From a virus: 44,735 nucleotides of DNA. The DNA lies in the IMG/VR virus record IMGVR_UViG_3300035698_014381, positions 1 to 44,735 of that record; one strand, 5' to 3'. Of the stretch, positions 1 to 44,735 are shown in pieces. Position numbers and translations under genes: made by a program. A model generated the notes under the pieces. That model saw only the letters and a list, made by a program, of their open reading frames with translations. It was not told the origin of the DNA and ran no database searches. The number at the start of each line of letters is the position of its first letter. Within the stretch, counting starts at the first letter, position 1.

Positions 1-57
1 CGCTACGCCACCATTCGCGAAGTTGTGCCGACCACCGTGCGGGTTGAGTCCCGCTAG
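1..57 (+). CDS. C-terminal end of an upstream gene (partial)
   Basis: Frame 1 is open from the first base to a TAG at 55-57 and encodes 18 residues ending VRVESR. It is probably the tail of a gene that starts outside the window, because the next gene begins shortly after on the same strand. Too little is present to assign a function. Confidence 0.4.
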   Translation, partial: RYATIREVVPTTVRVESR

Positions 58-60
58 TCG

Positions 61-82
61 CACCACCACCACCACCACCACC
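61..82. repeat. (CAC)7 trinucleotide repeat
   Basis: Seven perfect CAC units plus one C lie just before the GGAG ribosome-binding site (83-86) of the first complete gene. The tract is in its untranslated leader if the ATG at 95 is the start, but would encode polythreonine if translation began at the ATG at 23. Confidence 0.8.
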
Positions 83-94
83 GGAGACACGCGC

Positions 95-295
95 ATGTTC
101 AGCCTCACGCACGCCACCCAAATCGCCCAAGCGGCCCTGTACACCCGCTATGCCGCGACGCACCACGACCTCTACAAGTACTACCGCTGCATCTCGTGCG
201 GCACGGAGCGCCGCGAACTGATGCGCTACGAGCTGACCCTCGCCCGCCACTACTATAGCGTGGCCCGCATGATCACCCGCACCATCGGAGCGTAA
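95..295 (+). CDS. Small hypothetical protein, 66 aa
   Basis: I chose the ATG at 95 rather than 23 because GGAG sits 8 bases upstream and the extra 24 residues would be a low-complexity threonine run. The product (starting MFSLTHATQ) is probably helical and rich in Tyr, Arg and His, with an isolated CxxC-like pair around residues 33-36 (CISC). No family is recognised. The stop is one base from the next ATG, so it is likely the first gene of a translationally coupled run. Confidence 0.6.
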   Translation: MFSLTHATQIAQAALYTRYAATHHDLYKYYRCISCGTERRELMRYELTLARHYYSVARMITRTIGA

Positions 296-296
296 C

Positions 297-440
297 ATGA
301 CCGGCCCCCGCATCTACGCCGTCGCGATCGACGGCTTCCGCCACTACTTTCTGCGACGCGTCGCGGCCAAGCGATTCGAGCGCCGCATGAAAGCGGCGGG
401 ACACGCGCCGGTGTTCACGACCCTGACGGGCGGCGACTGA
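297..440 (+). CDS. Very small basic hypothetical protein, 47 aa
   Basis: An ATG at 297 follows the preceding stop by one base, and the frame stays open to TGA at 438-440, one base before the next gene. The product (starting MTGPRIYAV) is basic, with an Arg/Lys-rich middle (LRRVAAKRFERRMK). The tight packing on both sides supports it as a real gene. Function unknown. Confidence 0.55.
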   Translation: MTGPRIYAVAIDGFRHYFLRRVAAKRFERRMKAAGHAPVFTTLTGGD

Positions 441-441
441 C

Positions 442-672
442 ATGGCGACCCGCCTCTCGAAACCTGTGGCGCGTGTGGTATCGACGCGCCTGTCCGGCGA
501 TCTCGTGATCACGATGACGAGCGCCGGGATCACCGTGCGGGAGAAGGGACGCCGCACGACCTACGGCCCGATCGACTACGGCAAGATCCTGTTGGATGGC
601 GCACGGCAGTTCATTGCCGAGCAAAAACGCCTCAAGGCGGAACGACGCAAACTTTTACGGAGAACCCGATGA
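442..672 (+). CDS. Hypothetical basic protein, 76 aa
   Basis: ATG at 442 is one base after the previous stop, and its end overlaps the next ATG (669) by four bases. The first half alternates beta-prone stretches (RLSGDLVITMTSAGITVREKG). The last 25 residues are a strongly basic helix (Lys/Arg-rich, ending KLLRRTR), which could contact nucleic acid, though that is inference. Its position in the early/replication run fits a small phage accessory protein. Confidence 0.65.
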   Translation: MATRLSKPVARVVSTRLSGDLVITMTSAGITVREKGRRTTYGPIDYGKILLDGARQFIAEQKRLKAERRKLLRRTR

Positions 673-1091
673 CCGACCACGCAGCTGTCTCCCCCACGGT
701 GCCGCAGTTCAGCACGACGCGGGGCCAAACGGAAACGCTGACCTACCATGACCGCGTGCTCACGTACGACCCGTGTCACGCAACGATCGAAAGCCTCTGG
801 CGCATGCTGCGCGACGCGCGCCACAAGGGCGGGAGCGTGGCGTTCTTCTACGAGCCCAACGACGCGACCCGCTACGCGCTGCGGATCATGCTGCTTGAGG
901 CGCAACTCGTGGTGATGCTCCACAAGGAGGGACTGTTCGCGGATGATCTGGCAGGCGTGATCGTGCTCGATACGTCCGCTGCGTGCGTCAGTGCCGCCGA
1001 CACCGCCCCACTGTCGAGCGGCAACGCATGGACCGCGACGGTGCTCGCATGGTTCCTCGCCCATGTGTTGTCGCAGGACGCAGACACTTGA
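669..1091 (+). CDS. Hypothetical protein, 140 aa
   Basis: Start overlaps the preceding stop (ATGA). The protein is mixed alpha/beta with a hydrophobic middle (ALRIMLLEAQLVVML) that looks like a buried amphipathic helix rather than a membrane segment, and a C-terminal alanine-rich helix. No motif is recognised. A 70-base spacer follows, with AGGAG just before the next start. Confidence 0.65.
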   Translation: MTDHAAVSPTVPQFSTTRGQTETLTYHDRVLTYDPCHATIESLWRMLRDARHKGGSVAFFYEPNDATRYALRIMLLEAQLVVMLHKEGLFADDLAGVIVLDTSAACVSAADTAPLSSGNAWTATVLAWFLAHVLSQDADT

Positions 1092-1161
1092 CGCTATCGG
1101 GACAGCTCCGTTAGCTTCACCGCACACGCCACCCTCACCACTACTCAACAGGAGCGCCCCG

Positions 1162-1581
1162 ATGCAGGCGATTGATGACCACGACTACGCATGGCTGCAG
1201 CAGCAACGTGCCGGGATTGCGGCGATGCACAAAGACTACACACACCTCCGCGCCGTGGAGCTAGCGCGTGTGAACACGGCCCTGACGGTGATCGAAGCGT
1301 CGCGCGTCGCGCTGGTGGGGGCCGTGGAAAATATGCACGACACGATGCAGGACATTCTCACGCGGGCCGAAGCGTGGCGCGACGAACACGCGGCCACCGA
1401 TGAAGGATCCCCACAACAGGCATGGTGCGCGCGTCTCGCCACGCTGACGTTTGATTTGATGACGTCGCCCCCGGAACCGGTCGCGCTGCGTCCGGACACC
1501 GAAGACGCCGATCGCGCCCACTTCTATCTGCGCGAAGCGCTCGCCGCGTTCGACACGCTTCCTCGCACCCCGGAGGCCTGA
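1162..1581 (+). CDS. Hypothetical mostly helical protein, 139 aa
   Basis: The ATG at 1162 is preceded by CAGGAGC at a good distance, so I prefer it to upstream in-frame codons. The first ~85 residues are predicted helix and probably coiled coil (charged heptad-like stretch through LARVNTALTVIEASR and VENMHDTMQDILTRAEAW). The C-terminal part has another helix. It ends one base before the DNA polymerase gene, suggesting co-expression with replication functions. No family identified. Confidence 0.65.
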   Translation: MQAIDDHDYAWLQQQRAGIAAMHKDYTHLRAVELARVNTALTVIEASRVALVGAVENMHDTMQDILTRAEAWRDEHAATDEGSPQQAWCARLATLTFDLMTSPPEPVALRPDTEDADRAHFYLREALAAFDTLPRTPEA

Positions 1582-1582
1582 C

Positions 1583-3505
1583 ATGACCCCATGGTGGACG
1601 ATCGACACGCTCCCGTGCGTGACGCGACTGCCCCGTGTGATCGCGCTCGATTGCGAGACGCGCGATCCGCTGATCAAAACGCACGGCCCCGGCTGGCCGT
1701 TTGTGCCGGTCATGGGCGACGACGCAGGCTACGTGTTCATGGTATCGTTGGCGTGGCGGGGCGACGAGGGCCGACTGACATCGGGCGTCCTGCATTGGCG
1801 CGACGAAGACGGCGATCATGTGCCCGAGGCGTTTGCGACCCGTCGCTGGCTGCGCGATGCGTTGCGGCACGCGGGCACCACATGGGTGCTGTTCAATGCC
1901 CCGTACGATCTCGGCTGGTTGCGTGCCGAGGGCATGCCGCTTCCGACGCGTCACCTTGACGCGCATGTGATGGCGGCGCTGGTGGACGAGAAGCGCCGCA
2001 GCTATTCGCTCAATGCGTTGGCAGCGGATTGGCTGGGACCGCACGCATGCAAAGACGAGACGGCGCTGCAGGAATGGGCCACGGCGCACAAGGCGCACCC
2101 CAAGTCCGACATGTGGCGTGCGCCGCATGACATCGTCGCGGCGTACGCCGCGCATGATGCCCTTCTCACGTATCAGCTGTATCGCGCGCTCTCCGCACGC
2201 ACGTTGCAGGAAACAACGCAGCCGCTGCGCGACGCCGAACATCAAATGCAGCGCGTGCTGCTCGATGTGCGCGCGTTGGGCATTCGGGTCGATCTCGATC
2301 GCGCCGCCGACACCGAGCGCCGCATGACGCGCGAACGTGATGCACTGGTCGCCCAAGCGTTGCGCGGATTGCGCCCGTCCGCAGCGCGCGACATGGCGGG
2401 GCTGTTTACCGAACACGGCATCGCGATGGACCGCACGGCGACCGGCGAACCAAGCATCACCAAAGCGTGGCTGAAGACGGTGGATCACGACCTTGCCCGC
2501 GCTTTGTTGCGCGTGCGCTGGCTGGATAAGATGTGCTCCACGTACCTGCGTCCGATGGCACGCCTGTCTGTCGGAGGGCGGGTGCATGGGCAACTGCATG
2601 GACTGCGAAGCGATGAGGGCGGGACCGTATCGGGACGCTTGTCGTCGTCCACACCGAACGTGCAAAACCAAAGTGCCAAGGCCGACCCGGAAGGGTTGAT
2701 CAGAGGCTGCTACTTGCCGGAAGAGGGCGCGCTCTGGACGGCATCCGATTACGCCGGACAAGAGGCACGCCTTGCGGCCCACGAAGCGTACCGGCGACGG
2801 TGCCGAGGCGCGACGACCTTGGTGCGCGCGTACCGGCGCGATCCGATGCTCGATCTATACAAGGTGCTCATGGACCCGGTGAACAAGATTCTCGACACCG
2901 AGCATGCGATCGTCCGCGATCAGTCCAAAGTCTTGTTCCTCGCCGCGCTGTACGGCATGGGCACATCGCTCGCGTCGAAGATGCTCAAGGTGTCACCCGC
3001 TGATGGCGCACGCATTCTCGCCGCGTTCAAAGACGGCGCGTCGTGGCTGTCGTCGTTGTTGGCGTCGGTAGGGACAGAGGCCCGTGAATCCGGGTTCGTT
3101 GAAACCACCATCTTGCGCCGGAGGGCGCGGTTTCTAGAAGTGCAAAGCGGCACGGCGGGGGACCAAGGCGTGTGGTACAACCGACACGCCCGAACCGCCT
3201 CATTGCACACCGCCTTGAATCGCGTGGTGCAAGGATCCGCTGCGGATCAAATCAAGCTCGCGATGATTGCGTTACACGCCGATGGGGCGGTGATGCACGC
3301 GTCGGTGCATGACGAGATCGATACGAGTACCACGTCGCAAGCCGAGCGGGTGCGACACGCGCACATCATGTGCGACGTCACCCCACTCGCCGTCCCCGTG
3401 GTGGTGGACATTGAGTACGGCCCCACATGGGGCGCATGCATCAAAGACCCGACGATCATTCGTAGCAGGAAATACTGGACGCCTCCCACTCCCGTGACCC
3501 CATGA
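1583..3505 (+). CDS. polA: Family A DNA polymerase with 3'-5' exonuclease
   Basis: Template-directed DNA polymerase of the Pol I family, presumably the phage replicase. Exonuclease motifs are intact: Exo I D23-x-E25 (LDCET), Exo II FNAPYD with D109, Exo III YAAHD with D192. Polymerase motif A is DYAGQEAR (D389, E394, R396). Motif B is RDQSK (R445, K449) with Y457 of ALYGMG. Motif C is H576-D577-E578. The 640 residues match phage polymerases that lack the 5' nuclease domain. The residue aligned with E. coli Phe762 is Leu453. ATG at 1583 follows the previous stop directly, and the stop overlaps the next start. No primase or helicase is visible in the window. Confidence 0.97.
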   Translation: MTPWWTIDTLPCVTRLPRVIALDCETRDPLIKTHGPGWPFVPVMGDDAGYVFMVSLAWRGDEGRLTSGVLHWRDEDGDHVPEAFATRRWLRDALRHAGTTWVLFNAPYDLGWLRAEGMPLPTRHLDAHVMAALVDEKRRSYSLNALAADWLGPHACKDETALQEWATAHKAHPKSDMWRAPHDIVAAYAAHDALLTYQLYRALSARTLQETTQPLRDAEHQMQRVLLDVRALGIRVDLDRAADTERRMTRERDALVAQALRGLRPSAARDMAGLFTEHGIAMDRTATGEPSITKAWLKTVDHDLARALLRVRWLDKMCSTYLRPMARLSVGGRVHGQLHGLRSDEGGTVSGRLSSSTPNVQNQSAKADPEGLIRGCYLPEEGALWTASDYAGQEARLAAHEAYRRRCRGATTLVRAYRRDPMLDLYKVLMDPVNKILDTEHAIVRDQSKVLFLAALYGMGTSLASKMLKVSPADGARILAAFKDGASWLSSLLASVGTEARESGFVETTILRRRARFLEVQSGTAGDQGVWYNRHARTASLHTALNRVVQGSAADQIKLAMIALHADGAVMHASVHDEIDTSTTSQAERVRHAHIMCDVTPLAVPVVVDIEYGPTWGACIKDPTIIRSRKYWTPPTPVTP

Positions 3506-3768
3506 ATAGACCCCGACTTCCGGCCCACTTGTTTCAACCCCCGGCACCCCCCACACCGAACACGGTGATGGTGCGGGCGATCGTCCCGACAAACACCATG
3601 GCCCCGCCGAACATGGCAGGCCTAGAGGTGAGCCCGATCGATATCCTGACGCCGATGTCGCTTCGGCCCAGTGCCACCGTGTACGACATTGAGATGTGGA
3701 AGAGCCTTCCGATCGAAGTGCGGGCGTTGGCGTACCGCGTGTTGTGGATCGCGGGGATCCGCCCATGA
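3502..3768 (+). CDS. Hypothetical proline-rich protein, 88 aa
   Basis: Begins inside the polymerase stop (ATGA) and overlaps the next gene in the same way, so it is translationally coupled on both sides. The N-terminal ~55 residues are rich in Pro, Met and Thr and probably disordered. The C-terminal ~30 residues (YDIEMWKSLPIEVRALAYRV) look like a short helical domain. No family recognised; a polymerase-associated role is only suggested by position. Confidence 0.65.
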   Translation: MNRPRLPAHLFQPPAPPTPNTVMVRAIVPTNTMAPPNMAGLEVSPIDILTPMSLRPSATVYDIEMWKSLPIEVRALAYRVLWIAGIRP

Positions 3769-4187
3769 CCGCGAAGAAAACACTCCGTCGCAAGGCGATC
3801 GTGCAGACCCCGACCCGTGCGGCGACGCACGACAAGCAACGCGCGCCGTTTGCACGTGCCGATCGGGACACGGACAAACGCCTTGAGGCGGCGATCCGCG
3901 ACATCGTGATGCGCGGGTTCACGCCGCTCGATGCTGCCGAAAAACATGGCGTCATCAAGGCGACGATCCTGACGCGCTTACGGCGACGCGGCGTGCGGTT
4001 ACGTACGGCGCACGAAGAGACGCGCCACAAGTTTCTGCGCGTGATGCAGGCCGGAAAAACCACGGTGCGCCAAGCCTCATTGGACGCCGACGTAACGCGC
4101 TCAACCGGCTACCGCTGGTTGCAAGAGGCGGGGATGGCCCCGCCGACACCACCACCTTGCAGTGTTCGCAAACGGGGGACGGTATGA
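3765..4187 (+). CDS. Double helix-turn-helix DNA-binding protein, 140 aa
   Basis: Starts in the ATGA overlap at 3765. A basic N-terminus is followed by two homeodomain-like helix-turn-helix units, about residues 48-75 (FTPLDAAEKHGVIKATILTR) and 95-120 (TTVRQASLDADVTRSTGYRW), as in recombinase/transposase-type DNA-binding modules. No catalytic domain follows, so it is more likely a regulator or DNA-structure protein than a transposase. A second double-HTH protein lies at 6096-6560. Target sites are unknown. Confidence 0.7.
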   Translation: MTAKKTLRRKAIVQTPTRAATHDKQRAPFARADRDTDKRLEAAIRDIVMRGFTPLDAAEKHGVIKATILTRLRRRGVRLRTAHEETRHKFLRVMQAGKTTVRQASLDADVTRSTGYRWLQEAGMAPPTPPPCSVRKRGTV

Positions 4188-4759
4188 GACACGCGGATGA
4201 TGCGTCTGACTCGACAGAGACACCGCACGCCGACTACGAGGCCTTCGAACGTGTCGGCGACCCGCTCGATGTGTTGGTGCGGCACTGGCTCTCGCACGTG
4301 CTGGAGAGCTGGCACATTGCGGGCGGCATGGCTGGCTTGACGGCAGACGCGCAAGCGGTGCTGATGCGCGACACGACGCAGCTGGTCGAGCAGTCGTTCA
4401 CGATCGTCGTGTCGGAAGAGCGGGCGATGGTGGAGATGTGGGTGCCAGCGTTCGAAGACGACACATCGATGGTGTGCGTGGTGATGAAACCGCCGGGACG
4501 CCCGGTGACGCGTCGCATGGTGATCCACCTGTTCCGCACCCTCATCGAAGCCACCGTGGAAAAGTCAGAAGAGCGACTACGAGAGGATCCGGGTTCGAGC
4601 AGCTCCTCCGTGGCACGGATTGCGGCTACGAGAGTCTGTTCGCTCTGGTGGAGTCCAACGACACGGGCCGGATGCGATCGGATACTGGCGCTCTGGACGG
4701 CGGCGGTTGAGCACACGCCTGTGTTCCATCTGACCGCGTCCGGAGGCGCTGCCCCATGA
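4184..4759 (+). CDS. Hypothetical protein, 191 aa, with possible frame discontinuity
   Basis: Starts in an ATGA overlap with the preceding HTH gene and ends in an ATGA overlap with the next gene. Residues 1-135 read as an ordinary acidic alpha/beta domain. From about 4585 the sequence becomes Ser- and Arg-rich with less typical codon use, while frame 1 (4585-4710, ending DTGALDGGG) looks more gene-like. Either the C-terminus is simply unusual or a frameshift joins the two frames. No function recognised. Confidence 0.6.
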   Translation: MRHADDASDSTETPHADYEAFERVGDPLDVLVRHWLSHVLESWHIAGGMAGLTADAQAVLMRDTTQLVEQSFTIVVSEERAMVEMWVPAFEDDTSMVCVVMKPPGRPVTRRMVIHLFRTLIEATVEKSEERLREDPGSSSSSVARIAATRVCSLWWSPTTRAGCDRILALWTAAVEHTPVFHLTASGGAAP

Positions 4760-4950
4760 TGGCGATCTTGACCCCGTGCGTGGCGCTCGATGGAGCGGTC
4801 CCGCTGTCACTGTACGCTACGATCGTGGTGGGTATGGCCCTGAGTCTGGGTCTGGGCGCGTGGTTCGGGAAACGGGCGCGCCGGAGGCCACAGGAGCGCG
4901 CCGAAACGCTGCTGAAGGAGCGTTCGGGAGCGAGTCGGCGGTTCTGGTAA
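4756..4950 (+). CDS. Small single-pass membrane protein, 64 aa
   Basis: The ATGATG start overlaps the upstream stop. Residues about 17-41 form one clear transmembrane segment (LYATIVVGMALSLGLGAW), followed by a strongly basic cytoplasm-type tail (GKRARRRPQER). This topology suggests an inner-membrane protein with its C-terminus inside. It is the last gene before a strong terminator hairpin at 4966-5004. Specific function unknown; early phage membrane proteins of this size are often host-takeover or exclusion factors, but nothing here proves that. Confidence 0.65.
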   Translation: MMAILTPCVALDGAVPLSLYATIVVGMALSLGLGAWFGKRARRRPQERAETLLKERSGASRRFW

Positions 4951-4965
4951 GCCGGATCGATGGGG

Positions 4966-5004
4966 AAACGTCCCGTAGTAGACAGCCTCTACTACGGGAC
5001 GTTT
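4966..5004 (+). terminator. Strong rho-independent terminator
   Basis: A perfect 17-bp inverted repeat (arms 4966-4982 and 4988-5004) encloses a 5-base loop, CAGCC, and is followed by TTTT at 5002-5005. It lies 15 bases after the stop of the last gene of the first run. The T-run is short, but stem length and position make termination very likely. Confidence 0.88.
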
Positions 5005-5020
5005 TGCGTCCGTGCGTCGC

Positions 5021-5061
5021 ATAAGCGCCCAGTCCCCGTACGAAAGCCGATGGGCGCTTAT
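5021..5061. repeat. Inverted repeat ATAAGCGCCCA / TGGGCGCTTAT
   Basis: Two perfect 11-base arms (5021-5031 and 5051-5061) are separated by 19 bases. A third partial copy in direct orientation lies at 5129-5138. It could be an operator or replication-protein binding box, or a second RNA hairpin after the main terminator. The following GATTTTG is a poor terminator tract, so I favour a DNA-binding role, without proof. Confidence 0.6.
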
Positions 5062-5076
5062 CGGATTTTGCCCCCG

Positions 5077-5105
5077 TTGGCGGCCTCATGCGTGGAGCCT
5101 ATGCG
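5077..5105 (+). promoter_or_regulatory. Weak sigma70-like promoter candidate
   Basis: TTGGCG (5077-5082) and TATGCG (5100-5105) are separated by 17 bases between the terminator and the next gene run. The -35 is fair and the -10 matches only its first three positions. I list it because a promoter is expected here. Confidence 0.22.
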
Positions 5106-5128
5106 ACATTTAGCAGGCTCAAGTAGCG

Positions 5129-5138
5129 TAAGCGCCCA
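5129..5138 (+). repeat. Third TAAGCGCCCA box
   Basis: An exact copy of the 10-base core shared by the arms of the 5021-5061 inverted repeat, about 70 bases downstream of the right arm and 58 bases before the next gene start. Three copies in about 120 bases suggests a protein-binding site. Confidence 0.55.
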
Positions 5139-5195
5139 TGGTCGCGCTCGCTGCAGCGGTGCTAAACGCGGTGCGCGGAGAAGGAGCGCCAACCG

Positions 5196-5441
5196 ATGAT
5201 ATGGCCCCCTCCCTGTAGGTGTCGCAGGAAATACCACTTTCCTAATGCCCGCGAGGAAGGAAGGGAGGAGGCAGTTTGCTTTTTCGTGGGGAGGCCTTCG
5301 CACACGTGTAGAGCGTGCAACCGAGCGGGGCGGTGTCAGCAGCGCTCGCCCCCCGCTTGCGCGCTCACTGCATGGGCGATACTCTACACGCTCTCGCCGC
5401 ACGCAACCTCCAACCTCACCACCACAAAGGCGCTTCTATGA
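5196..5441 (+). CDS. Putative small zinc-ribbon-like protein, 81 aa
   Basis: ATG at 5196 has AAGGAG 9 bases upstream, and the stop overlaps the next ATG (ATGA at 5438), the architecture of neighbouring genes. Cysteine pairs CRC near residues 7-9 and CRACNRAGRC near 39-48 resemble the C-x-C/C-x2-C spacing of small zinc-ribbon or HNH-associated proteins. No HNH catalytic core is visible. The C-terminal ~30 residues are Thr/Leu-rich and unconvincing. It contains a short dyad AGGAAA-N6-TTTCCT (5226-5243). It could instead be an untranslated leader of the next gene. Confidence 0.5.
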   Translation: MIWPPPCRCRRKYHFPNAREEGREEAVCFFVGRPSHTCRACNRAGRCQQRSPPACALTAWAILYTLSPHATSNLTTTKALL

Positions 5442-6010
5442 GCAACACCATCCCGCCCGCTTCCCCCCACACCGCGCTGATCACGTTCGCGCTGGCCGTC
5501 CTGAGAGCGTGGCACCACGATGGCGACCGATGCGACGTGGACGGCGGCACGCTGCAGGAGCTGGCGCTATCGAGCGGCGTGTGCGTCGCGCTCGAACGGC
5601 AGGCCCCGTGTGGCACCCCCTGCCCGTGCCACGACGCGATGGGCGACGCGGGCACGGTGTCCTGCATCGTGATCCGGCCCGATGTGCAATTGTTCGACAT
5701 GCCCGCGTCGCCGCCTGTTGCCCACTACCCCTCGTTTACGATATTGGCGATCCCGGCGTTCAACGACCTTGAGATCATCGTCGATATCAACAAGCAGGAG
5801 CAGCTGTCGATGCGGATCAACCGTCTCGACTTGTCTCTCTCGCACCTGTCCGTAGACAGCCACGTCGCGATACAAGTGCATCAACACATTGGGCGACATG
5901 CACGCACGGAGGCGGAGCGTACGGGATTGCGCGCGGCGTGGGAGGATTACCGCCGCACCTCGGCGTGCAGGGCGGCAGTGGCGCGCGCCTATGGCAAGCT
6001 CTCGCCATGA
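5438..6010 (+). CDS. Hypothetical protein, 190 aa
   Basis: ATG at 5438 is preceded by AAAGG at a suitable distance, though translational coupling to the preceding ORF is also possible. The middle contains a Cys-rich stretch (APCGTPCPCHD, near residues 56-66), then beta-rich sequence (VSCIVIRPDVQLFDMP, SFTILAIPAFNDLEIIVDI), then a C-terminal helical region rich in Arg/Ala. Possibly a small immunity/accessory domain. No family recognised. The stop overlaps the next small ORF by ATGA. Confidence 0.65.
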   Translation: MSNTIPPASPHTALITFALAVLRAWHHDGDRCDVDGGTLQELALSSGVCVALERQAPCGTPCPCHDAMGDAGTVSCIVIRPDVQLFDMPASPPVAHYPSFTILAIPAFNDLEIIVDINKQEQLSMRINRLDLSLSHLSVDSHVAIQVHQHIGRHARTEAERTGLRAAWEDYRRTSACRAAVARAYGKLSP

Positions 6011-6099
6011 GCACACCCCTGAGTCGCTCGCAGGATCACGTGTTTAGGCTGATCATGACGGGACGCGCGGCGCGGCAGTACCGGGCGCTTGGGCGATGA
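6007..6099 (+). CDS. Putative 30-aa peptide
   Basis: ATG at 6007 sits in the preceding stop (ATGA), and its own TGA (6097-6099) overlaps the next ATG at 6096. The basic, probably helical product (starts MSTPLSRSQD, ends RQYRALGR) has no recognisable function. It may be a real micro-protein or merely a coupling device that carries ribosomes to the next gene. The double overlap is the only support. Confidence 0.4.
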   Translation: MSTPLSRSQDHVFRLIMTGRAARQYRALGR

Positions 6100-6560
6100 G
6101 GCCGCATGCAGGGATCGGGCGCGCGGATTGCATGGACTGCCAAAAGCTCTTGCTGGTCATTGCCGACATGCGGCGCTCACGAGCGGGTCTTGTTTCGTTG
6201 CCGTCACACTTGAAGCGCGACGCGATCCGACGTGCAAAGCAAGGGCAGACCTGTACGTCGATCGGGCGATCGTTGAACATCGCGCAGTCTACGGTTTCGC
6301 GATGGATCCGGGACGCAGGCGTTACGTCGCGCTATGTCACGGAACGGCACGATCGATTGCCCGCTGATGTGCGTGCCCGCGTGATTCGCAGTCTGCGCGG
6401 CGGTGCGTCGATTGCCAGTACGTCACGGCTGTACGATGTGAACATCGGCACGGTGTCTCGATGGGCGGCACGTGCTGGGATTGAAACCGCTGAGCAACGC
6501 ACGCGTCGTCTCGCGCAGGCGCGCCGCGATCGCACCACTACCACGGAGGCACTACCATGA
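6096..6560 (+). CDS. Double helix-turn-helix protein, 154 aa
   Basis: Two similar homeodomain-like HTH units are visible: residues ~42-75 (AIRRAKQGQTCTSIGRSLN and STVSRWIRDAG) and ~94-128 (ARVIRSLRGGASIASTSRL and GTVSRWAARAG). Both share the pattern of a first helix, a TSI/ASI turn and SRW in the recognition helix, suggesting an internal duplication. This is the DNA-binding half of many transposases, but no DDE domain follows. Probably a phage transcriptional regulator or DNA-organising protein. Couples to neighbours on both sides by ATGA. Confidence 0.72.
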   Translation: MRPHAGIGRADCMDCQKLLLVIADMRRSRAGLVSLPSHLKRDAIRRAKQGQTCTSIGRSLNIAQSTVSRWIRDAGVTSRYVTERHDRLPADVRARVIRSLRGGASIASTSRLYDVNIGTVSRWAARAGIETAEQRTRRLAQARRDRTTTTEALP

Positions 6561-6736
6561 TCCGCGACACCCTGTATTTCGTGTGTGTTTGGGGACTGTC
6601 CATTCTCGTCATCGGCACGCTGTATCGTGTGTCGTCACAGTACCGCATTCACCTGTACGCGGTGCCCGTGTGCGCGCCGCCGGTTTCGGTGGATCCGCAC
6701 GCGTTGAGTATCAACCCTTTCGCTGAGACACCCTGA
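6557..6736 (+). CDS. Small membrane protein, 59 aa
   Basis: ATG at 6557 overlaps the preceding stop, and its TGA shares its last base with the next ATG (6736). Residues ~6-24 (LYFVCVWGLSILVIGTLYR) form one transmembrane helix with a short N-terminus. The remaining ~35 residues (Pro-rich, ending NPFAETP) would be outside or cytoplasmic depending on orientation. Not recognised. It lies in the early/middle run, so a lysis role is unlikely. Confidence 0.6.
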   Translation: MIRDTLYFVCVWGLSILVIGTLYRVSSQYRIHLYAVPVCAPPVSVDPHALSINPFAETP

Positions 6737-7320
6737 TGCATAGCTACCGTTTAGATCAGTTGATCACGCCGGACCAAGAAGCGATCGTCGGACTCGCGCA
6801 CGCGCTGTGCGTGAGTGAGCGCAAGCGAATGGCGTGGGAGAAAACCGCCGAGCTGGAACAAGAGCGCGCGACGGACAGCGCCGCGAAGCTCCGCGAGACG
6901 CTCGAAAAGTCGCAGGATGAGCGCGTACTGCACGCGCGCATCACCTTCCTGTCGCACGAGCTGGGGATGACGAAAGCGATGGTCACCGATAAGGGCGCGG
7001 AGATCCGATCGCATCTCGAACGCATCGTCGATTTGAAAGCGAAACTCCATGCAGCGCAAGCCGACAACGCGACACTAGCGACGCGTCTGCACGAATCGCT
7101 CCAAGCGAGCAAAGGAAACGCGCCGACGCGGCAGCCGTACGAGTTTCAAGTGTGGGACTGCAACAATGTATGCATCGAACAGTGGGGGACGTATGACGAA
7201 GCTGTGCGCGGAGCGGCGCTGTGGGAGACGCCATCCTCTGCCGCGCCGTACCGCGTGGTCAAGGTGTACTTCGACGCGCCCCGCGATGCACTTCAAGCGG
7301 CGCTGGACGGTGCGCTATGA
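6736..7320 (+). CDS. Coiled-coil protein, 194 aa
   Basis: Residues ~25-130 are continuous charged helix with heptad-like hydrophobics (SERKRMAWEKTAELEQER onward), a long coiled coil expected to oligomerise. After a short linker (SKGNAPTRQ) comes a compact ~55-residue domain (YEFQVWDCNNVCIEQWG) that is beta-rich. It could be a scaffold or inhibitor that captures a host protein; nothing in the sequence identifies a partner. Start shares a base with the preceding stop; stop overlaps the next gene. Confidence 0.7.
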   Translation: MHSYRLDQLITPDQEAIVGLAHALCVSERKRMAWEKTAELEQERATDSAAKLRETLEKSQDERVLHARITFLSHELGMTKAMVTDKGAEIRSHLERIVDLKAKLHAAQADNATLATRLHESLQASKGNAPTRQPYEFQVWDCNNVCIEQWGTYDEAVRGAALWETPSSAAPYRVVKVYFDAPRDALQAALDGAL

Positions 7321-7532
7321 CCCGACCCCCGATGACCGCTGCGGAACTCAAGGGCACGGTGCCGCCGGTCCCGCTGACTGCCGAGGAATGGCACGCGATG
7401 CACATGGCAAGCGCACGGGAAACCGAAGAGCGGCTGATCAAGATCGCGCTCAAGGTGTGCATACTGCCCGCGTACTATGAACAGCAGCTCGCGAGCGGTG
7501 GCCACTTGGGACAGGCCTTCGACACTCGATGA
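7317..7532 (+). CDS. Hypothetical protein, 71 aa
   Basis: Starts in an ATGA overlap at 7317 and ends in another at 7529. An alternative in-frame ATG lies at 7332. The protein is an N-terminal flexible stretch followed by an amphipathic helix (EEWHAMHMASARETEERLIKIALKV). No family recognised. Confidence 0.6.
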   Translation: MTRPPMTAAELKGTVPPVPLTAEEWHAMHMASARETEERLIKIALKVCILPAYYEQQLASGGHLGQAFDTR

Positions 7533-7714
7533 TGGCCACGATCGTCACCGATTGCCGTACGTGCAAACACTATCGCGCCCTGCTGGCCAAACAAACGGAA
7601 GCGCGCGAGAACGTGGCACGCTCACTGAAGATGTGCCGTCACCAAAACAAAAAACTTAAACTCAAACTGGCTGCCCTAGAGGTAATGAACAATGTCGAAC
7701 GACCCGCGCAGTGA
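7529..7714 (+). CDS. Small CxxC protein, 61 aa
   Basis: ATGATG start overlaps the previous stop. A CxxC pair at residues 9-12 (CRTCKHY), a third cysteine near 35 and a nearby histidine (MCRHQNK) could bind zinc. The rest is a basic helix (KKLKLKLAALEV). Too short to assign. It overlaps the next gene by 23 bases. Confidence 0.55.
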   Translation: MMATIVTDCRTCKHYRALLAKQTEARENVARSLKMCRHQNKKLKLKLAALEVMNNVERPAQ

Positions 7715-7892
7715 ACGCCAACGGCTGGAAGACGACGTGCAGTCGTGGACGCTCTTGGTGAAGCGCGCCGAGCAGCAAGGGCGGGACATTGGGCTGGTGC
7801 GCACAGCGTTGTCCGACGCGCAGATCGAGCTTGACGCCTACAACCGGAGACACGATGACAACACGATTGAAGCCGCAGCTGTGCGTGATTGA
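7692..7892 (+). CDS. Small helical protein, 66 aa
   Basis: ATG at 7692 has GAGG about 9 bases upstream. Nearly the whole product is charged amphipathic helix (RQRLEDDVQSWTLLVKRAEQQG, SDAQIELDAYNRR), likely a short coiled coil or helical hairpin. It overlaps the next gene by 38 bases. No family recognised. Confidence 0.55.
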   Translation: MSNDPRSERQRLEDDVQSWTLLVKRAEQQGRDIGLVRTALSDAQIELDAYNRRHDDNTIEAAAVRD

Positions 7893-8151
7893 CCGCGAGG
7901 GCGACGTGACGCGAGACGTGGACGGTGACGGCGACGTTGCCGAACGCGACACGTTCGCGCCGGGTTTAGCGCCCCACACCCTCGGTCTTGTGCTCACGCT
8001 GGCCGATTGCGAGAACCCCCCGGCTGCGTGGATCGCGAAGGCGATCCCGGTGCTTGACCTGTACGGGGTGCAATCGCAGCACGCGCACGGACTGATCGCC
8101 ACCCTGTTCATCCATGTGATTGCCGCTGCGCGCGCGGAGGCCGCTTCGTGA
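7855..8151 (+). CDS. Hypothetical protein, 98 aa
   Basis: ATG at 7855 follows CGGAGA. After an acidic N-terminal stretch (DVDGDGDVAERD), the remainder is helical and hydrophobic (LGLVLTLADCENPPAAWIAKAIPVLDLYG and HGLIATLFIHVIAAARAE), resembling a small all-alpha globular domain rather than a membrane protein. Its stop overlaps the next start (GTGA). Function unknown. Confidence 0.6.
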   Translation: MTTRLKPQLCVIDREGDVTRDVDGDGDVAERDTFAPGLAPHTLGLVLTLADCENPPAAWIAKAIPVLDLYGVQSQHAHGLIATLFIHVIAAARAEAAS

Positions 8152-8459
8152 AACACGGGACGATGGCGGGGCCGGACATGAGCCCGCACCGCCGTGCCTT
8201 GGTGGTGCGCGTTGTGGTGGAGGCGTTGCTCACGAAGCGTCGATTGCTCGATGTGGTGCGCGACGTGTCCGCTTCGACACGATACGACGCGGTTCCTGTT
8301 TGGGAGGGGGCACTTTACCGATTGGTGCGACGCGTCAAGTGGCGGAAGCACCTTGCGATTCGTCCCGACGTAGTGCGCGCGTTGTATCGCGCGGGATGGT
8401 CGCGCGGTGTTATTTACGATGAGACAGGTGTGCAACCACAATCTAGTGACCTCCTATGA
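8148..8459 (+). CDS. Hypothetical, possibly helix-turn-helix protein, 103 aa
   Basis: GTG at 8148 overlaps the upstream TGA; ATG at 8163 is an alternative start. The protein is very basic with two segments that begin like HTH units: RRALVVRVVVEALLTKRRLLDVV (about 15-37) and RPDVVRALYRAGWSRGVIYDETG (about 73-95). The second matches a first helix, turn and partial recognition helix. DNA binding is a tentative inference. It is followed immediately by a nuclease-like gene. Confidence 0.55.
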   Translation: MKHGTMAGPDMSPHRRALVVRVVVEALLTKRRLLDVVRDVSASTRYDAVPVWEGALYRLVRRVKWRKHLAIRPDVVRALYRAGWSRGVIYDETGVQPQSSDLL

Positions 8460-9124
8460 GCCCACGTAAACCGCCTGTGCTGCACCCGCGCACGGAAGCC
8501 TTGTGGCGGAGTCGCGCGGTGCGTGACTGGTACACGGTGTCTGACGCGCGCCCGCAAAACGAACGTGTGTCCACGGGATGGGCCGACACGCGTTGGCATC
8601 AACTCATCGAAGTGGCGGGGGCGACCGGCTGGCCGGATCTGTACTGGGCCAACGTCAAACATGGTGGCGTTCACGAAAGCGGTTGGATCGAGTTTAAGAT
8701 GCACGGCGCGCTGGTTGAGCCCGCACGCTTGGTGATCCCGTGGAAGCCCGCACAACCGATCGTGCTGCGCTGGCTGGCCGCACGACAGATCCATGCCGGT
8801 GTGTTGATGTACGTGCGATCGCGCTGCGCGTGGCTCTGGGTGCCCGCGCAGCATGGGCACAAGTGGGCGATACAGGTGCAGGCCCCCAACGGATTTTTGC
8901 TCTGGCCGCACACGTGGGGCGTCGGACGCGTGCCCCCGCCGTGGGAACTGCCGTCTCCGATGCGCCGCGAACCGTACGACCCGACACGGTTCGCGGCAGG
9001 CGTCACGTACATGGTGGACGGCGCGCCCGCGACCGCTCGCAGCTTTGACGCGGATCCGCGCATCGTCGCGCATACATGGGAGACGATGCGTACCGCAGAA
9101 TCCAAGGGGCGGCGTGCCCCGTAA
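8456..9124 (+). CDS. PD-(D/E)xK nuclease-like protein, 222 aa
   Basis: Contains WPDLYW with P60-D61 and, 18 residues later, IEFK with E79-x-K81, the metal-binding signature of PD-(D/E)xK nucleases (Holliday-junction resolvase / VRR-NUC-like group). A following hydrophobic strand-helix-strand (IVLRWLAARQIHAGVLMYV) fits the core fold. The C-terminal ~80 residues are an extra domain of unknown role. Its place just before the terminase genes suggests resolving replication intermediates before packaging. Start overlaps the preceding stop (ATGA). Confidence 0.65.
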   Translation: MSPRKPPVLHPRTEALWRSRAVRDWYTVSDARPQNERVSTGWADTRWHQLIEVAGATGWPDLYWANVKHGGVHESGWIEFKMHGALVEPARLVIPWKPAQPIVLRWLAARQIHAGVLMYVRSRCAWLWVPAQHGHKWAIQVQAPNGFLLWPHTWGVGRVPPPWELPSPMRREPYDPTRFAAGVTYMVDGAPATARSFDADPRIVAHTWETMRTAESKGRRAP

Positions 9125-9617
9125 GTCTGCCGCCTCTAAGAAACCCAAACGGGCCAAGCTCACGCCGTCCGATCCGACGCCGCTGGCGTTGGTCCCGAGA
9201 GACAACGAGTCGGATCAGCTCCGTTCGGGGCGTCGGTTCGTTCGCGCACGCCCGCGCGCGGATGACACGCCGGATCGGGCGACCGGGCCGATGCCGCATC
9301 GATTAGAATCCCTGCTTGCCCAACATGGTCCCACGGCGGTAGCGTTTTTGTGCGACACCGTGTGCGGTCGCATTCCGATGATGACCAACGCGCAACGCCT
9401 TGACGCGGCGACCACGATCGCCACACTGGTGTCCGAGATGGAGAAGCGGCAAGTGGACGCGTTCGCGGCGCTCATTCAACACGTAGACATTTCGTCGCTG
9501 ACGGACGCGCAGTTCTCTGCATTGTACGACAACCAACACGACGCCAAGTCCGCACTGACTGCACTCCTGCACGTGTCCACTCACCCTCACGAGATTGCCA
9601 TTGTCAACACTCCTTGA
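9114..9617 (+). CDS. Hypothetical protein upstream of terminase, candidate small terminase subunit, 167 aa
   Basis: GTG at 9114 has AAGGGG at close spacing; it overlaps the nuclease gene by 11 bases. The N-terminus is Lys/Ser-rich (RKSAASKKPKRAK), followed by a flexible Arg/Asp-rich linker containing DTPDRATGP (residues ~49-57), then a helical domain (RLESLLAQHGPTAVAFLCDT, TNAQRLDAATTIATLVSEMEK). The gene is two positions before the large terminase, and a DNA-recognising small subunit should lie here, but the usual HTH is not evident. I call this only as a candidate. Confidence 0.55.
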   Translation: MPRKSAASKKPKRAKLTPSDPTPLALVPRDNESDQLRSGRRFVRARPRADDTPDRATGPMPHRLESLLAQHGPTAVAFLCDTVCGRIPMMTNAQRLDAATTIATLVSEMEKRQVDAFAALIQHVDISSLTDAQFSALYDNQHDAKSALTALLHVSTHPHEIAIVNTP

Positions 9618-9921
9618 AATCGTCACGCTTCGGGGCCGTCGCATTTTTCTGCACCCCGATCGCATCATCGCCGTGACCGAGCCCGATGACTTGTCCCATC
9701 CGTGTGGGATTTTGGTCGAAGGGCTTAGCGTGCAGCCGGTGACGGGCGAGAGCGCCGATCAGCTGGTGCTGCGGCTTGCGGTGGCGCGTGGTGCGTCGTG
9801 CGCCGAGTACGCCTATATCCCGAGCCCGGTGCCCACGTCGAACCGGCACGGCCTGCGCGTAATGCCTGATGGGACGCCGGATCGTGCGACGGGTCCGTCC
9901 GCCTCACGTTTGATCACGTAG
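9601..9921 (+). CDS. Small FlbD-like hypothetical protein, 106 aa
   Basis: I prefer the TTG at 9601 (GAG about 7 bases upstream); TTG at 9595 would add two residues. The N-terminal ~50 residues (LLEIVTLRGRRIFLHPDRIIAVTE) resemble the small beta domain of FlbD-type proteins, in which a strand pair is followed by LNPD-like residues. The C-terminus ends with GTPDRATGP, a near copy of a peptide in the preceding protein. It overlaps that gene by 17 bases and lies directly before terminase. Function unknown. Confidence 0.55.
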   Translation: MSTLLEIVTLRGRRIFLHPDRIIAVTEPDDLSHPCGILVEGLSVQPVTGESADQLVLRLAVARGASCAEYAYIPSPVPTSNRHGLRVMPDGTPDRATGPSASRLIT

Positions 9922-9922
9922 G

Positions 9923-11494
9923 GTGACGCCCTCCCGCGCGCGCATCGTTGCGCCCATTGCAGGCAGTTACCGCGCCCGCATGGAAATCGATGCGGTGCGG
10001 CGGGGCATCACGAAGCAAGCAACCCCCGCGCAGGTACGCGACGTACTTCGCACCCCGTTAGGGTTTATCGACTGGACATCGAAGTACGTCCACGACTTCA
10101 CGTGGTACCGCGTGCATCGCTTCATCGCGCCGTACCTGCAGCGGTTGGTTGATGGCGATCCGCAGCTCCGAAAGCTGATGGTGTTTACGCCGCCGCGCTT
10201 GGGCAAGAGCACTCTCGTGTCGCGCATCTTACCCGCGTACGCGCTGGCGCGCGCGCCGGAAGAGTGGGCGGCGATCGCGAGCTATGGGGCCAAGCTCGCA
10301 CACCGTCTCTCGCGGAGCGCGCGCGGTAACTACAGCCTGTACCGCAAGCTCTCGCAGGACAGTAAGGCGGCAGACGTGTGGGAAACCGGCGACGGGGGCG
10401 GGTGCTGGGCGACCGGCATCGGCGGTCCCGCGTCGGGTTTCGGGTACCGCATCGGCGTTATTGACGATCCGGTCAAGGATTGGGTTGAGGCGAACTCCGA
10501 TGCGATCATCGAGCGGAACATCGATTGGTGGGACGCGGTCTGGACAACGCGCCGCGACGCATCGCGCCGGATGGCGGTGCAAGCAGGCACGTTGCTGACG
10601 ATGACCCGCTACACGATGCGCGACCTCGCGGGGCACGTGCTGAGCACGCAACCCGAAGGATGGACGGTGCTGCACTTGCCGATGATCTACGAGCCGCGTG
10701 ACGAGGTGCTCGCGTACTACGACCTGATGACCAACAACGCCGTGACGCGCGGCAAGCTCACGGTCATCACCGATTGGCGCAGTGATCCCGAGGAGCCGCT
10801 CTGTTCGGAGCGGCTCGATCACGCGACCTATCTTCGCGAGTCCGAGCACAAAGGCCCGCACGTCTCGGCGGCGCTCTATCAGCAGCGTCCCTCACCACGA
10901 TCGGGCGCGATGCTTCCGCGCGACAAGGTGCTGGTGATCCCGGCGAAGCCGTCACGCGATCAGATCGACGCGTCGGTGCGCTACTGGGACAAGGCCGGGA
11001 CTGCTGGCGGGCGGGGAGCCTACACGGCGGGTGTGTTGCTACATCGCATGAAGGATGGTCGCTATGTCGTTGCCGACGTGATTCGAGCGCGTCTCGGCGC
11101 GTTAGAACGTGAGAACCTGATTGAGACGACGGCGATGGTGGACGGCTTGGGTACGGAAATCTGGGTGGAGCAGGAGCCGGGATCGGGCGGTAAGGAAAGT
11201 GCCGAGGCGACGGTGCGCCGGTTGGCGGGCTATAACGTCTTTGCCGAGCGCGTCACGGGCGATAAGACGACGCGCGCTGAGCCGCTGTCTGCTCAATGGC
11301 AGGCGGGGAACATCGCGATCGTCGCCGCTCCGTGGAACGAGGAGTATCTGATCGAGGCGAGCTTTTTTCCGACCGGCACGAAGAAGGATCAAGTAGACGC
11401 AACAAGCGGCGCATTCAACAAAGTGTCCGTGCAGCTGGTGGTTCCTCTCGCACCACCGCAGGGAGGAGATCAGTACAACCCGTACCCGCAATAA
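9923..11494 (+). CDS. terL: Terminase large subunit
   Basis: ATP-driven motor and nuclease that cuts concatemeric DNA and pumps it into the prohead through the portal. Walker A-like motif TPPRLGKST (89-97, K95), Walker B IDDP (D181, D182). C-terminal RNase H-fold nuclease: first acidic residue in YWDKAG (D356), VEQEPGSGGK near 415-425, and KKDQVDA (D489, D492). Length 523 is normal. GTG at 9923 follows the preceding stop by one base but lacks a good ribosome-binding site; ATG at 9980 would remove 19 residues and is possible. Downstream genes are head genes, as expected. Confidence 0.95.
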   Translation: MTPSRARIVAPIAGSYRARMEIDAVRRGITKQATPAQVRDVLRTPLGFIDWTSKYVHDFTWYRVHRFIAPYLQRLVDGDPQLRKLMVFTPPRLGKSTLVSRILPAYALARAPEEWAAIASYGAKLAHRLSRSARGNYSLYRKLSQDSKAADVWETGDGGGCWATGIGGPASGFGYRIGVIDDPVKDWVEANSDAIIERNIDWWDAVWTTRRDASRRMAVQAGTLLTMTRYTMRDLAGHVLSTQPEGWTVLHLPMIYEPRDEVLAYYDLMTNNAVTRGKLTVITDWRSDPEEPLCSERLDHATYLRESEHKGPHVSAALYQQRPSPRSGAMLPRDKVLVIPAKPSRDQIDASVRYWDKAGTAGGRGAYTAGVLLHRMKDGRYVVADVIRARLGALERENLIETTAMVDGLGTEIWVEQEPGSGGKESAEATVRRLAGYNVFAERVTGDKTTRAEPLSAQWQAGNIAIVAAPWNEEYLIEASFFPTGTKKDQVDATSGAFNKVSVQLVVPLAPPQGGDQYNPYPQ

Positions 11495-11495
11495 C

Positions 11496-14102
11496 GTGCC
11501 CATCCTGTTTCGTGACGTGTTCAAGGCCACGCAGATTGAGGTAGCGTCCGGCAACCCGTGGCGCGAAGAAGCGAGCGGGCGTTTCTCATCGCGGGATGAA
11601 AACGCGTCACCGAAGAAATCGGGCGAACTTCTGCAGTCGTTTCGTTCGCAGCGCCCGAAGTCTAAAGAAAATCCACTGGAGAACATCGTACGCAATGAGC
11701 GCGGGGAAGACATTGCGACTATATCACTCCGCGAAAGTGGGCAGGGCTCTATCAAGATTCACAACATCACCTCGTTGCAGCGGGGCGGGGGAAGGGCCGC
11801 TCTTAAAGAGGTGCTTGCACTCGCTGACGCGCATGGAATCACGCTCAAGCTCACCTCGTTTCCAGCTGGTGCGCCGAAGCACGGGGGGGCGGCGTTGTCA
11901 CGAGAGGATCTCAATAGCTGGTACGGTCAAAACGGGTTTATCATCGATGAATCGGACGACGCTGGACGGTATGACCGCATTCGCAAACCCGTGGCGACTC
12001 GCACGTTTCGCGACGTGTTCAAGGCCACGCAGATTGAGGTAGCGTCCGGCAACCCGTGGCGCGAAGAAGCGAGCGGGCGCTTTTCGTCGCCGGATGGTGC
12101 TGCGTCGGCGGATGGACCGGGGGCGTCTGATCGCGACGCGGCGCAGCGCAAAGCGACGTTGGGCAAGAAGCCAACCATGGACGATTTAGTCGAGGGCGGC
12201 TGGTCGAGCCCGAAGTTTGACAGCGAGCGTCCCGACTACAACGAGACGCAAGTGTATGCGTGGATGGATGAGGCCCGCGCGAGCGCGAGCGCGTGGGAGC
12301 GCGCGGCGGAGAAGCTGATCGCGGACGGCACGCTCTCCCCCCAAGACGCCGACGCGATGGGCTACCGAGGGCTGGTCAGCGAGAAGTGGGAAGCGCTCCC
12401 CGAAACACTCTATCACGCCACGACGGATCTCGCGGGGGTCGAACGGACGGGACTCAAGAACGCGGCGGATCTCGATGGGGGACAAGGCAAGACGGGCGGG
12501 TTAGGGGGCGGAGATTCCAACTTCATTTCGTTTACTGATTCGAAGGCGGTCGCCGAGCAAATCGTGACCGCCACGCGCGAGCTGCAGCGGGTGCTGCGCG
12601 GCGAGTTCACGGTAGACGACATGATCGCAACCGCGAAGGCGGGCGATTACTACGACGCGCTCCGTGAGACGTTCCCGGAATGGAAGGACGACGAACATGT
12701 GAACGACGTGCGCTCCGGTACGTACACGATTCGCCCTACCGAGATCTCGCGCGAGTTCCCCGGCGAGCGCTTTGGGTACTTGCCGACGCGCGCCGTGGCG
12801 GAGGCAAAGGGCTGGGTGCCGGTCGAGTTCAATCCCGGTACCGACCTCGTGCGCCGTGCGCGCGTGCCGTTCACGGAGGCGCGTTTCTTGGAGGCGCGCC
12901 GTCAACTCTACGATCGTTTTTCCATCGTACGTGAAACCAAGCAAGGCGTGTTGTGGCCGATGTGGTTCAGTCCGAACCTGCCGCGTATTCGCGACATGGA
13001 CGCCGCCAACATGGGCGTGATTGAAATCAAGCCGACCAAAGGGGCGATGGGCCGACGCCTGAACGCGCTGGGCGAATGGATCACACCGTCCGGCAGGCAC
13101 ATAGCACGGCAACGCACGATCAGCAAGGCGGTGCAAAAATACGATCCCCTGCAGGCACGTGACACATCGGGCGGGCCGACATCGGGGCAGTGGGTTGCGG
13201 AGGGCACCCTCACGACGACAGAGACGGACGTGCTGCCGCGCGGCAAAGATTGGCAATCGACGACGTTGAGAGAACTCGGTGTCCACAGCGTGGACGATAG
13301 CACGTACGATGTGGCACGTCGCAGGGCGATCATCAATCGTCTGCAGAAGGAAGGAACGACGTTCGATGAAGCGCGCTCGCTTATTTCGCACTTGCGGGGC
13401 GACATTGAAGTGGCGGCGCTTGTTGATGCACAGGGTAGCGTGACGTTCGTGAAGGAGGGGAAAGCGAACGAGGTGTCGTTTTCCCCTGAAGAACTGCGTC
13501 TCATGGAAAACAAGACGCTTGTCCACAATCACCCGAACGGCACGCCGCTTTCCGACGCTGACATCCGGGTGGCGCTCTACACGCGCATGGCGAGCATCGA
13601 GTCAATGAGTACCATTGTTCGAGGGCCGACGCGAACCGTGATGGATACGAAGGCGCTTGCGGCGGGCGTGCTCGCCACATTCAAGACGGTGGACGATCTC
13701 TCGTTTGAGAACCCGATGGGAACGCACGTGTCGAGCGCCAACATCTCGGATGTTGCGGGGTCGTTTCTCGACAACGTCAACGAGCGCCTGCTGTTTGCGT
13801 CGCGACCGTCTTTCCTTGCAGAGCTGGACCCCATTCGTGGCTTCCCCGAACGGGACGCGCTGTCGAGTGGTTACTCGGCGTACAAAACGCATCTCGCGAA
13901 CAGGCTGCTGGCTTACGCGTTTGGCAAACCGCGTGCGTACAAAATCGACGGGAGCGCGCCGAAGAGGCCTAAGAAGTGGCCCGCCGAGCTGTCGTTTGAA
14001 AAAATGAAGAGGGGCGCATCTGATGGCACGTATGCGATTGTAGAAGGGTTCCGAAAAGATCAGATGCGCCGCCGTTCTGCCGCAGTCACCAACAACCCCT
14101 GA
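11496..14102 (+). CDS. Multidomain head-region polyprotein: tag, GNAT-like, tag, ART-like, JAB-like
   Basis: An 868-residue protein beginning at GTG 11496. Order: tag VASGNPWRE at V16; GNAT-like domain ~55-165 with an acetyl-CoA loop-like R96-GGGRA and WYGQNGF near the end; second tag at V182; ART-like domain ~230-470 with LYHATTD (H307) and ISFTD (S345); linker; JAB/RadC-like metallopeptidase domain ~580-700 with E638 and HNHPNGTPLSDAD (H677, H679, S686, D689); C-terminal basic tail. Such fusions occur in phage head polyproteins. The enzyme calls rest on motifs only. The position between terminase and portal suggests a virion-associated or injected protein. The GNAT part looks less GC-rich than its surroundings. 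Confidence 0.72.
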   Translation: MPILFRDVFKATQIEVASGNPWREEASGRFSSRDENASPKKSGELLQSFRSQRPKSKENPLENIVRNERGEDIATISLRESGQGSIKIHNITSLQRGGGRAALKEVLALADAHGITLKLTSFPAGAPKHGGAALSREDLNSWYGQNGFIIDESDDAGRYDRIRKPVATRTFRDVFKATQIEVASGNPWREEASGRFSSPDGAASADGPGASDRDAAQRKATLGKKPTMDDLVEGGWSSPKFDSERPDYNETQVYAWMDEARASASAWERAAEKLIADGTLSPQDADAMGYRGLVSEKWEALPETLYHATTDLAGVERTGLKNAADLDGGQGKTGGLGGGDSNFISFTDSKAVAEQIVTATRELQRVLRGEFTVDDMIATAKAGDYYDALRETFPEWKDDEHVNDVRSGTYTIRPTEISREFPGERFGYLPTRAVAEAKGWVPVEFNPGTDLVRRARVPFTEARFLEARRQLYDRFSIVRETKQGVLWPMWFSPNLPRIRDMDAANMGVIEIKPTKGAMGRRLNALGEWITPSGRHIARQRTISKAVQKYDPLQARDTSGGPTSGQWVAEGTLTTTETDVLPRGKDWQSTTLRELGVHSVDDSTYDVARRRAIINRLQKEGTTFDEARSLISHLRGDIEVAALVDAQGSVTFVKEGKANEVSFSPEELRLMENKTLVHNHPNGTPLSDADIRVALYTRMASIESMSTIVRGPTRTVMDTKALAAGVLATFKTVDDLSFENPMGTHVSSANISDVAGSFLDNVNERLLFASRPSFLAELDPIRGFPERDALSSGYSAYKTHLANRLLAYAFGKPRAYKIDGSAPKRPKKWPAELSFEKMKRGASDGTYAIVEGFRKDQMRRRSAAVTNNP
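11514..11581 (+). repeat. 68-bp direct repeat, copy 1
   Basis: Identical to 12012-12079 over 68 bases, 498 bases (166 codons) apart and in frame. It encodes the VASGNPWRE-type tag at the start of the polyprotein. Similarity continues imperfectly for about 18 more bases. Confidence 0.95.
12012..12079 (+). repeat. 68-bp direct repeat, copy 2
   Basis: Second copy of the tag-encoding repeat, located between the GNAT-like and ART-like domains of the same ORF. Perfect identity to the first copy implies a recent duplication or gene conversion. Confidence 0.95.
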
Positions 14103-14106
14103 CACC

Positions 14107-16704
14107 ATGTACACGTACAAGAAGCCCCGCACGCTTACGGGTGCAGACGGTTCGATAACGATGGACGACACGCCGCAGCCGATTTACGGAGAGTCGGTGC
14201 CCGTCACGTTTGCCGAGGTGTACAAGCGCACGACGCAGCTCGATGTAGTGTCCGGGAATCCGTACCGCGAGGACGGATCGTTTCGTTTTGCGTCGCGTGA
14301 TGGCACGTCAAGTCCCGACACGCCACGTACGGTGGAGCGCGCGCGCCGTCGCGCGTCCGTGGTACAGAACCCGGAGTCGAGCCTCATGTTCGCCTCACCG
14401 GAGCAACGCACAGGCCGGTCGATCTACAACGCGCAAAACGATGTTCGCACAGGCCAGCAGCGCGAGTTCCGCGAGGCCCAATCGGAAGTGCTGGGGATGC
14501 TGGGCATTGAGAAGGGCACGACACAGGACGCGCTCGGTCTGTGGAAAGATCCGACCGACGGTGTCGGGGCGGAGGCAAGCACCGCCACGTTTCTCCCGCG
14601 CGGTATTTCACACGACGACGCGACGTTGGCGGCAGTGATGATGGGGCGCTTGACGAATCAAAAAGCCGTGATTGCGTACACGCCCGATAAGGCAGGCAAA
14701 GATTTGCGCGTGACCGTGCAGGGGCTGCAGGGGAAAGCCACAGCGGTGTACAAGCACTTTGCCGATGCCGGTATCGAAAACGTCACCCTCGTGCGCGACG
14801 CGCAGGGATGGACCGCACACTTACTGGGCTTCCATGAATGGGGCGGCGACGACGCACAGCAGAAGATGATGGCGAGCGCCAACACGATTGGCCGTGCGAA
14901 CGGCGCAAGTAAACTCACCTACAGCACAGGGACTGCCAGCTATGTCGGAGCCGAAACGCGAGAAGACGCCAACACCGAGTACGACCGACGCATCAATGCT
15001 GCACAAGCTGGCGGCGTCGCTGGGAATCGAGGACGTGACTTCGACGGACGGTGGGATGCTCTCCTTTCGCAGTGGAAAAACCGTCAACCCGGACGACGTG
15101 TATCACGAGCCGTCACAAAAGAAGACGCCACGCCCCGACTGAGCGCGCTGCTGGACGTAGTCGAGGCGTGGGCCGACGTGGCGGGCGATCGCTTGCTCAA
15201 AAATGCCACGACGTTGTCCGTCGTGAGCGGGAACCCCTACCGCAATGCGGACTCGATGACCTTCGCGTCCGCTGAGGGGGGATCGGGAGCGCTCGCGACG
15301 GCGGAAGGGCGCGCGTTTCTGCGGCAGGGCGTCAACCAACCAGTCGAGCCGGACGCGTTGATTCCCCCGCCGGTGCTGACGATGACGAACAGCGCGTTTG
15401 GGTTGATGAACGAGAAAGCGCGGGCGACGTTTCGCAATCAAGCGGCAGATGCGATCATCGCGGATCGAGCGCTGGCGGGGGCCAACGGCAGGGTCACGCG
15501 GAAGTCGATCGATGCCGTGTTGGGAGGGATGCACGCGTCGCTGCACGACATGACGCCGCAGGACGTGGCGTCCATTTCAAAAAGTGTTCGCGACTACGAA
15601 CAGACGTTTGCCCAAGGGACCAACTTTCGGAACTGGGATGCGGTAGACGAGCTGCGCGTGCTCGGATCGCAAGGGGACGCCGATGCATGGTACATCTCGA
15701 ACGACATCATCAAAGAAGTCTTTCACGAAGCGGCAGACGCGCGCGTGTTTACGCTGCTGCTGGCCGTTACGTCGCAGCGGAATGCTGTGCCGCAGAACAC
15801 TGGCATGGCGCTCAATCTTTTGCTGCAGTACCGCGCGGCAGGACGAAAAATCCCGGAGGGCGGGTTCCTTGGAGGCATGACGGGGGTGATGGAAAACGCG
15901 GCGAACGTTATTCGGGACGGGGCAGTGGCGGGCAGTAAGATCGGGGAGTTCGTGCGGGCGCTAGATGGCGACCCTAATGCCGTGGTTACGGATATCTGGA
16001 TGGCGCGCGCGTTCGGCTTGAAAACCGACACACCGACCGATCGGGAGCACCGTATCATTCAACGTATCGTGACGACGAAGGCCAAGGAGCTGGGCATGAC
16101 GCCGAGTTCTCTGCAGGCGGCGATTTGGAACGGGGCCGCACGGGCAGATTTTGTGCGACGGGGCAGGCCGTTCCCCGAAGAGGACTTCAAGGGCTATGGG
16201 TCGCAGCTCTTGCGTCGCGCGCGGGACACGGACCCCGAGTTCAAACGCACGTCCGGAAGTGGCAAGAACAAGATCACGTTGCCCATTCCCGCTGATCACG
16301 AATACTTCGGCATGTTTTCGCAGGCCTCCGTGCGGACGTGGGAGATCATCGGCGGGAGCACCTACAAGCGCGCGCTGTTGGGGCAGATCCGCGATCGCAT
16401 CCGCACGCGCTCTCGCTTCTACAAGGTGGACCGTGCATCGTCGGCGCTTCGCATGCTGCTGGCGCTCACTGTGCTGGAGGCAGGCCTTGATGAGCGGAAG
16501 TGGCGTCGTCTGGTCAGCACCGCGTTAGGGGGCGTGCCGCCCAATGGCGCGTGGGAATCGGCGTGCCGTGATGCAGAGCCGTTTTTTAATGCGGGCCGAC
16601 AGTTTAACATCGCCGCGCAAACCGAGTCCGTCGCGAAGCGCGCCATCCTCTTCGCAGCCGCGTTCGTGACGGTTTCCGCAAATCACCCGTCTCCCCTGCC
16701 ATGA
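14107..16704 (+). CDS. Multidomain head-region protein with two SGNPYR tags and a glycosylase-like domain; possibly two genes
   Basis: One open frame of 865 codons from ATG 14107. Tag VVSGNPYRE starts at V47 and a second, VVSGNPYR, at V372. Residues ~150-300 form an unrecognised alpha/beta domain. Residues ~525-660 (LLLAVTSQRNAVPQNTGMA, then KIGEFVRALDG and VVTDIWMARAFG) resemble a helical DNA-glycosylase-like fold seen in phage proteins; this is tentative. The stretch 14942-15142 has poor codon use in this frame and encodes another gene in frame 2. A frame-1 restart at CTG 15139 (CTGA) or GTG 15178 would place the second tag about 15-28 residues from a new N-terminus, as in the sister genes. 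I think the ORF may represent two cistrons. Confidence 0.65.
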   Translation: MYTYKKPRTLTGADGSITMDDTPQPIYGESVPVTFAEVYKRTTQLDVVSGNPYREDGSFRFASRDGTSSPDTPRTVERARRRASVVQNPESSLMFASPEQRTGRSIYNAQNDVRTGQQREFREAQSEVLGMLGIEKGTTQDALGLWKDPTDGVGAEASTATFLPRGISHDDATLAAVMMGRLTNQKAVIAYTPDKAGKDLRVTVQGLQGKATAVYKHFADAGIENVTLVRDAQGWTAHLLGFHEWGGDDAQQKMMASANTIGRANGASKLTYSTGTASYVGAETREDANTEYDRRINAAQAGGVAGNRGRDFDGRWDALLSQWKNRQPGRRVSRAVTKEDATPRLSALLDVVEAWADVAGDRLLKNATTLSVVSGNPYRNADSMTFASAEGGSGALATAEGRAFLRQGVNQPVEPDALIPPPVLTMTNSAFGLMNEKARATFRNQAADAIIADRALAGANGRVTRKSIDAVLGGMHASLHDMTPQDVASISKSVRDYEQTFAQGTNFRNWDAVDELRVLGSQGDADAWYISNDIIKEVFHEAADARVFTLLLAVTSQRNAVPQNTGMALNLLLQYRAAGRKIPEGGFLGGMTGVMENAANVIRDGAVAGSKIGEFVRALDGDPNAVVTDIWMARAFGLKTDTPTDREHRIIQRIVTTKAKELGMTPSSLQAAIWNGAARADFVRRGRPFPEEDFKGYGSQLLRRARDTDPEFKRTSGSGKNKITLPIPADHEYFGMFSQASVRTWEIIGGSTYKRALLGQIRDRIRTRSRFYKVDRASSALRMLLALTVLEAGLDERKWRRLVSTALGGVPPNGAWESACRDAEPFFNAGRQFNIAAQTESVAKRAILFAAAFVTVSANHPSPLP
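14942..15142 (+). CDS. Nested 66-aa gene in an alternative frame
   Basis: ATG at 14942 has AGGGA 9 bases upstream and opens a 66-codon frame inside the larger ORF. Third-position GC counted by hand is about 74 percent in this frame against about 48 percent in the large ORF's frame over the same bases, so this looks like the translated frame. The product is hydrophilic: a Lys/Pro/Thr-rich start (MSEPKREKTPTP), a short helix (MLHKLAASLGIED) and a Lys/Pro-rich end. Its TGA lies in CTGA, with CTG in the frame of the downstream tagged domain. Function unknown. Confidence 0.6.
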   Translation: MSEPKREKTPTPSTTDASMLHKLAASLGIEDVTSTDGGMLSFRSGKTVNPDDVYHEPSQKKTPRPD

Positions 16705-17870
16705 AATACACTACGTTCCGCCGCGCGCTGGCCGCTGTGTTGAAAGGGACGACGACAATGCCCGTCGTTTCGGGGAACCCGTACCGTGACGGGGCCAGTA
16801 TGCGCTTCGCGTCGCGTGACGGGAGCGCGGGCGGCGCACCGGAAGCGAAAGACGCGGGCGGCGCACTTATGCGCCGGTCTGACCCCGTGCCGAATGCCAG
16901 CACCAAACAGCACATAGACCGGCGCTCGCAATCGGCATGGAATCGCGAGGGGGCGGAGGGGGTGATTCGCGAGCAAGCGGGGCGCGTCGATCAGAAGGCG
17001 GCGCTTGCCGAGCTGGCCGCAATGCGCGATGTCAAGCACCCGACGCGTGACAAGTCGATGAACGACATGGTCGAGCACGCGAAGACGCTTGATCAAAACG
17101 CGATCGAGTTAGGGCTCACGCCCGCGCAGCTGGAGAACGCTAACAACTTGGCATTCTCGCACATGCAGAAGTTCGGCAAAGACGCCGCCTACGATCGCCG
17201 CGCGGTGCTGGTGATCGGCCTCTCGGGCGCGGGCAAGACTAGCGTGATCAACGCCTTTCAGCGCGATTTGAACGGAGTCGAAATCGACTCCGATCACTTC
17301 AAAAAACAGCTTAAAGGATTCAACAACGGGCTTGGATCGATGGAGGTGCATGCGGAATCGTCCGTCTCGGCCAAGGCCGCGATGGCGATGGGCATCGAGT
17401 CGGGCGTCAACATGATCCTGCCGAAAGTGGGTGGCATGGATAGTGAAAAGTCTATCCGTCGTGAAATCGACAAGTTGAAGAAGGCGGGCTACGCCGTCGA
17501 AGTGCATCTCGTGCAGCTCGATCACACCGAGTCGATGAAGCGCGTCGTGTCGCGCTTCATCGGCACGAAAGAGAGTCCGGGGGAGCAGCTGGTGCCGGTG
17601 GACTACGTCGAAGCGATGAAGGGCAAGGAACCGATTCGCTTGATGGAAAAACTTGTCCGAGACGGGACACTTGATGGATCATCGTGGTCTATCCTGCACA
17701 ACAATGTCGGACGCGGAGAGCCGTATGGAATCATTGCCCACAAAGGAAGCAACTCCCTCCTTGACAAAGTATTCGAAGGAAAATCGCCCAGCGATGTCGT
17801 ACGCGCAGCGAATCGAACTCGACAGCGCAAACCTGCAAGTCGCCCTCGGCAGTCCCCTCGCCGAGGTTGA
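16701..17870 (+). CDS. Tagged zeta-toxin-like P-loop kinase, 389 aa
   Basis: Begins in ATGA at 16701. An N-terminal helix-like stretch and tag VVSGNPYRD (V22-D30) precede a disordered linker and, from ~165, a P-loop kinase domain: Walker A GLSGAGKT (173-180, K179), EIDSDHF (D196, D198), then HAESSVSAKAAMAMGIESGVN and QLDHTESMKRVVSRF. This order matches zeta toxins, which phosphorylate UDP-N-acetylglucosamine and block wall synthesis. Zeta genes normally pair with an epsilon antitoxin, and none is recognisable here. The C-terminal ~25 residues are Arg/Pro-rich where the next gene overlaps. I infer a packaged effector. Confidence 0.72.
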   Translation: MKYTTFRRALAAVLKGTTTMPVVSGNPYRDGASMRFASRDGSAGGAPEAKDAGGALMRRSDPVPNASTKQHIDRRSQSAWNREGAEGVIREQAGRVDQKAALAELAAMRDVKHPTRDKSMNDMVEHAKTLDQNAIELGLTPAQLENANNLAFSHMQKFGKDAAYDRRAVLVIGLSGAGKTSVINAFQRDLNGVEIDSDHFKKQLKGFNNGLGSMEVHAESSVSAKAAMAMGIESGVNMILPKVGGMDSEKSIRREIDKLKKAGYAVEVHLVQLDHTESMKRVVSRFIGTKESPGEQLVPVDYVEAMKGKEPIRLMEKLVRDGTLDGSSWSILHNNVGRGEPYGIIAHKGSNSLLDKVFEGKSPSDVVRAANRTRQRKPASRPRQSPRRG

Positions 17871-18003
17871 AGCCGCGTACCCAGAGCTGGCCGGGTGCAT
17901 TCGCGTGCCCACAGCAGCGGAAACAAAGCAGATCGCTGAGGGCGCGGCGGTCATGCGGGCGTACGCAACCGCGTACGCGGCGCGCAAGAAACACACCAAG
18001 TGA
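17794..18003 (+). CDS. Small helical protein overlapping the zeta-like gene, 69 aa
   Basis: This frame has better codon use than the end of the zeta-like gene, which it overlaps by 77 bases. Start choice is uncertain: ATG 17794 (weak AAGGA 13 bases upstream) or ATG 17725, which has GGAG 6-8 bases upstream and adds 23 residues. The product is mainly helix (YAQRIELDSANLQVAL, AETKQIAEGAAVMRAYATAY) with a basic end. It could be a head-joining protein or conceivably an antidote to the kinase; neither is supported by a motif. Confidence 0.6.
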   Translation: MSYAQRIELDSANLQVALGSPLAEVEAAYPELAGCIRVPTAAETKQIAEGAAVMRAYATAYAARKKHTK

Positions 18004-18015
18004 TAGGAGTCGCAC

Positions 18016-19542
18016 GTGACTGACGCGCTGAGTGGAGACATTGATGCCGGAACACCATCGCCCGCGAAACTCGCGCAGGAGATTGGTGCGTCCGGGCTGC
18101 TCGGCGCGTCGGCGGGACAGGGCTACATCTACGACGAGCGCTTGCCCGAACTGCAAGGGATCGCGGGACGCCGCACGCTGCGGAAGTTGGGCGAAGACCC
18201 GGTCGTGTGGGCGTCGCTGTACGCGATTGAGCAACTGGTGCGGCACGTTGCATGGCGCGTCGAACCCAACGCGGACGCCCCTGAGTCCCATGGCGAGCGG
18301 GGCGTGAGCTTTGTCGAGGGCGTGTTGTTCAAAGACATGGATGTACCGTTTGCGGAAGTCGTGAGCGACGCCGTCTCGATGCTCGCGTTCGGATTTTCGA
18401 TTCAAGAGATCGTGTTCAAAAAGCGGAAGGGGCCGAACACGAACTCCTCAAAATCGAGTCTGTATGACGATGAGCATTACGGGGTGGCACGTCTTGCGTC
18501 GCGCAATCAGGACACGATCCAGCGCTGGATTTATGGGCCAGAAGCCGATCGTCTCATCGGCATCGAGCAACTTGTCCCGGATGGAATGACCGGCAGCGTG
18601 CTTATCCCCTACTGGAAAACGCTCCACTACCGCACGACGGCCAGCCGTAACAACCCGGAAGGGCGGGCGCTCACGCGTGGCGCGTATCGGTCGTGGGTGC
18701 GGAAGCAGGAGCTGGAGCACGCCGAGGGACGCATCATGTCACGCGCGGCGGGCATTGTCGAGATCCGCATCCCGGCGCGGTTTCTTGCCGCAGGCGCGTC
18801 GCCCGAAGAAGCGGCGGTGGCCACCGCGTTTCGCGTTGCGGCGGATCGCATCGCTCAAGAGCGTCAAGGCAGCCTGTTGCTGGCCAGCGATCGCGACGCG
18901 TCAGGCAACTACCTGTACGACATCACCTACAAAACCACGGACTCGCGCCGTGCGACGGAAGTGTCTGCGGCCATTGAGCGCTACGATCGTCGCATCGCGA
19001 TGACGATGCTGACCGATTTTTTGCTGCTGGGCCACGAAGCGGTAGGCAGCTTCGCCCTCTCCGATTCGAAGACGAGTGTCTTCGCGCGCAGCATCTCCTC
19101 TCTGCTCAACAACATCGCCGATCAGTTCAACCGCGTGTTGCTCCCGCTGCTGTGGAGCGTGAACGGATTTGACACGAGCGTCATGCCCACGATCGTTGCG
19201 GGCGATTTGGAGGATCGGGACGTGGCCGCTGTTGGGGCCTATCTGTCGAGCTTGGCCGGTGCGGGCATGCCGTTGTTTCCCGATGAGGCGACGGAAAACT
19301 ACCTGCGCGATCTCATAGGCTTGCCGACCAAAAGCGAAACCTCGCAGGCAGCGGCGCAAGTGCAGACCGGCGCAGCAGGGCAAGGAGAGCCTGTGGCAGG
19401 CGGTGAGGCACCTGCGCCGCCCGGACAGGGCCAAGGTCCGCCCACGGGGTTGCAGGCTGCTGGCGGGGCTGCAGCGCGTCCCCCGTGGGCAACGCCCGCG
19501 CCGCCGGATCCGGATGACGACGACGCGGACGACGCCGCGTGA
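18016..19542 (+). CDS. Portal protein, Mu gp29-like (DUF935 type)
   Basis: Dodecameric ring at the capsid vertex through which terminase packages DNA. GTG at 18016 has TAGGAG 6 bases upstream. Family-like features: LYAIEQLVRHVAWRVEP, an acidic/hydrophobic core with VSMLAFGFSIQEIVFK, then the LTRGAYRSWVRKQELE and GIVEIRIP stretches, the expected long helix region, and a C-terminal Gly/Pro/Ala-rich disordered tail (from ~450). Length 508 is typical. It is followed, overlapping by GTGA, by the Mu F-like protein, which is the standard order. Confidence 0.9.
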   Translation: MTDALSGDIDAGTPSPAKLAQEIGASGLLGASAGQGYIYDERLPELQGIAGRRTLRKLGEDPVVWASLYAIEQLVRHVAWRVEPNADAPESHGERGVSFVEGVLFKDMDVPFAEVVSDAVSMLAFGFSIQEIVFKKRKGPNTNSSKSSLYDDEHYGVARLASRNQDTIQRWIYGPEADRLIGIEQLVPDGMTGSVLIPYWKTLHYRTTASRNNPEGRALTRGAYRSWVRKQELEHAEGRIMSRAAGIVEIRIPARFLAAGASPEEAAVATAFRVAADRIAQERQGSLLLASDRDASGNYLYDITYKTTDSRRATEVSAAIERYDRRIAMTMLTDFLLLGHEAVGSFALSDSKTSVFARSISSLLNNIADQFNRVLLPLLWSVNGFDTSVMPTIVAGDLEDRDVAAVGAYLSSLAGAGMPLFPDEATENYLRDLIGLPTKSETSQAAAQVQTGAAGQGEPVAGGEAPAPPGQGQGPPTGLQAAGGAAARPPWATPAPPDPDDDDADDAA

Positions 19543-20642
19543 TTCCCTCATCAAGAAAAGCACGCAGCGTCGGACGCGCGCCGCTCCCGCAATGGGCCGG
19601 TTCCGTCACGAAGGCGCGCGGGGACGATTTGCTCGATGCGTTTGTGCGCCGCGCCAATAAGCTCACGCCGCTGATCCGCTCACAGGTGATGAGATTTTTA
19701 GAAGCGGTGGGCGAGAGCGCGCCCGAGTCGCTATGGGAGCGCGCGCTATCTACGGGAGATATCACGCCGTTGTTTGAATGGGTCTGGAGCAACGTCAGCA
19801 CGCCCTCGGCAACGCTTCGTGTCGAGCTGGGGCGCGTGGTGCGACAGGCGGCACTGCGGGAAGGCGCGTGGATGTTTCCGGTGGGGGCCACGGTCGCGCA
19901 GATTCGCTTCGACACGGCGAACCCGCTCGCGATCACCGTGCTTGAGGACTACGCGTTGCCTTTGGTGCAACAGATGCGCGAGTCGATGAGAAAAACGCTG
20001 GCGCGTGTCGTCGCGGAAGGAATCGGAAAGGGATCACCGCCCGCTGAGATGGCGCGCTTGATGCAGCGCACGCGTGGCTTCTCGCTCACGGAAAACCAGT
20101 GGACGGCGGTGAACAACTATCGCACCGAACTGGAAACAGGGCGATCGTCACGGGCGCGTCAGTTAGTGGACCGCCGCTTTTCGACGACCAACATGTCCCC
20201 CGAAAAAGTGGATCGCATGGTGGGCCGCTACGCCGAGCGCTACCTCCGGTACCGCGCGGAAACGATCGCACGGAGCGAGTCGATTCGCGCGCTCAACACC
20301 GGCAACTGGCTGGCGATGCACTACGCCGCAGAGGATGGATTGGTCGAGCGCGAGGAGATGGTGCGTCGGTGGTTTCCTGCGGCGGACAATGCGACGGGCG
20401 GCGGGCCGTGCCCGATCTGTCTCGACATCGCGATGCGAAACGAAAACGGCGTGGCGTTTGACGAGCCGTTCATACTCAACGACGCGGGCGACACCATCAT
20501 GCAGCCGCCCGCGCATCCCAACTGCCGGTGCGTCGTGTTTTCCCGCCCGCGCATTGTTCCGACCGAGTCGTTCACACTTCCCGAGGCGTACCTACCGCCC
20601 CGACTACGAGGCCGCGCGAGAGCGGTAGGAGCCGTCCCATGA
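19539..20642 (+). CDS. Phage head morphogenesis protein, Mu F / SPP1 gp7-like
   Basis: Minor head protein that assists prohead assembly and is often carried in the virion. Diagnostic C-terminal region: RYRAETIARSESIRALNTGN, then CPICLD with a CxxC pair, and PPAHPNCRCVVF, the conserved HPNCRC motif of this family. The N-terminal ~150 residues are helical. GTG at 19539 overlaps the portal stop, and the stop overlaps the protease start, so head genes are translated as a coupled set. Length 367 is normal. Confidence 0.9.
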   Translation: MIPSSRKARSVGRAPLPQWAGSVTKARGDDLLDAFVRRANKLTPLIRSQVMRFLEAVGESAPESLWERALSTGDITPLFEWVWSNVSTPSATLRVELGRVVRQAALREGAWMFPVGATVAQIRFDTANPLAITVLEDYALPLVQQMRESMRKTLARVVAEGIGKGSPPAEMARLMQRTRGFSLTENQWTAVNNYRTELETGRSSRARQLVDRRFSTTNMSPEKVDRMVGRYAERYLRYRAETIARSESIRALNTGNWLAMHYAAEDGLVEREEMVRRWFPAADNATGGGPCPICLDIAMRNENGVAFDEPFILNDAGDTIMQPPAHPNCRCVVFSRPRIVPTESFTLPEAYLPPRLRGRARAVGAVP

Positions 20643-21205
20643 GCAGTATCTCACCGACCGAAGCGTTACGCCTCGCCGTCTTGGCTATCCGACACGCCGT
20701 GTCACACGGCGACGTGGAAAAACTGGATGCCGATCTCTCGCGTGTGACTGAACGCGTGGCCGTCGCGTCACGCCCACAGACGCGCTCGATCACGAAAGTC
20801 GATCACGCACAGCGGTTGGTGTACGGGTGGGCTCTGGTCACGAAAGATGGCGGCGAAGATGTGCAGGACTTGCAGGACGATCTCGTAGACGGCGAAGAGA
20901 TCCGCGAGACAGCGCACGCGTTTATCAAGGGCGAACGGGTGCTTGGTCGCATGCACACCCTCATGGGCGTCGGGGAGGTGGTCGAATCTGTCGTGTTGAC
21001 GAAAGACATTCAGGACGCGCTTGGAATCGATCTTGGTGTGGAGGGCTGGTTCGTTGGCGTACACGTGACGGACGACGACACGTGGTCGCGCGTACAAAAA
21101 GGAGAGCTACGCATGTTCAGCATTGGGGGAACCGGAGAGCGACACCCTGTCATCGCGAAACGCGCAGGCGGGGCCGTGCTTTTTGCGGAGGCGTATCGTG
21201 CATAA
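20639..21205 (+). CDS. XkdF-like prohead maturation protease (core)
   Basis: Cleaves scaffold and prohead proteins before DNA packaging. Matches the XkdF/S78-like family: ITKVDHAQRLVYGWALVTKDGG, VQDLQDDLVDGEEIRETAHAFI, GRMHTLMGVGEVVES (candidate His106), GWFVGVHVTDDDTWSRVQKGE and MFSIGG (candidate nucleophile Ser161). At 188 residues it lacks the LVDRGAN segment that usually follows in such proteins; that segment is encoded by the next, overlapping gene in another frame. ATG at 20639 overlaps the upstream stop. Confidence 0.87.
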   Translation: MSSISPTEALRLAVLAIRHAVSHGDVEKLDADLSRVTERVAVASRPQTRSITKVDHAQRLVYGWALVTKDGGEDVQDLQDDLVDGEEIRETAHAFIKGERVLGRMHTLMGVGEVVESVVLTKDIQDALGIDLGVEGWFVGVHVTDDDTWSRVQKGELRMFSIGGTGERHPVIAKRAGGAVLFAEAYRA

Positions 21206-21377
21206 GCCGCGAGGAAACTGGCTGCGAAAGATTCGCCTCAAGGAGCTGAGTTTGGTGGATCGCGGAGCCAACCCACGCGCCCACTTTGTGATCACGAAGC
21301 GGGACGCCTCGTCCAATGTGCTGATGTTTTCTGATGCGGCGCGCTTGATGCGCTGCGCTACCCTCCGACCACACTGA
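21198..21377 (+). CDS. Separate C-terminal segment of the prohead protease (ELSLVDRGAN), 59 aa
   Basis: GTG at 21198 has GGAG about 7 bases upstream and overlaps the protease gene by 8 bases in the +1 frame. The product contains LKELSLVDRGANPRAHFVI, a segment normally at the C-terminal end of the XkdF-like protease domain. Here it appears as its own cistron, or would be joined by a +1 frameshift near the GCA TAA stop. Either the protease is split into two chains or the annotation hides a frameshift product. It is followed directly by the scaffold-like gene. Confidence 0.65.
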   Translation: MHKPRGNWLRKIRLKELSLVDRGANPRAHFVITKRDASSNVLMFSDAARLMRCATLRPH

Positions 21378-21379
21378 TC

Positions 21380-22276
21380 ATGTCACTTCGCACGATTTTG
21401 TCAAAGCTGGGCATCGCCAAGAGCGCCCCCACGACCACGCTCGATCAGATGTCGGCGGCGCTGCATACCAGCCTCGTTTCGATCTCGAAAGACGCGACAC
21501 CGACGCAGCGCCCCGCGCTGATCGATCAAACGCTCACCCAGTTCCGCGACGCGCTGCACGATGAGATGGCGCGCCGTAGTCTGCTCGCAAAAGCCAAGAT
21601 GCCCCCGAAAGATGGCGGCACGTTGTTCGGGTCTGATGAAGACGAAGACGCGATGGACGACGACGCGATGGACGACGACGCGATGGACGAAGACGAGACG
21701 TACGAGGAAAAGGCCTACGAGGAAGATGTGACTGACGAGGACGAGACAGCGTCCGCTTCGTCAGACTCCATGGACGACGCTACTGACGATTCAGATGAGG
21801 AAGACGAGGACATGAACGCAACCGTGAAGAAGCAGTATACGGATCGCATCGCCATGCTTGAGGCCAAGCTCCGCACCACGACGGTGCAGAAGGCGGACAT
21901 CGAGAAGATGCGCGAGACGATCGCCAAGCACGAAGACCGCGCCGCGTTGGCCGACTCGCTCGCGCAGTCGCGCGCTGTGTTGGGCGACATGGCGACAGTG
22001 GAAGAAGTCGCCAAGGTGGCCGAACAGATTCGCAAGGGATTCGACGTGTCGGTGCTCGCACCGATCGCCAAGCAGCGCGAAGTGTTCGCCAAAGCCGCCA
22101 TGCTCACGCATGAAGTCGGCACGGCAGTGCGGGGCGGGGATTCCTCCCCCATGGCGGAGCTGGCGAAAGCCGCGGCGTCGGTCATCGAGAAGAACGACAA
22201 GCTCACGCAGGAGCAGGCCATCGCTCGCGCGCTGGAGCTTAACCCCTCACTGTACGACGCCGCGATCGCGCGCTAA
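21380..22276 (+). CDS. Acidic scaffold-like protein, 298 aa
   Basis: Lies between protease and capsid genes, the usual place of a scaffolding protein. Residues ~85-145 are extremely acidic with tandem DAMDD units (a 15-bp repeat). Residues ~150-298 are long helices (YTDRIAMLEAKLRTTTVQKADIEKMRETIAKHED), coiled-coil-like, and end with a helical domain (QEQAIARALELNPSLYDAAIA). Scaffolds are typically acidic, helical and removed by the prohead protease. The start has only a weak ribosome-binding site and is preceded by a two-base gap after the protease fragment stop. Confidence 0.7.
   Translation: MSLRTILSKLGIAKSAPTTTLDQMSAALHTSLVSISKDATPTQRPALIDQTLTQFRDALHDEMARRSLLAKAKMPPKDGGTLFGSDEDEDAMDDDAMDDDAMDEDETYEEKAYEEDVTDEDETASASSDSMDDATDDSDEEDEDMNATVKKQYTDRIAMLEAKLRTTTVQKADIEKMRETIAKHEDRAALADSLAQSRAVLGDMATVEEVAKVAEQIRKGFDVSVLAPIAKQREVFAKAAMLTHEVGTAVRGGDSSPMAELAKAAASVIEKNDKLTQEQAIARALELNPSLYDAAIAR
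21647..21691 (+). repeat. Tandem 15-bp repeat, three units
   Basis: Three in-frame copies of GACGCGATGGACGAC (the third ends in GAA) encode DAMDD-DAMDD-DAMDE in the scaffold-like protein. Copy number may vary by slippage. Confidence 0.9.
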
Positions 22277-22288
22277 GGAGATCTGACG

Positions 22289-22678
22289 ATGGCTTACCAA
22301 GTTCACGCATTCAAGCTGGGCACGTTGGTCGCGGGCGCGGATCTGAGCGCGCCCAGCAATCAGTACCGCGCCGTGCGGATCAACAACGCTGGCAAGGTGA
22401 TCCTCTGCGCCGCAATCACGGATGTAGCGATCGGCGTGTTGCAGAACACCCCAACACTCGATCAACCCGCTGAGATTTGCTGCGTCGGGGCCACCAAGTA
22501 CCGCGCGGGTGCGGCCACGACCGCAGGACTCAACCTCTCGTGTGGCACTGATGGGCGGCCGATCACAGCGGCAGGCGTCGGCACCCCCGTGTTCGGGGTG
22601 GTGCTGGAAGGCACCGCTGCGGCAAACGAAATCGGCACGGCACTGATCGGCGTGACGACTCGTCAGCTGACCGCCTAA
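22289..22678 (+). CDS. Head decoration protein-like (DUF2190-like), 129 aa
   Basis: A small beta-rich protein directly before the major capsid gene, with AAGGAG (22276-22281) ahead of its ATG. The repeated strand-turn pattern (AYQVHAFKLGTLVAGADLSA, QYRAVRINNAGKVILCA, DVAIGVLQNTPTLDQPAEICCVG, PVFGVVLEGTAAANEIG) is that of capsid-stabilising decoration proteins that read out as DUF2190-like. Expected to bind the outside of the capsid shell. Family is inferred by pattern and position. Confidence 0.75.
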   Translation: MAYQVHAFKLGTLVAGADLSAPSNQYRAVRINNAGKVILCAAITDVAIGVLQNTPTLDQPAEICCVGATKYRAGAATTAGLNLSCGTDGRPITAAGVGTPVFGVVLEGTAAANEIGTALIGVTTRQLTA

Positions 22679-22700
22679 CCTCACACTGGAGATTTATTCA

Positions 22701-23726
22701 ATGAGCGCATTCGAAGCCCTGCTGGCGAAGCTGGAAGGCCGCACGCAGACGATTACAAAGAACCAGCCGACCAGCACCGCCGCGCATTTCAACGTCCCGC
22801 TGAACAACATCGTCGTCGCCTACATGCAGTCGGCAAACATGGTCAGCGAGGCGGTGTTCCCCGTGGTGCCGGTCGCCAAGCAGAGCGACCTGTTCTACAA
22901 GTATGACATCGACACGTTCTATCGTGACGATGCCAAGCCACGCGCGCCCGGTACCGAGTCGGCGGGTGGCGGGTTCACGTTCAACATGGACAGTTACAAC
23001 TGTCTTGTCGAAGCGTACCACAAGGACATTGACGAGCAGCTGCGCGCCAATGCCGACAGTGTGCTGCAGCTCGATCGCGCGGCCTCGTTGTTCGTGGCAC
23101 AGAAGATGGTGCTGCGTCGCGAGACGCGTTGGCTAGACACGTTCTTCAAGCAGGGCGTGTGGGCAACCGATTGGGCGGGCGTGGTCGGCGTGCCGACCAC
23201 GAATCAGTTTCAGCGCTTTGATGTCGCCTCGTCGGACCCCCGGTTGGTGGTGGAAGCCACCAAGCTGCAGGTACTGGCCACCACGGGCTACGAACTCAAT
23301 GTCGCCGTGTTTGGCGCGGCAGTGATGTCGCGGCTGGTGACCAATCCGTTCGTGCGCGAGCAGTTCAAGTACACGAGCGCCGAGTCGATCAATGAGGAGA
23401 TGGTCGCGCGGTACCTTGGACTCGACAACGTGTACGTCTCCAAGAGCGTCGTGGCGACCGGCAACGAAGGCGCAGCGGCCACGGTGGGATTGCAGGCAGG
23501 CCGACACGTGCTGTTGGCACATCGCGCCGCTGCCCCGAGTGTGATGGCCCCGTCAGCGGGCTACACGTTCTCGTGGACGGGCTTGACGGGCGGGGGCGTG
23601 AGCACGACGAAGTTCCCGCTGGTGCAGCTGGCCTCCGATCGTGTGGAGTCCCAGATGGCGTATGACTTCAAGGTGGTCGCGCCGCAGCTGGGCGTGTTCC
23701 TCCGCGACGCTGTCTCCGCACCGTGA
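22701..23726 (+). CDS. Major capsid protein
   Basis: Forms the icosahedral shell. Length (341), position after the decoration gene and sequence texture (ANMVSEAVFPVVPVAKQSDLFYKY, then acidic/aromatic strands, GYELNVAVFGAAVMSRLVTNPFVREQFKY, and VESQMAYDFKVVAPQLGVFLRD near the end) fit an HK97-fold phage capsid protein. ATG at 22701 follows GGAG. No obvious N-terminal delta-domain is present, consistent with a separate scaffold gene. The stop overlaps the next start (GTGA). Confidence 0.88.
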   Translation: MSAFEALLAKLEGRTQTITKNQPTSTAAHFNVPLNNIVVAYMQSANMVSEAVFPVVPVAKQSDLFYKYDIDTFYRDDAKPRAPGTESAGGGFTFNMDSYNCLVEAYHKDIDEQLRANADSVLQLDRAASLFVAQKMVLRRETRWLDTFFKQGVWATDWAGVVGVPTTNQFQRFDVASSDPRLVVEATKLQVLATTGYELNVAVFGAAVMSRLVTNPFVREQFKYTSAESINEEMVARYLGLDNVYVSKSVVATGNEGAAATVGLQAGRHVLLAHRAAAPSVMAPSAGYTFSWTGLTGGGVSTTKFPLVQLASDRVESQMAYDFKVVAPQLGVFLRDAVSAP

Positions 23727-24031
23727 GCCAGAATCCGAGGGGACTCAAGCTGGTGGCGCTTGATCGTTTTCTCTGTGGGACCGGCGTGGGAGAGTACCAC
23801 GCCGGGGCCATTATCACGGACGAAGACACATGGCCGGACGGTATGCTGGTCACGCGGCTTGAGCGCGGGACGGTGGCGTACATGCCCGCTGATGCCGCGC
23901 CCATGACTGAAGAGGAGTTGGCCGCACACGCCGATGCCGAGATGCTCGCCGCATTGGAAGCGGACGAAGCGGAAGCGGCAGAAACGGCGGATACGGAAAA
24001 GGCGGCTGCAAAGACCGCATCCCGTAAGTAG
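23723..24031 (+). CDS. Hypothetical virion-region protein with acidic tail, 102 aa
   Basis: GTG at 23723 overlaps the capsid stop. Residues 1-55 look like a small beta domain (LKLVALDRFLCGTGVGEYHAG, VTRLERGTVAYMPAD). The rest is a highly charged Ala/Glu helix (AEMLAALEADEAEAAET) ending in a Lys/Ala tail. Likely a minor head or connector component; no family recognised. A 9-base gap with GGGGG precedes the next gene. Confidence 0.65.
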   Translation: MSQNPRGLKLVALDRFLCGTGVGEYHAGAIITDEDTWPDGMLVTRLERGTVAYMPADAAPMTEEELAAHADAEMLAALEADEAEAAETADTEKAAAKTASRK

Positions 24032-24040
24032 GGGGGGCAC

Positions 24041-24604
24041 ATGCCCATCGTAATCGAAGATGGGACGGGACTGTCCGCCGCACTCTCGTACCAGAGTGCG
24101 GCGGACGTTTCGGTATACCTCACTGCGCGCGGTCTGGGCACGACATGGACGACACTGTCCGTCGCAGAGCAGGACATCGCGTGTGTCCTCGCGACGGACT
24201 ATCTCGACAACCGGGAACGGTTTCAGTATCGAGGCGCGCGCACGATCGACACCCAAGCCCTGCAATGGCCGCGTATCGGTGCGATCGACGACGATCGCAT
24301 GCCGCTGCAGGGCGTGCCGGTGCTCATACGTCGCGCGCACGCCGAACTCTGTGGCGTGCTGGCGTCGCGTGCCGGTGCGAGCGGCTTGACCCCACAGGTC
24401 TTGCAACCCGCCCTCGCGCGCGGCGGGCAAATCGTGAGTCAAAGCGGCGCGGGGTTTTCACAGACCTTTGCGTCCAACGCGCCCACAGAAACAACGTACG
24501 TGGCGCTGGTGGGACTCCTGAAAACGCTTCTCACGAACACGTCGAATGCCGTGCTCCCGTACATGACGTTTGTGGACGACGCGCACGCGTTTCTTCCGGA
24601 CTAA
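24041..24604 (+). CDS. Head-tail connector, DnaT-like putative adaptor, 187 aa
   Basis: Resembles the phage DnaT-like/adaptor family: MPIVIEDGTGLS, ALSYQSAADVSVYLTARG, then WTTLSVAEQDIACVLATDYLDN, YRGARTIDTQALQWPR. These proteins follow the capsid gene and form the first ring on the portal. RBS GGGGGG is close. The next genes supply stopper, neck and tail-terminator functions, as expected. Confidence 0.78.
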   Translation: MPIVIEDGTGLSAALSYQSAADVSVYLTARGLGTTWTTLSVAEQDIACVLATDYLDNRERFQYRGARTIDTQALQWPRIGAIDDDRMPLQGVPVLIRRAHAELCGVLASRAGASGLTPQVLQPALARGGQIVSQSGAGFSQTFASNAPTETTYVALVGLLKTLLTNTSNAVLPYMTFVDDAHAFLPD

Positions 24605-24607
24605 GTG

Positions 24608-24964
24608 ATGGACTACGACGCGCTCCGTGATATGGCGGAAAGCATGCTGCAGCAGTTTGGCTCTATCACGTCGCTGCGCGTCACAACGGGCCGCGTCGTC
24701 AATCCGGCGACGGGGGTCGTGACGAATGCAGGCACCACCATGATGCATGATGTGACGTTGGTGTCGTTGCCGGTCACCTCCGTCAGTGCGCTCGGGGAAG
24801 ACCCGTCGAACCGGCGGAAGCTGGTGATGACGGCACGCCGTGTTGTGCCGAAGGAAGGGGATGAAATGTGGATCGAAGGCGCGTGGCGCTTCCTCGGTCC
24901 CGTCACGCCGGTCGCGCCCCACATGGGCGAAGCGGTTGTGTACAACGCGACGCTTACGCTATGA
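24608..24964 (+). CDS. Putative head closure (stopper) protein, 118 aa
   Basis: I use ATG 24608; GTG 24605 would add one residue. The protein has an N-terminal helix (DYDALRDMAESMLQQFG) and then beta structure (TSLRVTTGRVVNPATG, DVTLVSLPVTSVSALG, WIEGAWRFLGPV), the usual layout of small stopper/connector proteins between adaptor and neck. Assignment is mainly by size, fold impression and order. Stop overlaps the next gene (ATGA). Confidence 0.65.
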   Translation: MDYDALRDMAESMLQQFGSITSLRVTTGRVVNPATGVVTNAGTTMMHDVTLVSLPVTSVSALGEDPSNRRKLVMTARRVVPKEGDEMWIEGAWRFLGPVTPVAPHMGEAVVYNATLTL

Positions 24965-25422
24965 GCCGAACTCGGGGGAACGCGCGCATGTTCGAGCACG
25001 CGCTGATTGCCGTGGAAGGCGCGACCGTGGCGGAGATCCGAAAGATCGCGCAACTGACGTGCTTTCTGATGGCGGAAAACATCATCGTCGGCGGCACGTA
25101 TGGGAATGCCACGGGCACGCCGGTCGATACCGGCTACGCGCGCGCGCAGTGGACGCCGAGTTTGCATGAGCCGGTCAAGCGGGTGAGCGCACCGGACCAG
25201 AGCGGGCAGCGCGCGTCTGACGACGTAGGCACCACCGTCGCGAGCCTTGAACTGGGCAACGAGTTTTGGCTCACGAATGGGGCGAGCTACATTCGTCCGC
25301 TTGAGGCGGGGTATAGTCGCCAAGCGCCGCTTGGGATGGTCGCGCCCGTGCTGCTAAACGCACAGCCGATCGTAGACTTGATCGTGAAAGCGCGCCGTGC
25401 CTACGCGGCGGAGCAAGTCTGA
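24961..25422 (+). CDS. Neck protein, HK97 gp10-like, 153 aa
   Basis: Joins head and tail. Contains the typical PVDTGYARAQW stretch and the GASYIRPLEAGYSRQAPLGMV region of HK97 gp10-type connectors (with the YSRQAP...GMV end motif). ATG at 24961 overlaps the previous stop, and its last base is shared with the next start. Length matches the family. Confidence 0.78.
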   Translation: MSRTRGNARMFEHALIAVEGATVAEIRKIAQLTCFLMAENIIVGGTYGNATGTPVDTGYARAQWTPSLHEPVKRVSAPDQSGQRASDDVGTTVASLELGNEFWLTNGASYIRPLEAGYSRQAPLGMVAPVLLNAQPIVDLIVKARRAYAAEQV

Positions 25423-25859
25423 TGCCCGTCCCCGATCAGGTGCTCACAGCGCTCCGGACGCGATTGCTCACGGTGGCGGGGCTGCCCGCGTTTCGCTACT
25501 GGGAAAACATCATCCCGAGTACCAGCGCGACGAACAAAGACGCGTATTCTCGCGATGCGCTGGCACTGGGATCGAAGCGTCCACTCTCGCTTGCGGTCAA
25601 CGCGGCGGGCCGACGCTGGTGGCGGTGGGAGGGAGCGCTCTATCGTGTCACGCTGCACTACCCGGCCAACACGCATCTGCATGCGCCGCTTATTGTGGCC
25701 GACGCCGTTGCTGTTGCATTCCAAGCCTCGTCTCTCGCCACAGTAGACGGCACCAAGCTCAATGTGGACTCGTCACGGATCCCTGCAGCGAGTGGGGATG
25801 ACACGGGCACGGCGCTGGCCGTAGAGATTCGTTTTCACTTCGATCAGTTTGACCCATAA
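25422..25859 (+). CDS. Tail terminator-like protein, 145 aa
   Basis: Lies between neck protein and tail tube, where the tail-terminator (lambda gpU-like) gene belongs. N-terminal helix (DQVLTALRTRLLTVA), then beta strands and a middle helix (APLIVADAVAVAFQAS), ending VEIRFHFDQFDP, as in DUF4128/minor-tail-U-type proteins. The ATG shares a base with the preceding stop. Confidence 0.7.
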   Translation: MPVPDQVLTALRTRLLTVAGLPAFRYWENIIPSTSATNKDAYSRDALALGSKRPLSLAVNAAGRRWWRWEGALYRVTLHYPANTHLHAPLIVADAVAVAFQASSLATVDGTKLNVDSSRIPAASGDDTGTALAVEIRFHFDQFDP

Positions 25860-25874
25860 TCACAGGAGCACGAA

Positions 25875-26795
25875 ATGACGGTGCCGTTTGCTATCAGTAC
25901 CAATGCCACGCTGGGGATCAATCGGGAGACGGTCTGGGGAACCCCGTTGACGACTGGTGCCCGCGCGCTTCGCATCACCGGGTTCAACAACCGCCCCGAG
26001 TTCGGCACGACCGAGTCGGCAGAAATCAACTCGGCGCATCGCGAGACAGCGGATCTTATTCGCACGTCGCAGAAGGGCACCGGCACCATTGAGGCCGAGA
26101 TGATTTTCGACGTGTTCGACACGTTGATGGAATCCGCATTCGGTGGCCTGTTCGCGGCGAACGCGTTGCAGCTGGGCAAGACGCGCGTGTCGTACTCGCT
26201 GCAGGAACACTATACCGATCTCGTGAACGCGTTCATCGTGTACCGTGGCTGTATCACGAACTCTATGAGCGTGGCCGTGACGGTGGGGCAGCCGATGCGA
26301 ACGTCGTTTGGCTTCACGTCGCGCGCTCCCACGACGGAAGTGGCGACCATGATCGGGCCGGTGGCGGCGGCGAACACCAACGTCGTGATGAACCCGCTGC
26401 AGCACATTTCGTTGGTGCAGCAGGGCGGCTTGTCGATCGACGGGTGTCAGGCGTTCGAGTTTCAGATTCAGAACGAACTGGCCGAAATCCCGTCGTTGAC
26501 GAGTGCGGATCTCGTGTCCATGCTGCTAGGGCGCGTCATGGTCACCGGATCGTTTGCCGTGTTCAAGCAGTCCAATGTGCGATTCGCGCAGGCGCTCACC
26601 AACGCCCCGACCACGCTCGCGCTCACCGTTGGAGAAGGTACGCGCACGTACGCGTTCACGATGCCGAACGTCCGCATTCAGTCCGTCGAATCGGGCGCGA
26701 GCGGTTCGAATCCGCTGCTGGAGCGGTTTTCGTTTACGGCGCTGTACAACGCCGCCAACAGTTCGCTGCGCGTCGTGCGGGGAACGGGCGCATAA
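25875..26795 (+). CDS. Major tail tube protein, 306 aa
   Basis: Forms the hexameric rings of the tail tube. Begins with ISTNATLGINRETVWGTPLT, a pattern typical of tail tube proteins of this type, and has the expected beta-rich core (TGTIEAEMIFDVFDTLMES, SVAVTVGQPMRTSFGFTSRAP) and a long second half (FSFTALYN near the end). ATG at 25875 follows ACAGGAG. The gene ends inside a hairpin that begins a structured 90-base leader of the chaperone gene. Confidence 0.88.
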   Translation: MTVPFAISTNATLGINRETVWGTPLTTGARALRITGFNNRPEFGTTESAEINSAHRETADLIRTSQKGTGTIEAEMIFDVFDTLMESAFGGLFAANALQLGKTRVSYSLQEHYTDLVNAFIVYRGCITNSMSVAVTVGQPMRTSFGFTSRAPTTEVATMIGPVAAANTNVVMNPLQHISLVQQGGLSIDGCQAFEFQIQNELAEIPSLTSADLVSMLLGRVMVTGSFAVFKQSNVRFAQALTNAPTTLALTVGEGTRTYAFTMPNVRIQSVESGASGSNPLLERFSFTALYNAANSSLRVVRGTGA

Positions 26796-26862
26796 GACGC
26801 CCGTACGCGGTACACGGGCCGTCGTCTCGACACACACGTCGGTGTGCGATGCGGCGGCCCGT
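26784..26862 (+). promoter_or_regulatory. Structured leader with mutually exclusive hairpins
   Basis: Four complementary segments: ACGGGCG (26784-26790), CGCCCGT (26798-26804), ACGGGCCG (26814-26821) and CGGCCCGT (26855-26862). Segments 1:2 pair as a 7-bp hairpin around the tail tube stop, 3:4 pair as an 8-bp stem enclosing CACAC/GTGTG, but 2:3 can also pair (6 bp). It may tune expression between the abundant tube protein and the chaperone. Confidence 0.5.
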
Positions 26863-26887
26863 TGGCACACACCGGAGATAGTACGAC

Positions 26888-27358
26888 ATGGACATTGCAC
26901 TACTGGACACCACGACCCTGTCCGAGGAAGGGGTCGCGATGAAGATCCGCGATCCACGCGTGACGCGCGATTTTGAGAAGGACAGTGACACGCGCCCGTT
27001 TCTGCTCGATGCGTCGGGAGAGCCGGTGACGATCACCCTGCTCGGCCCCGACAATCCGAAAGTCGCGCGCATGATGCTGCCCCAGCGCGCACGGTTTCAA
27101 ACGGCGGCGCTGGCCGCGCAAGGACGCAAAGGCGTGACGTTCACCGCCGACGATGTCACGCGCGATGAGCGCGAGACGCTCGATATCGTGGTCGCGGCGA
27201 CCGTGACATGGGCCGGATTTACCAATGGCGACGCCGTGCATCCCTGCACCGCAGAACATGCGCGCGCGCTGTACAAGACGAGCACGGACATTCGCGATCA
27301 GGCGATGGCGTTTATCCGCGACCGGGGAAACTTTTTGCCGAGCGTCTTGACCGACTGA
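26888..27358 (+). CDS. Tail assembly chaperone, short form (gpG-like), 156 aa
   Basis: Small protein between tail tube and tape measure genes, like lambda gpG, that coats or recruits the tape measure during tail assembly. It is rich in charged residues, with a helical second half (DVTRDERETLDIVVAATVTWAG). GGAG lies at 26873-26876, ahead of ATG 26888. Terminates at TGA 27356-27358 in the zero frame. A slippery heptamer at 27325-27331 lets some ribosomes enter the -1 frame. Confidence 0.85.
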   Translation: MDIALLDTTTLSEEGVAMKIRDPRVTRDFEKDSDTRPFLLDASGEPVTITLLGPDNPKVARMMLPQRARFQTAALAAQGRKGVTFTADDVTRDERETLDIVVAATVTWAGFTNGDAVHPCTAEHARALYKTSTDIRDQAMAFIRDRGNFLPSVLTD

Positions 27359-27753
27359 TCTTGTTTGCCCGCTGGCATTACGCACTCCAGCGGGCAACAC
27401 CGGACAGCAAGACCATGACCTACCGCACCCAGATCGAAGGGGCGGCGGGGTCGATTGAGGCTGCAGAGGCGCTCCTGCAGGGACCACCATTCGAACGCAC
27501 GCTGGCCGAGGGCTGGGTGCTCTTCGACGAAGTCGCATTAGCACGCACCGGCACCGGCTTTGGGCTTGCGCCCATCTCCTACGCCGAAATGATGGCGTGG
27601 TCGCGCCTCACACGCACGAAGATCCGCCCGTGGCACGTCGCGGTCATGCGCGCGCTTGATGTGACTTTCCTGTCCGCTATGGCCGTCGAAGATAAAGACA
27701 TCAACTTCAGCAAACTGGCGACCGCCGACGACCCTTCTCCAGACCGCCCCTAA
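26888..27753 (+). CDS. Tail assembly chaperone, frameshifted long form (gpGT-like), about 288 aa
   Basis: Predicted -1 fusion: 148 zero-frame codons to the AAC at 27329-27331, then the -1 frame from 27331 (LFAERLDRLILFARWHY) to the stop at 27751-27753. The extension has no good start of its own upstream of the fusion point, as expected. In lambda-like tails this long form links the tape measure to the tube protein. The second part is helical and ends ADDPSPDRP just before the tape measure ATG. Frameshift efficiency cannot be read from sequence. Confidence 0.8.
27325..27397 (+). promoter_or_regulatory. Programmed -1 ribosomal frameshift signal
   Basis: G GGA AAC (27325-27331) is in the X XXY YYZ phase of the chaperone frame, very close to lambda's G GGA AAG. 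Downstream, TTGCCCGCTGG (27365-27375) pairs perfectly with CCAGCGGGCAA (27387-27397), an 11-bp stem with an 11-base loop. The 33-base spacer is longer than usual for a stimulator, so the stem's role is less certain than the heptamer's. Confidence 0.85.
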
Positions 27754-27755
27754 GC

Positions 27756-30700
27756 ATGGACATCGCAGAACTCGCGCTCCGGGTTGATACGTCAGACCTT
27801 CCGCGCGCGCAGACGGAGTTTTCCCGCATGCGTGAGTCAACCGTGCGCTCGGCCAACGACATGGAAGACGCGATGTCGAAGCTGGAAGGGACGATGAAGG
27901 CCGCGCTGCGATTTTTCGGGATCTATCAGTTCTCGGCGTGGATCAAGGGGAGCGCGGACATGGCCGCGAAGTACGACACGCTCGGCGTCGTGATGACACG
28001 TGTGGGCAAGCAAGCCGGGTACACGGACGCCGCGCTCACCGGCATGGCGAAAGGGTTGGGCAATCTCGGGTTCTCGATGATCGAGTCCCGCGATGCGATG
28101 AACAAGCTGCTACGCGCCAAGATCGACTTGACTCGCTCCGAAGAGCTGGCCACCGTGGCACGCGATGCGGCCACGATCGCGCACACCACGGAAGCGCGTG
28201 CGCTGGAGACGCTGATCAACGGCGTGAAAACGGCGAACACGGCCATGCTCAAAAATCTCGGCATCCGTGTGTCGTTTGCGAGCGCATACGACAAACAAGC
28301 GGCGGCGCTCGGCAAGAACACCGAACAGCTCACGGAAGCGGAAAAGACGACGGCGCGTCTCAACGCCGTGATTGCCGAGTCTACGCAGATTGCCGGGGCG
28401 TATGAGGCAAGCCTCGGCACGGCGGCAGGCCAGCTGCAGGCCCTGAGTGGTAACGTGGACGACTTTCGCGTGAAGATTGGGCAGGCCTTTCAACCGGCAT
28501 TTACGGAAGGGGTGCGCGTCTTTGGCGTGACGATCAAAGTGTTGTCCGACAACGTCGGGATTATTCTCCCGTTGATTGCCACGCTGGCCGTGCGGTACGG
28601 CGCGTTGCAGCTGGTGCAGCGCGCCACGTCGGACGGGACGCGCGGGGCGATCGCTTCCTTCAAGTCCATGTTCACGTCCACACGAGATGGCGCGTCAGCC
28701 GCGCGCGACGCCGCGCAGGCGGGGCTGGAAAACGCATCGTCTATGATCGCGCAGCAATCCGAAAGCAAGCGCCTACTGGGCGACATGGTGCTGATGGCCG
28801 ATGGGGCGAGAAACGAAGCGCGTGGGCATCGCGACGCGGCGGCGGCGCAAGTGGAAAGCGCCGGGAGCAGCAAGCAGCGGAAGGCCGCGATCGCCGCGCT
28901 GGACGTGCAGACGCGGCTGCTTACCGAAGCGGAAGCGCAACTCTCGATCATCCGCGCGCAGCAAGGGGTCGTGAATGATATGATGCGCGCGGATCTCATT
29001 GCCGAGGGCGCGGCAAAGGTGCGCCTCACCGCGACCACATTGGCCCTCGCCGAGGCGCAGCGCGTTGCCGCGATGGCGATGACGGGGCTGCGCGCAGGCG
29101 CGAGCAAGCTGCTGGCCGCGTTTGGCGGGCCGTGGATGGTCGCGATCGCCGCCGCGACGTTTGTTGTTTCAAAGCTGGCTGCCGCGCACAACGACGCGAA
29201 GCGCGCGCTAAGTGAGCACAAAGAAGCGATTGAAACAAATCTCGTGGCGATGGATGCCGCGTACGTGCGATCGAAGGCGACCCAAGACGCATGGCGCTCC
29301 GGATTGCGCGGGAGCGACGACGCGCTCACCAAGACGGCGCTGGCATCGCGCGCGTACACGCGCGGCATTGAGGATCTGGAAGCGTCCACAGAAACCGCAC
29401 GGCAACAAGTGCTCAACATGTGGAACTCTGTCACATCGCTGGGGGCAGGGCTCAACCTGTTGAAAAAGGACAGCATCACGTTCGCGCGTGAGATGGACAC
29501 GCTAGATGACAAGTTCACGCAGGGCCGCATCTCGCTCAACACGTATTACAGCGAGCTGGATCGGTTGTCCGTCAAGTTCCCGGCGTTCCGCGAGGAGATT
29601 CGGGGCGTGCAAGGCGCGCTCTCGTTTCTCGATCTCACGCAGAAAAAAAATGCGGAGTCCCTGAGCGCGTTGAAGCAACCGCTGCTCACGACGATCGGAT
29701 TTTTTGAACGCTACCGCACGGCGGCGCAGGAGGCGGCGGACGCGCAGGCGTCGCTGCTCGGCAAGGGGGTTCCCGACAAAGTGGATCTTGGACAGTTCGG
29801 GCGCGACGCGGAAGAAGAGAACACGTACCTGCAAATGCGGCAGGGCGCGAGCGGGAGCGTGGAGCAGCTCAAAAGTATCGAAGATGTCATCACGGGAATG
29901 AAGGCGGCAAAATCGGCGGTGCGTGAACTCGCGCAAGCGCAGGAGACGCTCGGTGTGGCCGTTGGAAAAACCGGCGACCAGATGCGCGCCGAGCTGGAAA
30001 CGCTTGGGAAAAAAGAAGCCGCGCAGGCGATCAGCATCATGCGAATCGATCAAGTCGGGAGCGCCCAACAACAGGCGGCGGCAAAAGAGTTGGCGGCACA
30101 ACGGGCGGGGCTTGAGCAGGGCGTTCTCGTGTACGACGCGGCGGTCAAGTTGGCGGGACAAAACACCACGCTGACCCGCACCGTAGAAAAGCAGGCCGAA
30201 GCACAGGGGAAGGCAACCGCCGCGCTGAAAGAAGGTACGAAAGCGTTTCAGCAGATGGGCAGCGATGCGGAAATAAAAAAGATGCCGGAATACTTGCGGG
30301 ACATTGAGGCATCGTACCGCAGCACGAACCTCGCGATTGATGACCTCGCAAAAAGTCTCGGGGCCACGCATCCGCTCATCGCGCAAATGCGCGGAGAAGC
30401 GGCGCGCGTCAGAGCGGAACGCACCGACGATGCAGTCGCCACCAAATCGCTTGACGACAGCGTGCAGCGCGCGACCTTGTTGCGCGATCGCTACGCGGTG
30501 CTCACGCTCGCCATGCTGCAGTACCGCAAGGCGAACAAGGATGCTGCTGCGGATGTCCTGAAACTGCGGGAAGGGGAAATGCGCCTCGCGTACGATCGCG
30601 AGTCGCAAGCGATGGCACGCGAAGAGCGCGTGCTTCGGTTGACGCGCGTGGCATCGACGGGGACGGTCAACGAAATCAAAGGCGCGTCCAATGAAGCGGG

Positions 30701-33512
30701 CCGCACGCTGGCCGAACTGGACGCGAAGAAGCGCATCCAGATTGTGAACGCGTCGATGGCCACGACGACGGAAAAGCGGTTGGCGGCGGAACGCAACATC
30801 GTGGAGATCGACAAGCAACGGGGGCCGGTCCTGTCGGCGCTCGGCGAGATGAACGCGCGCATCAATCGCGACACCGTGATCGCCTTGGCGCTGACTGGGC
30901 AGCAGGCCCGCGCCGCCAAAGAAATGTTCATGGGCGCGCTGCAACAGATGCAGCAATCCTTCACCGCGTTCTTTCAGCGTGTGCTGGTTGAGGGCAAAGG
31001 ATCGTTTGGGGATCTCGGCAAGGCGCTCCTCGCGTCCGTGCTCTCCATGCTCGCGGGCATCTCGGCGATGAAAATCGGGTCGCGCATTCAAGACGAAATC
31101 TTCGGCGCACTGGGCAAAGACGGCGTGACGAGAGAAGGTGGGCTCATTGGCGAAAACGGGTTCACCACGAACCACAAGGGCATGTCCAAGGGGTTGATGG
31201 GCCTCGGCATCGCGGCGGGCGCAGGCACGGCAGGGTATCAGTCCGCGAGCCCGGTGATGGGGATGGCGTCAGGGGCCGCAATGGGGGGCATGGCCGGTTC
31301 GTTGGGCGGACCTATAGGGGTGGCAGCAGGCGCGGTCATCGGTGGCGTGGCGGGGCTGGTAGGCGGCTTATTCGGGCAGGCCGCGAAAGCCAAGGAAGCG
31401 GCGGCGGCGATGAAGCAAGCGGGACTCGACTTCAACCGCTCGCTGCAGGAGATGGCGGCGGCGCGGTTGAACCCCGCCGCGTCGCAGTTTGAAGCGTTGT
31501 ACAAGGCGGGCGAGGCGTTGGTGCAGATGCTCCGCGAATCCACAGGCACGACGCAACGGGGTGATACCGTCTCGTGGCGTGCGGATGTGCAGGGCGCGAA
31601 CGCGATCGGGCCGCGCAGCGAGGCGTCGATCCGCGCGGAGTTCGAGCCGCTGATCGCCGCCGCACGGGCCGAAGCGGCGCGCACGGGCGGGGTGATGGCG
31701 GCGTTCCAGCGCAAGTTGGCGGATCGCACGCAGGCGTACATGGAGGGGTTGATCCGGACAGTCGAAGAAATCACGCTGTCCATTCGCGCGCAGGGCGTTC
31801 AGCTGATTCGTGATATCGAAAAGCAATACCTCGTCTCGCAAGATCGCGGAGACGAGGCCGCGCAAATGGACGCGATGGACGCGCAGCTTGGGCGCATCAA
31901 CACGATCGACGCGGCACGAAATAGCGGCGGCATTACCCCAGACGAGATGGTCATCCTGCTGCAGAAGAGCAGCGACATTTACATCGCGTCGATCGCCGCG
32001 ATTGAAAAAGCGGCGAAGGAACGCGCCGAAGAAGCCGATCGCAACAAAGCGACGTTTGGCACCACCACGGAGGCGCGCATCATGGACGCGACGGGACGCG
32101 GGACCGAAGCGGCGGATCTCCGCATGGAGCTGCGCTTTGCCGAAGAGATTCGTCTCGCCAAAAAAGAAGGCTACGACACGACACGATTGGAAATCGCGCA
32201 GTTAGCAGAGCGCAATCAAATCCTCAAAGAAGCCGCGCGGTTGTACCGCGAGGGCAATGAAGATTTGGTCGTGCGCGAGCTGCGCGCGAACGGCGACACG
32301 CTCGGGGCAGATAAAGAGTCGCGCCGGTTGCGGAATGATCGAGAGTATACCGCCGCCGAGGAAAAGTTTGGGGTGAACGATCCGTATGTGAAACACTTGC
32401 AGCGCGTGTACGCGCAAGAAGAAGCGTTCGAACGGTTGACGTTGCGGAAGGGCTTTGCGTCCGATTTGCGGCAACTCGAAATCTCCAACGCCGCAAGCCC
32501 CGTAGATCAAGCCCGTATGGCGGGCGAGGATGCGATCATCGCGGCGAAGGAAAAGTACGGCGTGCTGCTGAAAGCCGGGATCATTGACATCAACGAGTAC
32601 GCCGAAGCGTTGGGGCGTGTCGGCGTGGGCGTGCAACGCAACATCGATCTCGCGCAAGCGCAAGCGGCCCAACAGTCGAGTGACTTCGATCTGATGACCT
32701 TGAACCTGCAAGCGGAGAACGATCCCTCACTCGCCCGAACAGCATGGCTGGCCAATAAGCAGGACGAGTTCGACAAGGCGACCGCAGCGGCGCGGCGGCT
32801 GTTGACCGAGATGGTGATTACCCCCGAGCAGTTCGACACATTCACGGCGGCGTTGGCGGAAAAGTTTTCGCCCGCTGCGCTCGATGCGGCGTACGCGACG
32901 CTTGATGCGGCGGCAGCGTTTCAAAAAGTCGTGACGATCATGCAGTCGAATCTCGCCTCCTTCAATCAAGAGTGGGCGGTGTTCGGAACAGACGCGGTGC
33001 AACAGGTGAAGGACTTGCGGTCCTTGTTTGGCTTTGAAGGACTGAGCGACGCGGATATCCGCGCCAAGTTCACGCGCACGACGGTGGGTGGCGAGTTGAC
33101 CCCGTCTGAAAAAGCGATGAACGATAGCGTCGCGGCGTTTTTTCAAGGGCGGCGAAACGAGGACACCTTTTTGGCGCAAGAGGCGGCGAAAAACATTGTC
33201 CCGGTGGTAGACGAAGAAGTCGGGAACAGAACTGGGCGATCGGGTCGAAGCGGCGGCACGGAAACGAGCGGAAGTAGTGTCGTCACGATGGTGTCGCAAG
33301 ATTTGGCGCAACCGCTCGGCGCACTGGTAGGCTACGCGGCGATGGAGGTAGCGATCCTGCGCTCGATCGATGCGAAGCTCTCGGGGGGCGTGGGGGCAAC
33401 CCCAAACCGCGCAACGCCGGACGCCCCCGCACCGCTCTCACGGATTGACGCGATGATCGGTAATCGCACGTCGCTGTCGAGTCGCGCACTAGGCCGCGAG
33501 TACCGCGTATGA
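27756..33512 (+). CDS. Tail tape measure protein, 1918 aa
   Basis: Longest gene of the window; determines tail length and is ejected ahead of DNA. Long helical/coiled-coil stretches dominate (SELATVARDAATIAHT-type heptads throughout). Hydrophobic segments occur near 270-290 (IILPLIATLAVRYGALQLV) and 450-475 (AFGGPWMVAIAAATFVVSKLA), and a Gly/Ala zipper-like block lies near 1148-1210 (GGPIGVAAGAVIGGVAGLVGGL), suited to membrane insertion. At roughly 1.5 angstroms per residue it predicts a tail near 290 nm. No lytic transglycosylase or peptidase motif was seen. Start is 2 bases after the chaperone stop. Confidence 0.95.
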   Translation: MDIAELALRVDTSDLPRAQTEFSRMRESTVRSANDMEDAMSKLEGTMKAALRFFGIYQFSAWIKGSADMAAKYDTLGVVMTRVGKQAGYTDAALTGMAKGLGNLGFSMIESRDAMNKLLRAKIDLTRSEELATVARDAATIAHTTEARALETLINGVKTANTAMLKNLGIRVSFASAYDKQAAALGKNTEQLTEAEKTTARLNAVIAESTQIAGAYEASLGTAAGQLQALSGNVDDFRVKIGQAFQPAFTEGVRVFGVTIKVLSDNVGIILPLIATLAVRYGALQLVQRATSDGTRGAIASFKSMFTSTRDGASAARDAAQAGLENASSMIAQQSESKRLLGDMVLMADGARNEARGHRDAAAAQVESAGSSKQRKAAIAALDVQTRLLTEAEAQLSIIRAQQGVVNDMMRADLIAEGAAKVRLTATTLALAEAQRVAAMAMTGLRAGASKLLAAFGGPWMVAIAAATFVVSKLAAAHNDAKRALSEHKEAIETNLVAMDAAYVRSKATQDAWRSGLRGSDDALTKTALASRAYTRGIEDLEASTETARQQVLNMWNSVTSLGAGLNLLKKDSITFAREMDTLDDKFTQGRISLNTYYSELDRLSVKFPAFREEIRGVQGALSFLDLTQKKNAESLSALKQPLLTTIGFFERYRTAAQEAADAQASLLGKGVPDKVDLGQFGRDAEEENTYLQMRQGASGSVEQLKSIEDVITGMKAAKSAVRELAQAQETLGVAVGKTGDQMRAELETLGKKEAAQAISIMRIDQVGSAQQQAAAKELAAQRAGLEQGVLVYDAAVKLAGQNTTLTRTVEKQAEAQGKATAALKEGTKAFQQMGSDAEIKKMPEYLRDIEASYRSTNLAIDDLAKSLGATHPLIAQMRGEAARVRAERTDDAVATKSLDDSVQRATLLRDRYAVLTLAMLQYRKANKDAAADVLKLREGEMRLAYDRESQAMAREERVLRLTRVASTGTVNEIKGASNEAGRTLAELDAKKRIQIVNASMATTTEKRLAAERNIVEIDKQRGPVLSALGEMNARINRDTVIALALTGQQARAAKEMFMGALQQMQQSFTAFFQRVLVEGKGSFGDLGKALLASVLSMLAGISAMKIGSRIQDEIFGALGKDGVTREGGLIGENGFTTNHKGMSKGLMGLGIAAGAGTAGYQSASPVMGMASGAAMGGMAGSLGGPIGVAAGAVIGGVAGLVGGLFGQAAKAKEAAAAMKQAGLDFNRSLQEMAAARLNPAASQFEALYKAGEALVQMLRESTGTTQRGDTVSWRADVQGANAIGPRSEASIRAEFEPLIAAARAEAARTGGVMAAFQRKLADRTQAYMEGLIRTVEEITLSIRAQGVQLIRDIEKQYLVSQDRGDEAAQMDAMDAQLGRINTIDAARNSGGITPDEMVILLQKSSDIYIASIAAIEKAAKERAEEADRNKATFGTTTEARIMDATGRGTEAADLRMELRFAEEIRLAKKEGYDTTRLEIAQLAERNQILKEAARLYREGNEDLVVRELRANGDTLGADKESRRLRNDREYTAAEEKFGVNDPYVKHLQRVYAQEEAFERLTLRKGFASDLRQLEISNAASPVDQARMAGEDAIIAAKEKYGVLLKAGIIDINEYAEALGRVGVGVQRNIDLAQAQAAQQSSDFDLMTLNLQAENDPSLARTAWLANKQDEFDKATAAARRLLTEMVITPEQFDTFTAALAEKFSPAALDAAYATLDAAAAFQKVVTIMQSNLASFNQEWAVFGTDAVQQVKDLRSLFGFEGLSDADIRAKFTRTTVGGELTPSEKAMNDSVAAFFQGRRNEDTFLAQEAAKNIVPVVDEEVGNRTGRSGRSGGTETSGSSVVTMVSQDLAQPLGALVGYAAMEVAILRSIDAKLSGGVGATPNRATPDAPAPLSRIDAMIGNRTSLSSRALGREYRV

Positions 33513-36500
33513 TTCGCGCGCGCATTGATGTGTTCACCGCGCCCCCCGCGTTCGGGGGGCAGTACCTTCGCACGCTCGCGTACCCGAGGGAGGTTGTGCT
33601 CACCGAGGCCCTCGGCACGGAGCCGGACGCGCTGCAGCTCTCGCTCTCGAATGATGACACCGAGTTTGTCGAGCCGCGTCGGTGTTTGGTGCTAGTCGAA
33701 GACAACGGACGCGTGACGGATTGGTTGATCAATAGCACGGTGTATGGGCAACGCGACGGGCAGCTGCGTGTAGACGCGGTGAGCCCGCTGCTCTTGTTGC
33801 AAGAGCGTCAACCCTGCCGAAGAACCGGCGTGCTGGGCGCGTTTGAAAACTTCGATTTTACAGGGACGTTTCCGCTGTCATCGTGGATCGCGCAGACGGT
33901 GCTGGCCGAACCATTTTTGACGCAGGACGGGCTCTCGGGATTTGTCTTGGGCACGATCGAAGACGATCCGGTAATGACGATCGCGATCACGTCACGCACG
34001 TCGCGCTTGGCCATGCTGCGCCTCCTTGCAACGCAAGCAGGCCTTGAACTCGAAATCGAACGCGTGGACAACGGCGTGACCGTGGTCTACCGCGTGAACA
34101 TGCGATCGTTCATCGCAGCGGAGTTGGACCCGATTGAATGGCACGTCGGCGAGCATCTGCACGACATGGTCGAAACGCGCCGCACGGATAATGTGGCGGC
34201 CATCGTTGCCCCACAGACTGCGAACGCGGTGTCGCCGTTATCGGGAGCGCTCTGGGAAATCGCGGACGTGCTTGCAGACGGCGCGTCGTCGTGGGTGACG
34301 CTGACCGATCCGTCTGGGGGCGATGGTCCGATCATCGAGTCGCAGCAGCTGATCGGCGCGTACCTCTTTGCTCAAGTCAGTGGGCACGTTGGACTCATTA
34401 CCGACTCGCTGCACAGCGCAGGCGTGTCAATGGTGCGTGTGTCGGGCATGACGTTCGGTCCACAATCGCCCGATACGTCGATCAACAAGTTCGTCAGTGG
34501 GAATGATCTGCGGGGGCATCCCGACTACTGGGTGCCGCGCGCCGTGTCCGGCACGGTGTGGTTGAATGATCCCTCGGTTTTCCGCGAGGGCATTGCGTAT
34601 CGTCGGTTAGGGTTTACCGTCGCGGGGGGCGTGTACGTCACACACCCGATGCACGAACTGCTGGCAACGGGGGGCGTCAGCACCACGTGGTGTGTGAGTG
34701 TGTATCTCAAACCGGCAGTCGGCGGGAACAGCAACTTTTTCACGTCGATCGGCGTGATGGACAGTGCGTACACCCGTCTCGCGTCGGCGCGCGTGCAGTG
34801 GGGGTTTCCTTCGCCGCACGGGGTTACGGGCGGCACGCAAACGCTTGTCGGCGATGGGTATATCCGCGTCACGATGACGTACACAAGCACCGTGCCCCCG
34901 CACTACGTGTTCCTGTCCCCGAACGACGTGCATGCGGGATCGGGGGCTAGTAACTCGTCTGTGCTGGTGGGCGGGCTACAAGTCCAGATCGGGAGCGTGG
35001 CCACGCCGTTTGTCGATCCGATGCCGTGGACCGCAAACATGCTGATCAACACGGCAGTGACCCCCAACACGGTCGCGTCGGTGGCCCCTCCCGTGTCCGC
35101 GCCCTCTCATAACAGCGACATGTCGCATACGTCGCCCGCGCTCGGGACGCTCTCCCAAACGCAAAAAGTCACCGCCTCCGTGTACTTCACGCCCGCAGGC
35201 GCAGTCGGGGGGCTGATCGTGCTGCAACTGCTGCAAGGGGCCACCGTGCGCCTCTACTTGGCCGTGAACCCCCTGACCATGACGATATCGTCGTTCGGGG
35301 AGCAGACGACCGTGGGCGAAAACGCGGTGCTTGCGAACGTGGGGAATGGCTGGTGGCGGATGAGCGCGAACACGCTTGCGTTGGATGCGAGCGCGTTGAC
35401 CGCCACCGTAACGCGCACAGCAGGGCCGGGAGGTGGTGCGGGGATGGCGGGGCTGATGGTGACGGCGGGGGCCGATGTCCCGCCACAGACGACCACGCAG
35501 CAGTCCCTTCTCGTGTCCGGCGTCACCATCACGCCGCGCCGTACGGATGGGGATTTGTTCGACTACGTCAGTTTCGTCGCCGCGCCCCCCAACAAAGGAC
35601 TGCTCACGCTCTCCCTCCCCAGCGCGCTCCTCGCGCTTGGTCCCGTGAGCGCTGTCGCCCAAGTGGCGCAGGAGTTCACGGACAACAACAACCTGTCGCA
35701 ATCGTCATTCTCGCCACGGTCGTTCGCGAACTGGGACGCGCGCACCGTGGATATCGCGGACCCCTTACTGGCGCGCACCGGGGCCGTCGATGGGGCGCAA
35801 GCGGCATCCCTCAATACCCTTATCGTCAAAAACTTTCCGCCCAATCGGCGATTCGTCGGGGGGCAAGTGGTGCGGGTGCGCGGGGCGGTGGTGGTGGCGC
35901 TCAACGCTCCCGCCATCTCGGCGACTGGGAGGGCCACGCTGACCACGGCCCCCCTCGCCATCGCGCTCGCCGTCAACACCGCGCTCCCGGTGCAATGGCC
36001 GAACTACGGCACACCGGGGACGTTCAATGTCTCGGTGGATGTCGCACGCGCCGCTGGCGCGACCACGCTTCCGCTGAAAGGATTCCCGATCCCGCCGGTT
36101 GTCGTGGCGGCGGACTTCGCGCGCATGACATACACCGGCCCGATCGTGGTGTTCGGCAACGCGGCAGGACCGGATGAAGTGCTGGTCACGAGCGAGGGGT
36201 CTGCCACGATTTTCGTGGACCGGGCGGTCGTGGGCGACGATCCGATGCCGCTGGCGCTCGGCCCGAATAGCAACAATGTAGCGTTTCTCGGATTTGTAAA
36301 CGGCGATCGGCAGGCGCTGCAGTTCATTATCGTGGGCGGCAACGGGACGGGGCTCATCCTCCCAAAGCAAGGCTTCTCCGACTTTGGCACGGTGACACGC
36401 GACGTGCCGATCCTCGCGCCGCCCACGCTTGCGCCGCCCGCGTTGGGCGGGTTGCCCTACGTCTGGTCGTCGTTCACACTGGAAGCGCCGTTCGGGACGA

Positions 36501-37561
36501 TTGCCGAGTATCCGGGGGGATTCGTCGATGCGACGATTCGGTTCGTCGGCGCGAACGACATTGCGAAAGTGTGGGGGAGCGACTTCCCATCCAGCACCTT
36601 CGCGTTGCCCCCGTTCACGCCGGGTCGCGCCGCCGTCACGGACACCACGGTGGGGGCAGGCCTGTCGAACTACCGAGGGGTGGTGATGGGCGACGAGTTT
36701 TCCGTCAATGCCGAAACCGTGACCATGGCGCAGGGTGTGCAGACCCTCAACGCGTCAGGGGCGGGTACCCTGCAACTCACCGCAGCGCGCGCGAGCGCGA
36801 CGATCAACAATGCGGTCGTGGTGGTGGAGCACCCGGACATTCCGGTCAACCTCCCCGGCAACGGCACCCGGATGCTGCTGCTGCATGGCAACTTCAATCA
36901 ACTCCCATTCCTGTTCACGCCGGCGCTCACGGCGGATTTTGGCCCGGTCGCGATCACGATCCCGCTCCTCGGCGCTCCCGTGCCCGTGATCGCCAAGTGT
37001 GGCGTGTTGATTCACAACCTGAGCGGCACCGCGTTTGCGTTCGTCAACATCGGCGTTTTCGACGCGGACACCAACGTCCGGCTAGGGGGAGCGGATTCAT
37101 TCACCCAACTGCCCGCGCAAGCCGGGGCAACGCACTACGTGGAGTACACGCAGGCGCTCAACATCACGCAAACGCGGCGGGTGCGGATCAGTGTGACCGC
37201 CGGTCCCGGCTTAACCGAGACGAACTACAAAGTCTACGTCGTGTGGGCGCTCTTCACACGCGGCGAGGACACGGGAGTGCCCTACTTTGCGGGGTCGCAG
37301 CTCAATCTCGTGTGGCAGCGCACGAACCGATTGCTCGCGGGCATGCTCGAACGCATCGCGTCGGTGCAGCTGACCCTGCACGAGTTTGTTCCGGAGGAGA
37401 TGCCGCTAAAAGGGCAACGGATTTGGCTTCGTGACTTAGCACGCGCGCTCCGCGTCGTGGAAATAACCCGCGATCCACTCCACGGAACGGTGCGGGAAAT
37501 CACGCTCGCCACCGCACTCGATCGTGTCTCGCGGTACGTCGCACTCACTCAAGGCAACTGA
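33509..37561 (+). CDS. Tail hub/tip protein with carbohydrate-binding-like modules, 1350 aa
   Basis: Starts in ATGA at the end of the tape measure gene. The first ~260 residues resemble the N-terminus of baseplate hub proteins (LSLSNDDTEFVEPRRCLVLVEDNG, WHVGEHLHDMVETRRTDNVAAIVAP). Two jelly-roll-like modules are inserted, ~340-505 (ending VGGLQVQIGSVATPFVDP) and ~553-680 (VTASVYFTPAG to LLVSGVTITPR), of the kind that bind cell-surface sugars. The hub-like part resumes near the C-terminus (LVWQRTNRLLAGMLERIASVQLTLHEFVP). Probably the central tail-tip protein touching the host envelope. Enzymatic motifs were not found. Confidence 0.7.
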   Translation: MIRARIDVFTAPPAFGGQYLRTLAYPREVVLTEALGTEPDALQLSLSNDDTEFVEPRRCLVLVEDNGRVTDWLINSTVYGQRDGQLRVDAVSPLLLLQERQPCRRTGVLGAFENFDFTGTFPLSSWIAQTVLAEPFLTQDGLSGFVLGTIEDDPVMTIAITSRTSRLAMLRLLATQAGLELEIERVDNGVTVVYRVNMRSFIAAELDPIEWHVGEHLHDMVETRRTDNVAAIVAPQTANAVSPLSGALWEIADVLADGASSWVTLTDPSGGDGPIIESQQLIGAYLFAQVSGHVGLITDSLHSAGVSMVRVSGMTFGPQSPDTSINKFVSGNDLRGHPDYWVPRAVSGTVWLNDPSVFREGIAYRRLGFTVAGGVYVTHPMHELLATGGVSTTWCVSVYLKPAVGGNSNFFTSIGVMDSAYTRLASARVQWGFPSPHGVTGGTQTLVGDGYIRVTMTYTSTVPPHYVFLSPNDVHAGSGASNSSVLVGGLQVQIGSVATPFVDPMPWTANMLINTAVTPNTVASVAPPVSAPSHNSDMSHTSPALGTLSQTQKVTASVYFTPAGAVGGLIVLQLLQGATVRLYLAVNPLTMTISSFGEQTTVGENAVLANVGNGWWRMSANTLALDASALTATVTRTAGPGGGAGMAGLMVTAGADVPPQTTTQQSLLVSGVTITPRRTDGDLFDYVSFVAAPPNKGLLTLSLPSALLALGPVSAVAQVAQEFTDNNNLSQSSFSPRSFANWDARTVDIADPLLARTGAVDGAQAASLNTLIVKNFPPNRRFVGGQVVRVRGAVVVALNAPAISATGRATLTTAPLAIALAVNTALPVQWPNYGTPGTFNVSVDVARAAGATTLPLKGFPIPPVVVAADFARMTYTGPIVVFGNAAGPDEVLVTSEGSATIFVDRAVVGDDPMPLALGPNSNNVAFLGFVNGDRQALQFIIVGGNGTGLILPKQGFSDFGTVTRDVPILAPPTLAPPALGGLPYVWSSFTLEAPFGTIAEYPGGFVDATIRFVGANDIAKVWGSDFPSSTFALPPFTPGRAAVTDTTVGAGLSNYRGVVMGDEFSVNAETVTMAQGVQTLNASGAGTLQLTAARASATINNAVVVVEHPDIPVNLPGNGTRMLLLHGNFNQLPFLFTPALTADFGPVAITIPLLGAPVPVIAKCGVLIHNLSGTAFAFVNIGVFDADTNVRLGGADSFTQLPAQAGATHYVEYTQALNITQTRRVRISVTAGPGLTETNYKVYVVWALFTRGEDTGVPYFAGSQLNLVWQRTNRLLAGMLERIASVQLTLHEFVPEEMPLKGQRIWLRDLARALRVVEITRDPLHGTVREITLATALDRVSRYVALTQGN

Positions 37562-37567
37562 TCGCGC

Positions 37568-38401
37568 ATGCCTACCCAACTCACGACCGGCACCAGCGCG
37601 ATCGCGACGATCAATCGTGTCGCGATCGGCACGCTTGGCTTGATCCCGATCGGCTTGTCCGGCTGGCTCTCGCAACCCGCATGGGAGCGCGAGGGTGCGC
37701 CGCTGACGAGTCGATACGGGAGTCTGCCGATTCCGTATCTCACGGTGGGGCCACGGACGATCGTCATGGATGCGCTGCTGGTGTGCCCCTCCATCGATCG
37801 CGTGACCCCGCTGGAGACACTGCGGCGCGCGCTGACGGGGCGCTTGGAGCTATCGACGATGGACGCGGCGCACACGTTGCTTTGGGCGCATTGCACCGGC
37901 ATCGAAGTCAACGGCATCGCGCCCGAACTGATCTTCGCCGACGACTCCATCGCCGTACGCTTGACCTTCACGTGCTTCGATAGCGCGCGGTATCGCCGGT
38001 ACCCGACGCTGTACACGGTGCGGGCAGGCGCGCCCGCCTCCGTGGCCTCGGGGACGTTGCCGAGCGTGGCCGTCTACACGCACAACGGGCCGCACACCGG
38101 CCCGCTCACCATGGGGTGGCGGGCTGCGAGTCGCATCTTGATGGAAGCGCTGACGATTACGACGACCCTGACTTCGACGCAACGACTCGAAATCGACATG
38201 CAGCGCAAAACATTCACGCGCTATACCGACACCAACATCGCCGTCCGGATCTTGACGGCGACAATTACCAGCGGTGTGTTTCCGTCATTCGCCGCACGCG
38301 ACGCGGGGTATAATCCGCGCGATGAGCGTGAGGCATGGCCGACCTTTGAGATCAGCACCGGATCAGGGCTGCTCTCCGTGCGTGAGGCGTGGGCGCAATG
38401 A
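37568..38401 (+). CDS. Distal tail protein-like, 277 aa
   Basis: Beta-rich protein next to the hub, likely a Dit-like ring or minor tail protein connecting tube and tip. Features include an N-terminal strand region (TTGTSAIATINRVAIGTLGLIP), a central PLETLRRALTGRLELSTMD helix, a strand-rich LIFADDSIAVRLTFTCFDSARYR, and a C-terminal half with GPLTMGWRAASRILMEALTITT that looks like a second galectin-like domain. Dit usually precedes the hub gene; here it follows, so the name is by resemblance only. Confidence 0.6.
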   Translation: MPTQLTTGTSAIATINRVAIGTLGLIPIGLSGWLSQPAWEREGAPLTSRYGSLPIPYLTVGPRTIVMDALLVCPSIDRVTPLETLRRALTGRLELSTMDAAHTLLWAHCTGIEVNGIAPELIFADDSIAVRLTFTCFDSARYRRYPTLYTVRAGAPASVASGTLPSVAVYTHNGPHTGPLTMGWRAASRILMEALTITTTLTSTQRLEIDMQRKTFTRYTDTNIAVRILTATITSGVFPSFAARDAGYNPRDEREAWPTFEISTGSGLLSVREAWAQ

Positions 38402-39678
38402 ACCTGTGGCCGACGTACGGCACGCTGTCGCCGATTGCGGATCTTGAGGTCGCGTCGCGCTGTCTCTTTTCGTGGGACGCGGCAGATGGGAATCTCGTGG
38501 CGCGCTCGGGGCAGGTGGGCACGTGGTACCGCGCCACTGCCGGATCCGTGACGGATCGGTGGGGGCATGTGGCCGAGTGCGCGCCGGGGATGCCGCGCTT
38601 TACCACCGTGCAACCCGTCGCGGATGTTCACGAAACGGCCCTGCTGGTCGAGTCCCCCAGCACGAACCAATGCCCCCGCAGCAACGAACTCGATCAGTGG
38701 CCGTGGACGCCCGTCACGGTGACGGGCGTGCCGAACGCGCGGCCCTACGGCGCGGTGTCGCTCACGCGATTGGAAGATGCCAGCACCACGGTGCAAGGGC
38801 TCACGCACATCACGTGTGCGATGACGGCACCGCACGCCACACTCAGCGCCTACATCGAAGCGGGGGAAGTGCGCGCGGCCAGCGGCACGACGATTCGACT
38901 GCGCGACAACAACGCCAATGCGGTGCGCGGCGGCGTGGTGGTGACGTGGAATGCCAGTCTGGTGCCAAGCGTTGCGGCGGTGAGCCCGTCCGTGGCGGCG
39001 AATGTTCGCATCGAACGTGTCACGGCGACGTTGTACCGCGTCTCGGTGATCATCCCGAGCGGGATCGTGACCGGCAACAACAACCGCCTTGAAGTGATCC
39101 CGGCCACGACCACGTCCCAGACCGGCAGTGTGTATGTGGGAGGCGTGCAAATCGAAAACCTTCGCACCGTGACCTCCGTCATCGTCACGGACGGGGGCAC
39201 GCGCAATCGCACGTACGACAAAGCCGAGTGGCCGATCCATCCCGTGTGGCACGATCGATTTACGATCCTGCTCGATGTGTTGACGCCACCGCACGCGAGT
39301 TACACGGGCGCGGCGGACTACCAAGCGGGCATCACCTTCATGGGCGGCGTGCGCCTTCTGCAAAACCAAAACTCGCGGCAGTGGGTGGCGTATCCGAGCG
39401 CGGCCCTCGTATCAGGCACCGGGTTTCAGGGATGGACCGCGACGCCGTCGCAGCGCGTCGTCGCGCAGTTCGACGGCTACGTGCGGGGCGGACGCCGTGC
39501 GCGGCTTGATGTCGGCGGTGGGTTCGGCAGTTGGACGACGCCGATCGCGGGCGTGGTCCCGGCGCAGCCGCTCCTCGTACTGGCAGGCGAGACGAACAAT
39601 GCCTCAAACCTTTCGCTGCAACGACTTCTCGTTGTGCAAGGACATGTGGACCGCGATACTATGGAGACGTTGTTGTGA
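38398..39678 (+). CDS. Tail fibre/tip protein with LamG-like domains, 426 aa
   Basis: ATGA start at 38398. Residues ~82-105 (LLVESPSTNQCPRSNELDQW) are the classic opening of a carbohydrate-binding-type module in phage tail proteins. The module runs to ~255 (VYVGGVQIENL), followed by a concanavalin/LamG-like domain (~285-426: DRFTILLDVLTPPHAS, ARLDVGGGFGSWTTP, RLLVVQGHVDRDTMETLL). Probably a receptor-binding or accessory fibre. Its module resembles those in the hub gene, suggesting shared evolutionary stock. Stop overlaps the next start. Confidence 0.72.
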   Translation: MNLWPTYGTLSPIADLEVASRCLFSWDAADGNLVARSGQVGTWYRATAGSVTDRWGHVAECAPGMPRFTTVQPVADVHETALLVESPSTNQCPRSNELDQWPWTPVTVTGVPNARPYGAVSLTRLEDASTTVQGLTHITCAMTAPHATLSAYIEAGEVRAASGTTIRLRDNNANAVRGGVVVTWNASLVPSVAAVSPSVAANVRIERVTATLYRVSVIIPSGIVTGNNNRLEVIPATTTSQTGSVYVGGVQIENLRTVTSVIVTDGGTRNRTYDKAEWPIHPVWHDRFTILLDVLTPPHASYTGAADYQAGITFMGGVRLLQNQNSRQWVAYPSAALVSGTGFQGWTATPSQRVVAQFDGYVRGGRRARLDVGGGFGSWTTPIAGVVPAQPLLVLAGETNNASNLSLQRLLVVQGHVDRDTMETLL

Positions 39679-40388
39679 GTGATATTCTCCGCCTCTTAAC
39701 CGACGAGTCGTTTCTGCAGCGCGTGCAACAAGCGGTGATCACGCGCGCACTCGTGAGCCCATCCGGCACCCCCGAAGCGGTCGAGCGGCGGGTGCGGTAC
39801 AACAACGCGGTGATGTCCGTGCCCGCACGCTCCGGACAGGAAGCGGCGCGCATGGTGACGCACGTGTTGCAGAACAGCACCGTGCAAGGCGCGTACACGA
39901 ACGGGGGCGCGGCGGCGATCGTGGACGCAGACATCTCGTTCATTGTCGAGACGCGCATCGAGGCGGATCTGACCGACCTCACGCTGGTGGACTACGCGTT
40001 GGCCATTACGGCGAGCGACGACGCGGCGCTCATTCAAGACATCGCGGGCGCACTGGCAGGCATCGCCGTGCAGTACGCCACCTCACAGGCGTACAACCAC
40101 GCGACGCTGCGCGGGGCCACGATGCGCGCGTGGTTGCGCGTCAACGTCTCGAACCGCGCGGCGGTCATGGAGACGGCGACCCGCATCGCCCATCTCGTGC
40201 TGTCGGACGCCGTATTGATCGACGCGCTGTCGGTGGGCGGTATGTCCGTGCTCACCGCGACGATGCTCCGCAATGGGATCGTGCGCGTGTTAGACGCAAT
40301 CGTCGCGCTGGAAGGGCTCACGCCGTCCGTGCTCGCCGAGACAGCGCGTGTGCTGATCGACGCACGCCGCGAGGCCGCCGGTGGCTAA
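39675..40388 (+). CDS. Hypothetical tail-region protein, 237 aa
   Basis: GTG at 39675 overlaps the fibre stop. Mostly helical (LRLLTDESFLQRVQQAVITRAL, EAARMVTHVLQNST, MRAWLRVNVSNRAAVMETATRIAHLVLSDAVLIDAL), with an interior TLVDYALAITASDDAALIQDIAGALAG. It has no membrane segment and no motif I recognise. Position between tail fibre and lysis genes suggests a tail accessory or chaperone protein; it could also be a lysis-region regulator. Confidence 0.6.
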   Translation: MSDILRLLTDESFLQRVQQAVITRALVSPSGTPEAVERRVRYNNAVMSVPARSGQEAARMVTHVLQNSTVQGAYTNGGAAAIVDADISFIVETRIEADLTDLTLVDYALAITASDDAALIQDIAGALAGIAVQYATSQAYNHATLRGATMRAWLRVNVSNRAAVMETATRIAHLVLSDAVLIDALSVGGMSVLTATMLRNGIVRVLDAIVALEGLTPSVLAETARVLIDARREAAGG

Positions 40389-40860
40389 TGTCGAGGGCGT
40401 CCCCGTCGCCACGTTTCTCGGAGGCATCGGCATATCGATGACCGGGATCATGGCGGGATATTTTCTCAACCGAGGCGCGCGCCGCGACGACGTATCGGAC
40501 GACAACAAGGTACTTGTGATTGAAAAACTGGCGATTCACGGACAACGGTTGGACACCACGGAGCGCATGTTGGGGCAGCTGGAATCCCTGCAGCGAGACA
40601 CGACCACGGTGCTCAATCAGCTCACGCTGCAGCTGGAAGGCATTCGGATTGCCGTCGCGGGCGTGGGGCCAACAGAAGACCGCTCGCGCGGCGTGCTGGA
40701 CGAGATTCGGCGCATCGTGAAGAACCTGAGCGAAACACAAACGATGGACCGCAAACTGACGAGCGACCTGTCTGATCGGATGCGCGCTATCGAACTCTCC
40801 GTCGCGGGGCGCGGCGCGTCGCTACTCCCGACAAAACTTCCCAGCGAGGGTGGACTCTAA
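40381..40860 (+). CDS. Membrane-anchored coiled-coil protein, spanin/hemolysin-like, 159 aa
   Basis: GTG at 40381 (overlap of 8 bases). N-terminal segment VATFLGGIGISMTGIMAGYFL is one transmembrane helix, followed by a basic turn (NRGARRDD) and ~90 residues of coiled coil (KLAIHGQRLDTTERMLGQLESLQ, LDEIRRIVKNLSETQTMDRKL). This is the topology of i-spanin or XhlA-like lysis accessory proteins. It lies immediately before the holin-like gene. No outer-membrane partner gene was found. Confidence 0.6.
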   Translation: MANVEGVPVATFLGGIGISMTGIMAGYFLNRGARRDDVSDDNKVLVIEKLAIHGQRLDTTERMLGQLESLQRDTTTVLNQLTLQLEGIRIAVAGVGPTEDRSRGVLDEIRRIVKNLSETQTMDRKLTSDLSDRMRAIELSVAGRGASLLPTKLPSEGGL

Positions 40861-41303
40861 TGCAAGCCGACACACTACGTGGTCTGGATGTCGCGTCGCA
40901 GCTGCCGTGGGCAACGCTGGTGGTGCCCGTGTTGGCGGCGCTGGTCCCGATCATTCAAGCGACCCTGACGGTCCCGCTCTTACAGGTCGTGAAGCACACC
41001 AACGCATGGGTAGGGAGCCGATCCCCGCGCGTCAAGCAGGCGTTGGTGTATGTAATCAACGCCGCGCTTTCGACGGGGGCGGCGCTCTTGGGGCTGGCGC
41101 TCCCCGCACTCGATCAGTGGACGAGTGCGACCGTCACGGCGGTACTGGGCGGTACGCTGTCCCTCGTGCTCCACAGCGCGGACAAAACGCGTCGGTTGTC
41201 GCGCGTCGTGCTCGATACAGCGGCGCTCTCCATGCACACGGCGGAAGATGTGATTGCGCTGGAAACGCAGGCCGTCCGCGCACCCGCCAAGGTGGACCCG
41301 TGA
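40860..41303 (+). CDS. Holin-like membrane protein, 147 aa
   Basis: TAATG start shares a base with the preceding stop. Three hydrophobic segments are visible: ~17-43 (WATLVVPVLAALVPIIQATLTVPLL), ~62-86 (LVYVINAALSTGAALLGLALPAL) and ~90-108 (ATVTAVLGGTLSLVLHSA), followed by a hydrophilic C-terminal helix. Located directly before the endolysin with a GTGA overlap, it is the best holin candidate. Its size fits large class I holins. The charged linkers make a scaffold-type membrane protein the alternative. Confidence 0.7.
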   Translation: MQADTLRGLDVASQLPWATLVVPVLAALVPIIQATLTVPLLQVVKHTNAWVGSRSPRVKQALVYVINAALSTGAALLGLALPALDQWTSATVTAVLGGTLSLVLHSADKTRRLSRVVLDTAALSMHTAEDVIALETQAVRAPAKVDP

Positions 41304-41881
41304 CCGAGTCGGTGTGGGTCCGGATCGCCCGACTCCGTCACCGCGATCCGTCGCTGCTCGCACCGCCGGTCATGCGCGCGTGGGATCGCGGGCGCATCGC
41401 GTGTGATGGCCTGTTCGTGAACGTCGCGGCAAAAGATGCGCCGGAAGATTTGGTCGATCTCGGACGCGTCGTCGTGGTGGAGACACTGCGCGTGCAGGCG
41501 CTGCAGGACATCTACATGAGCCAAGGGACGACCAAGGCCGCGAGCATCCTCAAATCGTGGCACGGGTATGGGCTGGCGCTCGATGTGATCCACAAGGAGT
41601 TCGCGTGGTTCACGAATCGCGCCGCGATCACGCGCTGGCCGCTCCGCAAAGATCGCGATCGCGCCGCGATGCTCTGGTTCAAAGCGGTGGCGGGCGTCCT
41701 GACGCAAGGGCAGGAGTTGGCGTGGGGCGGGCTGTGGAAAAACTTCCCCGATTCGCCGCACTTTCAGAGCGCGCGCACGCCACGATCGCCAGCGGCAAGC
41801 TCATCCGTGGTGTATACTAACGCGGGCGGCGGGGCAGCTGGACGCCTCGCCGTATGGAAAACCTTCGGTCTGGACACGTAA
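41300..41881 (+). CDS. Endolysin, M15/VanY-type peptidase, 193 aa
   Basis: Degrades peptidoglycan cross-bridges (L-alanoyl-D-glutamate or D-Ala-D-Ala type peptidase). Zinc-site pattern: WHGYGLALD with H88 and D95, catalytic E139 in QELAWGG, and D151-SP-H154 in FPDSPHF. The N-terminus has a variable region without a recognisable wall-binding repeat. GTG at 41300 overlaps the holin stop, the usual lysis-cassette arrangement. No signal peptide is present, so it depends on the holin for release. Confidence 0.9.
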   Translation: MTESVWVRIARLRHRDPSLLAPPVMRAWDRGRIACDGLFVNVAAKDAPEDLVDLGRVVVVETLRVQALQDIYMSQGTTKAASILKSWHGYGLALDVIHKEFAWFTNRAAITRWPLRKDRDRAAMLWFKAVAGVLTQGQELAWGGLWKNFPDSPHFQSARTPRSPAASSSVVYTNAGGGAAGRLAVWKTFGLDT

Positions 41882-41890
41882 CCCCATGGC

Positions 41891-42256
41891 ATGACGCCTC
41901 CGACGCGCCTTGATTCCCAAACAGCTCTCACCGTAGACGATGTCGCGTCCGATGAGAGCTTTTTGTCGCTGGTCGAGCACGCGTTAGTGCGCGTCGCGCA
42001 CGACGTGATCGCACAGGAAGCGGAGGGCGAACCGGGACAAGCGCCGACAACGCGCGTGCGCTTCGCGATGTGGGTGGCCGTCTACGCCCGCGCCTTCCGG
42101 CACGTGGCCGCAAGCGCGCTGCTGACGCGGGATGACGCGCCGCGTGATCCGTGGGACATCGGGTGGTTGCTGGCCGCGACCCGCGCGCAGTGGTCTACGA
42201 TGGCGCTTGCGGGCATGGGGTCCGGGTTCGCGCAGACCAGCGGGTACACGCCGTGA
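41891..42256 (+). CDS. Hypothetical protein before sigma factor, 121 aa
   Basis: ATG at 41891 has no clear ribosome-binding site; an out-of-frame ATG lies at 41886. The product is mostly helical (FLSLVEHALVRVAHDVIAQEAEG, VRFAMWVAVYARAFRHVAASALLT, WDIGWLLAATRAQWSTMALAG). It overlaps the sigma gene start by GTGA. It could be a regulatory partner (anti-sigma-like) because of the coupling, but no zinc-binding anti-sigma motif or membrane segment is visible. Confidence 0.6.
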   Translation: MTPPTRLDSQTALTVDDVASDESFLSLVEHALVRVAHDVIAQEAEGEPGQAPTTRVRFAMWVAVYARAFRHVAASALLTRDDAPRDPWDIGWLLAATRAQWSTMALAGMGSGFAQTSGYTP

Positions 42257-42816
42257 CCGAGCAACGCCGCGAACCGCGTGCCGTGGCGGATGCCCGTCTG
42301 CGGGCATGGCTGCTGGCGGGGGACGATGTGTCGTGGCTCTGTCTCTCGCGCGAAGTCACGCCGTGGCTGCGTCGCATTGTCCTGCCGATGGTGCGCTGCG
42401 AAGACGACGCCGACGACACGGTGCAGCGCGTGCTTGTGACGCTTTGGCGCGCCCACACCTCTATCCGAGATAGCGTGACCGGATGGTTGCGGGTCACGGC
42501 CAAGAACGAAGCGCTTGATCTCTTGAAATCGCCACGACGACGGCACATCAGTGTTCACGGCGACGAGTGGGATTCGATTCACACGACACACACGGAGGCG
42601 GGGAGCGTGGCGAGCTTGACGCATGATCATCTGCTCTCGCATCTACACGCTGTGTCACCCGATCTCCGTGAGACGTTTTTACTCCGCGCGTTGCAAGGAT
42701 ATTCGTATCCGCAGATCGCGCGGTTGCAGGACATTACGGTTGGAGCCGCAAAGATGCGGGTGCTACGCGCGCGCGCATCGATTCGAGCCCTGCATCCTCT
42801 CATTGATTCGGAGTAA
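42253..42816 (+). CDS. ECF-like RNA polymerase sigma factor, 187 aa
   Basis: Region 2 is seen around residues 40-100: CEDDADDTVQRVLVTLWRAH (compare the DAEDLVQEVFL signature) and SVTGWLRVTAKNEALDLLKSPRRR. Region 4 is near 140-185: SPDLRETFLLRALQGYSYPQIARLQDITVGAAKMRVLRARASIRAL, with a recognisable HTH (YPQIARL...TVGAAKMRV). The sigma1 and sigma3 regions are absent, as in ECF factors. It would direct host RNA polymerase to phage or host promoters. GTG at 42253 overlaps the preceding stop. No promoter with a matching motif could be identified by eye. Confidence 0.82.
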   Translation: MTEQRREPRAVADARLRAWLLAGDDVSWLCLSREVTPWLRRIVLPMVRCEDDADDTVQRVLVTLWRAHTSIRDSVTGWLRVTAKNEALDLLKSPRRRHISVHGDEWDSIHTTHTEAGSVASLTHDHLLSHLHAVSPDLRETFLLRALQGYSYPQIARLQDITVGAAKMRVLRARASIRALHPLIDSE

Positions 42817-42821
42817 CGCTC

Positions 42822-43277
42822 ATGTCTGTCGTGCCACAAACCGCGCTGGTGGAATGCCTCCGGGGACTGTTGGATCTTGACGCCGTCAACGCACTCAAGT
42901 GCGCGTTGATCCAGTCGAGTTACACGCCCAATCCCGGTCACGCCTTCATGTCGTCGTTGACGGCGAGCGAATGCACCGCGACGGGATACGCAGGCGGATT
43001 TTCCGGTGCGGGTCGAAAGTTTTTGGCGGGCGTCACGATCGCCGCCGACGCCGCACTCAATCGCGCCGTGGTGGACGCCACCGATCCCACACCATGGGTG
43101 GCGCTTGGCGGGGCGGTGAACAACACGCTCGGCTACCTCGCGGTGTATGCGCCGGGCACCACCGATGCAAACTCGCGCGTCGTGGCAGTGCTGACGTTCG
43201 CGTCCACGCTCGCCACAAACAGCGGCGATGTCGCCGTCCAGTTTGCCGCTGCGGGCTTGTTCTACACTCAACACTAA
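42822..43277 (+). CDS. Putative virion protein, 151 aa
   Basis: ATG at 42822 has GGAG 7 bases upstream, close to the sigma stop. The pattern LKCALIQSSYTPNPGHAFMSSL, CTATGYAGGFSGAGRKF and TPWVALGGAVNNTLGYLAVY matches a family of small beta-rich structural or fibre-like proteins common near phage tail genes. Possibly a decoration or receptor-related component. Identification rests on pattern memory only. Confidence 0.6.
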   Translation: MSVVPQTALVECLRGLLDLDAVNALKCALIQSSYTPNPGHAFMSSLTASECTATGYAGGFSGAGRKFLAGVTIAADAALNRAVVDATDPTPWVALGGAVNNTLGYLAVYAPGTTDANSRVVAVLTFASTLATNSGDVAVQFAAAGLFYTQH

Positions 43278-43289
43278 GAGGGGCACGCG

Positions 43290-43568
43290 ATGCCACAACC
43301 TTTGGATCTACTCATCGTTGATGGACTCACGTGGACCGTGAGCGATACGGACGCGCGCCGCACGCGGGCGTACCGCGTCGTGCCGTGTCACGACGCGCAG
43401 GGCGATGAAGTCGTGAAGACGAACACGTTGACGTGCAATACGGCGGACGTGATCGACATGGGCAACAACGTGTGGGGGCTGCAGGGACGCCTGACCCCGC
43501 ACCTCGTGAATCCGGCGGCAGTCACGGCGCGCGTGGCCGTGATCAACGCCGCGCTCCCCGACGCGTAG
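43290..43568 (+). CDS. Hypothetical beta-rich protein, 92 aa
   Basis: ATG at 43290 follows AGAGGGGCACGCG. Strand-rich (LLIVDGLTWTVSDTDARRTRAYRVVPC), with a Thr/Asn-rich middle. No family recognised. Possibly a companion of the preceding virion-like protein. Confidence 0.6.
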   Translation: MPQPLDLLIVDGLTWTVSDTDARRTRAYRVVPCHDAQGDEVVKTNTLTCNTADVIDMGNNVWGLQGRLTPHLVNPAAVTARVAVINAALPDA

Positions 43569-43573
43569 CGCAC

Positions 43574-44077
43574 GTGGCGGGGTTCAAATACCGCGTCTTC
43601 GACGCGGCAGGCATCACGCTCGCAAGCACGCCGCCCAGCCAATACGGGCGATGGTTGACGGGCGCGTTTGTCGAGCTGCTGGAAGACGGGCGGCGCGTGC
43701 GGATGTGGGACGTGCTGAGCTTCATGGATAGCATGGGCATGGTGTGGGCCGTTGCCGTGGGGTTCATCTCCGATGTCAGTTCGCACCCGCAGTTTACGTG
43801 GTCGTTTTTTGGGGGACCGCTGTCCGGCAAGTATCGACGCGCGGCGATCCTGCACGACTGGTTGTTAGCAATCGCGGCGCGCCACGACGGCACCATGACG
43901 GTGCAACGCGCGCACGAGATCTTTCGCGAAGCCATGCTGGCCGATGGTGTGAGTGAAAAAGATGCAGATGTGTTTTTCACCGCTGTCGTGGGCGCGACGT
44001 GGTGGAAGAGTGTGGAGCCGATGCTTTCGTTTTTCAAGTCCTCGTGGCGTGTCCTGCGCCGGTTCGTGGGACGATAA
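43574..44077 (+). CDS. DUF1353-like protein, 167 aa
   Basis: GTG at 43574, five bases after the previous stop; no clear ribosome-binding site. Contains VAVGFISDVSSHP, YRRAAILHDWLLA and a helical second half with AHEIFREAMLADGVSEKDADVFFTAVVGATWW, the sequence pattern of DUF1353 proteins found in many tailed phages (conserved Asp/Ser and HDW). The biochemical role is not established; it often lies near lysis or tail genes. Ends shortly before a weak terminator. Confidence 0.75.
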   Translation: MAGFKYRVFDAAGITLASTPPSQYGRWLTGAFVELLEDGRRVRMWDVLSFMDSMGMVWAVAVGFISDVSSHPQFTWSFFGGPLSGKYRRAAILHDWLLAIAARHDGTMTVQRAHEIFREAMLADGVSEKDADVFFTAVVGATWWKSVEPMLSFFKSSWRVLRRFVGR

Positions 44078-44095
44078 GCTGCCTGTCCATTTTTT
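44069..44095 (+). terminator. Weak putative terminator
   Basis: A short stem GGAC (44069-44072) / GTCC (44085-44088) is followed by six Ts at 44090-44095. It lies around and after the stop of the DUF1353-like gene. The stem is too short to be sure; the T-run is its best evidence. Confidence 0.35.
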
Positions 44096-44110
44096 CTTGA
44101 GGGAAGTGTG

Positions 44111-44735
44111 ATGTCGAAGACCCGCCCGATCTCGCGCGATGCCGTCCGCTACGCGGTACGCCTCGCCATCATGGCCACCGGTTGCCTCTCGACGGGAGCG
44201 CTGCTGCTGGCCGTGTTTCACGTAAAACAACTGGCTGCCGCCCCGCCCGCGATGCGGTGGGACCGCAGTTTTAGCGTCCGGCCTCCCGGCGATACACTGG
44301 CCGTGCCGGTGCGCTGGTCAGCGGCGTGTGACGTGCTGGGATGCCCCGATCAGTACCGCATTACATGGGCGATTGATTACGGCGCGTTGCCGAACAGCGA
44401 TGGGGTAGTCGCGCCCAGTGCGACGCGTGTGCTGCGCGATACCGTGCTCACACGCACCGCTGACACGGTACGCGTGGCGATGCCGAACATCGCGCAACCC
44501 GCCACCGTGTGTGTGTATGTCGTGGCGGTGCGCCGTGGACTGGCCTCCGACGTACGCTCCGCATGCCGCACGATTGAAACGCCGGATGCCGCACCGCCCG
44601 CTGTCGATTCGATTAAATGGGACTCGCTCGGCGTGCTTGACACGTACTCGGCACTGAAAGATTCACTGAACCCAGGCACGTTTCACTTGATTGCGTCGGC
44701 GTGGTCGTGGGTGACGATTACCGACAGTGCAAGCG
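44111..44735 (+). CDS. Membrane-anchored protein, 3' end outside the window
   Basis: ATG at 44111 follows GAGGGAAG and the frame is open to the window end (208 codons visible). Residues ~13-38 (YAVRLAIMATGCLSTGALLLAVF) are one transmembrane or signal-anchor helix. The remainder is beta-rich and Thr/Val-rich with isolated cysteines (CDVLGC, CRTIETPD), reminiscent of fibronectin type III-like domains. It could be a surface-displayed or virion-associated protein. Function unknown. Confidence 0.65.
   Translation, partial: MSKTRPISRDAVRYAVRLAIMATGCLSTGALLLAVFHVKQLAAAPPAMRWDRSFSVRPPGDTLAVPVRWSAACDVLGCPDQYRITWAIDYGALPNSDGVVAPSATRVLRDTVLTRTADTVRVAMPNIAQPATVCVYVVAVRRGLASDVRSACRTIETPDAAPPAVDSIKWDSLGVLDTYSALKDSLNPGTFHLIASAWSWVTITDSAS

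Follow-up and report, generated by a model that had tools for sequence, protein, structure and literature searches.

The stretch of viral DNA analyzed here (the window; 44,735 nucleotides, IMG/VR record IMGVR_UViG_3300035698_014381) raises the question of why one short peptide recurs in three enzyme-bearing ORFs that lie downstream of TerL and upstream of the genes for portal, MuF, protease, and capsid (Table 1). The five copies of V(V/A)SGNP(Y/W)R reported in the original prediction, spread over three ORFs that separate the terminase gene from the portal gene, were checked and are correct at every residue named. In all five, exactly six residues separate SGNP(Y/W)R from F(A/S)S. The first tags are found at residues 18, 49, and 24 of the respective ORFs, and additional copies are internal. 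The start codon of ORF3 overlaps the stop of ORF2.

Table 1. Tagged ORFs, their domains, and neighboring head genes in window coordinates.
Feature	Position	Strand	Basis or remark
TerL	9923..11494	+	recognized by sequence and similarity to the L002 TerL ORF
ORF1, 868 aa polyprotein: leader-tag, GNAT-like, leader-tag, ART-like, JAB	11496..14102	+	
Leader and tag, copy 1 (FRDVFKATQIEVASGNPWREEASGRFSSR), V16	11502..11594	+	DNA-level duplicate of 12000-12092; SGNP DNA at 11547
GNAT-like domain (weak)	11673..11990	+	phmmer 1e-3 to tagged GNAT in L106
Leader and tag, copy 2, internal, V182	12000..12092	+	SGNP DNA at 12045
ART-like domain (LYHATT..GL..GLGGGDSNFISFT)	12111..13160	+	homologue in L120, E 3e-16
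JAB/JAMM domain, complete E..HxHP..SxxD signature	13293..13770	+	homologues in tagged ORFs
ORF2, 865 aa polyprotein: leader-tag, unknown domain, leader-tag, DUF7178	14107..16704	+	
Leader and tag, copy 3 (VYKRTTQLDVVSGNPYREDGSFRFASR with residues before), V47	14218..14298	+	SGNP DNA at 14251
Leader and tag, copy 4, internal, V372 (SGNPYRNADSMTFASA)	15187..15273	+	SGNP DNA at 15226
DUF7178 domain	15685..16128	+	PF23802, E 2.4e-7
ORF3, 389 aa: leader-tag, zeta-toxin/AAA_33 P-loop kinase-like domain	16701..17870	+	
Leader and tag, copy 5 (TTFRRALAAVLKGTTTMPVVSGNPYRDGASMRFASR), V22	16710..16817	+	SGNP DNA at 16770
Zeta-toxin domain, P-loop GLSGAGKT	17199..17615	+	PF06414, 5.8e-15
Portal protein	18016..19542	+	PF06074, 5.8e-21
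MuF minor head protein, untagged	19539..20642	+	PF04233, 1.5e-7
S78_2/XkdF-like prohead protease, untagged; start position uncertain	20528..21205	+	PF14550, 3.4e-22
Capsid	22701-23726		phrog_1005

A chance origin of the five copies is rejected, as a degenerate DNA pattern of the core matches four of them against 0.00 expected from shuffles; the remaining copy lacks the Arg before Phe. Copies 1 and 2 arose by a recent duplication of ~90 bp that comprises only the leader, i.e., the segment preceding the tag, and the tag itself. The other copy pairs have 8–12 of 16 core residues in common and differ by 5–7 synonymous codons. Because the codons have diverged while the residues have been kept, it is the peptide and not the DNA that is conserved, and a purely DNA-level repeat is likewise rejected.

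The enzymatic identities proposed for the attached domains fared unevenly. The zeta-like domain is confirmed by its Pfam match, and tagged ORFs in L125 (5e-14) and L119 (1.5e-11) contain homologues of it. The JAB-like assignment is borne out by a complete JAMM motif, the E...HxHP...SxxD signature being invariant in ORF1 and five relatives, while the ART-like assignment is supported by homologues on tag-bearing contigs, including one in L120 that adjoins tagged ORFs. The contigs harboring these ART, JAB, and zeta homologues were fetched without regard to those domains. A GNAT-like domain is weakly suggested by resemblance to the tagged GNAT of L106, whose own match to Acetyltransf_7 (1.3e-4) falls short of the Pfam cut-off. 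The presumed glycosylase-like region of ORF2 matches DUF7178 and no glycosylase family; in L105, a DUF7178 domain is followed by the tag. PDB sequence searches with the JAB region, ORF3, and the consensus tag yielded no relative.

The five copies are divergent members of a motif family common to dozens of phages, with the consensus K-x-N-P-Y-[HR]-D-x-x-T-G-R-F-[TS]-[ST]-G. A PSSM trained on 51 tags from other viruses, with no window sequence included, ranked them first to fifth among 66,623 six-frame windows (scores of 10.7–22.0 vs −1.7 for the next best). The RDxxGRF linkers mentioned in the original prediction belong to the same family, and the generic search pattern was derived from the window motif together with similar phage linkers. 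Approximately 120 non-redundant tags were collected on approximately 55 contigs, nearly all viral, a total that pools pattern-selected and portal-selected loci and is therefore not an estimate of prevalence; reversed ORFs give 2 (1.84M windows). The motif is present in bacterial as well as archaeal viruses, Oscillospiraceae prophages and the Nitrososphaera provirus Pro-Nvie1 among them, and its N, P, D, G, and F residues carry ~3–5 bits each. Its variants include NPxHxPAGSPxGGQF and FDPxQPRDxxGRW-like forms. Of 124 tags, 72 lie within 60 aa of the N-terminus (29 expected), and Gly stands at 25% immediately after the tag vs 9.6% overall. The leaders exceed their own shuffles in amphipathicity (pooled z 4), with a small effect per leader.

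The exact degenerate pattern V[VA]SGNP[YWF]R...F[AS] was found on no IMG/VR contig other than that of the window; the V[VA]SGNP variant seems private to the window phage, with only the broader motif recurring. Searches by tblastn with the tag peptide returned few and weak matches. PSSM matches in L018 (8.4) and L157:9996 (10.5) appear to be false positives, and Arthrobacter phage Atuin gp155, with RDPKTGRF twice at its C-terminus, was excluded from the count. Sphingomonas genomes have the tag on toxin-like genes in whose vicinity no phage gene was recognized.

Across the family, the tag clusters with head genes and marks where effector modules of unrelated kinds begin or meet. It stands at the N-terminal side of ART, zeta-toxin, JAB, GNAT, zincin, RNA-polymerase, and DUF7178 domains or separates them from one another, and in other proteins it connects such domains to MuF, portal, or a prohead protease (tagged domains include ART, zeta, S78/S78_2, MuF, RNAP-like, DUF7178, and portal). 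On contigs found by the tag alone, the commonest neighbor families are MuF, portal, S78, capsid, and TerL. The anticipated recurrence beside unrelated domains near head genes is observed in dozens of other phages, as are N-terminal enrichment and fusion to unrelated domains, an outcome in favor of the original prediction, which is supported in part. The location between terminase and portal, in contrast, holds for the window phage only; the tagged genes of other phages are mainly placed after the portal or close to MuF and the protease.

Of 80 loci selected by their portal alone, 7 (6 distinct) carry the tag, in every case downstream of the portal gene and on the same strand. An initial regex scan of the 80 relatives gave none because the pattern was too strict, and the tags were found by the PSSM with a one-residue-shorter loop; a single-protein portal scan did not find the tag. 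Most relatives of the window portal, the closest included, are without a tag, and many are fragments. Neither regex nor PSSM detected it in the nearest named relatives by portal, Laroye and Ottawa (Arthrobacter phages), ValentiniPuff (a Microbacterium phage), CRP-6, and phiEa21-4.

Since the tag sits on enzymes beside head genes in dozens of unrelated phages, the tagged proteins are probably destined for loading into the head or for processing within it before injection, in keeping with the packaging and/or cleavage role put forward in the original prediction. The reading we favor, by a modest measure, is that of a modular signal that would load effectors into the head for ejection and might also be trimmed by a protease. 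A short, probably helical leader would act jointly with the tag, which would bind an inner component while the prohead assembles, with scaffold, portal, MuF, and protease as candidates. The attached enzyme (GNAT-like, ART, JAB, DUF7178, or zeta) would thereby be carried into the capsid and would leave with the DNA to act in the new host cell. In most copies, a Gly/Ser-rich linker comes after the tag and would hold the enzyme apart from it. The prohead protease may additionally trim the tag. Packaging, binding partner, ejection, and trimming are all inferred. Against targeting, tags are also present in the C-terminal extensions of proteins (MuF, portal, and protease) that belong to the prohead anyway and would need no such signal. 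The untagged portal relatives, many of them fragmentary, and the Sphingomonas genes count against it as well, as does the low confidence of the AlphaFold model of the tag (pLDDT 63).

The chief competing explanation is that the prohead protease cleaves at the tag, and this may hold together with targeting. The protease would cut in or beside the tag, so that effectors come free of the polyprotein or of the portal, MuF, or protease to which they are joined, while in single-domain effectors it would remove the short leaders. One cause would then account for N-terminal, inter-domain, and carrier–effector positions, as in MuF-tag-ART-like (L019), MuF-tag-zincin-tag-x-tag (L027), portal-tag (L139 and L156), S78-tag (L114), and S78_2-tag (L119 and L125) proteins. 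SPN3US provides a precedent in that its head proteins shed N-terminal propeptides and its protease a C-terminal one (PMC10052503). The SPN3US and T4 propeptides resemble the tag in this placement on cargo and protease but differ in motif sequence, and cleavage of the tag is putative. When 21 tagged contigs, a set with many fragments, were searched for S78, S78_2, S77, and partly S49, an S78, S78_2, or S77 protease was recognized on 12; however, the other nine have none above cut-off, and three different protease families accompany one motif. Moreover, known prohead-protease sites are short (e.g., AxE in SPN3US), and a conserved motif of 13–16 residues with a predicted mini-hairpin resembles a binding epitope more than such a site. 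Processing as the main role of the tag is considered rather unlikely.

It is improbable that the tag serves as a structural spacer or a joint for recombination, in which the mini-hairpin and Gly-rich linker would aid the shuffling of effector modules without a specific partner. The exact coincidence of the 90-bp ORF1 duplication with leader and tag, as well as the exchange of tag-linked modules among phages, fits this proposal. Yet a spacer does not call for such information content at N, P, D, G, and F, for residues retained despite codon divergence, or for one motif maintained across bacterial and archaeal viruses, and it is unnecessary at the N-terminus of single-domain proteins. In L120, seven ORFs between portal and MuF each carry the tag or a PAGSPxGGQF variant near their start, beyond the need of a mere inter-domain linker. 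That the tag instead keeps effectors by the portal or MuF and governs the timing or occurrence of their exit through the tail is very doubtful: tagged genes adjoin, and are at times fused to, portal and MuF, but sequence alone hardly separates ejection from targeting.

Head targeting has precedents in the first 30 residues of P1 DarB and in the CTS of T4 IPIII, each of which is enough for a reporter to be taken up into the capsid (PMC9024508). Both signals are short and N-terminal on their cargo, as are the first tags here. However, no consensus is reported for P1 Dar N-termini (PMC9024508), whereas the tag has one that unrelated phages share; it also comes after a leader and recurs inside polyproteins. 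The T4 CTS is removed by the prohead protease; an S78_2 protease is encoded nearby in the window, and cleavage of the tag is putative.

Iyer et al. 2017 (PMC5512222) describe phage polyvalent proteins as multi-domain combinations of ART, GNAT, JAB (RadC), metallopeptidase, ParB-like, and MuF domains; their genes lie close to those of the head, and the proteins are predicted to enter the capsid and be injected. The window ORFs likewise sit among virion genes, from TerL to portal; ORF1 unites ART-like and JAB domains (and a weak GNAT), and ORF2 holds an unknown domain and DUF7178, while ORF3 differs in having one recognized domain only. A text search of that paper found no linker and, in the passages covered, no recurrent short tag, whereas here a common peptide marks each module, including those in single-domain ORFs. 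MuF polymorphic toxins deliver variable toxin or enzyme domains with head proteins (Jamet et al. 2017, PMC5576092; Bxa, PMC11699363). Several tagged proteins elsewhere share this MuF-tag-enzyme arrangement, but the window MuF is a separate untagged ORF and the effectors carry the tag. The MIX/FIX/RIX markers of T6SS are short N-terminal regions common to otherwise unrelated effectors (PMC10435454); the delivery machine differs, and the phage tag is a putative marker.

The selection of proteins for head loading has been worked out in very few phages (T4 and P1). No shared head-loading signal is described within the searchable literature, and a full-text search for the tag peptides found no paper, leaving the tag undescribed within that scope. 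A recognizable tag renders the choice of head-loaded proteins open to direct testing and offers a sequence handle by which the injected effectors of uncharacterized viruses (ART, JAB, zeta, zincin, and others) could be found and their delivery predicted. It is conceivable, though somewhat short of likely, that many unrelated bacterial and archaeal tailed viruses use one cargo tag recognized by a conserved part of the head. If so, a tag scan would list injected effectors across viruses, akin to MIX/RIX for type VI secretion, and the tag may serve for loading foreign cargo into phage heads.

Five copies of the SGNP(Y/W)R...F(A/S)S peptide (the tag) occur in three ORFs of the window, a virus record of 44,735 bases, and all are located at the valines named in the original prediction. 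In each copy, SGNP[YW]R is separated from F[AS]S by exactly six residues. A degenerate core pattern recovers four of the five and has no match in dinucleotide shuffles. Copies 1 and 2 derive from a recent duplication of ~90 bp confined to the leader and tag. In the remaining copies, the residues are kept despite different codons, which points to selection acting on the peptide. Beyond the portal gene, MuF is followed by an S78_2/XkdF protease and a capsid gene.

Tagged ORFs and other features of the window
Feature	Coordinates	Tag or remark
DNA polymerase A with 3′-5′ exonuclease	1583-3505	no tag
TerL	9923-11494	upstream of tagged block
ORF1 (GNAT-like, ART-like, JAB)	11496-14102	V16, V182
ORF2 (DUF7178)	14107-16704	V47, V372
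ORF3 (zeta toxin)	16701-17870	V22
Mu-type portal	18016-19542	downstream of tagged block
Tail tube (Phage_tube_2)	25875-26795	no tag
Probable tape measure (weak match)	27756-33512	no tag
M15 peptidase, probable endolysin	40850-41881	no tag

The exact window variant matched no other IMG/VR contig. The broader pattern NP[aromatic]x-D-xx-TG-x-F matches 35 viral stretches and a version with a shorter loop matches 12, many contigs harboring several copies of the same peptide; NPWREEASGRFSS aligns with NPYHDPKTGRFTS without gaps. A 16-column PSSM trained on 51 tags, all from other sequences, places the window copies first to fifth among 66,623 six-frame windows (scores of 22.0, 17.3, 16.0, 13.3, and 10.7; best non-tag window, −1.7). 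Altogether, the fetched loci contain ~120 non-redundant tags on ~55 contigs, 25 of which carry at least two, while reversed ORFs give 2 matches over 1.84 million windows. Further variants, FDPDQPRDDQGRW and FDANQPRAPRGSTIGGQW, occur in L020 and L114. The alternative tag NPCHEPAGSPKGGQFCS is found on zincin, JAB, and ART-like ORFs of two other loci (L120 4510-8699 and L109:1530-2600). In L110 and L117, small-ORF arrays in which each member begins YPxYLIHFNKNHSxKNGQFTSGDGDGDG... apparently represent a third subtype followed by an Asp/Gly repeat.

The tag is linked to head genes by two independent selections that agree. Among 80 loci picked solely by a portal related to that of the window (33-42% identity), tags are present in L019, L020, L027, L030, L047/L054, and L049, always downstream of the portal and on its strand. 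Among 113 untagged neighbors on contigs picked solely by tag, the top Pfam families are MuF (10), portal, S78 protease, capsid, and TerL. Annotated records concur: MW202897 has one tag in a portal C-terminal extension and two in the prohead protease, and the archaeal provirus Pro-Nvie1 has one in a portal C-terminal extension, directly followed by an overlapping RelA/SpoT-like gene.

A tagged unit comprises a leader of ~10-30 residues (often amphipathic), the tag, a Gly/Ser/Ala-rich stretch, and an enzyme. In 72 of 124 cases, no more than 60 residues separate the tag from the earliest possible start (29 expected if uniform). Glycine makes up 25% of the 15 residues after the tag versus 9.6% overall. 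Leader amphipathicity marginally exceeds that of shuffles (pooled z 4). AlphaFold, run on 47 aligned tags, models the leader as a helix, with a tiny hairpin where the tag lies, at low confidence (mean pLDDT 63). The nearest parallel to the window is L114, with nine tags over six ORFs, one a polyprotein with three internal tags. In L120, all seven ORFs between portal and MuF are tagged near the start with NPYHDPKTGRFTTG or NPCHEPAGSPKGGQFCS, the latter assigned to the family by eye.

By Pfam, tagged ORFs harbor ADP-ribosyltransferase exoenzyme (L119, L125, L094), ART-PolyVal (L103), zeta toxin (L119), S78 (L114), S78_2 (L103, L119, L125), MuF (L019, L027, L030, L108), and DUF7178 (L105, as in window ORF2) domains; a T7-type RNA polymerase match in L134 is slightly under the cut-off. 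Motifs identify HExxH zincins in L019, L020, L027, and L120, and tandem JAB and GNAT-like ORFs in an Oscillospiraceae contig (L147). Within this set, collected by tag and not by domain, the window ART matches L120 and relatives (E 3e-16), JAB a tagged ORF (7e-10), zeta L125 (5e-14) and L119 (1.5e-11) tagged ORFs, and GNAT, weakly, L106 (1e-3). ORF1 and five relatives all carry the JAMM signature unchanged. MuF is fused to a JAB/JAMM domain, kin of the window's, in a portal-relative phage (L062:3634-5124) in which no tag was detected.

The original prediction proposed a packaging and/or cleavage signal. Somewhat favored is a targeting role, in which the tag would bring each effector into the phage head. 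Single-domain effectors with only a leader ahead of the tag argue that each requires its own, as targeting demands. Such signals exist: 30 N-terminal residues of P1 DarB suffice for a reporter to enter the capsid, with T4 IPIII as a second known case (PMC9024508); the authors found no consensus among P1 Dar proteins (PMC9024508). That the tag is chiefly a processing element seems rather unlikely, yet processing better fits tags that link effectors to portal, MuF, or protease, and it has a precedent in SPN3US, whose cargo loses N-terminal propeptides and whose protease loses a C-terminal one (PMC10052503). A recognizable prohead protease (S78, S78_2, or S77 over cut-off) is present on 12 of 21 tagged contigs, with fragments among the remainder, so the count favors neither role. 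Targeting and processing are compatible, and both can apply.

Sphingomonad chromosomes (L140, L141, L142, L144, L145, L146, L148, L149, and L151) contain ORFs that start RRRAFSIWLRTGRLP...KFNPWHDPETGRFTF and continue into Gly-rich stretches and variable C-termini. No phage genes were recognized nearby. In Sphingomonas corticis (L151), each of three paralogues precedes a conserved small ORF with the appearance of an immunity gene. These ORFs resemble polymorphic toxins with a phage-type tag.

The window effectors are consistent with a class already described, the phage polyvalent proteins (PMC5512222). Text searches of that paper and of the MuF-toxin paper (PMC5576092) found no linker or tag description, and the tag strings tried matched no paper in a text search limited to open-access journal papers. 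The closest conceptual parallel is RIX/MIX, markers of type VI effectors (PMC10435454). The new element is thus a putative cargo tag with a consensus across phages.
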